Program-made: the position numbers and the translations under genes | Notes under the pieces: generated by a model | Seen by the model: the letters and a program-made list of their open reading frames with translations, nothing else | Told to the model about the DNA's origin: nothing | The model's database searches: none | Assembly: GCA_008508345.1 (NCBI GenBank) | Contig: QNGE01000144.1 | Coordinates: 1-64,000 of the forward strand | Source: Paragonimus westermani | Lineage: Eukaryota; Platyhelminthes; Trematoda; Plagiorchiida; Troglotrematidae | Direction: 5' to 3' | DNA: 64,000 bases | In this document: positions 1-64,000 of the stretch, piece after piece | Layout of the letters: each line of letters begins with the position of its first letter | Numbering within the stretch: the stretch's first letter is position 1

Positions 1-670
1 TGTTGACCGGTTTGTATAGCTGGGAAGCTGCATCAGCGGCGGCGAATGAGGTGTAGGGAACGAAATAGAAACGCGTGTCTCGAAGGCTAGGACGGCATTT
101 GCTAATCTGGGGCATCTTTGGCGACAGAGAGGTATCTCTCCGAAGCCTAAAGTCCCCGTATATGAGACAACGGTGAGGGACGTATTACTTCACGGCAGCG
201 AAACCTGGCCGCTCAGGGTAGAAGATGTGAACCGCCTTCAAGTATTTGATCATCGATGTCTGCGTTCAATCCCTCGTATCGGGTGGCATCAGCGTGTAAG
301 TAGCGAATAGGTTAGAAAGCGGGTGTTTGGTAGTGATTGCCAAACGAGTTCTTTTGTCCAGTCCTTCCGTTTGCACAGGCTTAGATGGTTAAGTCACGTA
401 TTAAGGATTCCAGCTAGTCGTCTTCCACACCGAACACTGTTTGCTGACACTGCAAGGGACTGGTGTGAGGTGCGAGGTGGACAGATAATGACCTGGCGTA
501 AGGAAATGAAGTCGTTCACCAAGGGGTTGGCCACTGTAGATCGAGCACGTCTCCCGGGCTGGGACCCTCGCGACTCACAGAGTCAGTGGATGGAGACTCT
601 GGGTGAGATGGTGGCTAATCGAGCTCAGTGGCATGAATGTTGTCGTTTGTCCGAGTTGTCTGTGAAGTGA
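1..670 (+). pseudogene. LINE reverse transcriptase, C-terminal part, decayed
   Basis: One frame can be read from about base 11 to the TGA at 668-670. It is interrupted by stops at 17-19 (where LINE proteins normally read YLGS), 47-49 and 308-310, then stays open for 119 codons. Motifs seen in order are LGSCISGGE, KARTAFANLGHLWRQRG, LHGSETWPLRVEDV, FDHRCLRSIPRIGW, FRLHRLRWLSHVLRIP, RGGQIMTWRKEMKS, LPGWDPRDSQSQWMETL and NRAQWHECCRL. This is the classic tail of RTE/CR1-type endonuclease-reverse transcriptases, just downstream of the palm domain. It would help copy the element's RNA into DNA at a nicked target. There are no frameshifts, only substitutions, so the copy is not ancient. The RT catalytic motif and endonuclease lie upstream of the window. 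The GTG at 323 is not a real start. Confidence 0.85.
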
Positions 671-948
671 GTGCATAGAATGACGCGGGGCAGTAAAAGC
701 CGTAAGGGAGCTGTCTTGCGGATGACGCCTTACTCTCACGTTCAGCTCGGTTGTTTGTTAGCAGGGTGTAGCACCTTGATGTTGAATGTTTGAATATGAA
801 CGTAGTCATTTTCAGGAGTTACGTCTCTTCCTGTCCCATTGTTCTTTCTCCTCTCTTCCTATTTAGGGTTTGCTGTTTCTTCATGGTTGTGTGGCAGTTA
901 AGCATTGGTGCGAAACACTGATGTATTGCTGTCTACGATGATGATGAC
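1..948 (+). mobile_element. 5'-truncated RTE-like LINE retrotransposon
   Basis: The window opens inside a non-LTR retrotransposon. The first 670 bases encode the region C-terminal to the reverse-transcriptase core. About 280 bases of 3' untranslated sequence follow, ending in a short GATGATGATGA-type tail near 937-948. Short simple tails rather than poly(A) are typical of RTE-clade LINEs. The 5' end lies outside the window, so total length is unknown. The element is dead: its frame carries stops (see the coding entry). The clade call is from recalled similarity of the protein text and is moderately sure; the LINE assignment is firmer. Confidence 0.8.
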
Positions 949-2261
949 ATTAAAAGATGAGACCTTTGGAGAATAAGTTGCCTGTAGGAAAAGTTAAAGC
1001 TGCAATTACAGTAATATGTAGAGGGTGTGCTGCAATGAGTAACAAAATTGAAAATTGTAAAACCGAACAAGGTAATGTGGAGATCAAATTAATGCGCTGT
1101 TCTCCGGAATAGCGTTGCGTATAAGATGAGTGCACGTGGATATGTAGCTAGTTTAAAACATTAAGATTATGTTCCACAGGGCGGTGGGTATGACTTAGGG
1201 GATTAGACAGACAGACACGGAAACGAAGATTGAAAATGTGGAGATACTGATTACCAGATTTGACGCAACGTTAACACATATCTTTTATGATCATATAGGC
1301 AGGGATTTTGACGTCTGATCTCCTAACCTTTCAGAAAACTCAGAGATGCGTTTCCGGTAGCTTCGTAGCTTCATACTGTACTTACAGGTCCGACTAAAGA
1401 ATTCTGAAAGAACCCGTGAAGAAGCTTGACGACTTTCTTCGTCTCAGGTGCAACTTGGCGATGGAAAGATTGCCTCCTCAGTATTGAACAACATGCATCT
1501 GAATGCCAGCTTTCACGAGATTTCACTAAAACTCAGATCACATAAGCTTCTGCTTAATAGTTCCGACCTCTAAATATAAACTAAATCCCACGTTGACCTG
1601 TGCTAGCAAAAGCCAGGGCATCTGAAGAGATCCACAAAGTGTTGCGACACATTGCAAGTGGTCTACCGATTGTTTGTAGAATCAAATATATGAACTTCTG
1701 TAATAGTGTTTTACAACGTACCGTTCTACCGTGCTATACTTACTTCACAATATAGCTTCCTACAAATGTATCAATGATCAAGTTGTTGTGAACTCAAGGA
1801 GTTAACATATTGTGGCACATTCCATTCACCACTTGGTTTTATATGGACTGTCCGACGATGTTCATCTTCCGAACATCCCAAGTTTCGGAATACAACAAAT
1901 AGTCTGGTAACATTGTGACTGAATTATTAGTCCAAAATCTGTGCGTACATCATGATAGTCAATCAACCAGCGCTGATATGCTACTAAATTTCTCTCGCAC
2001 AAAACACGTTTTGTCGAGCTTTTTACTATTCCCTATTAACCGTGAAAACGGTGGGAAATATTGGGCAAAAAATTAGGCCGATATGTAGGCCTCAGATGAT
2101 TAAATAACAGGGTCTCGTGTTTTCAAACTTATTTGCATCAGAAATCACACCGATTCCTCGAGGGATCGTTTCATTCCGGAATATTTGGGGACGAACCAAA
2201 TCAGTGGCTCCCGTAAGCACATTCAAGCAAAGATGATGTAATTTTATAAGGTATTTTATAG
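949..2261. other. No recognisable feature
   Basis: AT-rich sequence after the LINE tail. Short frames occur on both strands but none carries a motif, a repeat partner in this window or convincing splice signals. Confidence 0.5.
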
Positions 2262-2345
2262 TGTTGCTGATCGTGTGACAAAGTAGTTTGCCTGCGGACA
2301 GAAAGTTACTTGATATCCTGCCCAGTTCGAATCCAGAATCGTTTT
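2262..2345 (+). repeat. Possible family B tRNA-derived SINE relic
   Basis: A good RNA polymerase III box B (AGTTCGAATCC at 2324-2334) is preceded by text loosely matching the family B copies and followed by a T-rich run, as in those copies. Box A is not convincing. Box B alone can arise by chance, so this is a weak call. Confidence 0.25.
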
Positions 2346-4554
2346 TTGTGCATGACGCGAAAACTTAACTCACGATTTAGATACTCGCTCTTTGCTGTTC
2401 ATCAATCTATTGATCACGTGGTAGTGAAATAGACGGATGCATTCAACTTATGTTCATCTCTGTAGATAAACAAGTTGCTGTGAGAAGAGGCTGTTCAGAA
2501 AGAAAACGTTCTGTATTTTGTGATCACACATGGTTAACTCACTAATTTCAACCATCGACAGAAAATCTTCTAGTGCGGGACGTTTGGTCCTATGAATTAA
2601 GCAAACAGAAGTCATCACTTAACAATTGATGTATCCATAACAAGCTACTGTTCTGGATTAACAGCGAAATATCCACCTCTGTCACATCACAAGTTTTGTA
2701 CAAACATTCGGGGAAGCGCAGTGTGAGCCACTTATCAGTTACAAACTGATAACTAGGTACTTGTTTCCGAATTGTTAGAAACGCAAAAAAGTTACTCCAT
2801 ACATTTTCATTTAGGTTAACAGGCGATACTTGGTAACCACAGTAGTCATTGTGCATGGTTGTGCACACATACATAACCATCAGGTATAAGGCATGCGGTC
2901 GAAATTCAAGATGGTTAGTGTACTGAGATACGTACGCTCCAGCATGCCGGGGATTTGACCATTAAATAACATACACTGATATTGTGGGGTTGGACACCGT
3001 TTCTGTTGTTGCAGCCGCTACTCTAGTGATCATCCTTGCCATGTTCTTCAGTTTTTGATTGTCACTTCAATCCTCCAATTCATGTTAAGTGATCTATGGA
3101 AATTCACCTCCGAATTTCAAAACAGCCAAGCTTCCAATTGTGATTAGATCGTAGGAAGTATTACGCTGGAGAACTATCTAGTTGTTTTTATCCCTTCCAA
3201 GTTCAGTAAATAGGCGAAATCTTTAAATTAACGTCTGCACACCATTCATGTGTAAATGTCAACATTTGTCCGTATTCTATTTCGTACACAATTTTACTGG
3301 GGCAATCAAAAATATTTCGGTTAATTTGGCGTTCGGACGTAAAATAGACAATCAGGTCGAACCCTTTGAGTTTTACCGATCATTCCTGCAAGAAGGGATT
3401 ATGTTAATTTGTTGTTGTTGTTGTTAGCTCTTTGTGATGTCTATGTTACAAAATTTGACTGTCTGAACAAAAGTGTGTGTTCTATCCGGTTATTTGTCTG
3501 AGCATCGTGTGGAGTATACCGGACGGCAAGTTGCTAAAACTTTCAATCTGCAATTTATCATTATTTTCAAAGATACTGCCTAAAACAAACTTTGTTTCGG
3601 TGTTTTTCCCAGTAATGCTAATTACAACTAGACAAACAAATAAGGTAGTTTTGGACTAAGTTAACGCTTTATAACAACGTACGATTCTTTGCGTAAATAA
3701 TGCGTGAAGTGCAAGTTTAGATGAGCTTGAAGCAAACTTTAGTCAGCAAATCAATGTGAAAAGGATGACACTTTGGAAGAATTGGCGGATTTAGACTCGG
3801 GCTCTACATTGGGAGCATATCTACACAGAAAACTTCGGAAAGAGGGAAAACCTAAAGACAGTCGCACTGTACGATGCTTTTACAAATAAATCATTGAAGA
3901 GAACACATCACCTCGGACGGAGGTAGTCAACAATTACTAGGATCGGATTGGTTTGTCATATTTTTTCAGGCGAGAAAACAGTTCAAAAAACGGTCTCAAT
4001 AAAGAGTTGCGTAAAGAAAAAGGTTTGCGAATATCTTTCGATGGAGTGTTACAAAATTACATCAGTCATTCCATAGTGTTCCTGAAGCTGCGCTCATTGC
4101 GGATTTTACTCACCTGACTAGCTCATAAACGTTGAGTTCCCAAAGCTAATATCAACCGACTTGGCCTTAGCGTTTAGCAGGAAACTGTATTAGTTCCATC
4201 GTGATTCCAACAAGTTGCTCTGGGTGTGTATAGTTACTTACACATTACAATATATTGTTATCTCCGGATGCAGTAAAACTATACAGGAGAATTTTAGAAC
4301 CAATCCTCTCATGATATTTTACAGTACCCACAAACACAGGAAAACAAACTAAACAGTGGATTCTTTAAATACTTGTGCCTTTCCATTTGACCTTTTCTAT
4401 GATAACGAGTGAACTTAGGTCACTGCCGATTTGTGTAAACCGATCTGAATCACTGATAAACCGCACAGAATTATCATCCGATCAAGAACTTTATAGTATC
4501 TAAACTTTGTTTACAAGCGAACGTCGTTGAGTGTTTCCGTATGAAAATCAACTC
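2346..4554. other. No recognisable feature apart from a short (GTT)n run
   Basis: The only structured element seen is a (GTT)5 microsatellite at 3411-3425. No gene or repeat was recognised. Confidence 0.5.
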
Positions 4555-4730
4555 AAACCATTTGCGTAGCAGTGAGCATGGTTAATTTGGGAATAAACGG
4601 CTGAGCTCCAGTTCAGGACTTGACAAGGATATATGCTACTGAAAACTTCTATCTAGGGTGAACCTCAAGTCTAGAGTTTCTTTCCAAAAGTGGCTTATTC
4701 GCAAGCCTACGGGAATGCACTACTTGTCAG
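4555..4730 (+). mobile_element. Family A SINE (tRNA-like head plus hammerhead), copy 1
   Basis: Degenerate copy. The tRNA-like head (about 4560-4624) aligns with the 62-kb copy through GCAGTG, GGTT, GGAAT and the block ending TTGACAAGG. It is followed by a hammerhead-like segment and then a body (about 4684-4730) related to the bodies of the other copies. Such elements are non-autonomous. They would be transcribed by RNA polymerase III from the internal tRNA-like promoter and moved by another element's reverse transcriptase. This is the most diverged of the four copies. Confidence 0.55.
4625..4683 (+). ncRNA. Degenerate hammerhead ribozyme relic (family A copy 1)
   Basis: Stem I distal strand AAGGA (4625-4629) pairs with TCTTT (4679-4683) with one G-U wobble. 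The core reads CTGAAAA (4639-4645) instead of CTGANGA. The second core segment is GAACC (4660-4664) instead of GAAAC. The cleavage triplet GTC survives at 4669-4671 after a TCAA loop. Stem II no longer pairs cleanly. It is almost certainly inactive. Confidence 0.45.
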
Positions 4731-5324
4731 CAACGTTTAGTATATGCACTTAGAACAAGTTGGAAATAGCCGTAAACGAAGCATATGCAACCTGTCCCAG
4801 TCACAAGTGTTATTGGTAGAATTGGTGTTACATAACGCAAGGGGTTACTCGCCCCATCTTCCGATCCCACCGTCTCAGTATTTATACTAAAAAATGGGGA
4901 ATCAGTTGTAGTGTGTTGAGTTAAGAGAGTTACGAAAGAATATAACAATTTAAGAGAGCTAATTGTAAAACGCTAAACATCGAATGGACTGCAATCGGCT
5001 GCAACAAAAACACGTTCTATCAAATGAGCTGTAGACGCAGAATCGTTTTCCAGCCGTCACAGCGCTTTAAGTGTAAATGCTTGATGTTCCTCCAGTTTGA
5101 TTATATACAGCTCAAAACACGAAGTCTAGGCATTAAGTCGCTTCTCATCAAAAACCATTCACGTTGCATGTCAGGTATGAAATGAGTGCTTAAACGTGAC
5201 GTTAACAGGTTCTAAAATTATTTGGCCGGGTAGTTTGTCCATTACATCGTCTAGTGAATTCCATACTGCATGGTAGTGATGGATAGTTTTGTTCCAATAT
5301 GAAACTTCTGAGCTTACTGTGTAT
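4731..5324. other. No recognisable feature
   Basis: A 73-codon open frame on the minus strand (4727-4948) has no recognisable motif and is within chance length. Confidence 0.45.
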
Positions 5325-5435
5325 CTGTAGAGCTAGGTTGGTAGAGCAACTGTCATTCGAAGAAGTCAGCCATGTAGCCAGCTCGATTCTAACTGATGTT
5401 CAGGTTTTTCGTAAACGGTTCCCAAGGCAGCCAGA
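5325..5435 (+). mobile_element. tRNA-derived SINE, family B, copy 1
   Basis: Box A-like text (GAGCTAGGTTGGTAGAGC, 5330-5347) is followed about 35 bases later by a box B-like GCTCGATTCTA (5381-5391). The spacing is tRNA-like. The stretch after box B (CTGATG, TTCAGG, TTTTTC) matches the minus-strand copy at 11.5 kb. It does not fold as a clean cloverleaf and is not a functional tRNA. Confidence 0.45.
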
Positions 5436-7299
5436 AGTGACCTGCCACTAAAGCGTAATACACTAAGAATGAACTAAAAGGACATTCTCTGTCATTAAAT
5501 ACAGGGGGGGCTGTTAAGTCTTTACTTATGAAAACATTGTACGAAAACGTTCATTTTAACCCCAAATTTGACACTCACTGTGTTTGCCAAACATCTTCCA
5601 GAGGAGGCTAAGATGACGTGTGGAGCTAATTCTACTGACAAATGATGAATCTGCATTTTAATCTGTTTCTCTAGTAAACCTATGCTGCTTAAAACCCGGA
5701 AGTTTCTGCAATGGCGGGTTTGGATAAGAAACTTTGGCCGTTTAATTTCTTTCAGACCGGGTGCACGATTTATGATTTACTCGTATAAAAAAGTCTAGAG
5801 TATCCAGTACGAGGACAGCACGTACGTGCAGAATTAGTTTGTTAGTGGTCGACTGGTAGAAGCGTTCACACCGGGCACGCGTTGGTGCATTCGTCTGAGA
5901 GGTAGACACAGTTGTTAACTTTAAATAGACCCGTCTGTACCGCAGGCGCAGATAACAGCTGATTCGACGTTAGCAGAACCACATGCCCATCATGTACAAG
6001 GTGTCTTTAAATGAACTAGCACGACTCACGCATACTGGATGGACATTAGCCACAATAGGTTAGATATAACACCTAAACACGGCCAATTGGAGGACACTGC
6101 GGGCTACAGGTTAAACAGACGAGAACAATCCACTGGAGGAGCACCTGCAGTACTTTGAACAGCAAGACCGAAGAAACTTCCCGAAACCAAAGACTGATCA
6201 AATAGCGATGTAGTAAGCCAACACATATTTATCAAGAGAAAACGCTAGTTTGAAAATGACAACATTCGTGTTTCAATAAACAGTTGGTTGGTTACTAAAT
6301 TTGTTTATGTACTTGAAATAACCATCAACAGTGAAGGCTACACTAGCTAACAGTTGAACAAAACATTATGGCTATGTTGCAGTAAGGTCATTTTTAAGTT
6401 CGGTATGTTTCAACTACATCATCAGTGAGATGCAAATCTTTTCAGAGAATTCTGGAACCTGGTGTATGTGGAGTAACTTTAGTTCCACTGATAGTAAAAT
6501 TCCATATCAGCTTTTAGTGGCCTACAGGTAGTTCACTCCTGTTCCTGGTTGATTGAAAGTCGCGGATGAAGTAGAAATGTAGGCTAGGAACACTGATGAT
6601 CGAGAACGTTTTTATCCATATTGCCTATAAATACCTCCGGTGGACAGTTACCTCTACCTGGCTGGTTAATGATTACTGGTCATCTTTGGGTTGATAGCCA
6701 CGTCAATCCACTTCCTGAGTCGTTGCCTATGCAGACTGCACCGCTGCCATATTCGGAGATAACATAGAAACACTATTGAGTCATTGTCACAGCGATGAAT
6801 ACGAGCACGTCTGAAAATAAAACTAACCTGGTGCTGGCCCAGCACACCTTAAATTTGATCTCTGCTTAATTTGTTCAATAAATTTAGCTACATGTTGAGC
6901 GATTACAGCAAACACTGCGATAAACGTGTACCTAATCATATTCTAATCACACAAGTACAAATCATTCATTTGACCGTATTGTATTCATAACACTGATAGC
7001 TTGAAAAACGCGCAACACGATTTGCTACGTGTCTGTTCAAACGTGGTTTTGTACGATTTTCCACTTACATACGCTACATGAATTGAGAACATTTAATTGT
7101 GTGACGGCTCACAGGCGGAATGTTTTAAAGCAATCAGTCGTTACTCAGTCATGTGATCGAAAATCTTAGTAGTGGATGTCAATGCAAACGTAGACGTAAA
7201 ATGGAAACAAAGAACGGGAGCGGAGAAGTGAGGCTAGGAGGGATAGTCAATCTGTGTAGAGCAATATCAAATGACTGTCTTTCAAATTGGACATTCAAA
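5436..7299. other. No recognisable feature apart from a G7 run
   Basis: A run of seven G lies near 5505-5512. No coding or repeat homology was seen. Confidence 0.45.
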
Positions 7300-7855
7300 T
7301 GATCTCACCTACAAGCATTCTGAGCCGTTCCACTCAAAACCAGCACCTCCAACAGTACCACAAAAACTGTGTTCATACTCCTGCCTTACAAAGGGGTCGA
7401 TTTAGCAATCTTCCTGAGACGAAGAAAGAAAGCGGCATTAAGTCGCACTTTTCCCTCAACCAAGTTCGTTTTGCTGCATCAAAGACCTCACATCCCATCA
7501 GTTCTGGCAAAGAACTTGGTGCCCACATATGCTAACTCTAACGTTATTTATGGATTTACCTGCATTTATGCTTTCAAGTATGTTGGCCGCTTGATGAAGG
7601 CCCTGCACATTCGGATCTCGGAGCAGATCCCTCAAATGTCTTCTGAGTGTCAAGATTAGAACTGTAAATAGTGCATCTACCAAACATCTACAGAAAACTA
7701 GTCACCGAGTAAACTGCGTTGAAACATTCCGTGTTGTCTGTTAAACAACGAACAAACATGTTTAGCCCTTTCCCAGGCACTTAGGGTACACTATAGGAAA
7801 CCATAATCATGTGTTCAAAGACAGATGATTGCAAACTTTTCACACCTAATCTTAT
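7300..7855 (+). pseudogene. Penelope-like element, linker and GIY-YIG-like domain, frameshifted
   Basis: The frame including 7369-7659 reads VFILLPYKGVDLA, then RRRKKAALSRTFP, then VIYGFTCIYAFKYVGR and LHIRISEQIPQM. This order (PYKG linker, cysteine pair, YVGR, R.SE..P) is the end of the PLE polyprotein leading into a GIY-YIG endonuclease. After a stop near 7658 the match resumes in another frame at about 7663 (NSASTKHLQKTSHRVN, FRVVC). It then shifts twice more to a tail near 7800-7850 (SCVQRQMIANF) that corresponds to LCSQKKFVQSL in the 16.4-kb copy. GIY-YIG normally nicks target DNA for insertion; here the usual EH motif reads EQ. The element lacks its reverse transcriptase and is dead. 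PLE membership is from recalled motif order. Confidence 0.75.
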
Positions 7856-10800
7856 TTCTTCACACATTTTCGTTGTTTCCATTCTCTACATAACACGTAT
7901 GTACCTACTTATACCCGACAATAACCATACAGGTTACGTTGTGTTTTATATTCTATCGGCCACTCAAGTGTACGTTTCCACATTATGCAACTCTCTGTTA
8001 ATCTGCAATCAGTACCTATTTACTAAAATGAACAGCTTATTCCAAACTGTAATGTCACCAACATGGGAAGTACCGTTGAATGTCTACACTTGTACTGAAA
8101 TACAAACATCTACAATGAAACAAAAACTTGTTCCTATTTATACTCATGCAAAATCTTTTGGGAGATTATTCAACCATAACTACCATATTTGTAACCATGG
8201 CAGAAAAGATCAATGAAGAACAGATACCGTAGTTTTTAACGACAGAATATAATATGCAGGCAAAAAATATGAATTGGAAAAATTCAGCCAATCTGTGATA
8301 GGGTACTATCATTAAATTCGCAGAGATTTTCAGTACACACATTCATTTCTATTTGTCACTTTCAAATAACTTACTGCATCATTCACAACTATACGTTTCA
8401 TGGTTCATCATAAAATTTGCGAGTAGCCATCTTGATATAGTATAAGGTTTCTAAGTAATTCACATGTGAACTAGAGAACGCCACTATGCAAATACCTAAC
8501 AAACGCGCTAACCAACCCTGCTGATTAATCGATTTCTATTTACTTCAGTCCGTCTGTATTACGCACATTCTAGTCTCCCTACAAGGTTTTCAACAAAGGC
8601 CATCAGATCGTAAAAACTACTGTTGTTAATCAACATGATATGCACTATTAAAATCGACAGTATTGTTTGTCTATACAGGTGACCATTGTGGAACTCATCT
8701 CGGACTTTCAAACATGGCTCACTTTATTCGTTGTATGGATAAAAACTGTCCCAAATATATCACCTTGCGCATATCTATAAGCTTGATAGTTGCACTGTAT
8801 GTAAGATAGTGACGTTAACTTTATGCTCAACGAAGTATCGAACGGCAACAGAAATATAAAGTGTGTAGCATCATCTGACTTTGACTGGCTAGCTGTTACC
8901 GAAATACGACAAAGGAAGAGTTAACTGTCAGATCAAACTGCGTACAACTGCAGCTCTCAGACCCTTCAATGCTCTCCTGTCTATTCAGAGTAAGTATGGT
9001 AAGCTGCTCTTGATAAACCCGAATGTGATCATTGACACACAGGATACAGAACATAGTGCCAGTACTGGTTAAATTTAAAATCTCTTGTCTATCAGTTTTT
9101 GATACTTTTGACATAATTTTCAAAGTGAATCGTGCCACCAGTGAGCGTGCTACAATGCACCTGCTTGACATCATTAACATCAATGCCACGAACTCTATGT
9201 AAAGACCACCCAAGAGATCAGGAGTCATATATTTTGGAGGATTAAACCATAGATCAATGTCTCCCAGGCGAGAGATTGCGGTGTAGAGGGTTATATAATG
9301 CAACAATCAGGTGAGCAGCTACTACCCTAAACCCACTTTTAGCTTTTTCTGAAAATACACTAACGATAGAGAAGACAGCATGCTCTTCGTGGTTGATGGC
9401 TCAGTCAGCGACCGGTGACGTCATCGATCAGCTCACACGATGAGGAAGCCAGCCACTAATCTATTGGCAAATTACGGAGAAAATTGAAGCCAGCAGGTTA
9501 TTTTCATTACTCGAACTCTCTGCGTAAATCCACTAATCTTTGAAAGGTAAGATGATAAATGAGGTGCTGAAGACGAAACGGAATAAAATTACATAGGACG
9601 CCGGCAACTGGCTGGTTTAGTCATTTCTTTAGATCCAAGAAGAGAATTTCGAAGTAGCGTGAACACGATCCAAGAAGAAATCGCTTGAAACGTTTGAGCA
9701 TCCATGGATTAGGTCAGTTTTCAGCAACGGCTGGTTGTTCGGTTGCCGAAATCTGCGCGATTACTGCATGAACTTCTCATCTAAATCGGTCGTCAGCGCT
9801 CTAATAGCTAGTTTGTTGATGAATGGATGAGCTGAAAAAGTTGACATCAATATACCAATCCGAAAATAATTTTTACTAGAGAGAAAGCGCACTGTCCTCT
9901 CGAGAAGTACCAAACTCGGGTCCAAATAAAAGTGTAAGTGTCAGACTGAATTGTCCAAAAAATGATCAACCATGCTACATCGCTACGGTGCTCAGGACAA
10001 GAAGTTAGAACCTATAGCGGTCGCAAAAGTTTGCATCCTTGACACTGCAATCTTACTGTTTGTGGGCTGCACAGTAATTAGTTTTCGATGGACGGTAGGA
10101 TAGGGATGACATATCGAACAGTTTTTGAGAGTTCCAACGAAAAACCAGCAAGAGAATAATAAGGTATTCTGGTGCAATTGGAGTATTTTATATCCCACGT
10201 GCAGCCTGATTTATGCACATATAGAAAACTCATAAAAGTTTGCAATTGCTAGCGCATCGATTAGTTTCCTGTAAACACTTACAGTTGAACATAAAAATCG
10301 TGTACAAATGAAGGTATGGATAAATTTTTGTACGTTTAAGGTTCATCCAGGGGAGAGAAACGTTTGTCTACACGTTCCTCCTTTGTCTTTGTCCAAGGAG
10401 TCTATTACAGTGTTAAGAAGGAGAAAATAGAATTTAGTGGAATGAAATTGCAGAAGACCCCTTGCATGCAATCACGTCATCAGTGACCACTAGATTAAAC
10501 TGAAAGGGGACTTTCAAAGAGACAGATTTGGCGGTGTTTGGCCATAGGCGGCTAGAGTGAACAGGAAGCGCCTAGTGTTAAACGTCAATTACGTATAAAC
10601 CGAGGAAACAGCATGTTAGCTCTTTCAAGCAGCTTGGTAGTAGTGAGAAGGTGTGATGTAGTGTTACAACTCAAGTAGGCTCTATATACTAGCTGAATCT
10701 GCCAAAAGCAAAGATGGCCCCACCACATTTGGAGCTCAAATGCTAGTTTCAGTCATTTACTCTAGTTTTATGACACAGAATCTACCGGCTGTTATCCGGG

Positions 10801-11464
10801 TGTATAAACAGCAGGATAACTTCAAATTGTCGGGCATAAATTTACTGTTGTATTTCGTAGGATGTGGTGAATTTTCTCTCTCCTATCACATGTTTAGTGG
10901 TATTCTAGCAGTCTCTTTAATACAAGACCAGGTTTTATGAGACGCAAGCAGAGAAGTGCCTTGCCTCTTTGTAAATTACAAGTTGTGCATGACATCATGT
11001 TAAGCATAATGCCTGTACAAACATGTATAAAAACTGGTTGCAGTGTAAAGAATCTTAATTAGTTCCATCACAGGAAGGTTTCGCGGTTTCTTTCATCCGC
11101 AGTTAGGATATGGTCTATCCAATCAAGCTGGGTTCGCAGTGATCCACCCGTCTGCTAGCTTAGTGCAAATAAGATTTTGGGGGCCACTCATTGTAAAAAC
11201 TGGTTTCATCGTCCAAAGTTAGAGATAACATAAAATATGGAAACATCCCAAAGCTATAACATCATACTTGAATTTGTTGTTGAAAACTGGAAATCTTTAA
11301 GCACATAACTGATACGCGCATTCATGTCACTCTAATGAGTTTCAAGGCATCGTAGTCATTTGCGTAAATCTGAGGAGGTATACAATTTCTAGGACCAGGA
11401 AGAAGGATTCCTCTTCCAACCTAATTTCACTGTCCTGAACATCTCTAATATTTGAGATACAACT
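7856..11464. other. No recognisable feature; two long but unsupported open frames
   Basis: Two of the longest frames in the window lie here (7809-8216 plus, 8896-9306 minus, about 135 codons each). Neither shows a known motif or clear splice signals, and about one frame of that length is expected by chance in 64 kb at this AT content. Nothing else was recognised. Confidence 0.45.
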
Positions 11465-11690
11465 GTGAAAATTCAGGGTGTATCAGCTGGATTCGCACCA
11501 GTGACAGACACGGCATGTCTCAAAGCGACAAGCACTCTACAAGCTGAACTACGAAACCACACCACGAGCTCAGAAATCTCACACTTAGATTCTGTCACCC
11601 ACCCGTCCCACTATCTCACATAGACTCCACCAAATTATCTAGTGGATTGATTGCTTCGTCAGGATTTCTCAAAACAGTCCACGCTGGAGC
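11465..11690 (-). mobile_element. tRNA-derived SINE, family B, copy 2
   Basis: On the minus strand a ~110-base leader (11690 down to about 11570) is followed by a tRNA-like unit. Box A is TAGTTCAGCTTGTAGAGTG (11551-11533) and box B is GGTGCGAATCC (11499-11489). The leader matches the copies at 38.2 kb (minus) and 45.5 kb (plus), so the repeat unit is longer than its tRNA-like part. It abuts the plus-strand copy starting near 11686, making a head-to-head pair. Confidence 0.65.
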
Positions 11691-11820
11691 TAGTGGTGTG
11701 GCTTCGTTGCTCAAATGGTAGAGTGTTTGTCGCGTTGAGATATGCTGTGTCTGCCCTTGGTTCAAATCCAGCCAAGGCCCTGACTTTTCACAGTTGGGGC
11801 TCATCTAAAATTTAAAAAAA
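11686..11820 (+). mobile_element. tRNA-derived SINE, family B, copy 3
   Basis: Best-preserved tRNA-like part of the family. Box A lies in GCTCAAATGGTAGAGTG (11709-11725) and box B is GGTTCAAATCC (11759-11769). A short stretch follows, ending in the A-rich tail AAAATTTAAAAAAA (about 11807-11820). The unit starts at GTGGTGTGGCTTCG, shared almost exactly with the inverted neighbour. The A-rich tail fits retroposition by a LINE. Transcription would be by RNA polymerase III. Confidence 0.65.
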
Positions 11821-14800
11821 TGTGTCAGACTGCTTGCTGGCAATACTCTTTCTGATAGTGTACTCCGTGTACTCCAAGCCTTAGCGAGTGAAATTAATGT
11901 CGTCATCTCCCGATATCCTTTCCTTCAGTACTGAGATCGTCAACGGCTAACACATGAGAGTTCATGCTTGTGTTCATGCTCGAGTTTGAGTTCACTTTCC
12001 AAGTTAACATCATTTCCATCTACTGTGTTTCATAGTCTGACACGTGCTTCCTTCGTATTACTGCTCTCCACTAGTGAGTCTGGTGTGCAGATGCGCTGCA
12101 AACTGCCTTCAACCCACCAGTACCCATTGTTTCTGGATTGGTATAGAATACCAGTGAATGATCCACCGTGGACATAGTAACATGGATGAAATAGAAACGA
12201 GCGTGCACAATGAAATGTATGGATCACAATTTTGTTCACCGACTGCAGGCAACGACCAATCTGCGCTATGGGAAATCAGACCCAGTCGATCAAGCTAACG
12301 GTTTGTAAACAAAAATTTAAAACAGTTAGTTTCTTGCAGAAGTTTGAACAGAACTGTTAGAATACGGAAGGTGGTCGATGCAGGCATTCCGTATTGAATG
12401 GACAGTACCGAATCGACAAAATCATGAAGCCGTTTTCTTATGTCTGACGGTTAGGGAGATGGGATGGATAGTCGTAACTCATTAATCGACTAAGCATTCC
12501 ATACCCAAACTTTTCGACACAAAAATACCGTTTCCGTTTGTTGTAAATTTGATACTGTCGAGGTAATACGAAGTGCTTGCAGTCAACAGTTTCTGCGTTC
12601 TAACGGTTTCTAAATGGGAGACAATTAGACTAGAATCAATAGGAAATAAAGGAACCGTAAAAGTGAGCAATTCCAGATCCCTAAACCCCTTAAAAACGGA
12701 TATTCACAGTAATCCACACCAAACTTACACCATGCGAGTTCACTATTGCCTTTGTAAGACTATAAGTATACTTCCGGACTGGATGTGATATCTTTTGAAA
12801 GAAAACAACCTTGGAAAGTCCGGAACAAACAAAAATCACAAAGTTACGATTCACTGTCCAAATGCGACTATAATCTGAGTGTTCAGTCAGGCAAAATTTA
12901 AGACTTCACCGCAAAAGTGGCTGTGATATCAGTTTTGGGAAAAAACGCACTCTGTTTGAAGAGAGGAAAGTTTGCTAGAACAGGTCAGATTTACTATGGT
13001 CGATAGGATAAAAGCGTGCGTTGCAAAATTTAGAATGTGCTCTCAGTGGCTGGACATGTCTTTATTCCAGACAGTGCAGTCCAATACTGTGGTAAGTGCT
13101 TTTTCTCAACGCTGATGACATTGGAATGTCATGGTGATACTTGCTCACAATTATTTCTTGTGTGAGGTCACAACATTTTAAACGAATGGCGTGGGTCAAC
13201 AAATCGTTTATCCACTTCGTATCTTGCAGGCGTCGGCTAAGCTTTGGGTTTGATATTTAATTCCAAACTGCTGGTTTTAGTTATTCTTGGCTGCAGCCTC
13301 AAAATGTACAAAGATTCAAACGCACAGCAGATAGTTACAGTCTAAGGCATTGGTGATTAGCAACAGTAGGGTACGTAAAAGTTACTCTAGCTAATTGAAG
13401 ATAGATTGAAATTAGGTAATCCAGAATATTCAGCAATGTAAGGTTATTGAAGATATTTGACGTTGTTGACTACTTTAGGCAAGTAACTCAGAGGAATTCA
13501 TCCCACGCCTTGGATAGCCAGAGATCACACTTCTCTAATCAATAAAACTGTGGCGTTAGCACACATTTCAGTTTCGTTTGACTGGTCGGCACTGTCGGCA
13601 AAGTAACCAGAAGTTCGCATATATACCCACAAACTTTGAAGTGGGTATATTAATGTTGACAGCATTATACTGCATATGAAATGAACGTTGTTTTTCTTAA
13701 CAGCAAGATGAATTATGTGTTTTGTTCTCGTTTTTGCAGGTTCATTTTCTAGAGGGGACCATACCGCAATAATACTCTACCATTCTAAGTATAAAGCGTT
13801 CGGTCCTCTGGATATGTTCATGGAGATTTATTCTGTTCTCAATTGTTTTATATTGTTTCACTTAACTGTCAGAATTTGTAACACAGTGTCATCAGTTGTA
13901 GTCTACTTATTCTGAACAAAGTGTTATAAATGAACCAGTTCTATGCTGCTACTCTTGTCGGGTTGTTTTTAACAAAACTTGTTCCTACTTTGTGTCTTAT
14001 TTTTGTGCATATTTCTCAAATGACCGATTATACTGACAGGTAACACTTCAGTCCAAAAAAGTTCAGACGTTTATCCCGCGTATGTAATAGTGACTCATTT
14101 TACTAGTTCACGATATTCACTTGCATTTACAGTGGGTTCACTATGATATTTGTACCATCCCTGTTTTGAGCACGAGTCAAGAGAAAGTCGGCCAATTTGT
14201 CGATTCGAATTAAAACCAGCCGTCTGGCTGTCACTTTCGCGACAACTCTGAAGTCGATATAACTCGACGGAAGCTACTCTAGCTCTCAGGGCTGAATGTG
14301 AGACCGGGAAAAAGACTAGCTCTTTGCCTTATTATACTTTGGTTAAATTTTCGAACGAAACGTCTTCGTTCTGAAATATATTCAACAAGACTTATAACAG
14401 ACGCAAAAATGTTAACCTGAAGGTAGATGCTAAAATGTTTATGGCAGTTTGTTTTTCTGGGAGAGTAGCAATCCATTTCCTATCAGATACTGGCTAATCT
14501 GCAATGTCCCAAAAGTTGTAGCTAATTGACTTGGCTCATTGGAAAATAAACTCAAACAATCAACTATTTCCTGGCTGAATTTGTTAATGTGCAGTGAAGC
14601 AAACAATAGAACAGAAAACTGGACTAGCAATATGTTGATATATATTTCAGAGAAATTTGACATTACCTGACTAGACATCCCCTCAGCTACTTCAAAACAA
14701 AATCAACGCAGACATCCAAAAATATACCACACGCATAGAAATACTCAGTTACTTATCTCTTGTTCAAGGAAACTCATTCAAAGCACCAAACGCCACACCT

Positions 14801-16257
14801 AGATCGGTCTTTAGGGAATACCACCGTCATACCATTTCCCGTTAATGGGCTTTAACCTCTTGGTAGGAGCTTCTGAAATGGCGATATTAGTTGAGCAGAA
14901 TAACCCTGCACACCATTCAATGTTCGCATTATTTGATGGATACTATAAAGCATGATGGTTATGTAGTGAAATGCTAATCTGTAGAGGTTCCTGGAGTGGT
15001 TTCATTGTCAAGTTTTTGAAGTAAATGCTCCATAAGTGTATGTGGTTAATGCTCCCGGTTTGAATGCACTAGAAGCATTGTTTGTTTATTGAATCTGCCG
15101 TAATACAGGCATTTGCACAGAATTAAACGCAATGCATCGGGTAGGCTTAGTGAAGTGAGACCCAGCAACGTTTTGGCGTTTTGGGATTTCACAGGTGATT
15201 CATATAATGAGGTACATACATAAATAACCTCATTCTATCTGGCAAAATCAGGTTCTGGAACATGCAGCAGAGGCTGGCAAGAATAACCATCTACCATTAT
15301 GTGAGAACCAGAGTAAGGTACAATTCATGTTCGATTCGAAGTAGACTCCTGTTGCTATGCACCACACCATACATATAAAACGAAAGTCAACATGGAGAAT
15401 AATGAAATTGGTGAAGATATTCTTGAGACCATAAACGACTTCGATAACTTCACAATATTCAACACTCCAAATAGATCAGGTGATATTCATTAATAATGCA
15501 CATAGTTACGTTCCATCTATCAGACATCGAAGTAAGAACTCACTCTTCTTGAACGAATTCGACCGAATCTGTTGCAGTAGTTTCATCTGTAAGGTTAACA
15601 TAAACAAAGAATACCTTAACAATTTAGGGTGAAAGAAAATTGCTCACGTAGTTTTGGAGGTTTCAGCAGTAGTGTTAAATTTAACCACCAATCGCCTTCT
15701 TATGTGCCACAAATAATCCATTCGTACGATGTTTTACAATTTACTGTGCACTAGTAACAATATAGTTACCAACATGTCTGTTTGCCTAAACACCAGAGCG
15801 TTGTTTGCCCAGTTCGCTTTTAACTTGAGGAACGTTGACGCTCAAATTTATATTCATTATCAAATGTGAAGTTCACAAGCAAACTCTGGGAACAGCACAG
15901 TGTTTGATTTACCTACTCAGTTTCTATTAAAACCCTTAAATCGAATTTCTGTAACAGCTTGTCCCCCAAGCTGTGCTACTTCGAAATGAGCGCTACTTTC
16001 ACAGCATGCAGTTTTCAAAAACACGCTGGCATTATTCGCCCAAACAGCGTATCTCCAGATTTAAGTCACTTTTGAGCACGATACCGCTCACAAACGCCAT
16101 TGACCGGTCGGCTAACAAACAGCATATACTACAGTTGTAAACGAAACCGTCATATCAGCCCAGGAGTGGACCGATAAGCTTACAACGCTGTGTTTTATTT
16201 TCTTTCAGATATTGAAACTGTCGACTTACCTGAACAGAAAATGAACAATGAATTAAC
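11821..16257. other. No recognisable feature apart from a perfect hairpin
   Basis: No homology was recognised on either strand. A perfect inverted repeat at 13621-13650 is listed separately. Confidence 0.45.
13621..13650. repeat. Perfect 10-bp inverted repeat with 10-base loop
   Basis: ATATACCCAC (13621-13630) is matched by its exact reverse complement GTGGGTATAT (13641-13650) around a 10-base loop. There is no following T-run and no flanking gene, so no function is assigned. Confidence 0.6.
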
Positions 16258-16406
16258 GATGTGACGAACAATTGTTTTCGATTATTCCTGCTCAATTCAA
16301 TACAATTACATAGGTTTTCATCAAGGTGTCATAAGACGAACCGCATAAACAGAGGCTGACTGTTAACGAACGACAGTGACTACTACTAAACCTCACACGA
16401 TAATCG
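16258..16406 (-). repeat. PLE terminal repeat (pLTR), left inverted arm
   Basis: Begins GATGTGACGAACAATTG and ends CACACGATAATCGG. Its reverse complement matches 16734-16883 nearly base for base, including GAGGCTGACTGTTAACGAA and the CAATTG-centred palindrome close to the outer end. Confidence 0.85.
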
Positions 16407-16410
16407 GATC

Positions 16411-16740
16411 GGAACCGGTGGTAGTAAATCAATTACCATCGCCACTGTTGAGCATCTAGCTGACACCAACCACCGCATAGACGTTAACAAGGCATTCCGG
16501 GTTATCTACAGAGTGGCCAACGCTCAACCAAAAACAGTCCGTCAGCGTATTCTGGCGACTGTCGAATCGATTGCAATAAGATTACGTAACCCTAATCTGT
16601 GCTCTCAAAAGAAGTTTGTTCAGTCCCTGCAACTTCCGTGGCCACAGGTCAATCACACCCAGTCTAACCACACACAAACATTTGACCTTGACCGTGTGAC
16701 ACAACACCCAGTCAACGTCTGGTCTGGGCCGAACCAATAA
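16411..16740 (+). pseudogene. PLE polyprotein, C-terminal fragment
   Basis: The frame is open from about 16390 to the TAA at 16738-16740, roughly 110 codons. It reads SITIATVEHLADTNHRIDVN, KAFRVIYRVANAQPKTVRQR, ILATVESIAIRLRNPNLC and SQKKFVQSLQLPWPQ. This matches the segment after the GIY-YIG core of PLE proteins (ending ..LC.QK..VQ.L.LPW). The catalytic core, linker and reverse transcriptase are missing. The stop falls at the edge of the right terminal repeat, so the ORF end and the repeat overlap slightly. The lack of internal stops suggests a fairly young insertion. The ATG-like start at 16513 is not meaningful; the true start was far upstream in the full element. Confidence 0.8.
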
Positions 16741-16883
16741 TCGTGTGAAGTTTAGTAGTAGCCACTGTCATTCGTTAACAGTCAGCCTCTGTTTATGCGG
16801 TTTGTCTTATGACGCCTTGATCAAAACCTATGTAATTGTATTGACTTGAAAAAGAATTATCGAAAACAATTGTTCGTCACATC
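16734..16883 (+). repeat. PLE terminal repeat (pLTR), right arm
   Basis: Starts CCAATAATCGTGTG and ends TTCGTCACATC. It is the inverted partner of 16258-16406. It contains ATCGAAAACAATTGTTCGTC, which has the layout of a hammerhead GAAA, short stem III and GTC cleavage triplet. A related degraded copy lies at 29748-29853. Confidence 0.85.
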
Positions 16884-19800
16884 TTTACTTCTGAACAACG
16901 AATTATTGGTGCGTAGTCCCGCAACATACTTGGCTAACTAATCGCCCCCATTTACGTCATGTTATTATCTGGGCAATATATGTTATTTATATTCAAGTGG
17001 ATTATGGTATGGCCACTGTGTGAAGCTCGGTCACTTATCTTGTAGCATGTTCGCTGACAAGCAACGTTCGAGGTTAGTATTCCATGTTGAAGTATCATTG
17101 TACGATTCAAGATAAAGTGCACCACTGTCAATGAATTAACAAGCAGGACAAGATTGACGGACAGGCTTACAGCTTGATTCTCAACACAGAGAACGTTCAC
17201 AACACTGAGGAAGAGGGGGGCAATATTTTTTAAAGAGTTGCCCATTGTAATCATTAACAATGTCACAGAAAATCTCATAAATTAATGGTTCGAATTCGCT
17301 GGACTTCAACTTGACGTAGATTCTCAGTACCCTATACCTCCAAAAAACGCACTATTGAAAGCAGCAAAGTTGTGTACCTCAAGATTCAAAAACCGGTGAA
17401 AACGGCCATTTAAAGCTTGAAACAACGAGTAATAAAGCTGATTGGTGATAGTGCTGGAACTTGTATCATGAATGGGGCAGAATGAATGTTATGTATCAAG
17501 CAAGTTACTCAAACTTCATCACAACTAGACACCAGATAAACGAAAGTTTGCGAATGGTTCGTGAACTGTATAAAGTATACGATGATTTGTTCGACTCGTT
17601 AGATAAAACATCCTGCTTGTGACAGCTTATAATCCGGCATAATTTTCACGTTTTTTGGACGATTCTCCAAAAGGTTTTTTTATCATTCAGCATGGTGCTG
17701 TCAGAGATGCACGCTACCATTTACTCGGATTAGAAGGGAGGTTTTACTAGCAAGATTCGGTTGTATCCACATCATCCAGATGATTCTAAATCCATAGACT
17801 ATGATTACGCACCCATAATCACCGCAAATGTACTTAGGAAAAGGGGGTCTATTTTTATGTTCGAATATTTTTCCGGAGCGGATTTGGTTATAAGTTGGGA
17901 TATCTACGCGAGCAAAATCAGTTACGTGATCACTCTGTCGAAAATGTTCATTTCAACTCATCTGATGCTTTTGTTCGTTGGCTAAGTTTGTTTATAATGG
18001 GCATTATATAACCTTTAACCATGTTATCATGATTCCAGGCAAATCTGAATAGATTTTGACATATTTGGCTGACTGAATTGAAATCGCATTAGTACATCAC
18101 TCTATTTTCCGTTCGACAACGTTCAACCGTAAGTTGGACAACTGAGTAACGGTAGTAACGTGAGTATTACTCAGCACATTCTTAGTTGCAACTTACCATC
18201 AAATTTTGCACGAAACTTCATAGAGCAAGGATTCTTTTAACGGAGGGTTGCATCTATTTGTCAATCAACGAACTCAGCTTGAATGTAGCTTTGGATTTGG
18301 GTGTCAAGTTTTGTTCACATCATATCTCTGGGTAACATATATTATCCGTTTGACATAAAGTATGCCCACGACTATGAGTTGATTACTTATCTTTTATTGA
18401 ATCTTTGAACTTTTTTGGTTATAACTGTACTTGCATTGTATATACATTTTAACACATTATAAAGCTATCTCGAACTTTAACAGATGGACGGCATAGTGAA
18501 CCCTGTATATTCAGCATATTCCTGGTTCATGTAATTTTTACATTTTCGTTGAATTTGTTGAATAGCGTACGTCTAAGAAAACGGTCAGGAATTTTTTGTA
18601 TACCTTAGTCTGTTGTGGTTTACAAGTGAGACAATCTTGATAAATAGCAGTTTTCGATGCATTTAATTAGGTCGGTCTTCAGTGAATTAGTTCGTGTAGA
18701 AATATTCAGTTGGATGTTGCCGGTGAAATATTTTGCTGTCTGTGTCTATATTATCATCATACAAGTTTCAAATCTTTACAACTAAAAAGTCTGCCGATTC
18801 ACTGGTTGCCTGACGCACAGTTGGCTAAGTGAGTAACTAGCATCGCGTTAAATTGTAGTACGAAATGAAAGAGATAAATTGCTTTGAATATTTCGGAAGC
18901 AATATCTCTTGTAATCCTCATTTACTTGCTTCCACAACATCCCAAACGCAAATGGGTAAAAATAGCAATCCAACAGTAAGAAAAGCGGTTTTAACTTTAC
19001 AATTAGTTTTGCGACCACATGGTGTAGAAAATTGCAAGCAGACAATATCAGATTTCAGCTTCAAGAAGCAGACATAGGCAGCGATTCGCTCTTGACAGTT
19101 ATAATTCTTTCTCACATAGGTTTCTCAATGACTACAAAATTTGCCAGAAGAAATATTTTGAAAAACGTGAAATACGCAACAAACGTTCGTAGGCATTGTA
19201 ATGATTTTGTATCTTTCAAATATGGTCAACACAATTTACATCCAATAAAATTAGGGGTTATCTTGGATATGAGTTCTTATCGTGTTGCTGGGAAGGTTTT
19301 TGTAGACAATGCATTGTCATGGTGTTTCAAGATTACTATGAGCTGCGCGTTACTTGAAAAGGAATTATAAGCACTTCTAAGCTAAGCGACAACTCTAGAT
19401 TTACCTGACGTTTTCTGCGCTTAACCTCGCCCACCCTACCACTCGGAAAAATGAACAGTTTGCGGTACCTGGTTTATAATAACATTTATCCAACAGTCAA
19501 ACACTTGGACGCTTTAATCCGGACGTCTAAATCTGTACAGTCTGAAAAATGTATTTCCAAGTAAGGTAATTGTCAGGAGCAGTTGCTCTATTTCTGACCA
19601 GTAGATGTGTGTTAGGAAGCCGTTCTGGGGCTAAGTTTGCCTTCTGATGATTCTCTGTTAAAAAGACCCACATAACCCTCCACATTTTTCTGTGTGACTT
19701 CAACACGGAAGAACTGGTTTTAAAATGAACAGAAACAAACGTTAGAAAGGTTTGTCCCGGTGTTCCCCTGTTTACTTCCAACCACAACTGTAGGGAAGTT

Positions 19801-22624
19801 TCAACGTAGATATTGTTTGCTCCCAGTATTTCGCAATATGTTGAAATCGACGCCAAGCATTGCGTTTACTCCAGAGGTCGTTTAAAAATGAGGTCCATTA
19901 TTAACCAACTACATGCTACATTGATATTGAACTAACTTCGTTTACCCCAGTCTTGTTAAGTATCTACAGACCCACGACACTGATTGCGGCTTATCATAGG
20001 CCGCATCAGCAATTATGAGTGAATGCTCGGTCGAAGTGAGTTCAGAGAAGTCTCCTGAAAATTGCCAACCGTTTATGAATTTCTCTAACTCTTCCAAACG
20101 AACAACTTGATCGTTTGTAAAAATTGAGCCCCAGTATGAACTTTCAGGCCAAAGATGTAGTCTAATAGTCTAGCTGGACACTGCGTTACCTAACGGTACG
20201 TGTTACTGTTAGTCATAATCCAGCCGGATTCCGAAGGTGTCGAAAATGTGTCGTTTTATACATTGACAATGTTACCGCTCAATTCAACTGAAATGAATAA
20301 AAATACTTGAAAGAAATCCAGAGGAAAGTTGTAAAGATGGTCTAGAAAGTAGCAGAAAATAAAGCGTTATGCACTACCGTTTCAGCGAACAAACTGGGTG
20401 TACTGACAACAGAAGGATGGAGTGGCTTCACACATATGAAGTAAACCACGACGTCAGAGAAAAAATAACTTATCACTGTGACTCTAATGTTACCATACTA
20501 CCACTTCAAATCGTTGAAAACTTTAACCGCTTACTGAGAATGGAGAGTATGTTAGTAGATTGTATGAATCATTGAAAGGTTTGGAACTCTGTATAATATG
20601 TAAAACTTCAAATGTTTATCTAATTTAAACAATATCTTCAACTGCAAGAAAAGGTTCATAGGGAAAATGAAAAAAGATGGTTTTTTAGTTGCAGCTGATT
20701 CAGAATGGTGGCATATTAGAGAATAAATTACTTTCGGGCGTATAAGCTTGGGTATTTGTAAGTGTATTTCCACATAGAAGTCGACCGGCAAACTCGTTAA
20801 CGATGTTTAGAAGGGCCATATATCAGCTCAGAATTGCCCACGTAATTACTCAGAGACCGGGAACAGAATCACAATCTACGCAGCAAGTTTTGGTCTAAAG
20901 TCAAACATTGTTTTTTTTAACAGTGAAATCAGAAGACCGGTTTTGCAAGATGGTGATATCATTTCGTATGTTCTCCTCAGTTGCTAACACATAACAGCAG
21001 TAAAAATCAAAAAAATATTTAAGCGAATTAAGTTCATACATCAAGTCAATGTATACGCTAGTCTGACATTGGTCAAAATCATGGCAGAGGGAGGTTCAAG
21101 GTCAACATCTTTTACACACAGAGGACCAGTTTGCTACGCATGACTAGGTCAGATCAAAAAAGGAGTTTCTGAATTAGCATACCCGTTTACCAAAAACCTA
21201 GTTTTAACTGTTGATGATCTATCTGAAATTGCAGTTCCAGTAAGCGAACTGGGAAAACGCGAGCCCCAGAAACGTTGAGAATGTATCACAGAAGACGCGG
21301 AAGCTGCAGTGACCTTATGCTAAATTGAGTTCGCATCTAACCTATCCATATGACAGTTCAGGTCAGCTTTCCGAAAGAAGTGGACGCAGTTTCAAAAACA
21401 CTTCACAGCCCTGAGTTTTTCCAGTTTACCCTACCGAAAATGTCTTCAGTTACGCTTGAAAACATTAGCGTTTAACTCAGGATGAATCAAGTCAATGACA
21501 GGGACAACTAGAAATGATCTGGATAAATTCGTGAATGTCTTGTTACAACTTTCCATTAACACGCCTCAGCGTTTAGGAGAAAATCCGAGATCGTTTGAGA
21601 ACACTGTTCCCTGGACTCGCTTGTAGACGAGATTGCCTGGATTTCTGTTTCCTGTAAGCTAATCTGTGCGTGTTAAATGAGAAATATGCTTCATGATAGG
21701 TTTAAAGTAAATAACAAGAAGTTGGTGGTTCTTGACAAGGCGCAACAAAACTTGACGGCCATACTGAGGCATTTATATGTGAATACCGTCATATAATAAT
21801 GAAAAGCTCTTATATACTTGGCGGAAGAGAAAGTAGGCGAACAACAGTAGCTCTTGAGATTATCGACAAGCGATGTTTGACTCTCTCTGTTTTCACAGTA
21901 CGCACTCGTTGTATCGGGCGGAATAAATTTACAAGTTGATTGGGTGGTCTGACTCTGTCCAGTGTGTGGTGTCCGAATATGAGAGGGCTTTCGTTGTTCT
22001 GCTTTAGTTGGCATCTTTCCACATAGTCAGCGTCTATTATTATCCGATAACCTGCACAGATGATAGTCTATATTTTATTTAACCTGGATCAGTAACTAGT
22101 TCACAAAACCGTATTAAGGATGAACACCTGCAAGGGAGATACGCGTGAAGTAAGTACCCAGTTTGTTATATTCACATAAAAACATTCATTTTTCAGAAAG
22201 AAGAGAAAAATGTGGATTTTGACAGTGGGGTGGACTTGCATAGCACATTCCTCCATTGTTTTAAACGTGCAAACTAGTGTGCTGGATTAGACAACTTCCA
22301 CGTATGTCCACGCACTGTCGTCCAGGTCTTGTATCGTTTGAATTCCGTGGACTAGATTGTGGTGAGGGTTATGGTGACTCGTACAAGAAGGTGGGTTGGA
22401 AGTGTAGCCAGCTTGGCTAACAGAGATGGGCAAAGATCATGGAAAACGGCGCTATTCATGAGTTTCCAGGTATCCCAGTTGGGTTTGTGCATGCATATTT
22501 CCAATATCAACATCATTAATTATTTCAGCCCGAAGTCTTCTGTAGCGATGACGTAACTGATACTTAGAAAGTATTTTCATCAGAAATATTGAAATACCTG
22601 CAACTTAATCAGTTTTCAACACTC
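16884..22624. other. No recognisable feature
   Basis: Several frames of 65-112 codons occur, the longest at 19032-19370 (plus). One (from 18865) contains FEYFGSNIS, faintly like a LINE YLGS motif, but the following residues do not continue the match. No gene was assigned. Confidence 0.4.
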
Positions 22625-22654
22625 CTGAGGAAGGCCACCCGAGGTGGTTGAAAC
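22625..22654 (+). ncRNA. Hammerhead-core-like hairpin
   Basis: CTGAGGA (22625-22631, fits CTGANGA) is followed by one unpaired A. A 7-bp stem comes next (GGCCACC 22633-22639 with GGTGGTT 22643-22649, two G-U pairs) closed by a CGA loop, and then GAAAC (22650-22654). This is the order core, stem II, core of a hammerhead ribozyme. Stems I and III and a cleavage triplet were not located, and the extra A at the base of stem II is atypical. A similar CTGA-hairpin-GAAACG pattern recurs in animal repeats, so this may be a retroelement fossil. Confidence 0.35.
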
Positions 22655-24151
22655 GTAGAGTATTACAACTCGCTCTTAACGTTGTGTTATTTCCAATCTG
22701 TTTATCAATCAGTTTTCATTTACAATACTCTACCCGCTAAACCGTCTTCAATTTATCATTTGCTACTCTTTGAGGAGCCACGTGACAACTACATTTTCAT
22801 ATCTTTCTCCATTTGCAATGAACAATCTTCAAGACATCAAAAGTCCACGGAGTTCAGAGGTGAATATTTTGCTGTTCTCCCTTAAACTGTAATCAACGAG
22901 AACTCATACGTGAACAGAAGAATTTTCGTAATTCAATATGAAGGTCAAGTTTGATTACAGTTCACTGAACTGTAAATACTGTGTATCAATAAATATTCAA
23001 TCAAGTGGAATAAACGACAGACGGCTAACACTTTCCGAGGCAAAAAGTGACATTGGTTTGACAATTGAGTCATTTTGAAGTCTTGTTCGTGTTGATGGCG
23101 TTTAAGCACGTTACGACCAACACCGTTGTGTTTCAACTCATGGCTACACATTTCTCACTGATCACCTAGTAGAGTAATTTCCAAACATTTTAACGACAAG
23201 AAAATGGCCAACCGGTCTCTAGCTGATTTTGAGTTGTTAAAATCTATGGTGTGTCCACGAACACGGTAAAAATCCTGCAGCACAACCATACATTTTCAGA
23301 TGTTCACTCGAAGTAGTGATGGAAGAATGTTTATGAACGTACACTTCTTGAGAACCTTGTGGTAGTATTAGGCTCTAATTTCAGTCGTCCACAGAACATG
23401 CATTTCTGAAGTAACTGCCGTTTTTGAAGTCGAGGGTTGCCTACTGTTGTAAAACATACCCTCAGTTTCAGATCTTTGTATTGTATGTTACCTGGAACAA
23501 CGGTAATGAGAAACTCTTCGTACATTTCTCGAGACAATCAAAAACTTTATTCATAACTTTCGAAAGTCTGAAAAGGCATGTCACACGATCATTTTGTTTC
23601 TTGTGATTTTGAAATTATCAGCTTGCAAATCGAACGAAGAATCACGCCGAACGGACGTTCACTCTAGCTTGTGTTGCACAAGGCTTAACCGACATGGTTT
23701 GAATCGGCTATTTTTATACGGAAGGTTAAGACAATTTTAATAAAGCCTTGTTATGGAGAACACGTTAAACTGAATAGTTAGTACACCATTACAACTCTTT
23801 ACGCTCCCAATTCACTGAGAATCTACTTCAATAAATAAGACTGTCAAGGAACCAGAGTTAATGTCTGCAGCTCAAACCGTTAGAACTTCAAGAACTGAAA
23901 GTATCACTATTCTCTGCTAGAGTAAATTCAAAGTGTATTTGAAAAATCAACGTTATCTTCACATTCCGCATATATGCATATCACGCCCATTACCGGTGCA
24001 TCTAATGCTGCCTTTGTGACAGTGATGCGGATATAAAGCCTAGTTTTGTAAGCCTATCATTAAAAAATTTTTCATGTTCCCGGTAACCGGATTCTTCTAA
24101 TATATTTCTCGCCAAAAGTTTCTAGTTTTTCCTCTGTCAAAATGTGTTTTT
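22655..24151. other. No recognisable feature
   Basis: Nothing with homology or structure was recognised. Confidence 0.45.
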
Positions 24152-24230
24152 GTTAGTCGACAGCTGTTTCGTTGACTTGACCGAAACAGCGGAAATCCCT
24201 TTTGGCATGGTAAATCGTGCAGTGACTAAC
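24152..24230. repeat. Nested inverted repeats
   Basis: A perfect 9-bp stem, GCTGTTTCG (24163-24171) with CGAAACAGC (24182-24190), encloses a 10-base loop. An outer pair, GTTAGTC (24152-24158) with GACTAAC (24224-24230), frames it. Function is unknown. Confidence 0.55.
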
Positions 24231-27200
24231 AGAAAGCGATCAATCTTCAAGAGGATGCCCCAAAACCACTATAAGACAAACAGATACAACCTGATGGTGG
24301 GCTGCTTTGAAGAGGATAATTGACTGTTACACCACCATTAGAAGATGATGTGTTACACACTTTCCGTTAAGGTTATTTGGGCTTGGGGAAAATGAATTAC
24401 TTAGCTCAATCGATGTGGTGGCATGCGGGAATTTTAGGTGTAAATTCCAACGCAAAAAACTGCAAAGATTGCCCACAAAAAAAGCAATTTTATTCAAAAA
24501 TATGGCTACCTCTAACCCTGATTTACCCACCCTGACAACATAAGAGTGCAAAACATTGAGAGATTGTGTGGTTCTTATCCGATCACTCTGTATATTGCGA
24601 AGTCACCATAACCCAGCCGTTTCAAAAATGTTATTTTAGAGGAGAAACTGCATAGATTTTGTGGCAGGCAATGAATCTCAGTTTTTTTCGGTTTAACTAA
24701 ACTAACAGGAGGAAGCAGATGTCGCCAGCTGAGAAACACCGCTCACTATCAGTTCGCCTAAAGTGTCCCCAAAAATAGATGAAGAATCGAAAAGTAACAA
24801 TGATCTAATGTTATGTCAATAATCCTTTAAAATGGAACCCCCATCGCAGTAACATACTGCTGCTTAACTCCAGATCACATTCCTTCCATGCGTGGATTCG
24901 ACAGACGTTTTTAAACACTCCGTTCGATGACACAGCAGACCGATTAACCGGTTTCGCAGTAGATTAGAATGAAGGTATCAAGTACATTTCGGAATAACTA
25001 AACCGTGAATGTAATGGAATCTGTCTCCCAACTAAACAGCCCGAATAGCCACGCAGAATAACCCAATTGGCAAACGTGGGTTCAAAGGATTTTCGAAGTC
25101 GGAATGAAAATTCCCCCCACTCACCCGATATCCAAACCAGTGAGAAAATGCCAAGTTAACAGCGATTCTTTGCCAAATGTTTTCCCAAAATTCATCGTAA
25201 AGGTTGACCAAACACTTCTTTTCCTGGCCAAACTGGTCAATAGTGTATACTGCCATTATATTTTTTGGTCAGCCAGAAGATCTGTGACCTATAACTCAGT
25301 TTCTAGAAAGTTCGATTTGTGGTAACGCTAAGCTCTGGTGATTTCACCCCTGTGTTAGAATTGGTACTGGCTTATTCAGTCATCATTCGTTTTTTGATAG
25401 AACCACTTTAGCCAATTTGCAATCGCTACATTTCAACATTTTGTTGACCGGACAATCACTCATTCGAACTATTTTGAGATTATGACTAGATTCTCTGTAT
25501 ATTGCTGCAATATATGCGTTTATCTGGTTGGCTAGTCCATGCCATGCATGGAAAGCACATTTACATTCCGTCTTTCAGGAATAGCTGTAATCAGTGACCA
25601 TCCGGCGCACAGCGCTCCTCAAAAAATCAGATTTTCAAAGAGTTTTTCCGACAAAATTCTGGGTGTAACGGTGCGTCATAAGCAATCTAAAGACTCAAGT
25701 TATTATGTTCGAAACTCATCAAGAAAATCGAGGAAGCAATCTTAGGTAGCAATTTTCCTAAATGCCATATTGATTATGCTCAAGTCTAGCCGAATATTTC
25801 GCGACACACTGGTGCATAGTCACCAGCCAGACCTCACTGGCCTCTTAATGGAAACGACAGCGACATATAACAAGAGGTTCTCGAAACTAGTGCCATTCTA
25901 TATTGGCTTTCATAGCTCCGTCCAAGATGACTCAATCCAGATAAGATTAGAATGTCAAGTAACAGATCGAATTGAGTCAAAACGCGTGACATATTTTCAA
26001 CGACCCGGATAAGATCCCGATAACTACCGTTTATTTTCCGTTTGTACAAAGTTGGAAGTAGCATCGCCAAGCCCTGAGTGTTATCTTCTAATTGACGAAA
26101 TAAATCTTGCAGATGTGCATGTTCGCTCAACTAATCTTGTTTCATTCTCAGAGTATAATGAGCGATCAATTTGGTTTAGTCTCGCCAGCGCTTATTGCAC
26201 TCATCATGACGGAATGGCAACCATGTAACATTTGTTAACATCAAAGCGTAGAGTACCCAATTAAGAGAAACCGAGTTCCCTCCTACGGAATGGTAAAAAA
26301 AACCAAAGTAAGCTGGCAATTTTTTCAAAACAAACAACATTAAGATCTCACACGTTTTATGCGACCAGTTTTGCTTTAAATGACGAAAAAGAACAACAAA
26401 ACAACAACAGAGAAAAGCTACATCGTCTTATAGGCAATGAAGTAGTCACTATAATCGTGCGAGCTTATACTGGGAAAGTACTGTGGAATCAGGTTACATA
26501 TAATTGACAGAGGAATATATTAGCAAATTAATTAATCTCTCCCACGGAAAAGCTGTGAACATGGGGAATTAGGCAAACTGCGAGCTTTCAGGTGTAGAAA
26601 AACAGTCAAACATTAATTTTGTCTAATAGATGGAGTCAAAGTTTCACATAATGCAAGCACAGCACAAGACAAATCGTAGCCTATGTGAAGGATGTTGCGG
26701 AAGAGCAACATACCTGTTGGTCATTTTGATAGTTTCTGTGAATTTCGTTTTCTAACTAGCCCGGTAAACCAACAGTAGAGCTCCGTAATACAAGACAACT
26801 CTTCCCAGCTATCGATGCAAATTCAGACTACTTGCAGCTTGATATTCATCGAGCAAATGGGTTGCGTTAATCGATTTCCGCAAATGATATTGGGTCATCT
26901 TATAACTTCTCTGTTTGTGACCCACACAATTTTGTTTAACCAAGCAGTTACATGATACCTCCCGTGGACTAATCTGTCGCATTCATCCAACATGAGGCTG
27001 TCGATCTGGATATTTCTAGTTACGCGATATGATCGGTGTCGACGACTAGCTTAATCCAGAACAGAGCTACAGTCTGGTGTTTCATCGGGTGAAAAATTGC
27101 CGTTTATATGTCAGCATAGATGGATTGATTTTCTCTCCTGTACAGCTACATTTCAAACGAAGAATTTGTGGGTCCACGAGCAGAGTGCGCATGTTGCACC

Positions 27201-27284
27201 GCAAGCTAAACTGTTGTAACAAACCGTGAAAAAAGCAAGACCGAATAATCAAATTTAAAATCTCAACTACCACTGTGTATAAAA
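24231..27284. other. No recognisable feature
   Basis: A 98-codon minus-strand frame (25834-26130) has protein-like composition but no known motif and follows directly on a stop. Left unassigned. Confidence 0.4.
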
Positions 27285-27480
27285 AGTGTTAGGCTTGCTA
27301 TTGTGAATAGTACGCTAATCTCAGGAGCACGAGGATTTGAGAGCAAACTCAGATCCGAACAAGGATATGCACTATTGATGAGGGTGAAACTCCGGTCCAG
27401 TGCTTCCTTTCGAGGTGGGCCAGTCGAAAGGCTTATTTGAATTCGATGGATGTGTTCAAGTATGGACGGTGTTCAGTTTG
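27285..27480 (+). mobile_element. Family A SINE (tRNA-like head plus hammerhead), copy 2
   Basis: A degraded tRNA-like head (box B region ACTCAGATCCG near 27348-27358) leads into the hammerhead segment at 27361. An ~80-base body follows that aligns clearly with the 62-kb copy: TTTCGAGGTGGGCCAG, GAAAGGCTTATTTGAAT and ATGGACGGTGTTCAGTTTG. The body match outside the ribozyme shows that the unit, not just the ribozyme, is repeated. Confidence 0.7.
27361..27409 (+). ncRNA. Hammerhead ribozyme relic (family A copy 2), stem II deleted
   Basis: Stem I pairs AAGGA (27361-27365) with TCCTT (27405-27409), and CACTA (27370-27374) with CAGTG (27398-27402) with one mismatch. The core is TTGATGA (27375-27381); the conserved first C is T. 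Stem II has collapsed to four bases (27382-27385). GAAAC (27386-27390), a two-pair stem III closed by TCCG, and the GTC cleavage triplet (27395-27397) are intact. Inactive as it stands. Confidence 0.65.
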
Positions 27481-29120
27481 AATACGTATCTCTAGTCAAA
27501 CGGTAACTTATGCCTTCTGGATTGAGCTTACTGAAAAACTGCCTAGAAAGAGTGATGGCCTCACATAAACAGCTGTATTTTGTCGCGGTATGCAATTCAC
27601 TTTAGATCACCGTTTCACTGCCTGATCGATTTTGTTGACAGGGCGCTGAGAACGCTTAGGTCTCACACGATCAGATCTAAAGGGCAGGGCGACTGAAAAA
27701 GTGCATAGTATTAGCTTGTCGCTCAAGTACCGGGCTCCAAAGAGAACGACAACTGAGCATAGTGGTTCACAGTTAAATGTCAACATCTCAAAACATTATC
27801 TAGTGTCGATTTTTTCTGCATGTCAAACGCTGTTGATGATCAAACAACTGAATGAAGATTCAGCTTTCCACATTTTAAACTGATATAATATTGTGAACAT
27901 GCGCCTACCTGTCTGCATCTCTAACTTCATTCGTGTTATCAAAGAAAACGGCAGTAAATGACAAGATCACTGAAGACTTACATTCCTCAAGAACGGCTGA
28001 CGAACTGGAATTGGGTTCATATACTCTGCTGAGTTTTGGTTTGCACAAGATGGTGTATACCCCTGGGCTAAAGAACATGCGTGTTGTGCCATTAACTTGG
28101 TGTATCATTAGCAGATAGGTTTCTGTTCATATTCTTCGTTGGTTTCACCAGCTACATACTGATCAGTCTTTCCGTATATAATAATCGGCGTTCTCTGATT
28201 GCCGTTTCATTCCGGAACATATGTTTCCTACATTTGTTAAGTATATATTAAGTTGAGCAAAAACATGACCAGTTTAATGCTCACCAGGTTACTAGCAAAA
28301 CAGGGTTTGTTTTTTAACGCATAGTTGGTCGCAACGTGATAAGAGAACTTGGCCGATATGATATTTCCCGCGTTTGTTTCACTGAGATACTATTAAACTC
28401 CGGATGCTTCAGCCGCGTAGTTCACCGTAAGTTAAATCTAATCATTCGCGCGTATAAGTAATTAGCACTTGGTACTTAACACTAAGTAACCAATTCAATC
28501 TGTTCAATTTGTCGTTAACCGTTTTCATTTTAAGAATCAAATTATCAATTTCCTTCGTTTTTTGCTTGACGTCCATTATTTTCTTCGGTTGTTCGGAAAA
28601 TCTGGTGATTTTTTGCAGGGATATCCTGGTCATTTCAGTCTACCAGGACAGACCTGAGACCAAGAGCAAATCGCTACTCAATTCTACCAGTGTGGTATCG
28701 TTTAGAGCGTCCTATTTCCTTCGTCCAAGCTAATTTCCCAGATTAATCATTTCAACAATCGGTAGTTTATCCAATACTTACAAGTGTGATTATTGTTTTT
28801 ACTCCCAACCTAAAAACAGTACGTCAGTTTCATTCATTCAACATTTCATTCAAAAACAATCTTCGTTACATCGTTACACCGTTATATCCATTAGCACATT
28901 CGTCAACAGTATCTTCCTACCTACAAAAAAATCTCACCAAAACGAATGATTGTTATTAGGAAGCAACTCGAAGGATTTCGCTTATGTGCCTTCCTCAACT
29001 CAGAAGTAGTGATGTGAAGAATAATTGTTGTCAGTATTTCTTTCTCAAGCTCAAGCAGTTATGGGTTTTGTCCAAACGACTCATGAGACAAAACGCAGAC
29101 CAAAATGACTCTTAGTGAGT
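27481..29120. other. No recognisable feature
   Basis: A 63-codon lysine-rich minus-strand frame (28442-28633) looks coiled-coil-like but is short and unsupported. Confidence 0.4.
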
Positions 29121-29170
29121 GGTACGAGCCAATTGCTAGCCTCCACATAATAATTGGTTGGACTCGTACC
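29121..29170. repeat. Imperfect inverted repeat
   Basis: GGTACGAG (29121-29128) with CTCGTACC (29163-29170) and inner CCAATT (29129-29134) with AATTGG (29152-29157) form a bulged hairpin. No associated gene. Confidence 0.5.
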
Positions 29171-29747
29171 AGACGTTAAGTGGGTGTCATGCTACACGTC
29201 CACTGTGAAAAGGGTTCGTGCAGTTAGAATGAATGTGAGTAGTCTGTGGTCATAACAGTTACAAGAACCGAACAAATTTCACCTGAGGGCACAGAATAGG
29301 GTTGAGTTATCTGATTACAATCAATTCGGCACTCGAGTGCGGCGACCGACTGCTTTCGTTTGGGTGTTCTCAAATCTATAGACAACCGGAGATGTTTCAA
29401 TAACGCCAGTGCGATGGTTGACGTCGGCAAGCTATGGAACAGTAGCGCTAGTAGTTCTGATCCATGCCCGATGATACTCACTGATCTTTTTGACAAACAC
29501 CCAGTCATACGATCGACATATTCTGCAGTACAATAGCATCATCAAAATGAATACACGAACACTGTTTGTTTGTGGATTGTTGCTTGCCATTCAGGTTCAG
29601 TCTTGACACCGGAATTGTTGTGGGCATCCTCCTCGGGAATGCTGCTTGAAAGAGGCGTCAAAATGACAGATGTACGCAGCGTTCAAACTGGTGTTCTGAA
29701 CTAGTTAATTTAAACAAAGCCTTGCGCGCAGCGTAATGGATTTGTTT

Positions 29748-29853
29748 TTATTCGTCAATGGCAACACCTAGGTTTCCGCAGTTTGTCTTGTGTCATATCT
29801 TGAAGAAACCTAGACTGAAAAAGAAATATCGAAAAGGATTAGTCGTCACATCG
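29748..29853 (+). repeat. Orphan PLE terminal-repeat relic
   Basis: Aligns with the inner and outer parts of the 16.4-kb right arm: ATTCGTCAATGG, CCGCAGTTTGTCTTGTGTCA, CTGAAAAAGAAATATCGAAAA and GTCGTCACATC, with a ~15-base deletion. No PLE coding sequence was recognised beside it. Confidence 0.65.
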
Positions 29854-31034
29854 TCAATTCTATTGCCAAATATCCGCAGAAATAGGGCAGTCATTTCGTC
29901 AGCACTTTGTACTGTGTCCAACTAACATTTCGCTTCGACGTTTTTGTCATTTGGTGACATCCGCTATCAGAAGAACTCATCCTATCGACCGAGCAAATAA
30001 GTGTTTGTGAATAGTCGCCATCCCAAGTATGTTACAAAATACCCATTCAGGTTCCAATCACGAACTCAACACCTATGTAAAACTTGAATTAATATAACTC
30101 AAATGCAAGCGATTAAAGGTCTTCATAGTCCTTCTGATCAGGGCTAGTTAGTCAGATGACAAGCTGATGTGGAAGTAAAACTTTAAAATCCCGGAAATAA
30201 AAAATCGGACTGACCCCGATAGTGTATGTAAAAAGACATTACAAGTAAAGGTGAACTTCGGTTCAACGGTACCTACTATTACACTCCAAAAAATTGAACG
30301 ACTCAGATTTGAGAACGGAACTAACAAAATATTCCAGATAGAGTGCAAAAACAAAGATGGGAGAAGGAGAAGAGAACGGACTAACATGACCATCGTTTTT
30401 GAAAACGGAGGTGACTGGAGCAAGAGGATATAGAAGCGGCTGGCAAACGTTTATTGAGGCGAAGGTACACAAACACATAGTCGAACGCAGCTTCTTTCAA
30501 CATTTGTGTGATTACGATCAAAAGAGTACATTGTACTGCATCTGTCTTCAAGAATTACCACATTTTTAGTCAATCAAGCAATTAATGAAACACCCAGCTC
30601 TGTTCGTTGACTCATATTGTACTTGAGCGCGTAAAAAGCTTTCCGCTGGTGAACGGAAACGGAATAAGTACTACAAGGATTTCCCTAAAGCATCGGTCAT
30701 CAACTCGTGAAATATAACCAAGGGTTAGGTGACTTTATTTAGAATATGAAAGTCACTTGCAGCCTCGGAGATATAGAACGCCAGAACCATCATTCCAGCA
30801 ACTGAACACCAAGCTGGCCTAGCTGGTTTGCTTATCAGCGTGTTAGATAACGAACCCGCATAATAATTACGCGACTGGCGATAAGTTCATAGAGTGTTAC
30901 ACGAGGAGGATAGGTCTTTGCTTGTGTTGGACGTTGAGAAATCGTGCCATACAGTTCAAAGTTATAAGGAAAATGTAACTGAAACTAAATGAGATGCCAT
31001 TTCAATGAAGCATCTAGCTGCACACAGTTTAGGA
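29854..31034. other. No recognisable feature
   Basis: Short overlapping frames near 30148-30478 share no motif with anything recognised. Confidence 0.45.
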
Positions 31035-31640
31035 ACGAACACCATAAACACATTGTAACAACACTCACACAAACGTACGTATTTATTGACCTGAGAGACG
31101 AAGCCAGCATAGCGATTATGAACTCCCAGCACCCGTGATACCTCAAGTGTCCACCGATCAAACCACATTGTAAAACACTCAGACGATCGAGCAGTGATCA
31201 CAGAGTTGAGCATCCGTTCCAATGTGAACAGCTCCCAACTTTGAAACAGTTCTGTCGACCGGGCGATCTGTCTGTTTAATCAATCCGTTTCAGTCAGTGA
31301 CCTCTTAAACACTCATTCTTATTTGGTTGGAGAAGGTGCGCTAATGGATGGCGCGGGGTAGTGTGGAGTATTTCATGGACAACAATTAGGTTCTCCCCTG
31401 AGACATGTGTGATTCATTGAGAATTGACTTAATTCTGTCGGTCTTTCTGGGAAAATGTTTTTCACAGCTCCATAGATTTTTTGACTGTCCTTCTCTGAAC
31501 GTTCCTGGCAAGTGTCCAACCCTCCTGGGGTAAGGATGGCAAGTTTTATGTCCACTTTCAAATGTAAGTTGATGTTGGATGCAAACATATTGGTAAACAC
31601 TTCAGGGTGATAGGTTTTACAATTTTCCTCAACGGTTTCA
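31035..31640 (-). repeat. Dispersed repeat family C, copy 1
   Basis: About 600 bases align with 43585-44180 in the same orientation at high identity. The shared blocks include GCGATTATGAACTCCCAGCA, TCGACCGGGCGATCTGTCTG and AAGTGTCCAACCCTCCTGGGG. Homology fades at both ends without terminal repeats or a tail. A minus-strand reading frame crosses the copy. Confidence 0.85.
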
Positions 31641-31738
31641 GAGGCATTACCGTAGTTCAGATTCATTTCCATCATTGAAACAAAGATGAAGTAGTTGATG
31701 GTTTTCACAAGCCGGTTCATTATAGAACCCACAGACAA
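31373..31738 (-). CDS. Family C open frame, copy 1, unknown product
   Basis: A 121-codon frame. Its last ~75 residues match the frame of the second copy, with shared segments TPGGLDTCQERSEKD, KIYG.VK, ERPTEL and RGEPNCCP. Relative to copy 2 it carries a 12-base insertion (around 31530-31545) that adds four residues and keeps the frame. This suggests, but does not prove, past coding constraint. The N-terminal third is not shared, so the start shown is probably not the ancestral one. No known domain, signal peptide or membrane segment is recognised. It may be the C-terminus of a transposon protein, a duplicated host exon, or non-coding sequence that happens to be open. The stop lies inside the repeat and ~340 bases of conserved downstream sequence follow. 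Confidence 0.35.
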   Translation of the reverse strand: MSVGSIMNRLVKTINYFIFVSMMEMNLNYGNASETVEENCKTYHPEVFTNMFASNINLHLKVDIKLAILTPGGLDTCQERSEKDSQKIYGAVKNIFPERPTELSQFSMNHTCLRGEPNCCP

Positions 31739-34700
31739 TGCCTGTTCTCAGTCCGGTAAGGTGTTTTCCATCTTATCAACTATGGTTTTTATGGTGTTCA
31801 CACATTTTCTTATTAGGGGAATTGAGCTCCCCTGCTGACTTGATGTCTGCGTAGTTTATATCGTACTAGATCTTATTCGAAATCAACGTCGATTTTGTCT
31901 GATTGCTTATTCGCGATACCCTCTGATTTCGATTCTCTCAGAAAGTTTGTGCTTACATCATCAGAAATCCAATTTTTTAGAAAAGCTTGTGTGCCCAACT
32001 GTGTATGATTAAAAATTGAGCCGATTCCGTCTTGTAAAATCGTTAGCTGGCAGATAGAAAACATAACGCGGGCAGATCAAGCATATAATTAAGTTTTGTT
32101 CACCTGCGTCTCCCTGAGTGACACTAAGTTTACAAAGAGTGCTGGAAAAGGTGCCGGACGACTGTTATGATGTGTAATCAGCTTTCAATTCACGCCAGTT
32201 TCACTAGCATGATCTAAACCGGTCTATCAGCCCGAATTCACTGATTACAGCATTTGTACTACGGCTCAGTTTTTGAATCTTCATTGAAACAATATTTGGA
32301 GTATAACTTTGGAATTCCACCTCTTTGCTTCTTGTAACAAAGTTCGTCATCAACTTACTAACGAAGGTGTACAGTGTCCGGATGGACTTGACATTCAATA
32401 GCACATTCTTTGGACATAAGAAATTAGGCCACTAAGTATTTTTTCCAGTTTCTGGATTGAACGCGTGAATGTTCATCAACGAAAATCAAAAATGTTCAGT
32501 CTGAACTCCCTTAAAATTTTGTTGTGTAAGACTACCGCATATATATGTGTATATATCTACCACACAGAAAATGACCCGAAAAAATTGTAAAAATCTTTAT
32601 TGAAACTTTACAGCCGCGTTCGTTGCGGGTACGGATATTCAATGTAGCAAATTAATTTCTGTCCCGTGTAAATTTGTACGAACTCGTAAGTTCTGTCTGG
32701 TTTCCCAATCGGATTAATCTGGTGTTTAAAATTTTGTTCACAACCGTCAGAAAAATTTCATCGATTGACTTTCGGCGCGTACATAGAATAAGACCTTGTA
32801 AAATCTTTATATACATATAATCAACGGACGTGATTAAAATTCTCAGTTGGAAAAGAGGATCATTACTGGGAAAGGATTTGATGTCTAAATTAAGATTTCT
32901 TGATTCATTATTAATGAAAACCCGAATCGATCAGTTAAACAGACTGAGCTCAAGTTATTGAAATTATCCTAGTAACACTACGTTGGCGCTAACAATCAGG
33001 TTGACATGTTGAATATGGCAATTATTTTGATTTCATAAATGATTGTTTGGAAACGTTGGGGCCCGCAAAATTTGGTGAACTAATAAAGGGTCGTAACATA
33101 GCCCACAAAATTGTTTCACGTTCGCGGATATCACGGTAATTTTTTGATGCCCACTATCTGCTGAAATGAAAATTAGGAATAACTGGTTGGTTGGAAAGCC
33201 AAAGTGACTTCAGATAGGAGTGTTTGTCAGCGTCAAGCTCAAACTACGTGTCACGCAAATCTCATTGTTTGCTGTATATTTTTCACTATTCTGATAATGT
33301 TTGTACCTTTGATAAGTTAAAATCATATGATAAGTTGGGCGGTGACCATAGCGATGCTATGTCCTACAAGTTAATGACAGCAAGTAAGCTAAGGTCTGTA
33401 CGAGATTCATTTTAAAATGTTGCATTCATATATATTGGTTTGGAGAGGTATTTACCAAGAGTTCTTTGTTCTCGCTGTCAAAGTAAATCTACCAGTTTGA
33501 AATGTTGACATAGTTAGAGTCAAAGACAAAACACAACACCGAAATATTTGACTTCTTGCAGCCAACCAACATTTATCGGAAGTCCTCATCGTATCTTGTC
33601 TCATGCTGCATGAAGTTAGGACTGCAACCAACGCGTAATTTAGGTAACGCACTTCAAAATTCACTAAACGCGTCGACTAGACCAGAAAATGTCTACTACC
33701 TACTCGGTGACTTCTGTACGGAGTCCATTAGTGCCGTTTGTCGATGGGCCACACTCTCATTCATTATTTCTCTTGAAGCCACGCGCGCCTCTTCCTGACT
33801 GTCCGAACTGAACTGAGAGGTCTGTCGGTAAAAAATGAAGAGGCGTATGCAGTTGTGTTAAAGTTTAAACGGTATTACTGATTAGTTTACACAGTCGGTA
33901 TCATACGCATATGCTTCTACAATATAAAGCGCCAGTTTTCGTCCACTTGTCGATTAGCATCATATCAAGTCACCTACTGATATGCATCTGGTGCAATGAG
34001 ATCAGAGACTGAGGTCAGACAGCCAAGTATATACTAAGCTTGCATATTCTCAGTAATGAGCCTCGAACAGAATTTTCACTCCGGTTCACAAGACTTTTAC
34101 TCAAAATCGTTTGTACCTGAACATTTGACCGTAGCTTGGTGATCGTGTTTACTGACGTGACACGCACGTGAAAACAAGTTATTTATCAACCAGATATACA
34201 CATGAGATGGTGATAAACTGCAAACAGCGGGGAAAACTGGAGTTATGTGTTTTGTACGTAAATGGGCTGTAGCTTTGTGTATGTTTGAGTGTTAGTGTTG
34301 CGTACCTGACAAAATCACCCCTTTTACGATTTGCCTCTCGCATACACTCAGGTTTCATGAGTAACTCATCTCAGTACAAAAGGTTGCTACAAATGTAACC
34401 ATCTTTGAACTGCATTTCTTCTGCCCAAATCTAAAGCCGTTAAGCTAGTCGACTTTGCGGGGATTTCATCAGTTCGGTTTAGAGTAGTAACCTCCGAATT
34501 CTTCCAGATAATCAGCACACTTACACGGTCATCACCCATAGCAGACAGTAAACCGCAGGTGAATGATTCAACACATTTTCGCACATATATTACTAATTCA
34601 GAATACTTTTTAAACCTTAATGTGATGAACCCTGATGTATCCCTTTGCAATCCCTCCGTCATTCATGCTGCTATGAGCGCCGATTTGGGTCCTCACCCGA

Positions 34701-37245
34701 CTTCACTGAAAGAGTATTGCCCATTTTGAAAGATAAAGTTTCACAATAATCCGAGTCATTCATTTCTCCGGAACTGTTGTAGTTAAGTGGAGCGAAAGGT
34801 TTCAGTCGATCACCGAATTGTTCGAACTGCTTCCTTGAACTGATCTACCGATACATAAATTCAACAGAGTTATTTGTGCGTCCCATTTATTCACGGTTTC
34901 AGACACTTCAGCTTTTTTCAGCAATCCAGCTAACGAGTCAATGTAAGCTCAGCCCGTGTGGATACAATATCCAATGGCGTTTAAAGAGGTCAGCAACAAT
35001 ATGTAGGTGTGGTTGCTACACTGACAACCAGTTAACAAAATACCAGTTAGAACATAAGCCGCGTGGTAATCGCTTGAGAAAGCCTCACCAAATAAGATCA
35101 AACGATCAAAAACAGATACTACCATAGTCGGTTAATTATACGATACGGCAATTGAAATGCGAGTAAAAGAAGCTAACCAATAAAACTTGCTCAAAACCGA
35201 ACATACACAGAATTCTTTTTTTCGGAACCGTCAGACTGAGTCCATCACTAACAAGTAATACCGTTCCGGTCAAATTTTCAGACTTCTTGATTATTTCGCG
35301 TGAATATTCCGAGCCATACTAGAGAGAAAACCTTCAATAAAACAACGGTGTTTCTAACTTCAAGTGGGAACAGTTGAATCCGCGCTTGATAAGAATTACA
35401 GCTTCTGTGCTTGACAAAAATCCTTAAATCCACGCTTTCATCAGGCGCCTGTGTAATCTTTGATCTTGGGAGCAGGAAAAGAAGAACTGAGACGATGACC
35501 ATCTGAGTGACCGACAATCCAGTGCCATTCTCATGTCCCACAATCAGTGATCAATCAGTATTTAACGAACACATGAGAATTTTGATCTCTGTTTATTCTT
35601 CAAGAAGTTGCTTATTGTTCAATTAGCTAGACGGCCTGCTTCGATCAGTTCTCTATAGGGTCGTGAAAAACTCCCGCCTTTATCCGGGGTCCTTTGTTTG
35701 TTCACTCAGGTTAATTCTGAAAAGACTGAAATTTCCAGCTGATTGAAATGTCCGCATAAGTACACAACTCCAATGCTTAGCAAAATACACAGTACATGTT
35801 CGACTCAAAAAAACGAGTCAACATGCAGTACTCAAATATATGGCAGCTAAGAGTAAGGAGAGTAGGCAAATCCTAACTACATTTGTCTCCAGCTTGAAGG
35901 CGGTAAAAACAGCTTGTCGAAAAATTCTACTTCTCTTGGTAGTTTAGCCAAACTTTTGATAGATTCACTCAGACTGGTTTAATATCTCTTTAGAATTAAT
36001 GTCAAATTCTGGGTGAATCGAGCTTTACACACACAACACAAAGTGCCCAAATATGTATGACAAAAGTCCTGTTGCAGTTCAATGTTTACATGAAGAAAGA
36101 TAAATGTCACCTGTTTTGTTTCAGATCTTACTTTGTAATCGAACTGAAAATTTTTTAATTACGCATCTTTCACTTACTGCCCTACTTACCTCATTTTTAA
36201 TTGTTGTGACATAATCACTTGGACAGGAATATCTGCGTCTATACCAGATAGATTGTTATAAGACCCGAAGAAAACCGGACTGTTGCTAATTATTTGCTCA
36301 GCACCCTTGTGGTCGAACAAAGTAATGGTATAAGTTGAACAGAATTTTTTTGAATTTGCGACTATTTGACATGTTGTATTTAAAAGAAACACCAGTTATT
36401 TCTTAAAGTGCAAACCGAGAGCCCCCAAATTTTTCATAATATTGCATTTGCAAAACAATTCACTCCGAGTGTAGCGTTGTTCCTGTAAGTCTGATGAATA
36501 ATCGATTCAATCGCTCAAACTATTCAAGCGAACTATTTTCCAAGTAGAGAAGAACACTCATCCAGATGGTGAGAGTTTTATTCTAGGTTTCGTGTCGGTG
36601 AAGAAAACAGCGCCAAATCTTTCACAATATTGCTTGAGGTGCTGCTTCTTCTGGGCTTCGCTGATTTCATTGGAGAATAATCACTTTCCTTCTACCCCTT
36701 AAATTACACCATAGTATTTTGGGAGATCTGTTATTTAATTGTCCTGCTGTATACTCTGAATCCCTCAGACAAAGACCTAAATCCCTGTTGCAAAACCGCA
36801 GTGAATACAATGTCGGAAAATTCTGCCCCATCAAACCCATCAGCCAATCATGGTCGTGCGTTTTTAATTAGTATAAGGATAAACCATCTTTTACGTGCCG
36901 CTATTCGTGCCAAGATATGTAATTTTACTCTATCATCCGGATCAGCCTTCATAGGAATGTCGAAATCCAAACCAAAATAAGCTACTTTAAAACACGTCTA
37001 CTCAAATTTCAAACCGTTCTGCAAGGTGACGCTTACAGTGGGCACAGTGGCAGCCGCTACGAAAATAAGGCCAAAGATATTCATTATTACCTACCTGTTT
37101 GAAGGCATTTAGGGATCGTTCACATATAAGCATAAGAAGTGTTATGATAAAAGTTGATCTATTTTGCTAAAGAGTGAATACTTTCATGATGTTTGACAAA
37201 TTCCACTCTCGTCTATCCGCGCGTTGTTATATGGAATTCCTACAC
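31641..37245. other. No recognisable feature
   Basis: Only short alternating AT tracts (for example about 32539-32557) and unsupported frames were seen. Frames become scarce towards the end. Confidence 0.45.
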
Positions 37246-37272
37246 CATATATATATATATGTATATATGTAT
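37246..37272. repeat. (AT)n/(GT) microsatellite
   Basis: Alternating AT run interrupted by two GT units. Confidence 0.85.
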
Positions 37273-38229
37273 GGTTACCTTGCTCCGGTCCACCACTGTT
37301 GAAATCGTAACATCTGGAGCCATTAATGCGAATACGTTTCCATAAACCTCTGCATATCATGGTGATCTTCCAACTTAGAACCAGGTTGATTGCGTTTCTG
37401 CTTGATTACACCCTAACAGACCGAACGGAAACCGTTCAACTGTTCTTAATTGCGAAATCACTAATCCGTATAATGAGAAACTAAAAGAATGCACGCATCT
37501 AGGTTCGCCTTCCAGACATAAGTGCTGCGTTAATAAAGCAGAAGACTGTTCAAGTGACTTGGTTGAATTGTTTTACACGTCAGCTATTTCGAACAAATTA
37601 ACAGCAACATCGGCTGGATATTAAACAAGAAAAAAATATCGAGCACTGTGTCCCGTAACCCATGAATGGGGTGTGATTATCGAACCGAGTGGGGGAAAAA
37701 GAGAGACAATTGAAGCGTCTTCAGATATCGTACGGAAAGCTCAGGGTCGGCTCCGAATCTGACCGTAGACCACCCCAGCATTAAAGGTATATTTCTTAAC
37801 ACAAAAATATTTCCAACATACATCATGACGATTTAAATTTGTATGGGAACATGGACTGTTGTTTAATCCAAGTATATCCATATTGCCAGTCGAACGTACT
37901 AAGAAAACATTAAATTTCTATGCCCGTGAGAATGGCTAAATGAAAACCACGCTTTAATATTTGATTAAATGTACCAATGCGAATTTTAGACCTCGAAGTC
38001 ACTGGTTAGAATGAGCTGAATCCACTGAAGTAAACATGTTACTGCTTAAGAGATATGTTCAGAACTAACCATTACATTTTCTAAAAACGACCATGAAATT
38101 CGATAGCAAACCACTATAACCTTGTTCAAATTAAAAAGTCATCTCAAGATTTCTGCGCCCAAGCAAAAGAGCGCCAAAAATGTCGTTTGAGGAATGTCCG
38201 GAGTTTCATATTTCAAAATCGCGCTACTA
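37273..38229. other. No recognisable feature
   Basis: Stop-dense AT-rich sequence on both strands, with no repeat partner seen. Confidence 0.5.
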
Positions 38230-38452
38230 GAGATAAATGCGAGCATTGGAAGGACTCTAAATAGCCACATGAACAACACTCTTAAAGGCGATTAGCAGAC
38301 TTTTAATTGCGCTACAATCCACCCCAAGATTTCAAAATGTTCACATTTTGACCGAAATAACCACCCATCCTTCTGCTTTATATAGGATTCATAAAATAAT
38401 CGAGTGGATCGACTGCTCCGGCAGGATTGTTTAGGTATTTCACGTTGGAATC
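38230..38452 (-). mobile_element. tRNA-derived SINE, family B, copy 4 (degenerate)
   Basis: On the minus strand the leader (from 38452: AATCCTGCCGGAGCAG, GATCCACTCGATTATTTT, GGATGGGTGG) matches the leader of the 11.5-kb copy. It is followed by a very diverged tRNA-like part. An 8-bp perfect hairpin (38333-38340 with 38343-38350) lies in the middle. Box A and box B are no longer recognisable. Confidence 0.5.
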
Positions 38453-40829
38453 AATCAAAGCAATACAGATTATAAGTACCATATGTTAACCCGCAACAAG
38501 CTGTTGTGTGTAGAGACAAACAGTATACATATCTTAAAATTATCACAATGGCTGAAACAGAACAAATTTAATTCACCCATGATGACCTTCAAACTTGTGT
38601 GATATTGAGTGTTTTCTTACTTTTAGTTGTTTACTAGGAGAAATGTCATCGAGTTATCGAGAGTAAAAGAAAGACTTATATGTGCGCTAAGCAAAATTTT
38701 GACCACTTTTAATTAGAACATCGTGTAAGCTTGAGTCAACGGAAAGTACTTGATAATCCTAAAGAAGCAATCGATAGGTCATGCACATTTTGATGAATTA
38801 GTTGACAAGCAATTCGTGTTGCAAGACCGGTAACAAAAGTCTTTGATAGAAACAAGATTTTTCCAGAGCCGCACAAAAAGAACAGTTTACTTTTGATGAT
38901 CATCATTACATTCTATTCAGTAGTTTACTCACTTGTGATGTAATTTCAGCCAACAACCACGCATACCGAAAGGCAGATATGCTTCTCCTAAAAAACCCTT
39001 ACGTTTACTCCGAAACAGTGTGTCTGTAGAATTACATGCTTTTGAAAAACAGGTTTATTTCCTACTTGGATGTGGAGCCCATCTAGATCAAAGCTTATGA
39101 CCAGAGTGCAGGTACATCACCCACAGATCTAGTTTTACTTATAAGCACCTTGTACTTCTCAGTTCGATTATCTGATGTGGCCTTTGTGAAAGTTTCAAGT
39201 CAGTTACAATGATCAACCTGTAAGTATTATGTGTTTTCTGTAGATATGTTAACGGACCATGAGGTGACTGAAAACCTCTTTATGAGGGTTCACACACGAA
39301 AATTATAACCGATCAATTTTTTGTTGCTCGACAAGATAAACATAACTAAGAAGAAAATTGTAATTCATGTACTTTTAGCTTGGGAAGTTTGGTTTATTTC
39401 CTAAAATTTATCTGAACAACTTCTGATTTCTAGCGTAAAGAGAAAGCCCTAAATAATTAAAATGTTGTCAGCTATAGTACCAATGACGCTTACAGCAAAA
39501 ATTGGAATGCACCAAATTTCGATCATTCATGCATAGGTCCTACTTCACGTTGGAGCTTGAAAGTGATCTGGCACAATGTTCCCTACAATTAGATGACATT
39601 TAGTTAACTCACAAATATTACTTATAGTTGGCCTGTAAGATACCAGCGATTCTGAAGAAATGTGTGTTTCAATCATTACAAACCATTTCTTTTAGTGGTA
39701 TTCCGAAGCAACAAAAACTCAACTAATCAAACAAAAGAATGCCTGAGTAACATGTTGCATTTTTTTCGATGAAATCCACATACTTTCAAGAACAATACAA
39801 AAAGACCGAATTGTGGCGCCAGTTGTTTATCGTACAAAATTTAGCTACAGCACCAGCAGATATCTTGAGCGAAAGGCGATCAAGTAAAAGTTTGTTTTAT
39901 TGCTGATGTTCATTGCCAAGCTTGTATTTTGAGCAAAAAATATTCTCACAAAATACAAACAGAGATCAAAAGTGAAGAAAATGATCAATTTTCAGTTCAC
40001 CGCTAGTTGAATCCCTGATTACTCAGTTTATACATAAAAATAAAACGGTGAGAGCAAAGTCACGATCGAGGAAGAGCTGAGTGGGCTTACCTTATCTAGT
40101 AACTAAACCTACCATATGGACAGACGTGACAGAAGGTAAGGATGTGATGACGTGCACAACTTCACCTATAAACGATAAGTTGCGTATATCTCAAACCACT
40201 TATGCCTTCAAATAATGGAGCAGTACACATAGGTACCATCAAAAGTTTAACAAAAACCAAAGCGTGGACAAACAACTACCTAATCACAGTTTTTTAAGAC
40301 CCCTACGGTCTCAATGCGTAAATTCACTCTGTGTTGCCTACAAAGCCGCAGGAATGTTATTCACTCAAACTGCCAAGTAGTGAGATCGTGTACACTCAAT
40401 TGAATGATAAAGCTCTATGTTGTTGGTCTGATTAGTTTTGGTTCCAATTTTCTGACAAAAGTGTTCCCAGCACATTTTTGTCCCTGCTGAAAACGTAGTA
40501 CCCATACGTTTGACGCATATAGGCATATATCTGTATGCACATAAAATATACAGAGTGACTTATGACAGACCCGCCATCTGGAGAGACCGTCGTTGCCTAG
40601 AACTTGAGGGAAAATGAAAATTATTTCTCAAACCGTTCTTCAAAGTCTGCATCAGTTCGACGCCAACCCTGTCCAGATGTGTAGCAGTGTTCTCCAAGGC
40701 GATTCTATCTCGCAAATTTTATCACTTAGGCAACATTAGACGGCTTGCTCGATAATTGTGTAGACGATCCTTTCTACTAACTTACACCAACACCTCGTTA
40801 ACTGTGAGTTGTTACATTCGCTCATATAT
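38453..40829. other. No recognisable feature
   Basis: Continues a stretch (about 36.4-41.0 kb) without a single open frame of 60 codons on either strand. Confidence 0.5.
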
Positions 40830-41000
40830 AAAAGTGAGGGCAATGGCGCATCGTGCCACACGGTTTCTTCAAGAAAGCGCAGCCGCAGTTATAGCCCAGG
40901 CTGTGACAAAAATATGCACTACTGACGAGCCCTAATACACATGAAAATCGATCGTTTTTTTCGAAAGTGTCCAACTGAAATTGCAATCAACTGTAAGTGA
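40830..41000 (+). mobile_element. Family A SINE (tRNA-like head plus hammerhead), copy 3
   Basis: The head (about 40835-40907) aligns with the 62-kb copy: AAAGTGAGGGCAATGG, GTGCCACACGGTT and CCAGGCTGTGACA. The hammerhead segment and a short body (TTTCGAAAGTGTCC onward) follow. A TATATAAAAG string at 40825-40834 precedes the head; it may be coincidental, because these elements use an internal promoter. Confidence 0.65.
40908..40961 (+). ncRNA. Hammerhead ribozyme relic (family A copy 3), core intact, cleavage site lost
   Basis: The first core segment is perfect (CTGACGA, 40922-40928) and GAA is present at 40943-40945. Stem II no longer pairs and the GTC cleavage triplet is scrambled after the TCGA loop. 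Distal stem I is A-run against T-run (40908-40912 with the T-run ending at 40961), so pairing is kept although every base differs from the 62-kb copy's mixed stem. Confidence 0.6.
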
Positions 41001-43584
41001 TGTTTAATTCATTCTGTCGAATTATCCTTATAATATATAAGTATGTGGTTCATTAATTTATTTGGCTCAGTCCGTAATCCTGACAAATAAATCACAGGTA
41101 ATCTCATCATAAAATTTGAGTGCACGCAACTTCGGATTTCCCTGCTGTCTGTTAATCGGCAGGTCATGGCTACCTTGGGGATGAAACACAATAACGGACG
41201 CACTGTACCATTGACAACATGAAGTTTACTGAGGTTGACAGGAGAGTCTTCTTGTCTTTCGTAAAGCATCTTGGCTTGCAAATAAACAGCAGTAACCTAA
41301 AGTTCAAAAGCACTGACCCATCAGTTTGGTTTTGACGAGATATGTTCTGAACAACCGGAATAAATATTTGAAATATTCTCATGCCGGTAAGTTCCACAAA
41401 AAAAACCAGTCGACGAATCCAATGCAACCCAACAGTCACAACCAAAATAAACAGATGGACTACGGTTTTCGAATCGAGTGTCCTTACAAACCAACAAGTT
41501 ATTTTATCCGTAACGAAGGAATGTGCAGAAAAGCTGTTTGTTAGCTGTCAAACAAACATAAGCATCCTGAAAACAACGTGATGATTGAAAGATAAACGGA
41601 AACCTAATCAAATTGAGCATATTCACGACAGATCTTTTAATATAAAATGTGATTAGCTTCATATCACTTAATTTACTGACTGAGTGATTTTTGTCGAAAG
41701 TGGTCATCGCTGTGAACAAAATGCATTCAATCGTTTGCCCCCCGGAATTAACCAAGTTTTGACACTCCGATCAAATGCACTTTGCGGTAAGACCAGAGTA
41801 TTTCTCACGGAAGAATCCGTTTCAGTTGCCTAACATGCCTTCACACATTTGCACTTTCTAAGGTTTCATTAAATGCTTGATTCAATACACAGCTTTATCT
41901 CCCCCTATCGTTAAAACGTTCTCTGCATACACGTATTGTATCCAAAACCAACTATACCAACATTTCACTTTGAAGCTAACTCACTTACACAGTACCCTGA
42001 GATGAATAGTGTTAGCCTGTCAAGTCAAACCATCTTTGTTTGCAACCAGTCTATCCATCTTTCCTACTTATCACCTCCGAGTTATCAATTGACCACCTTC
42101 AGTCATATTTGCGCATCGTCAAAAGCATCAGTTTGCTTTTACGGTTCCAAAGCGACTTCTCTTGCACTCTATCAGTCATACATATCAGTCCGATACTCCA
42201 GTCAGTAGTATACAATATTTTTGTGATGAGTGTGAAATACAACAGCTTACAGTTCAACTGTTTAAACCGGTTATTCATTCAAATGTGAACAAACTATGAC
42301 ATCCACAGCCTTATTTCAGAAATGAAGTGATATCTACTCGCACATTTCAAGGTTTTGGTCAGTGGTTTATAGAAATCATTCAGTTGCCATCACCCGCTCA
42401 CTCTGTGTAATTAGACTCAGTGAGTAGAATACGTACACAGATAGTAAACGTGTCATTCGATCATAAACGAATTGAGAAAAACAAAAGTGCTTAAATTTAC
42501 TAAGAAATGAATTCGATTCGGTTATGGAGAAAAGGTTCATATGTCAACCGAAATCATTTTGACTAAAAGCTACTCTAAACGTTCTTCCCATTCTCAGGAA
42601 AGTTCGTTCATATTTCAGCAAGATCGCTTGTCTGGTTTTAGTGCCTAAGGTGATGAGAAACAAGATTGTTTGCTTTATACTCACTCATACAGAAACCCAG
42701 ACATATAAGTCGGTTTTATCTAAAAACAGGAATGTTAGTAAATACTTGTGCCTAGCCACACAAAAAAAGGAGAATTAAAGAAACAGAACAAATCGGAGGT
42801 GGGAAAAGATTGATCATTAGTCCCGGTTAGCTAACCATTGTAAGGTTATAACGTACTCTCGCTGGCAACTTAAGCTTTTCACAAGTACGCGACTGAAGGT
42901 ATTTTTTGAGGGGATTTATAGATATATTTTTGGAGCTGATACAGCAAGCTCATACTTATCTGACTGAATACTCCGTGCGAATATGCATAATATGGCCTCC
43001 GTCCAGTCCGTTCTGACTAGTTATTGTCAGGATAAGGTGCGCATGTCTCAACCGATTAAACTCAGATGCATTTTTGGCGGACAAACCGGGACAAAACACC
43101 TGAACTGCGTGACATTTCGAACCATCTTTTGTAAGCAGATTTTCTTAAACGATCACTAATACAAAGCACTAGTAACGCTTCTGTAATCTGAGTCAGGTAA
43201 ATGAACATAATTGTCTGAAGTTCGTTTTTTGCAGCCTGAATGAAGTTCCCGGGTTTGAGTAGCATGAGAGCAACCACTGCCAGACAGTTCCCTGAAGCTG
43301 TTTGTCGAAATAGTAGAGGTTTCATAGCCGCATTCTCATTAGGATGAAAGATAAACTGATCAACCTGGCAACACTGAACCGAATTTTTACCAAAGCGGAA
43401 TGGTAAGGGTCGCGTTCAGAATAATGGCTTAATTGTAGGAATCTTTGGCTACATGTACGTGGGAGCACGAACAGGTAAACGTGAGAGACAAGATTCTTAC
43501 ATTTAACTTAAAATCATGCTAACGGAAACACAACTTAAACACGCATGGACCAAAGGCTAGAATCGAAACATTTAACATTTCGAT
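41001..43584. other. No recognisable feature
   Basis: Overlapping frames at 41009-41755 and 41936-42288 lie on conflicting strands and frames and show no motif. Confidence 0.4.
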
Positions 43585-44180
43585 AACGAACACTGAAACA
43601 CACGGAAGCAACATTCAATCAGACATGCGCATTTATTGACCTACAAAACGCAGCCAACATAGCGATTATGAACTCCCAGCACCCGTGATATATAAAGTGT
43701 GCACCGATCAAACAACATATTAAAAAACTCAGACGATCAAGCAGTGATCACACAGTTGCGCATCCGTTCCAATGTGAACACCTCCAAACTTTGAAACAGT
43801 TCTGTCGACCGGGCGATCTGTCTGGTTGATCAATCCGCTTCAGTCAGTGACCTCTTAAACACATCCCTATTTGGTTGGAGAAGGTGCGCTAATGGATGAC
43901 GCGGGGTAGTGTGGTGTATTTCATGGACAACAATTAGGTTCTCCCCTGAGACTTGTGTGATTCATTGAGAATTGACCTAATTCTGTCGGTCTTTCTAGGC
44001 ACATGATTTTCACAGTTCCATAGATTTTCCGGCTGTCCTTCTCTGAACGTTCCTGGCAAGTGTCCAACCCTCCTGGGGTGAGGATGTCCGTTTTCAGATG
44101 TCGGCTGATGTTGGAGGCGGACAGATAAGTAAGCATTCTAGGGCGGTAGGTTTCACAAATTCCTCTTCGAAGGTTCAGAA
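43585..44180 (-). repeat. Dispersed repeat family C, copy 2
   Basis: Direct copy of 31035-31640. It differs by scattered substitutions and small indels, including a 12-base deletion within the minus-strand frame. Confidence 0.85.
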
Positions 44181-44247
44181 ATTTCAGTTTGTACAGGGAC
44201 TCATTCTGTCTGCCAATATGGCTCCTAGGTCTCGTTCTTTCACTCAC
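43921..44247 (-). CDS. Family C open frame, copy 2, unknown product
   Basis: A 108-codon frame with the same C-terminal text as the copy at 31.4 kb (TPGGLDTCQERSEKD, KIYGTVK, ERPTEL, RGEPNCCP) and the same stop. Upstream residues (SHIGRQNESLYKLKF, GICETYRP) diverge more from the other copy. No recognised domain. Two copies staying open through the same frame despite indels is the only support for coding. The first codons lie beyond the shared repeat, so the true start is unknown. Confidence 0.35.
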   Translation of the reverse strand: MSERTRPRSHIGRQNESLYKLKFLNLRRGICETYRPRMLTYLSASNISRHLKTDILTPGGLDTCQERSEKDSRKIYGTVKIMCLERPTELGQFSMNHTSLRGEPNCCP

Positions 44248-45464
44248 AAGAGCAGCTTTTTGTCACCAAGGTAATTGTTCGTACAATTCCGATGGCGAAC
44301 GCGGGTGAATTTACACTTGTTGACAATGAATCACAAGTTTGTCTGTACTATTTGTACAGTTTGAATCGTTCTGTCATATTGCCCAAGACAGACCACTCTG
44401 GGGATAATTCTGTCGACAGATTTATGCAAACGTCACAAGCAGTGAACTGAAGCATGACGCGTGAATATCTCTCAAGAAAGTCATGTTGCTCTTTGTTGAC
44501 GATATGGAGGTTCTGAACTTTAGTCCACAAAGTCACTTGATAAGGTTTCCATTAATTTGGAGTCTGCTGAAAAAAAACTATTGGTCGACAGCTTGCTGGA
44601 ACATTTTTCCGTTCACCTTTGAAGGCAGATGCGGTTGAGAAACGCCTTCAGGCTCCTGCAAGACGGCTAGTTAACAAGAGACGGTTGAAAAGAATTGGAA
44701 TTGGTTCTAATGACTTTGGGGTTCGGCATTTCAAGACGGCATAGAGTAACGAATCAGAATTGAGCGCTTTGCACTTTGGTGAATCTAACTTAAGAAGGAA
44801 GAGCCAGAAAGTTAACCACGAACCAAAAAGCGGTGACCGAGTGTCAAAAACCAAGGGATAACTAGTTGTTATCAACACATATTCGAATGAGTTGCAATCT
44901 ACATGTAGAGAGGAATTTATTTTCTCAACAGTAAATGATTTATGTGTACTTCCTCTCCGGACTATCAAAATCACTGAGTGGCTCTTTCTAACTTTTGCAC
45001 GTTAAGAACTATAAATAATTTCCTCCGTCATTCTGAAGTTCAAGTGAGCTGAATTTCCTATAATGCAATAACCATAGTTATCTTTCAGTGAAAGCCGTGT
45101 GCACAATTTTGAAAGCACAATCTTTTATTGGTCAGACAAGTCAAATAACATTTTCATAGGTAGTTTTCCTTATCAGCAGTTAGCGTCCTGATAGCAGTAG
45201 GTTCATGATACCCACAATATGGTCTGTAAAGAATTCTGAGTTTTCACTCACTCTCTCATGTCAAGTGTTGGAAAAGAAATAAATCAGTCAAATTAAACGA
45301 CCAGTTGAGTTTTCTTAATCAGTATATGTAAATGAATTGGAAACGTTACACAATAATCTGTCGAAAATTAAGACCTGCTGTATTACTAATGAGTAGTTTG
45401 ACAGTTTTGATAATGTACATGTGACGCGACTGTGAAAAGTCATGGCTTCACTTAGTTTCGAACC
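44248..45464. other. No recognisable feature
   Basis: A 108-codon minus-strand frame (44648-44974) has no motif and no partner copy; not assigned. Confidence 0.4.
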
Positions 45465-45680
45465 AACAGCGGAAGTGCACTACCATGTTGAATTCGGTGG
45501 ACTTCATATGAGAGTGGAACGGGTGTGTAACCGATAGTAAATATGGAATTTCCGAACTCTACGAGTGGCTTTCTGGGTAACCTGGCAGAGCGCTTGCTAC
45601 GTTGAGGCAAGCCGTTTTTTCACTAGTTTGAATTCGGCTGAAACTCCAACTTTTTACAATTAAGTCTTATCTAAAACTTT
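45465..45680 (+). mobile_element. tRNA-derived SINE, family B, copy 5
   Basis: The leader (about 45465-45562, with GGTGGACTTCATATGAGA and GTGGAACGGGTG) matches the minus-strand copy at 11.5 kb. The tRNA-like part has box A-like GGGTAACCTGGCAGAGCG (45575-45592) and box B-like AGTTTGAATTCGG (45625-45637). The tail (ACTTTTTACAATT, CTTATCTAAAACTTT) matches the end of the 11.7-kb copy. Confidence 0.6.
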
Positions 45681-48600
45681 AGTTGGTATGAAGGGAAATT
45701 TCACACATCCACAGCTTGATCCATGGGTGTGAGTGACGCAGTCCATAGATTTTTAATGCGCATATTTTCGCAAATCACGAACTGCCGTTTTTTCACAACT
45801 GAACTAGTTTTAGCAACCCACTGATATGTGATATGCATGTTGGTAGACTGGTAAATTTTCCAAAAGACCAACATCAATAAAGCATGCTTAAACGTTTGAC
45901 ATCTTAATCTTATGTGGGCAGAAGGTAGCTTTTATAAGCAAACCGGGAAATTGTTCCTGCAACTGCGAGCACGGAACACAGTGCATGTTGTAAGTGCAAG
46001 TCTTCTAAGTCTTTTCTTGCTCAAGGTTCTTACAAAGCTGTCAAAGAACTAAACATCACTTGAGTAAACAATAGGTTCAATGAAATGTGCTAATTGTGTA
46101 AACTGATAATTGCACCCAGAGCGAGTGACTTGTTATGAATGCTTTCTAGTTAAAATATTGATACAGTACACTATTCAGCCATAACTTTTAAAGCGCTCTC
46201 AAGAAGAGGCCTTTGTTTGAGCCAAATCGTGCACAGATTGATGAGGTTTGGAATAATACAATCAAGTTCCTCTTGTTTGCTGGGTATATGTGAACGTTTT
46301 CGAACTGCAGCTCGACTACCCAAGTCTTCTTCTGTGCCTCCCTCGCCATAAAGCTTCTAAAAACGTGGACTCATCCGTGCACTGTTCGTTTGTATTCACT
46401 GTTCAGTTTGCTCAGCCGTTTCACGGAATTGCTTCTCTCCTAATCCCGCAATCAAAACGCTATTTCAAGTTTATACTACGACTTACTAAGGGGAGCTTGT
46501 GTAAATTCGTCGGATATGTTGTGTAACGCAAATTGTCCTTCACATTTTTGAGCGCAGTCATACTCAGGTGAACTTCGGATTGAACACAACTTACTTGATC
46601 GCAAGCTTCAACTTGAAATTAACCAAACCTCCGACTACTCGTCAGTTATTTAAGTGAGCATTTTCAGTCGATACGTTCTGAAACCGAAAGTTGGACTCAA
46701 ACATTTTGTGCGCTGGAGCTGCCCAGTCGGTCAAATAAAATTTCACTGAGGTGAAACGAAAAAAGTTGCTTGCAGAAGATTAAACATTTAGGTTCAGTAA
46801 ATCTTTCAGACAGAACTTGAACAAAAATCGATTAACCTGTCATTTCATATGGCGAGGATCACAGATGAAACAAGTCCAACAGCGCAAAACCGTTTTATTT
46901 ACAGTAAGCACTGTGGATACATAAGCAGAGTACGAATTTAGAAGACATGCGAAACGTGGTATAGTGTTAGGGTTATGTTGATAGAGGTACCGTTTTTAAA
47001 ATCGTCAGCGTCCCCAAATGCTGCATTGTAGTAATCAGGATTGCAAACAAGACAAGTCCCGGTCGCTATCCAGAAGGAAAACTAACCATAGTGCACTTCT
47101 ACAATCGGGAGTATTTATGTTAACTTCAACAGAACTAGCAACTTTACGTGCACAGCACCAAGTTTCTGTGCTCCACCTGCCCCAGTGACGTTTTGATTAC
47201 TCGTGATTCGCATACTAGAGCACTGGACTTCGTTCGTAACAAGCTGACATCCAAAGCGAAGCCTGCTTCGACCATCACACTTTAGGATTCCGATCACGAA
47301 CTCATCACAGTCAGCCCGTTTAAAGTCAAATAGGATTGAAGTTTCAACTTTTCAGTCAGTGAACAGTCAAGAACATTACATTGGAAAGATGCCCTTGCTA
47401 CCAAGTAGAGCGACAGCATCATGCAATGGTTGATTTCTACCTGTTCAGCGCTCTTTTTGTCATTGTATCACAACGTTCGTCATCCTAGCATAGTCCATGA
47501 AACCTTCCTGTTTCGACCTTCATCTAATCGAAGTTATTCACTTGGCATGTCTTTCCGCTACTGCGAATGAAACGATGGCCGCGTCTCCTAACCCCAGCCA
47601 TGAGGGAGCACGATTGTTTAACATGATGGTATTAGGTGAGGAAAGAACGCTATGATCTACTTAGGCTTATTTGGTCGAAAAGTGTACAGCACCCATCACG
47701 AGTGTCTATCAAGTTTTACACTCGCGGTAACACGTTTTTTTGTGATGTACACTTTGGGCCTTTTAATTCTTAGTCGGCTGCAGGTGTGTAGTTCAGGGAT
47801 ATACTGTGCTTCTTCTCCTCGGCAAACACTACGCAGCTGATGTTGACGTTAATCATTTTACCGCACCCAGAAAGCCATTCCACGAGTGCAGGTTTGTTGT
47901 CTTGAATTCGGGTCTATTTAACTCTAGCCAAAAAACTAGTTGTTGAAAGTCCTTGAACTTCAACAAGCGTTCTGTCAATGGGGGTGTGAACAGCGAGACA
48001 CCTGGGTATTTCATCCAGTATGAGGTGCTTTCATATGCACCTGCTTGGTTGGTTATTTATTTAGCCCGTTGCTGACAATTAACTGTCCGCGATCAGTAGT
48101 AAGATCAGTGACCAAGTTTTCATTTTTCAAGCAACACCAAACTGCGGTGCTGACGGACACAAAGAGGCTGACCGATTTCAGCTGATGAGTGTACGCGAGT
48201 ACATGCTTTTGAACGTAACGATGTTAACTAAATAAGTGCTGTGCGGATAAAAACGGAATACACCACTACCGGTACGTCCAAACAAGGGACGTGCCATATG
48301 ATGGTACGCTAGCGAACACATTCTGTCAGTAGTTTTAAAAAATTAAATTAATGAATCAGCCTTATCCGTTTGACAGAAACAGGAAGAAGACATATCACGA
48401 TATTTTAAGATTCAGATTTTCTCTCATCAACGGCTAACGTAAAACCAACAGCATTTAACAACACCAGTCGAACGAATAAGCACTATAGTTCTGACATTTT
48501 TCGCACTAACAGTGAAATCATTTACCCTTCAAGCAGATTGTCACCAAAGTGCTGTCCGCACGGAATTTGTCGATGTTTTCCGATTAGTTTTGTTTCACTA

Positions 48601-49257
48601 ATCGCTTCGGTTTCAAGTTGCGATTATGTGACAATATCTTGAACGACTTGGTAGGGTTAACTAGGCGACCAGCCGCTAAGAGGAAGCCGGAGTCTTCGAA
48701 CATTTTACCGCGAGCAGTTCATTTTTTGCGTTGAAAATGATAACCACAACCATGCACCGAGGAGAGCATTGATCCGTCCTGCCTGTGTAGAAACCAGTGC
48801 GATCGTAAATGAAGTGATACACTGAGTGAGAGACAGACTGATTAGTCGAGTGTATATTACAGCTTTGGACAGCCAATTCCCTAGTGCCTATCAGAACGCG
48901 CATGTAAGGCTAGGATGTCATTTACCTAAAGTCTATAGAGCCAAACTCCAGCAAAGCTTTCTTGAAGTTGCACACAAAGCTTTCCCAAAAATAAATCCGC
49001 TCATATGGGCTCCAATAGTCTATGCAGTATTATACGGTTGACCTCTCCATAATTCGTATTCGGATTTGAACATAGAAAAAACGAGATACTTGAGAAGATC
49101 CGTTGGAGTACACAATTTCGCATTTTGACTGAAAATGAAATCAAACGAAGATTAAGTGGTGTCAGATTGGATAAGAGGTTTATACACGATCGCAACCCAG
49201 AACCAAAGCGATTAGTGAAGCAATGCTAATCGGACAACATCGACCAATTCTTTGCAG
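45681..49257. other. No confidently recognised feature
   Basis: Some frames look protein-like, for example minus 47115-47340 and plus 48863-49041, but their splice signals are weak or out of phase with neighbours. Nothing is assigned. Confidence 0.4.
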
Positions 49258-49491
49258 GCAGCACTGTGTTGACAATCTGTATGCAGTGGAACTGATTTCA
49301 CTGTTAGTTCGCAAAATGTCAGAACTACATTGCTCATTCGTTCAACTGGTGGTGGCAAGTGTTGCCAGTTTTGAGCTTTCGAACAATGGCGGCAATTCGA
49401 AATGTGTAACAACCCACACGTGTCATCACTGTTTTCTTACTGTGTTTGGCTTGGAGAAGTCACGTGCGAATGTGGTTTATGATCTTCAACA
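49258..49491 (+). CDS. Candidate internal exon, unknown protein
   Basis: The interval starts right after a good acceptor (CCAATTCTTTGCAG, AG at 49256-49257) and ends before a good donor (GTAAGC at 49492). Its length is 234 bases, a multiple of three, and one frame is open throughout with matching phase at both ends. It would encode about 78 residues, including HCVDNLYAVELISLLVRK and VTTHTCHHCFLTVFGLEK. The composition is ordinary for a soluble protein and there are several cysteines and histidines. No family is recognised. No partner exon with matching phase was found nearby: a frame at 48863-49041 ends in the wrong phase. It could be a chance open frame between chance splice signals. Confidence 0.3.
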
Positions 49492-51353
49492 GTAAGCAGT
49501 GCGGTAAAATCAAATAGAATCAGTTCGCTATGACTAAGGTTGTAGAACGAGTCACCGCAAAATGTTGTGACTCTGTGGATAGCCAATGTCTTCTTTGATA
49601 AAAACGAATTTAAGGTAAATGTGCATGTCTTAAGCCTAGGCTTCTGTCCATCTTCCTTTTTTGAATGCAACAGCGAAAACTCATGATTTTACCACAAACA
49701 TCCAGCCCAATGTTGTTTGTTATAGTCGATTCAGTATGCGTTGGCCTGATTCCCCATGTTTTTGCGCCCGTATTTTGTCTTCCCGTCAACTGTTGTTTAG
49801 CAGATTGATGCCAAGCATTAAAATTACTTCAAGCTTGCTAGTCGGCAACACTGGTTTAACTCGTTTGGCTTGTTGATATTGAATTTTATGCTATAGAAAT
49901 CAGAATAAACTTCCACGGAATCACTGACTTTATTGAGCATGTCAAACTGAATCTGATGCTGGTAGGTGGCTTCTAATGACAAGAACCGTCAAGCTGTGGC
50001 ACTTCTCATCGTCTGATGTTTGCAGCTTTCGTTTCAGTCAGACATGAACAGGTTTACTGGAGTGGAAGATTTCTGTATGCTTATATATTGTGTTGTAAAA
50101 ATTCTAACCCAGACAAAAAAATATGAACAATGAGAAAAATTATTCACGGGGCATGATTTCCATTTCAGAAAATATAAACATCCATTGCTCAATATTTTTG
50201 AGTGACAGTGTTTAAGTGAATTCGAACGGGTTATGGTTTAGAAATGACAGTGCGGTTGTTGCAAAAAGTAAATCATTGATTCAGTTTCCAGAACGACTCC
50301 TCTCATAAGACATAGGCTGTAGTACAACTCTCGGTGGAAGCGACGATACGCATTAGTGATAACTTTTCAAAAACCTAAAAATTAAGTACAACCGTTCAAA
50401 ATCAGCTGTTTGGAAGTTTGGTTGGGTGCAAGAACCGCTAGCGTCCGCGAACAGCTCTTGGACTGATATCTCGGAAATGCCCAGCTGTATACCGACAATT
50501 CGAAAGGCTTGATCAAACATTTACTGGGGAAATACTCTAGAACAATGGTACCAGTTTTACATATATATATATAAAGGTTTCATGTTACTTCCAAGTAGTA
50601 AGGTCTTTTTGTTCATAAGAGTTGGCAAATTAAACGGAGACTAATACTGAGTCCTCCTTCAAGTGTTCAGCTTGAAGCACATTCATGGATTCCAGCTAAG
50701 TCAATTCCATTGCAACAGCTGCCTAAGCTGAATTAACACGAAGACAACCAACACATATTTTGACGTAAGAGCCGAACGACTCTCATGCGTTCTCATAGTT
50801 CTGTCACTAATTTGAATCGACTAGAAGTCCACATGCTTTACGATCGGGTCAACACAAACCAAAGAGTCATAAGTTTGAAGTAAAAATGTCGAGGCCAATT
50901 ACAACTTTCTAGAGCAAATTTGAATACAACGCAGCAAATGAGCTTACACTAAACTGGTTCGTAGGATACATAATTTCCTCTCCTTCGTGGTTGCCTCGAT
51001 GAATTTGCTAACGAATTTGGGGCAGAAGCGATGAGAGACAGTTATAGCTGCTCGTTTGTATTTAAAAAAACGAACTGCAATAGATTCGTCCATCTTTGTT
51101 ATGGAATTCGCACCGAAAGGGTCATCTACTTCGCATGGACTGATATTTGCAGTCATAAAAAATGTTAACAGCAAGGATAACTTGCCAAAATTTACGTTTT
51201 AATTTTGACAAATACGTCAACAAATCTACTACAAGTAATTCCGACGTGATCCTTTTGAACTCGAAATAGAAAGTGCGTGATTACTGGAGAGTGCTCAATT
51301 GTTCTTTGTAGATAAATTTGAGGTTAGTTTTCCCAACCAGCTGTATAATTTAC
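49492..51353. other. No recognisable feature apart from an (AT)n run
   Basis: An (AT)6 tract lies at 50561-50573. Frames at 49661-49876 and 50944-51174 are unsupported. Confidence 0.4.
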
Positions 51354-51503
51354 ACAATGATCTGGCACATACATAATGTTCGTCTGATCACTCGGCTTAG
51401 CTATTCGAACGCTTCCATGTCGAACACCTGCTGATGAATTGTTTTCCAAAAAATTTGATTGGAGTCCAGATGGAACAAGAAAACAGAGACTATCGAGAAG
51501 CAC
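51354..51503 (-). CDS. Candidate exon C of an unknown minus-strand gene
   Basis: Follows a pyrimidine-rich acceptor (TCAAATATTTTCCAG) and could end at a GTAAAT donor (51353-51348) or run on to the stop at 51324. It encodes about 50 residues, including VLLDSLCFLVPSGLQSNF, SAGVRHGSVRIAKPSDQ and TNIMYVPDHC, in phase 0. The preceding putative intron is 63 bases. Because that is a multiple of three without stops, the frame also reads straight through it. No family is recognised. Confidence 0.3.
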
Positions 51504-51566
51504 CTGGAAAATATTTGAGGAAAGAATGAAGTAAAAACTCCGAAATAAATCACCAGTACCTACTAC

Positions 51567-51648
51567 TTTTGGTGCCGATGCAAACTGCCACGGTTTACTC
51601 AGGACAAATGCTTCGATCAGCCAACGAAGAAAGCGGTCACAAGTCCTA
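51567..51648 (-). CDS. Candidate exon B of an unknown minus-strand gene
   Basis: Between acceptor ATTATGTAG and donor GTAGTA. One base completes the codon left open by exon A, then 27 codons follow: RTCDRFLRWLIEAFVLSK, PWQFASAPK. Phases agree with both neighbours. The acceptor lacks a strong pyrimidine tract, which weakens the model. Very short introns are common in flatworm genes, which fits the 63- and 107-base spacings. Confidence 0.3.
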
Positions 51649-51755
51649 CTACATAATCTCATATTAAAAGCGGCTATCGTCCAGATTTTATTAGATTAAG
51701 GTTGAACTGCACGACACAAATTCACTTCTGTCGCAGCTGCACAGCTCCGGTTTAC

Positions 51756-51947
51756 AGCAAGTGATCATAGCCATTGAGATTTTTTCTTGTTGTTTGTGAG
51801 GTACACTTATCCAACTCGAATCGTGCAGTATATTCATCGACGCTTTTTGGCAAGCGTGATTTACACTCTCCAGAACCGAACTTATGATTCTTGCTGGTTT
51901 TAATGCATCGGATGGAGGTTGACTTCATGGATCCCATTGCGAGTCTG
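51756..51947 (-). CDS. Candidate exon A of an unknown minus-strand gene
   Basis: Starts after a strong acceptor (TCTTGTTTTTCAG, 51960-51948) and ends before a GTAAAC donor. It is 192 bases, entering and leaving in phase 2. It encodes a basic segment (AMGSMKSTSIRCIKTSKN, FGSGECKSRLPKSVDEY, LDKCTSQTTRKNLNGYD). Upstream exons were not found. Together with B and C it gives about 140 residues without similarity to any family I can name. Confidence 0.3.
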
Positions 51948-54900
51948 CTGAAAAACAAGATATATGGTCTTCTTGGAGGATCTAACCGATAGCCAATGAC
52001 TCGAGATTCTGACTCATTTTGCAGTGAGAGGCCTGCCTGGCCTGACGATACAGCAAATAAGGCAGTATTGTCTGATTTTGATCACTGTTGCGCGCAGTGG
52101 ACATATTTGAAGTTACATCAAACTTTTGGGTTATACCACATGTTCTTTGACTTTAGTGGATAATACGCAGGTGGTTACAGCTAACCGCAGAGTGGCTGGA
52201 ATGTTCTTTGTTCGACGTTACCTTTTATAACACCGTTCTACGTAATTCGTGAAACAACAGTGCCGTAACTGTAAAAGTAGTTCTACTGTATCCTTATATA
52301 TTCGTGCATCACTGTCTAAGTTTTACTGCATGGTCAACAGTGAGACATACAGCCGTGCGAGTGCATCTCCTTTTCATCTGACTCCTGCTCTTTGACCTAC
52401 CTGAAAAAGATTGCAACTCGGGCGATGGAAGTCTTATCTGCTACAGCTTTACAGATGAATGCAGTGCACAAATCTGACCGCCATGCCAAGGCAGCAGGAT
52501 AGGTCACAGGACATTCCATTTGCTATCTTCTTCATTACAGGCCAGTAGACAGCTTCACAGTCTTGTGTAACACTACCTCATCAGCGTGCAATATTGATCA
52601 GATATCGGCAAGGATAGTAAACGTACGAGTTACCCTGACCAACCTGCATCATTTCGGGCGTCCAAAAGACGCTCGGGTTTCCCTAAAAGGGGGGCTCATA
52701 TAGTTTATGTCCGCGCCTTTCTGCTGTGTGGTCCGGAACCGAGGGCAGCTCAATGAGAAAATATAAGTAATGTTTGATGTTGGGTGTCTCCGCCAGTCAG
52801 CCCCTATCAAATGGACTGATCACGTGAGTAAAACGGCCGTTCGCCAACTCACGTCCTGTAACGTTTTGGATGAGAGATCAACTGGGCAGCTAATGACGTT
52901 TCCACAGTCTGCGATTTTCGGGTCACGTACTGCGCATGACAGCTGCGCGTTTGCCATATTGGAATTTGTATACTGAGATCACCAACATTTGAGTAAGCGC
53001 ACATGGTTTTCAAGCAACAGTAAGGTCACGAAACATGAAGTCTCCTACTGCGCCTTGAAGAAAAGTGTGTAGCTGTTGTCTGCCTGGCTGGAGTCCTCGT
53101 CACTACTAAAACCGCCGGTTAAAAACGCAATCCGAGATGGCGACGTGCCGCTAAATTTAGCGTATCCGCATCCACACCATCTATTTTTTCTGGTTGATAA
53201 CGGTAATATTAATAGTGTGTTATAAATTTTCAGAAACGTGTATTGTTGTAAGGTAATCCACTTCATTGTTGGGGTAAGCTGCAGCATCAGCCAGAGTACC
53301 TTCTTGTCAGGCTCACGACTGTAATTATGAGGATGATGTGACTTTGACAGGAAGGATGAGGATGCTTGATAAACAGTGTATAAGGACCTATAAGAACTAT
53401 GCTGTACAACTGTATCCCAATGCGTACCTTTGGTAAATAAACGGTAGCGTCCGTTATCCTGTAAGATGCACTGTCAAATTATGTAAAACTAATTGACCAC
53501 AGCCAACCAAATGCCAGGAATATAGAATCGTAGAAGGTTGGTAGGACAAATAAAGAAATCCGGTGATCATTGCCTGTTAGGAAACACGCAGAATCTCAGC
53601 TTGAAATTTACGACATAAACTGAGTAGTGCATGTGGTCAATAACTGGCAAATTAAAGCAGACGTGCTAAAATGCGCATGAAATAACGATGCGCATAAAAC
53701 AAACTGTGGAACGTTGTAATCAAGACAGAAGAGAAACAGGGGTAATCTGTTGTTCAGAAGATATTGTGTTGAGGTTAACGCGTTCTTCCCTTTGCACTGT
53801 GCAACAGAACAGCCAAAACATATTTGGCATTACTATGTGCACTGTAGTGGGACGAATTGTGACACTTATTCCATGCACGTTCAAAAATGATTGGTTGATT
53901 GGTAACGTCTTCCCCATTTAGAGCAATCTTAATAAGCAACTTATTAACGAAACAATCTCTTACGCTCCTCCTACCATCTCTTTGCTGACCAGAAACAACT
54001 TTCATTGCAATCTTTGGGCAATAGGGAACTTCGCTTGAACGTAGTATGAGCAGTCGCATTTGAAAAACTGTCCGCACTGCACCATCAAAAGGGAAGTTCA
54101 CCTTATTTTTCTGAGCTACCATGAGGAGATTCGTGTCGGAAATGTTATTATTTATGATTAAAACGACAGAAATGATATTCGTGCATTTTTGCGGTCAATC
54201 CGGTCGCCACGATATCGTAAGGTAAGAACGCTGGTCCTATACTAACAATTCGAGTGAACAATAATCGTCAATATACCTGTTAGACCAATTTGCTGGTGAT
54301 CTGAGTATGAATTACTTGTTTGCCGAGTAAGCTTTCAAACAGTGACTTTCGTTTTCGTACCGCTAACTTTTTAAGTAACGTCATGGGGAGGTAAAGTGAA
54401 TAAGTTGAGAAAAACGCACGCAGCTTCCGCGAACAGGAGATTGGCAAGAAACTGAGGGGGTCCAGCAATTATATCTGTTAGGAAAGCAAACATTTGCATG
54501 AAGATAGGGCAAGAGAAGCTACCGGCACGCTTTTGAAGGACAGGAAAGTGATATATACTAAGGAAATCATACGCTGCACTTGAGCTCAGTGTCTGTATGT
54601 ATAGAGTTTACAATCTGACCGGCAATGTTGTAAAAAGTTCATTTGATGGTGCAGTAGACTGTTACATATCAATGCGCATGGAGAAAATTGAGTCCCAGTT
54701 TACTACAAAACTTTGTCTGAAGTATATCCACTCTGTTTGTCGAAGTCCTAATGCTTACTTCAAAGAAGAGAACTGAGAACTTGTTCGCAGTTCTTTTTCG
54801 TAATCTGGGGACCTTTCACTCTAAACACAGTTCAATGCCTTTCAAAAAACTTGTGGTTATTGTGAAAAATGACTGTTATTGAGTTACTGATGATTTTTTG

Positions 54901-57900
54901 AAAGCCCAGATTTGTAAGCGCAGATTTTCTGCGTTGCGATAAGTTAACTTAATTTGTGAGGAAATATGCGAATAATTTTTTTAAAATGATTTTTTAAGCC
55001 AATTAGAAAGATCCACCTTCAGAACGAAATACGATTTCGCAAAATCTTTATCAGCCATCTCTTATTGGCTTGCATGAGATTAGCGCATTCAGCCATCTGT
55101 CGCGTTTGTCTGGCTAATTCATTTGCGTTCTTTCATAATAGACACAGTCACGAAGTTAATGTCGTTAGAATAAGAACTTTTTGTTTAGTTGTTTCAGGTT
55201 TCCACAAATAAGAAACAAGTTGACACAGTTCAGAAAGAGTTCGATGGTCAAAAAAGGAAACCAACTTCAACGCGTTACTTTTTAACAAAGTCAACTGTGA
55301 TGATTGTTCTTCTGTATCTACCGTTTCGCATATGAATATTTGATTACGTTGCTTACTATTGACGTAAATGCCGAATCCCGATCAGCTTGTCTACTCATCG
55401 TGTCGTCACACTTGAACACTAGTGAATGATCAACCTTAGTTGACTTTGTTCTAAACAACAGAGTTCATTGCGTTGTTTGTGAGGGTAAAAACGCAAATTT
55501 ATAACAACTACTGATGGCAAAAATCCATATTAACTTACTCTGCACAGAGAACAAACTCAAACAAAGAACATCTCAAAAACTAAAGTTAGTTGTCTGATTT
55601 TAAAGTTGTTTTAAAGTTTGGAAACTTTCTTTTTTTTAGGTTGCCTAAAATCTTACAAAAATGACAGATGCGTAACCTCAGTTGGTGATCGTTGAATATT
55701 TTCTTCACTGAATCAGGCTTTATCCCGAGAGTAAGAAAGCCTAGTTCAAACTAATAGTAATCGACCACTGAGGTGATGCAGTCTTCCATCGTTAATTTGT
55801 GAACATCTGTAGTGGCATATTTCAGACTTGGCTCGCAAACTGAGAAAATCAATTGTCCATAAAAGGTAATATATGCCACGCGTTACCCGTAATTGGTGGT
55901 TGTGAGGGAAGGTATTTTTGAGGTTATGGGGATTATCCATAGTTTGTATACCATCTAGGTTGTGAAACTCTCCAAGGGGCCGATAACATCAATCGGGCGA
56001 AGTACGTTGTTCGGTTGGCGAGTTCAATGACCTAAGTTTTCATCTGTATATCCCGCTTGATCAACAAGATGATGTCACACATTTCTATATAAAATATGCA
56101 AACTGGGTAGATGATGCTAATTAAACACACCAAGTTCTAATATGTGTGTGTAGTTGCTGCTAACTGTGAATACCGTGCAAACTTCTATCACCTCGATAAT
56201 TACTGCGACCTTAGGTTAACAATCATTGGTTATAGGGCAACTTGCTTATGAATCACACTTCCTCTTGATAATACATTAAACAGCAGCTAGTTTATGCATT
56301 CTGCTCTGCACATTATTGACGGATGATCTTCGGAATTATATTTTTAACTCGTTTGTAAAGCATGGTGATATTCAAAATTGCAACATCACCTAAAGTATGC
56401 AGCTCATGCAAACCTGAACTTTGATATGTCCGCAAGCGTAGCTCATGAATAACGCTTTCTAAAACACTTGGTTTACACGATCAAACTGAATTTTTTTGTA
56501 TATTAGGTGCCTCGTACCAAGTCGACGTTATTTCGTTTACAAATATCACGATTCAGTGGCATAAGGTATGACATTTAACAGATCTAATCTGAAACGACTT
56601 CTGAGAATTAAATTCACCAGCCGACAGTGGTAGATCTCAAGCGTAGGCAGATGATAAACACTCAACATCACCCAAGAGTTCTCTAGGATTATGAATGATC
56701 ACCTAGTGTGCAGTAAGAAAGTTAAAACCCAAAATTAAAATAAACTGAGCTGACGAGAACGTTCGAGCGAATTGAGTGCTCAGATGCAAACACTGTTCTT
56801 ACGGTTTTCTGAGGCAGTTGCAATCAATCCACTCAAACCAACACTCCGTGTTCAGAAACCACTGTTCGTGAATTTGACCCTTTACTGGACTTAATGACTT
56901 ATCCTAACCCGCTTATTGATTATCCACCACTCAATTTGTTTATTATTAAAAAAATAGTCCATCCAAATTATTGTAAATCTTGTACAGAGGAGTCAATACG
57001 AAATGCTTGCACCTACCAGCTTTCGTGTTCTAACTGCTTTGTTCAAACTGCTCAAGGAAACCAAGTGTTTCAAATACTGTTCGGTTTATAATGGCTGCAG
57101 TCCTCCAACAGTGATCAATGGTCGAAAACACCCGATACCAGCGAATACAACTTGAAGAAAAAATCTTGGTAAAGGGGTCGGTTATTGAAAATACTACTGT
57201 CACCACTGGGTCCAACCTCAGGACAATAAGATATTGTTAGTACTGATCAAGAACAGTCACATAATTAAACGTCAACAGTTTTCTTGTCATTTGGTATGTC
57301 ATTGACACGATGATAAACCAGCTTGCAAAATGACGGACGTGTACGTAATACAAAAGTGAAACACCTGTGCGATTTAGTCTGCTCCAAATATGGGTAAAAG
57401 TTTTTCGTTCTTGGTTTACTCGATACTCAGGACTTGTTTGAATGTGAACCCTACAACTAGATGTTAGTTGTCTTCATATAAACTAGAGTGCTCATAATTT
57501 ATCTGGGACTCAAGTGGGTCTAACTCTGGGCATCACACGTTCTCTTGATAGCCGCTTTCAGCTTTCTTCTGTTTATGTGAACGCAGCAGATAGGAAGCCG
57601 CCGACAAAAACGGATAGTTCACGCGTTCGACTGAACAAAAAGGGATAAATAAAACGAACCTATCACTAGGGACGGATATGAATTAATGACAAGGGTTTTA
57701 ACTCAAAGAACAAGCCACGGATATAGCCTAATAGAACGGATTTATGCATGACTCTTCCCCCACTGTCCGCCAATCAATTGGTCTGTAATATTAAGAAAAT
57801 TATCGTTCTCCTGAAACTGACTAGGGGCTTCCAATCAAGGATAAAGCAGAGTCTGAATATCAATTAAGGCAATTTACTATAAGATTGCGGATCTGCTTAA

Positions 57901-58377
57901 CTCAGTATACGTTCGCTTTTACTGCATACAACCTCAGCTGTCAGTGCAATGTCTGGCCCAGATGAGAACGTGCGGTTTAGCTTTCAGTTGCCCAGAAACC
58001 TTAATCTTACACATGAATCGTTAGAAAGTTATCCAATAATTCAATGCAAAATACATTCATAATTAATCGCGTTTCGTACTCCATTTCTAACATTCCCGAA
58101 ATTTTCAGAGTGGGATTTGAAATTAGCGCAGCAGATTTTCTAAGGTGTGCTGATAACAAAGTTTTGGGTTTTTAGACTCCGACCAACATGAGGTTACAAT
58201 TCAAAACATTGTTTTCCGCTGGTTGTTTGAGAAAACCTTGGTCTTTGGAGGCCCATTACTTTGGTGAATGCCGCGCCATTCATGTGGTAGTCACTAAGTT
58301 AACATTACTTTTTTGAAAATGCTTAACTGTACCGCTTAGAATGTTACTTATTTCTTCTGTTTTTATATCGCCATTAA
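51948..58377. other. No confidently recognised feature
   Basis: Protein-like minus-strand frames (53045-53287, 53775-54122, 54280-54468) could hold further exons of the 51-kb candidate gene. No consistent splice chain could be built by eye. The rest is unremarkable AT-rich sequence. Confidence 0.35.
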
Positions 58378-58782
58378 TTCTACTTTTCTGCCTCACTTTC
58401 ATATCAATACGTGATTTCAGTTTACCACAGAAAATCACGGTTGAAAACGTTTCTTTGACGTGCATTACAGTCCTCGGTCATTTGAGAATTAACACATCCC
58501 CATTCTTAGTTCCGGCACAATAATAACTAAAGACAACATTACAGGTTGTTATCCTTTCTCCTACCTCTTACTCACGAACGCAAAATATGGAAACATATAA
58601 TGCAGTCAGATGTCAACAACTAGGAAGAGACTGAACGATCGTTCATCCCGAGAAGTGTACTGACGTCCACTTTCATGGACAACCAATCAAGACAGTTGTG
58701 TTTTCAGAAGCAGACAATTTTTAGTTAACTTTTTAAAGGCAACCGTACTAGAACTGTTGCATATCGAAAACTGTTTAATATA
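58378..58782 (+). repeat. Recent duplication, copy 1 (with extra 73-base segment)
   Basis: Matches 62176-62505. The central 194 bases (58449-58642) are identical to 62247-62440, with about ten differences in the flanks. After TTTCATGG it contains about 73 bases (58679-58751) absent from the other copy; the match then resumes at TGTTGCATAT. No coding content was recognised. Confidence 0.9.
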
Positions 58783-59590
58783 TTAGCGCAACCACACTGC
58801 GCGACTGAAGTGCGGTTGAATCTCACAACAAGGAGTGCTTTTTAGTCTGTTCATTATCGCACCATACGGTGATATTCCGTCACCCATGTTATCTATCACC
58901 CCATTTGCAATGACGTCACTTGCGGTGACGTCCATCCCGTTAGAACACAAAACAAATGACCAGCGGATGATGTGTGCGACAGTACAACAGGCCATGAAAA
59001 CAACTCGCCATTGCTTTGCAAGGTAAACCATGGAAACAGACCACGTTACTGATCCCGGCAATCAGTTCGACTTGTCCCTGCACAAATCAAACTTGCAAAT
59101 GATTGCGTTCTTCAATGCAGCATCGAGAAGTGCACACTTTCCAGCAGTGTTTATGCGTTAGCTGCTGTCTCAGCTAATTTTTGTCTTGCAGCTAATAACA
59201 GCCTCATTTGGACGACTGAAGTGTCTAGGAGAAGTTGACAGCAAACATTAACTGTGAGAGTAGTTCAGTTTATATGAACCATATGAGAGATATTCAGTTT
59301 ACATCAGCCAGAAATCTCCTATTACTCACCAGTACTAACCGTTCTTTAACACAAACTTCAAGTTTTGCCGGTTACTCATCTCTGTTCTTCATTACACCGT
59401 ACGTTCTGATGTCTTAAAGTTGTAGCTGAAGACACCAAAAGAATTGACATCTTATATCGTTACTGACTATCTGCAACTGGCATGGGACGATGTGAAATTG
59501 ATTGTAAATTTTCCGCCGTAACAAGGTTCTGACTAAGCACTGTCAAAAAAATAAGAACATCTGAAGATTAATTATTGAGGCTCAGAGCAT

Positions 59591-59607
59591 TCTCTCTCTC
59601 TCTCTCT
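59591..59607. repeat. (TC)n microsatellite
   Basis: Eight TC units plus one T. Confidence 0.9.
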
Positions 59608-59640
59608 GACTTTAACTTACTGTACAATCATTGTGTTTAA

Positions 59641-59793
59641 ACGAGCAAATATCAACTACCGATTTATCGACCGGATGAGGCAAACCGAGTTTTAGTCTTA
59701 GATTATTGCGATGATATGGCTGTATTATTGCACGGGAGAGGTTTGTCTCTCAAGAAAGCTCAAGAATTATTGAATAGATCCCAGTCCGACTGA
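59641..59793 (+). pseudogene. Reverse-transcriptase palm fragment with mutated YADD box
   Basis: A 50-codon frame bounded by stops (59638 and 59791) reads RPDEANRVLVLDYCDDMAVL followed by SLKKAQELLNR. This matches LINE reverse-transcriptase motif C, the metal-binding aspartate pair in the palm domain, normally L.YADDIAL followed by an amphipathic helix with KAQ.LL.R. Both aspartates are kept, but the alanine of YADD is cysteine. Flanking LINE sequence is not recognisable, so this is a small remnant. It could belong to the same broad class as the LINE at the start of the window, but the motifs do not overlap and this cannot be tested here. Confidence 0.6.
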
Positions 59794-61917
59794 GTGTCAA
59801 ACTGATACGCACATCATTTTTTGAAGAGTTGCATTTGCTCAGTGCTTTAGGCAAACATTTTCCAGATTGAAGGATAGCACACGCTTCAGAAAAACTCACC
59901 GCGTCTATTTAAATCCAAGTAACATCGACCCAAATCCACGTGCAGTTGAAGAATGAAAGTTCTGTTTTTTGACCAGAGCCGAACTTTGAGTGCGATATTT
60001 TTCATGAATTTAATCACCTCAGGTGACTTTACAAAACGATAATGGGCATTCTGCTTGCTCAACAGCATACGCCCTTATTATGTTGTCACGCCAGCCTATT
60101 GCATTTGCCAGTTGTGCGTAATTTTTGATCGACTGCAATGCGTTCAATAACCAGTGACCTATTTCGATATTTTCAATGTTCCTGAAGGTACGGTTTAGGT
60201 TTTAACAATGCAACCTTCAGTTCATTATGTTTGTTTTGTAGCGCGAATAATCGATCAATTCTTTGTCTTTGTGTCCTTTATTTTCAGCAGGAAATTTATA
60301 ACATTTCCGGGAAATAACACAATGTGCTTCAGTAGAAACGACGTGAACTATTAACTGGAAACGTTTTCGCACTTTCTTCTGTCACTGGTGAAGTTTTCTT
60401 CGGCAAAACATTCCAGTTATTAGAAATATTAGCGAGTTGTCTAAACCATTCAGTCTTAAGTTGGACGGATAATAGTGATTCATAAATCTGTTCATTAATC
60501 ACCATGACTAAACATTTGGCTATGCACATTTTGTAAAGTCCAGCTCGAAAGTGAGAGGAAATTGATTAGCTCAGGATTGCTTCGTCAACCGGAGTTAAGA
60601 TGCCTTTCCAATGGCAGATACGCTTAAATAGGCAGGCGGAACAGGAGGTTAGTTATTCTCTAGGAAGAGACCCTATCGGAGAGTTTATCGGGATGCTAAA
60701 GCTGCGGTCACAAGTGGAACATTTCTGGTTTTTAGTAATCACCATCACTGACAAATTATAAGTTACTAAACAACGTGCAGTAAATATCGTAGGGTCGGTG
60801 AGCTGACCAGGTTAAGAATCTTTTTAGTAAAACACGCAAAACTTCCACGATAGAACTAGCGGCTACTGTTAAAACAATGATTTTTGAGTGAGCCGCTTAA
60901 CTAACGCATGAATTGCAGATTCAGTAGTGCCGAGGTGAGAGTAAACAGACAGAAATGTGTGACAATTGACAGTCTTGTTGATGATGATGATCTTAGTTGT
61001 TGACTTCGCTCGAAAAACTGTAATTGATCGAAGCAAAGTAAACGAAAGTGTCATTGATAATGTTATATAGGGTGATCGGGGAGATGGCTTTCAATGATGG
61101 AATTTCACAACTTCCAAATGTGTTGAAATCTCACCATTTTTTAAAGATCACCTAATATCAAAACAAGAATGCATTTACGGAATCGCCTCTTGTAGAAAAA
61201 AGACAGAATAAGGTTGATCCACCGACTGACCGGATTCGGAGTAACAAGTTTGTTAACATCATAGCAAAACTGAGAAAAGTTTCTTGATTAACCGGCTGGC
61301 AGTTTACAATAAACTTTAGGCTTATTATTCGGGAAAAGCTGTAGACAATATCTGTACCAATGTACTTACAATCGTATCCACCGCGCTCTGTTGGTGGTCT
61401 TTAGATGCAGGTATAAATGATAGGTGGATCTCAAGCGGTTTCTGATTAATAGTTCACTGAGCAGATTATTAGGATAAACTGATAGCAATACTTGATAACT
61501 GATTGAACGACAGTGTCAAATACTCATGCAATCAAGGGTGAAAAATCTGAATAAACAACCACTACATGCATCCGTCAAATCTTTGGAACTTGGTCATGTT
61601 CAGGGTATAAACCATGCGATTAGAATTGACTGAGGGATTGTTTCATCTTTTGCGCAGCAAACGGATTGCTCTGGGATTATTTTATCTACAATGAAAGTTC
61701 CCCACCTTTCTTCTGCGAATAAAAACGGTTACATAGTCAATCGACGGCCCGATCACATAGCAGTTAGAAAATCTCAACCAACGTATGTCCAATTAGGATA
61801 TGACCAACATCTGCTTTCAAGTTACACGGAACTCGAAATAAAAAATATAGTATAATCAGAACGTTGAAAAATAAATTAGTATTTTAGGCACAACGAGTTA
61901 AGACTAAGAGAGTTATA
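59794..61917. other. No recognisable feature
   Basis: Nothing was recognised on either strand. Confidence 0.45.
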
Positions 61918-62130
61918 GTTCTTCAAGTTGAACATCACCCATATTTGATCGCAGCCTTCGCATTCAGATAGACTTTCCAACCAGCCTCTTTCGAAAAGAA
62001 TCACGAGACTCGAGTTTCGCTCTTATTAGAGCTAGTCAGTAGTGCATATTCTTGTCACGGCCGGGATTTGAACTCCGGTCATTCCAATCATTAGGGCAAC
62101 CGTGTTGACCACTGCATCAGTGACTTCACC
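61918..62130 (-). mobile_element. Family A SINE (tRNA-like head plus hammerhead), copy 4, best preserved
   Basis: Read on the minus strand. The tRNA-like head (about 62125-62054) has box A-like CTGATGCAGTGGTCAAC and box B-like GAGTTCAAATCCCG. The hammerhead domain follows (62053-61996), then an ~80-base body shared with the 27-kb copy. The head does not form a clean T-arm or anticodon arm, so it is a derived promoter, not a tRNA gene. The layout parallels the schistosome SM-alpha element: polymerase III head, then self-cleaving RNA. An A- and T-rich stretch lies just upstream of the head. Confidence 0.8.
61996..62053 (-). ncRNA. Hammerhead ribozyme (type I fold), near-intact
   Basis: Minus-strand order: AAGAAT (62053-62048), ATG bulge, CACTA, core CTGACTA (62039-62033), stem II GCTCT-AATA-AGAGC (62032-62019, five perfect pairs), GAA, a two-pair stem III AC-TCGA-GT, cleavage-site C (62007), TCGTG and ATTCTT (62001-61996). 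Distal stem I is six perfect pairs; proximal stem I has four of five. The only core fault is the eighth conserved base, which is T instead of G in CTGANGA; that change is expected to cripple cleavage. A hammerhead in such an element would cut the transcript into unit lengths after the cleavage C. Confidence 0.8.
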
Positions 62131-62175
62131 TTGTGGTGCTCACGATGTTTTTTTCTAAATTTACATCCTTAGTGC

Positions 62176-62505
62176 TTCTGCTTTGTTGTCTCACTCTCAT
62201 ATCAGTATGTGATTTCAGTTTACCACAGAAAATCACGATTTAAAATGTTTCTTTGACGTGCATTACAGTCCTCGGTCATTTGAGAATTAACACATCCCCA
62301 TTCTTAGTTCCGGCACAATAATAACTAAAGACAACATTACAGGTTGTTATCCTTTCTCCTACCTCTTACTCACGAACGCAAAATATGGAAACATATAATG
62401 CAGTCAGATGTCAACAACTAGGAAGAGACTGAACGATCGTCCATCCCGAGAAGTGTATTGACGTCACATTTCAGGAATGTTGCATATTGAAAATTGTTGA
62501 ACACC
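62176..62505 (+). repeat. Recent duplication, copy 2
   Basis: Partner of 58378-58782 in the same orientation, lacking its 73-base internal segment. It begins about 45 bases from the upstream edge of the family A SINE. Confidence 0.9.
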
Positions 62506-62841
62506 TTGACGCGTACAAACAAAAACGAAATCGGTGTACCAACGAGTTGAGACTAGGAAAATTATATTTCCCACAGCGCTTCTACCCTCTCATTTGGCCT
62601 ATATATCAAACGGATAAACTAGACAACTTGCATTGTGCAAGCTTCATATGTGACAGTAATCAAATGACACGTGCTGGTTTGTTTGAAATGTGATGTGAGT
62701 AGAACTCTGTATTCGAAAACAGCACTTGCTTCAAGGTTTTGTAGTCTACCTGAAATGCATGAACCCGGAATATTACTGCCACGCAACAACCCCAAGTTAC
62801 GTCCTGACCAAATTTTTGTCTCATATTTTCCAGAGTCTTAG

Positions 62842-63036
62842 ATGTTCACAGACTATTCTGTACGAGATTTCACACAACTGGTTACCAGGCTAACGGAAAT
62901 TAGCTCAAACGCAGATGAATGTGTGGTCAACAGTGATACTGTTCCGTTGATTATCAAGATTCCAGTGAGAGAAAGTCAAGATGTTTTTCCTCATATTCTT
63001 GAGGCAACGGCCGAGTTAACAGAAAAAATGAGTTAA
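62842..63036 (+). CDS. Candidate terminal exon, unknown protein
   Basis: A 64-codon frame preceded by a pyrimidine-rich acceptor region (CTCATATTTTCCAG at 62820-62833, or the later CTTAG ending at 62841). The product would read MFTDYSVRDFTQLVTRL, DECVVNSDTVPLIIKIPV and SQDVFPHILEATAELTEK, then TAA. The text is protein-like and acidic, but no family is recognised. No AATAAA was seen close behind, and a PLE remnant starts 170 bases downstream. If the first AG is used, this frame hits a stop at once, so the second AG or an internal ATG start would be needed. Chance is a serious alternative. Confidence 0.22.
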   Translation: MFTDYSVRDFTQLVTRLTEISSNADECVVNSDTVPLIIKIPVRESQDVFPHILEATAELTEKMS

Positions 63037-63205
63037 CAGATGATAAAGTTGTATAAGCTGTTGAGTTTTGTTTAATTTCAAAGGTTTCCTTATGAGTAAG
63101 CAGACGGAGTATTAGTGGGCACGCTCACCTCCCCACGGTAACTAACTTGATCATTCAAGATTTGGAGAACAATCTGTTGCCCAGCTTTCCTAATCCACCA
63201 AAAAT

Positions 63206-63900
63206 TTGATTGAGCTAGAACGAAGATACGTTGGTGGTGATAGGTACGGAAGCAACGGAGGGACTTATGAAATGAATTTATTTCATCAGCACATCGAATT
63301 ATCTACTGGACGCGAATCAGTGGACCATGAGCTGAGTTTTCTGGAGTGCAGGATATGTAGAATAACTCAGAGTAAGCTGAATATCCACACATACAAAAAA
63401 GACACTCATTCTAATCATCATCCCATTTGTACCGTGAAAGAGGTTTCATCCAGTCCGCTTCACAGGACCTTGTTACAAACCAGCTTAGAGGACGATCTAT
63501 CGATAAAATATCGTCAGGCCGACACTAAAAGCTAACGACCATAACGACAGAGTGTTACGGCCAATTCAACACCAACCTTTAACCAGATCAGTGGGCCCAG
63601 GAAATGTTCGTTGACTATCGTCATTCCGTACAAGAGGAATACATCGCAGGACGTCATATGGGTTCTCAACCAACACAAAATCATTGTGGGATTAAAGGCC
63701 ACTAACACCTTAAAGGGTTAGTTCACTCACAGTACAAACCTTCAGCTCCAGAGTGATCAGAGATTGTCTATCATGTCAAATGTAAGGATTGTCAAATCAG
63801 CTGCATGGGACAGACCATTCCACAGCTTGAAATACACGCCAAAGAACATGTCAAATGTATTAAGAAGCCCCTTGCCGACGCTCTGGAAACCAGAATATAA
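63206..63900 (+). pseudogene. Penelope-like element: RT thumb, linker and GIY-YIG, decayed
   Basis: One frame runs from 63206. It reads ELSFLECRICRITQSKLNIH and TYKKDTHSNHHP, matching the LPFLD.....G.L.T.VYRKPTHT segment after the PLE reverse-transcriptase palm, then LHRTLLQTSL. Two stops (63533-63535, 63542-63544) are passed, and the same frame continues with LTIVIPYKRNTSQDVIWVL and GLKATNTLKG, matching the IPY..G.S linker. After a stop at 63719-63721 and a frameshift, 63760-63900 reads IVYHVKCKDCQISCMGQT and KEHVKCIKK, the cysteine pair, G-Q-T and E-H of GIY-YIG nucleases. Tyr in the Y.GQT position is Met. Dead copy, but all three domains are in order. Confidence 0.8.
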
Positions 63901-64000
63901 TTCAGTTATAAGATATCCGTACTAACTTTAGTACGAATGAAGTTGAATAGTTTGGGTGTCGTGTTTAACATGTTGTTGATGAACAGATTGGGAACAACAC
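63901..64000 (+). other. Sequence beyond the PLE stop, cut by the window end
   Basis: May hold the C-terminal tail or terminal repeat of the PLE at 63.2 kb. No match to the 16.4-kb terminal repeat was seen. Confidence 0.3.

Follow-up and report, generated by a model that had tools for sequence, protein, structure and literature searches.

A large family of tRNA-headed, hammerhead-bearing elements in Paragonimus westermani and its probable spread as a retrozyme

Near the end of the window (the whole 64,000-nucleotide stretch analysed here, contig C144 of the genome), a type I hammerhead whose core departs from the standard at one base (T for G8) can be drawn directly from the minus strand, and the locus raises the question of what kind of element this motif belongs to and how that element spreads. 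An earlier note on this DNA had described a near-intact, three-stem hammerhead within a ~210-base, tRNA-headed retroposon of SM-alpha-like architecture. Direct reading together with an Rfam match bears out the three stems on the minus strand, and places the core change at 62034 (Table 1). In the window copy, distal stem I is AAGAA/TTCTT with an outer GA/TC, and the proximal part, GCACTA against TCGTGA, has four pairs and two mismatches. The Rfam match is to RF02275 (Hammerhead_HH9), whose gathering score is 52. It scores 25.9 bits, with E 0.037 for 64 kb searched with 4227 families; it is the sole match at E ≤ 1 in the whole window, and reaches E 0.00018 when a stretch of 301 bases is searched. 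A descriptor allowing at most one core mismatch finds one window site, against 0.15 per dinucleotide-shuffled window, or 0.083 if stem II must have five pairs (60 shuffles). The folding energy is ordinary (z −1.31), and by itself the window motif is suggestive only. It rises above chance because it belongs to a family, with three more clear copies in the window and genomic copies that have an intact core.

G8 is a catalytic base of the hammerhead, and for this reason the description of the window copy as near-intact does not hold for its function; the copy is also truncated and decayed, with 88.5% identity to the family consensus. The T in place of G8 and the mispairing of stem I lead us to predict that it is not cleaved, and that it is an inactive fossil. 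In many copies outside the window copy a G is kept at the G8 place. The stem III region, ACTCGAGT, is self-complementary, so that a stem III of eight pairs could be common to two ribozymes, a putative dimer of the kind reported in excerpts of PMC6155905 for newt and viroid ribozymes.

Table 1. Features of the window copy, of the family unit and of related loci (window positions unless unit positions or loci are given)
Feature	Position	Strand	Basis or remark
Decayed retroelement copy, unit 195-412 of about 434	61914-62132	-	nhmmer with unit model, E 2.3e-75
tRNA-like head	62054-62124	-	ARAGORN cloverleaf only at relaxed threshold; adjoins hammerhead 5'
A-box-like stretch GCAGTGGTCAAC	62104-62115	-	sequence
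B-box-like stretch GTTCAAATCC	62064-62073	-	sequence
Type I hammerhead motif with extended stem I	61992-62057 (Rfam match 61984-62057)	-	RF02275 match and drawn from sequence
Core strand CTGACTA	62033-62039	-	G8 place 62034, here T; sequence reading
Stem II GCTCT-AATA-AGAGC, five pairs, AATA loop	62019-62032	-	sequence reading
GAAAC-TCGA-GTC: core strand, two-pair stem III and GTC	62007-62018	-	GAAA 62018-62015; TCGA closes stem III; GTC 62009-62007; sequence reading
Predicted cleavage site	between 62007 and 62006	-	placed from sequence; putative activity, window copy predicted uncut
Place of the consensus T4 run (unit 329)	61994-61997	-	possible pol III stop
3' body and start of tail	61914-61995	-	common to other copies
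Second copy	4498-4719 (alternatively 4550-4734)	+	unit 132-367; core damaged
Third copy	27350-27492 (alternatively 27295-27483)	+	unit 262-414; stem II deleted
Fourth copy	40816-41007 (alternatively 40832-41012)	+	unit 181-398; CTGACGA kept, GTC region deleted
Tail-only fragment, possible 5'-truncated copy	46608-46646	+	E 0.0034
Weak, very decayed possible copy	50270-50424	+	E 0.0083
Weak possible body fragment	60649-60717	+	E 0.0072
5' region	unit 1-201		unit model
tRNA-like head	unit 202-272		unit model
Hammerhead	unit 270-333		CTGATGA from 287, GAAA from 308, cleavage after 319 (unit model)
Body and tail	unit to 434		unit model
In-phase tandem loci	L006, C332a, C4808, L071, C2310, L015, C650		
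Flanking repeats of 8, 10 and 11 nt	C332b, C917, L003		

The element is larger than the earlier note supposed. Its unit, described by a model of 435 positions, is about 434 nt long rather than ~210 bases, and is ordered as 5' region, tRNA-like head, hammerhead, body and tail; some 200 nt lie upstream of the head, which is not at the 5' end of the unit. In the consensus, proximal stem I (GCACTA/TAGTGC) is without mismatch, distal stem I is AAGGA/TTCTT with a TAT bulge between the two, stem II consists of five pairs with AATA as its loop, and TCGA closes a stem III of two pairs. The unit does not code for protein, its longest stop-free frame being 52 codons; its GC content is 0.469, and its consensus contains a single T4 run, at unit 329, which starts 10 nt past the cleavage site and lies within stem I. 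No tRNA is called for the head at the default ARAGORN threshold in the window, and its Rfam tRNA-like match is weak (E 0.48). The stretches GCAGTGGTCAAC and GTTCAAATCC are presumably the A-box-like and B-box-like parts of an internal pol III promoter.

Three further clear family copies lie in the window, and the reversed window gives none. The four window copies are old, with pairwise identities of 50–68% (70.5% in the hammerhead, 49.9% in the head and 58.5% in the body), and a covariance model built from them finds only its own seeds above 13.1 bits. The segments at 46608-46646 (+) and 62540-62633 (-) resemble only the unit tail, or sequence near the 3' end of the 61914-62132 copy. Other features of the window include a stop-broken frame at 50-670 (+), which we read as the C-terminal part of an RTE-like reverse transcriptase; its nearest named match is a protein of Paragonimus westermani (82% identity, covering 45% of the query), and it has no Pfam match. 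Another dispersed repeat is seen in the frames at 31373-31747 (-) and 43921-44262 (-), which share the stretch GGLDTCQERSEKDS..GEPNCCP.

In the genome as a whole (823,446,929 bases in 9701 contigs), RF02275 gives 16 matches at E ≤ 1e-3 with 58 of 76,522 first-look candidates scored. The best E is 8.9e-8, and the gathering score is reached by none of the 16 (best 44.9 bits versus 52). No RF02275 match was found in 14 control genomes, a weak null since the 12 that are named are bacteria and archaea. The undamaged 33-nt core, CTGATGAGCTCTAATAAGAGCGAAACTCGAGTC, occurs exactly at 35 places and the reversed pattern at none. All 35 fall within the loci read, and they include likely duplicates: L005 and L006, which share flanks and look like one duplicated event, two of C971, and perhaps the C3395 copies, two of which look related; the L005/L006 and C3395 copies are still counted singly in the totals of 35, 66 and 22 given here and below. 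In 20 chosen sources that contain copies, an Rfam scan gave 25 hammerhead matches at E ≤ 0.05 (25.5–42.2 bits), with at least one in each source and none at the gathering score. Pattern scans of viral and prokaryote contigs returned nothing related, and an 18-base match at L001 was taken as chance, as no hammerhead follows it.

Unselected sampling gives an estimate of the size of the family. In 8 of 20 unselected 10-kb stretches (196,346 read bases), 13 loci were found at E ≤ 1e-3, from which we estimate 54,500 loci in the genome (29,000–93,000, an interval that is too narrow because the loci are clumped). The family is real and large, and its consensus and exact-core copies have what defines a type I hammerhead, i.e., CUGANGA, GAAA, NUH, three stems and an open stem I; the window copy itself departs from the core, with T for G8. 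The 15 copies nearest the consensus are 95–98% identical to it, and from these sequences it is likely that the family had working ribozymes recently. Part of the earlier description stands at this level: the SM-alpha-like architecture of a tRNA-headed retroposon is supported by the head and by the family copies, the consensus carries CTGANGA, GAAA and GTC, contrary to what the note had named as refuting, and the covariance-model search that the note had proposed finds both the locus itself, below the gathering score, and the genomic matches.

Core conservation was measured in 33 copies chosen without reference to an Rfam or exact-core match, and including the window copy picked by the earlier note; they remain from 96 copies after exclusion of 43 picked copies and 20 with poor hammerhead coverage. 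Difference from the consensus is 12.5% at the 12 core positions, 15.0% in the whole hammerhead, 22.2% in the tRNA head and 19.1% in the body and tail. The ratio of core to other difference is 0.62 (bootstrap 0.47–0.80), 60 of 2000 randomly drawn sets of 12 columns match the core in conservation, and all core positions are intact in 8 of the 33 copies. The conservation signal of the core is moderate, and has to be read with the fact that profile searches favour conserved parts. Copies decay after insertion, and the signal must therefore stem from the source elements. In the same 33 copies, 86.0% of cells in the paired columns are standard pairs, compared with 85.7% after shuffling and 33–52% in slid registers, which gives no covariation signal; a covariation test on the four window copies was not significant.

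Tandem units, which the earlier note had suggested looking for, are present at seven loci. At each of these, unit 431–434 is followed by 7–8 nt and then by unit 8–11, so that the repetition is in phase. C4808 holds two hammerheads at a distance of 428 nt, each with a full set of core positions, and contig positions 29848-30275 lie between its predicted cuts; C650 holds two at 432 nt, one of which has a weakened stem II. Complete dimers are rare and no long array was met among the loci read, and the majority of copies fall short of one unit in length. With a unit within 150–450 bp, repeated head to tail and carrying one hammerhead each, the family corresponds in arrangement to non-LTR retrozymes. 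Folded as a circle, unit 8–434 reaches −138.8 kcal/mol versus −120.4 (sd 5.6) for 100 shuffles, none of which is as low (z −3.3), and the C4808 monomer is 65% paired in its fold. Apparent dimers at C971 (L045) and L049 (C1210) were set aside, as repeated flanks and N make assembly gaps or duplications probable, and same-strand neighbours at L007, L038 and L049 are out of phase and were excluded from the seven. The dimers also display an apparent alternation of two core variants, one of which is the search pattern.

The insertion products have a distinctive form. Their 5' ends are spread, and the 3' ends cluster at unit 400–439 (83 of 98 hits), mainly at about 400–419 and at 430–434. These 3' ends are at or near the tail and away from the cleavage site at unit 319, so that simple insertion of linear cleavage monomers does not account for the genomic copies. 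Both strands are present at 22 of 66 insertion loci and one strand only at the other 44; in the unselected sample both occur at 4 of 14 loci (E ≤ 1e-2). Among 23 opposite-strand neighbours, 22 are head-to-head, an arrangement absent from the earlier description, which had the hammerhead and tRNA head right; the single tail-to-tail pair, with copies 317 nt apart, is taken as two insertions. In every head-to-head pair, 12 nt or more of the unit separate the starting points of the two arms, which rules out snap-back palindromes. Of the 22 pairs, 16 have their outward ends at unit 400 or beyond on both arms, and six have one arm that ends inside the unit. Arm identity within inverted pairs is 0.828 versus 0.805 between loci (13 pairs), values so close that one RNA template is not separable from two. 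At locus L014 (1537-1640), head-to-head hammerheads score 46 bits against the model of the Rfam mir-549 hairpin, whose gathering score is 93, and this match is probably a coincidence; the inverted ribozyme there forms a long hairpin with GAUGAGCUC, and head-to-head copies of this type are a possible route to hairpin RNA.

Direct repeats of at least 10 nt flank 2 of 61 loci where 0.1 are expected. The numbers are three versus 1.14 for repeats of at least 8 nt, and six versus 3.78 for at least 7 nt, with none at the remaining 55 loci. All three of the longest repeats surround inverted pairs, which suggests that each pair was inserted as one event. A candidate target-site duplication at L009 was discarded, as homology to the unit model continues upstream. 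Target-site duplications exceed 4 bp where present, as in non-LTR retrozymes, though most loci show none. Together with variable 5' truncation, a fixed 3' end and 5' inversions, they are among the signs of LINE-type, target-primed insertion that are found here. In twin priming, the inverted part ends inside the RNA. The 16 pairs with outward tails resemble target-primed insertion in which both ends are primed, and the other six could be usual twin priming or decayed copies.

We consider it fairly probable (roughly 65%) that the window copy is a truncated and mutated form of the ~434-nt unit, and that the family spreads as a retrozyme through cleaved, likely circular monomers and a LINE reverse transcriptase. 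What the DNA itself contains is the motif, its intact genomic forms, the unit, the seven in-phase loci, truncation, head-to-head pairs and three flanking repeats. RNA polymerase III would transcribe the element from its tRNA-like head, or transcription would reach it as read-through from outside, and the resulting multi-unit RNA would be cut at every hammerhead into monomers of ~430 nt. These could be closed into circles by the cellular tRNA ligase, as excerpts of PMC7229834 propose for such monomers in other animals. A LINE reverse transcriptase would then copy the circles back into the genome by target priming, and a head-to-head pair would consist of two cDNAs, each truncated on its own, that are joined 5' end to 5' end; the 16 of 22 pairs with outward tails look as if both nicked target strands had served as primers. 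In a more specific and tentative version, which is possible though not favoured, the element is a retrozyme with its own tRNA promoter, the LINE enzyme rolls round the RNA circles and inserts from both nicked strands, and head-to-head pairs are its normal product; the odds of this two-ended reading are lowered by the six pairs in which the arms do not both end at the tail.

The alternative that deserves most attention, although we regard it as unlikely, is a plain tRNA-derived, SM-alpha-like SINE, copied from linear pol III or read-through RNA, with a hammerhead that trims ends or is a passenger, and with multi-unit loci arising by read-through from a neighbour. The tRNA-like head with its B-box-like stretch, the mostly dispersed copies shorter than a unit, the 3' ends at the tail rather than at the cleavage site, and a core conserved only moderately more than the rest are all as expected for such an element, for which schistosomes offer a precedent in the excerpted PMC2770079. 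However, the ~200 nt upstream of the head would be absent from an internal-promoter pol III transcript, and the joint between tail and 5' region recurs with the same spacing of 7–8 nt at seven loci, which chance neighbours would not produce. A T4 run tends to stop pol III, and the one just past the cleavage site would be expected to do so here. A terminal repeat of a Penelope-like element (PLE), with the short copies as solo remnants, is improbable. In its favour, PLEs typically have terminal repeats in inverted and tandem arrangement. PLEs with minimal hammerheads are known as well, according to excerpts of PMC7229834, but the hammerhead here differs from the minimal form in its extended stem I and five-pair stem II. 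Furthermore, the genome gives one GIY-YIG match at E ≤ 1e-3 with 150 of 281 candidates scored (C4173:53944-54123, L081), and this has one internal stop.

That the pairs are made at the DNA level, by a fold-back element whose terminal inverted repeats are the two arms, is very improbable. The strong excess of head-to-head neighbours would be natural for such an element, but the arms of each pair start at different unit positions, two thirds of the loci (44 of 66) hold one strand only, and this reading was rejected as the joints differ between the loci read. A chance hammerhead-like sequence, the reading to which the sub-threshold Rfam score of the window copy would lend itself, can practically be dismissed in view of the genome-wide copies, i.e., the RF02275 matches and the exact cores that have no counterpart in the reversed pattern.

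An engineered ribozyme, which we take to be of S. mansoni origin, provides one point of reference for stem I. The element has GCACTA/TAGTGC where the engineered ribozyme oligo in the excerpted PMC11793870 has ATCCAG/CTGGAT, a comparison with that oligo. Excerpts of PMC2770079 describe over 38,000 hammerhead hits in S. mansoni, along with SINEs that derive from tRNA-Gln and resemble SM-alpha. The present family is like SM-alpha and Sj-alpha of Schistosoma in carrying a hammerhead within a dispersed, high-copy, tRNA-related short element of trematodes, and its unit of ~434 nt compares with 335 bp for the SM-alpha-like W36.2 in the excerpts of PMC8490949. The S. mansoni W-elements treated in those excerpts are likewise repeats with hammerheads and a very short stem III, and functional evidence is reported for their hammerheads. 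They differ in being satellite-like and tied to the W chromosome, with some autosomal copies, and in the excerpted text a tRNA head is mentioned only by way of W36.2.

Non-LTR retrozymes, as characterized in excerpts of PMC7229834, have type I hammerheads in tandem repeats of 150–450 bp with low GC and no LTR, show target duplications of more than 4 bp when present, and count platyhelminths among their carriers. The two-pair stem III with a tetraloop is shared with the invertebrate retrozymes in these excerpts, and the GC content of the unit lies above the <45% of the Figure 1 legend and below the <50% of the text there. Unlike non-LTR retrozymes, the family has a tRNA-like head, mostly single or truncated units, and frequent head-to-head pairs. 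RF02275 is the best Rfam match of the family hammerheads in the sources scanned, but every match seen scores below gathering, and there is no ground for an HH9 label. Among the matches listed from the open-licence literature, no such family is reported in Paragonimus or another non-schistosome fluke, and in the main text of the paper on the Paragonimus genome no word starts with ribozyme. To judge by sequence features, this looks like a new family that combines SINE-type and retrozyme-type characters, both types being already known.

Hammerhead retroposons are known from schistosomes, and SM-alpha-like SINEs may prove to be identical with circular-RNA retrozymes or distinct from them. The Paragonimus family, whose hammerheads fall outside the Rfam gathering scores in the sources tested, unites an SM-alpha-type tRNA-like head with the in-phase tandem unit of retrozymes. 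Its intact natural copies could be transcribed for testing, and its fossils are numerous enough for a study of insertion products. If the two-ended reading is true, the family would link SINEs with circular-RNA retrozymes, and would in addition represent a two-ended mode of insertion.
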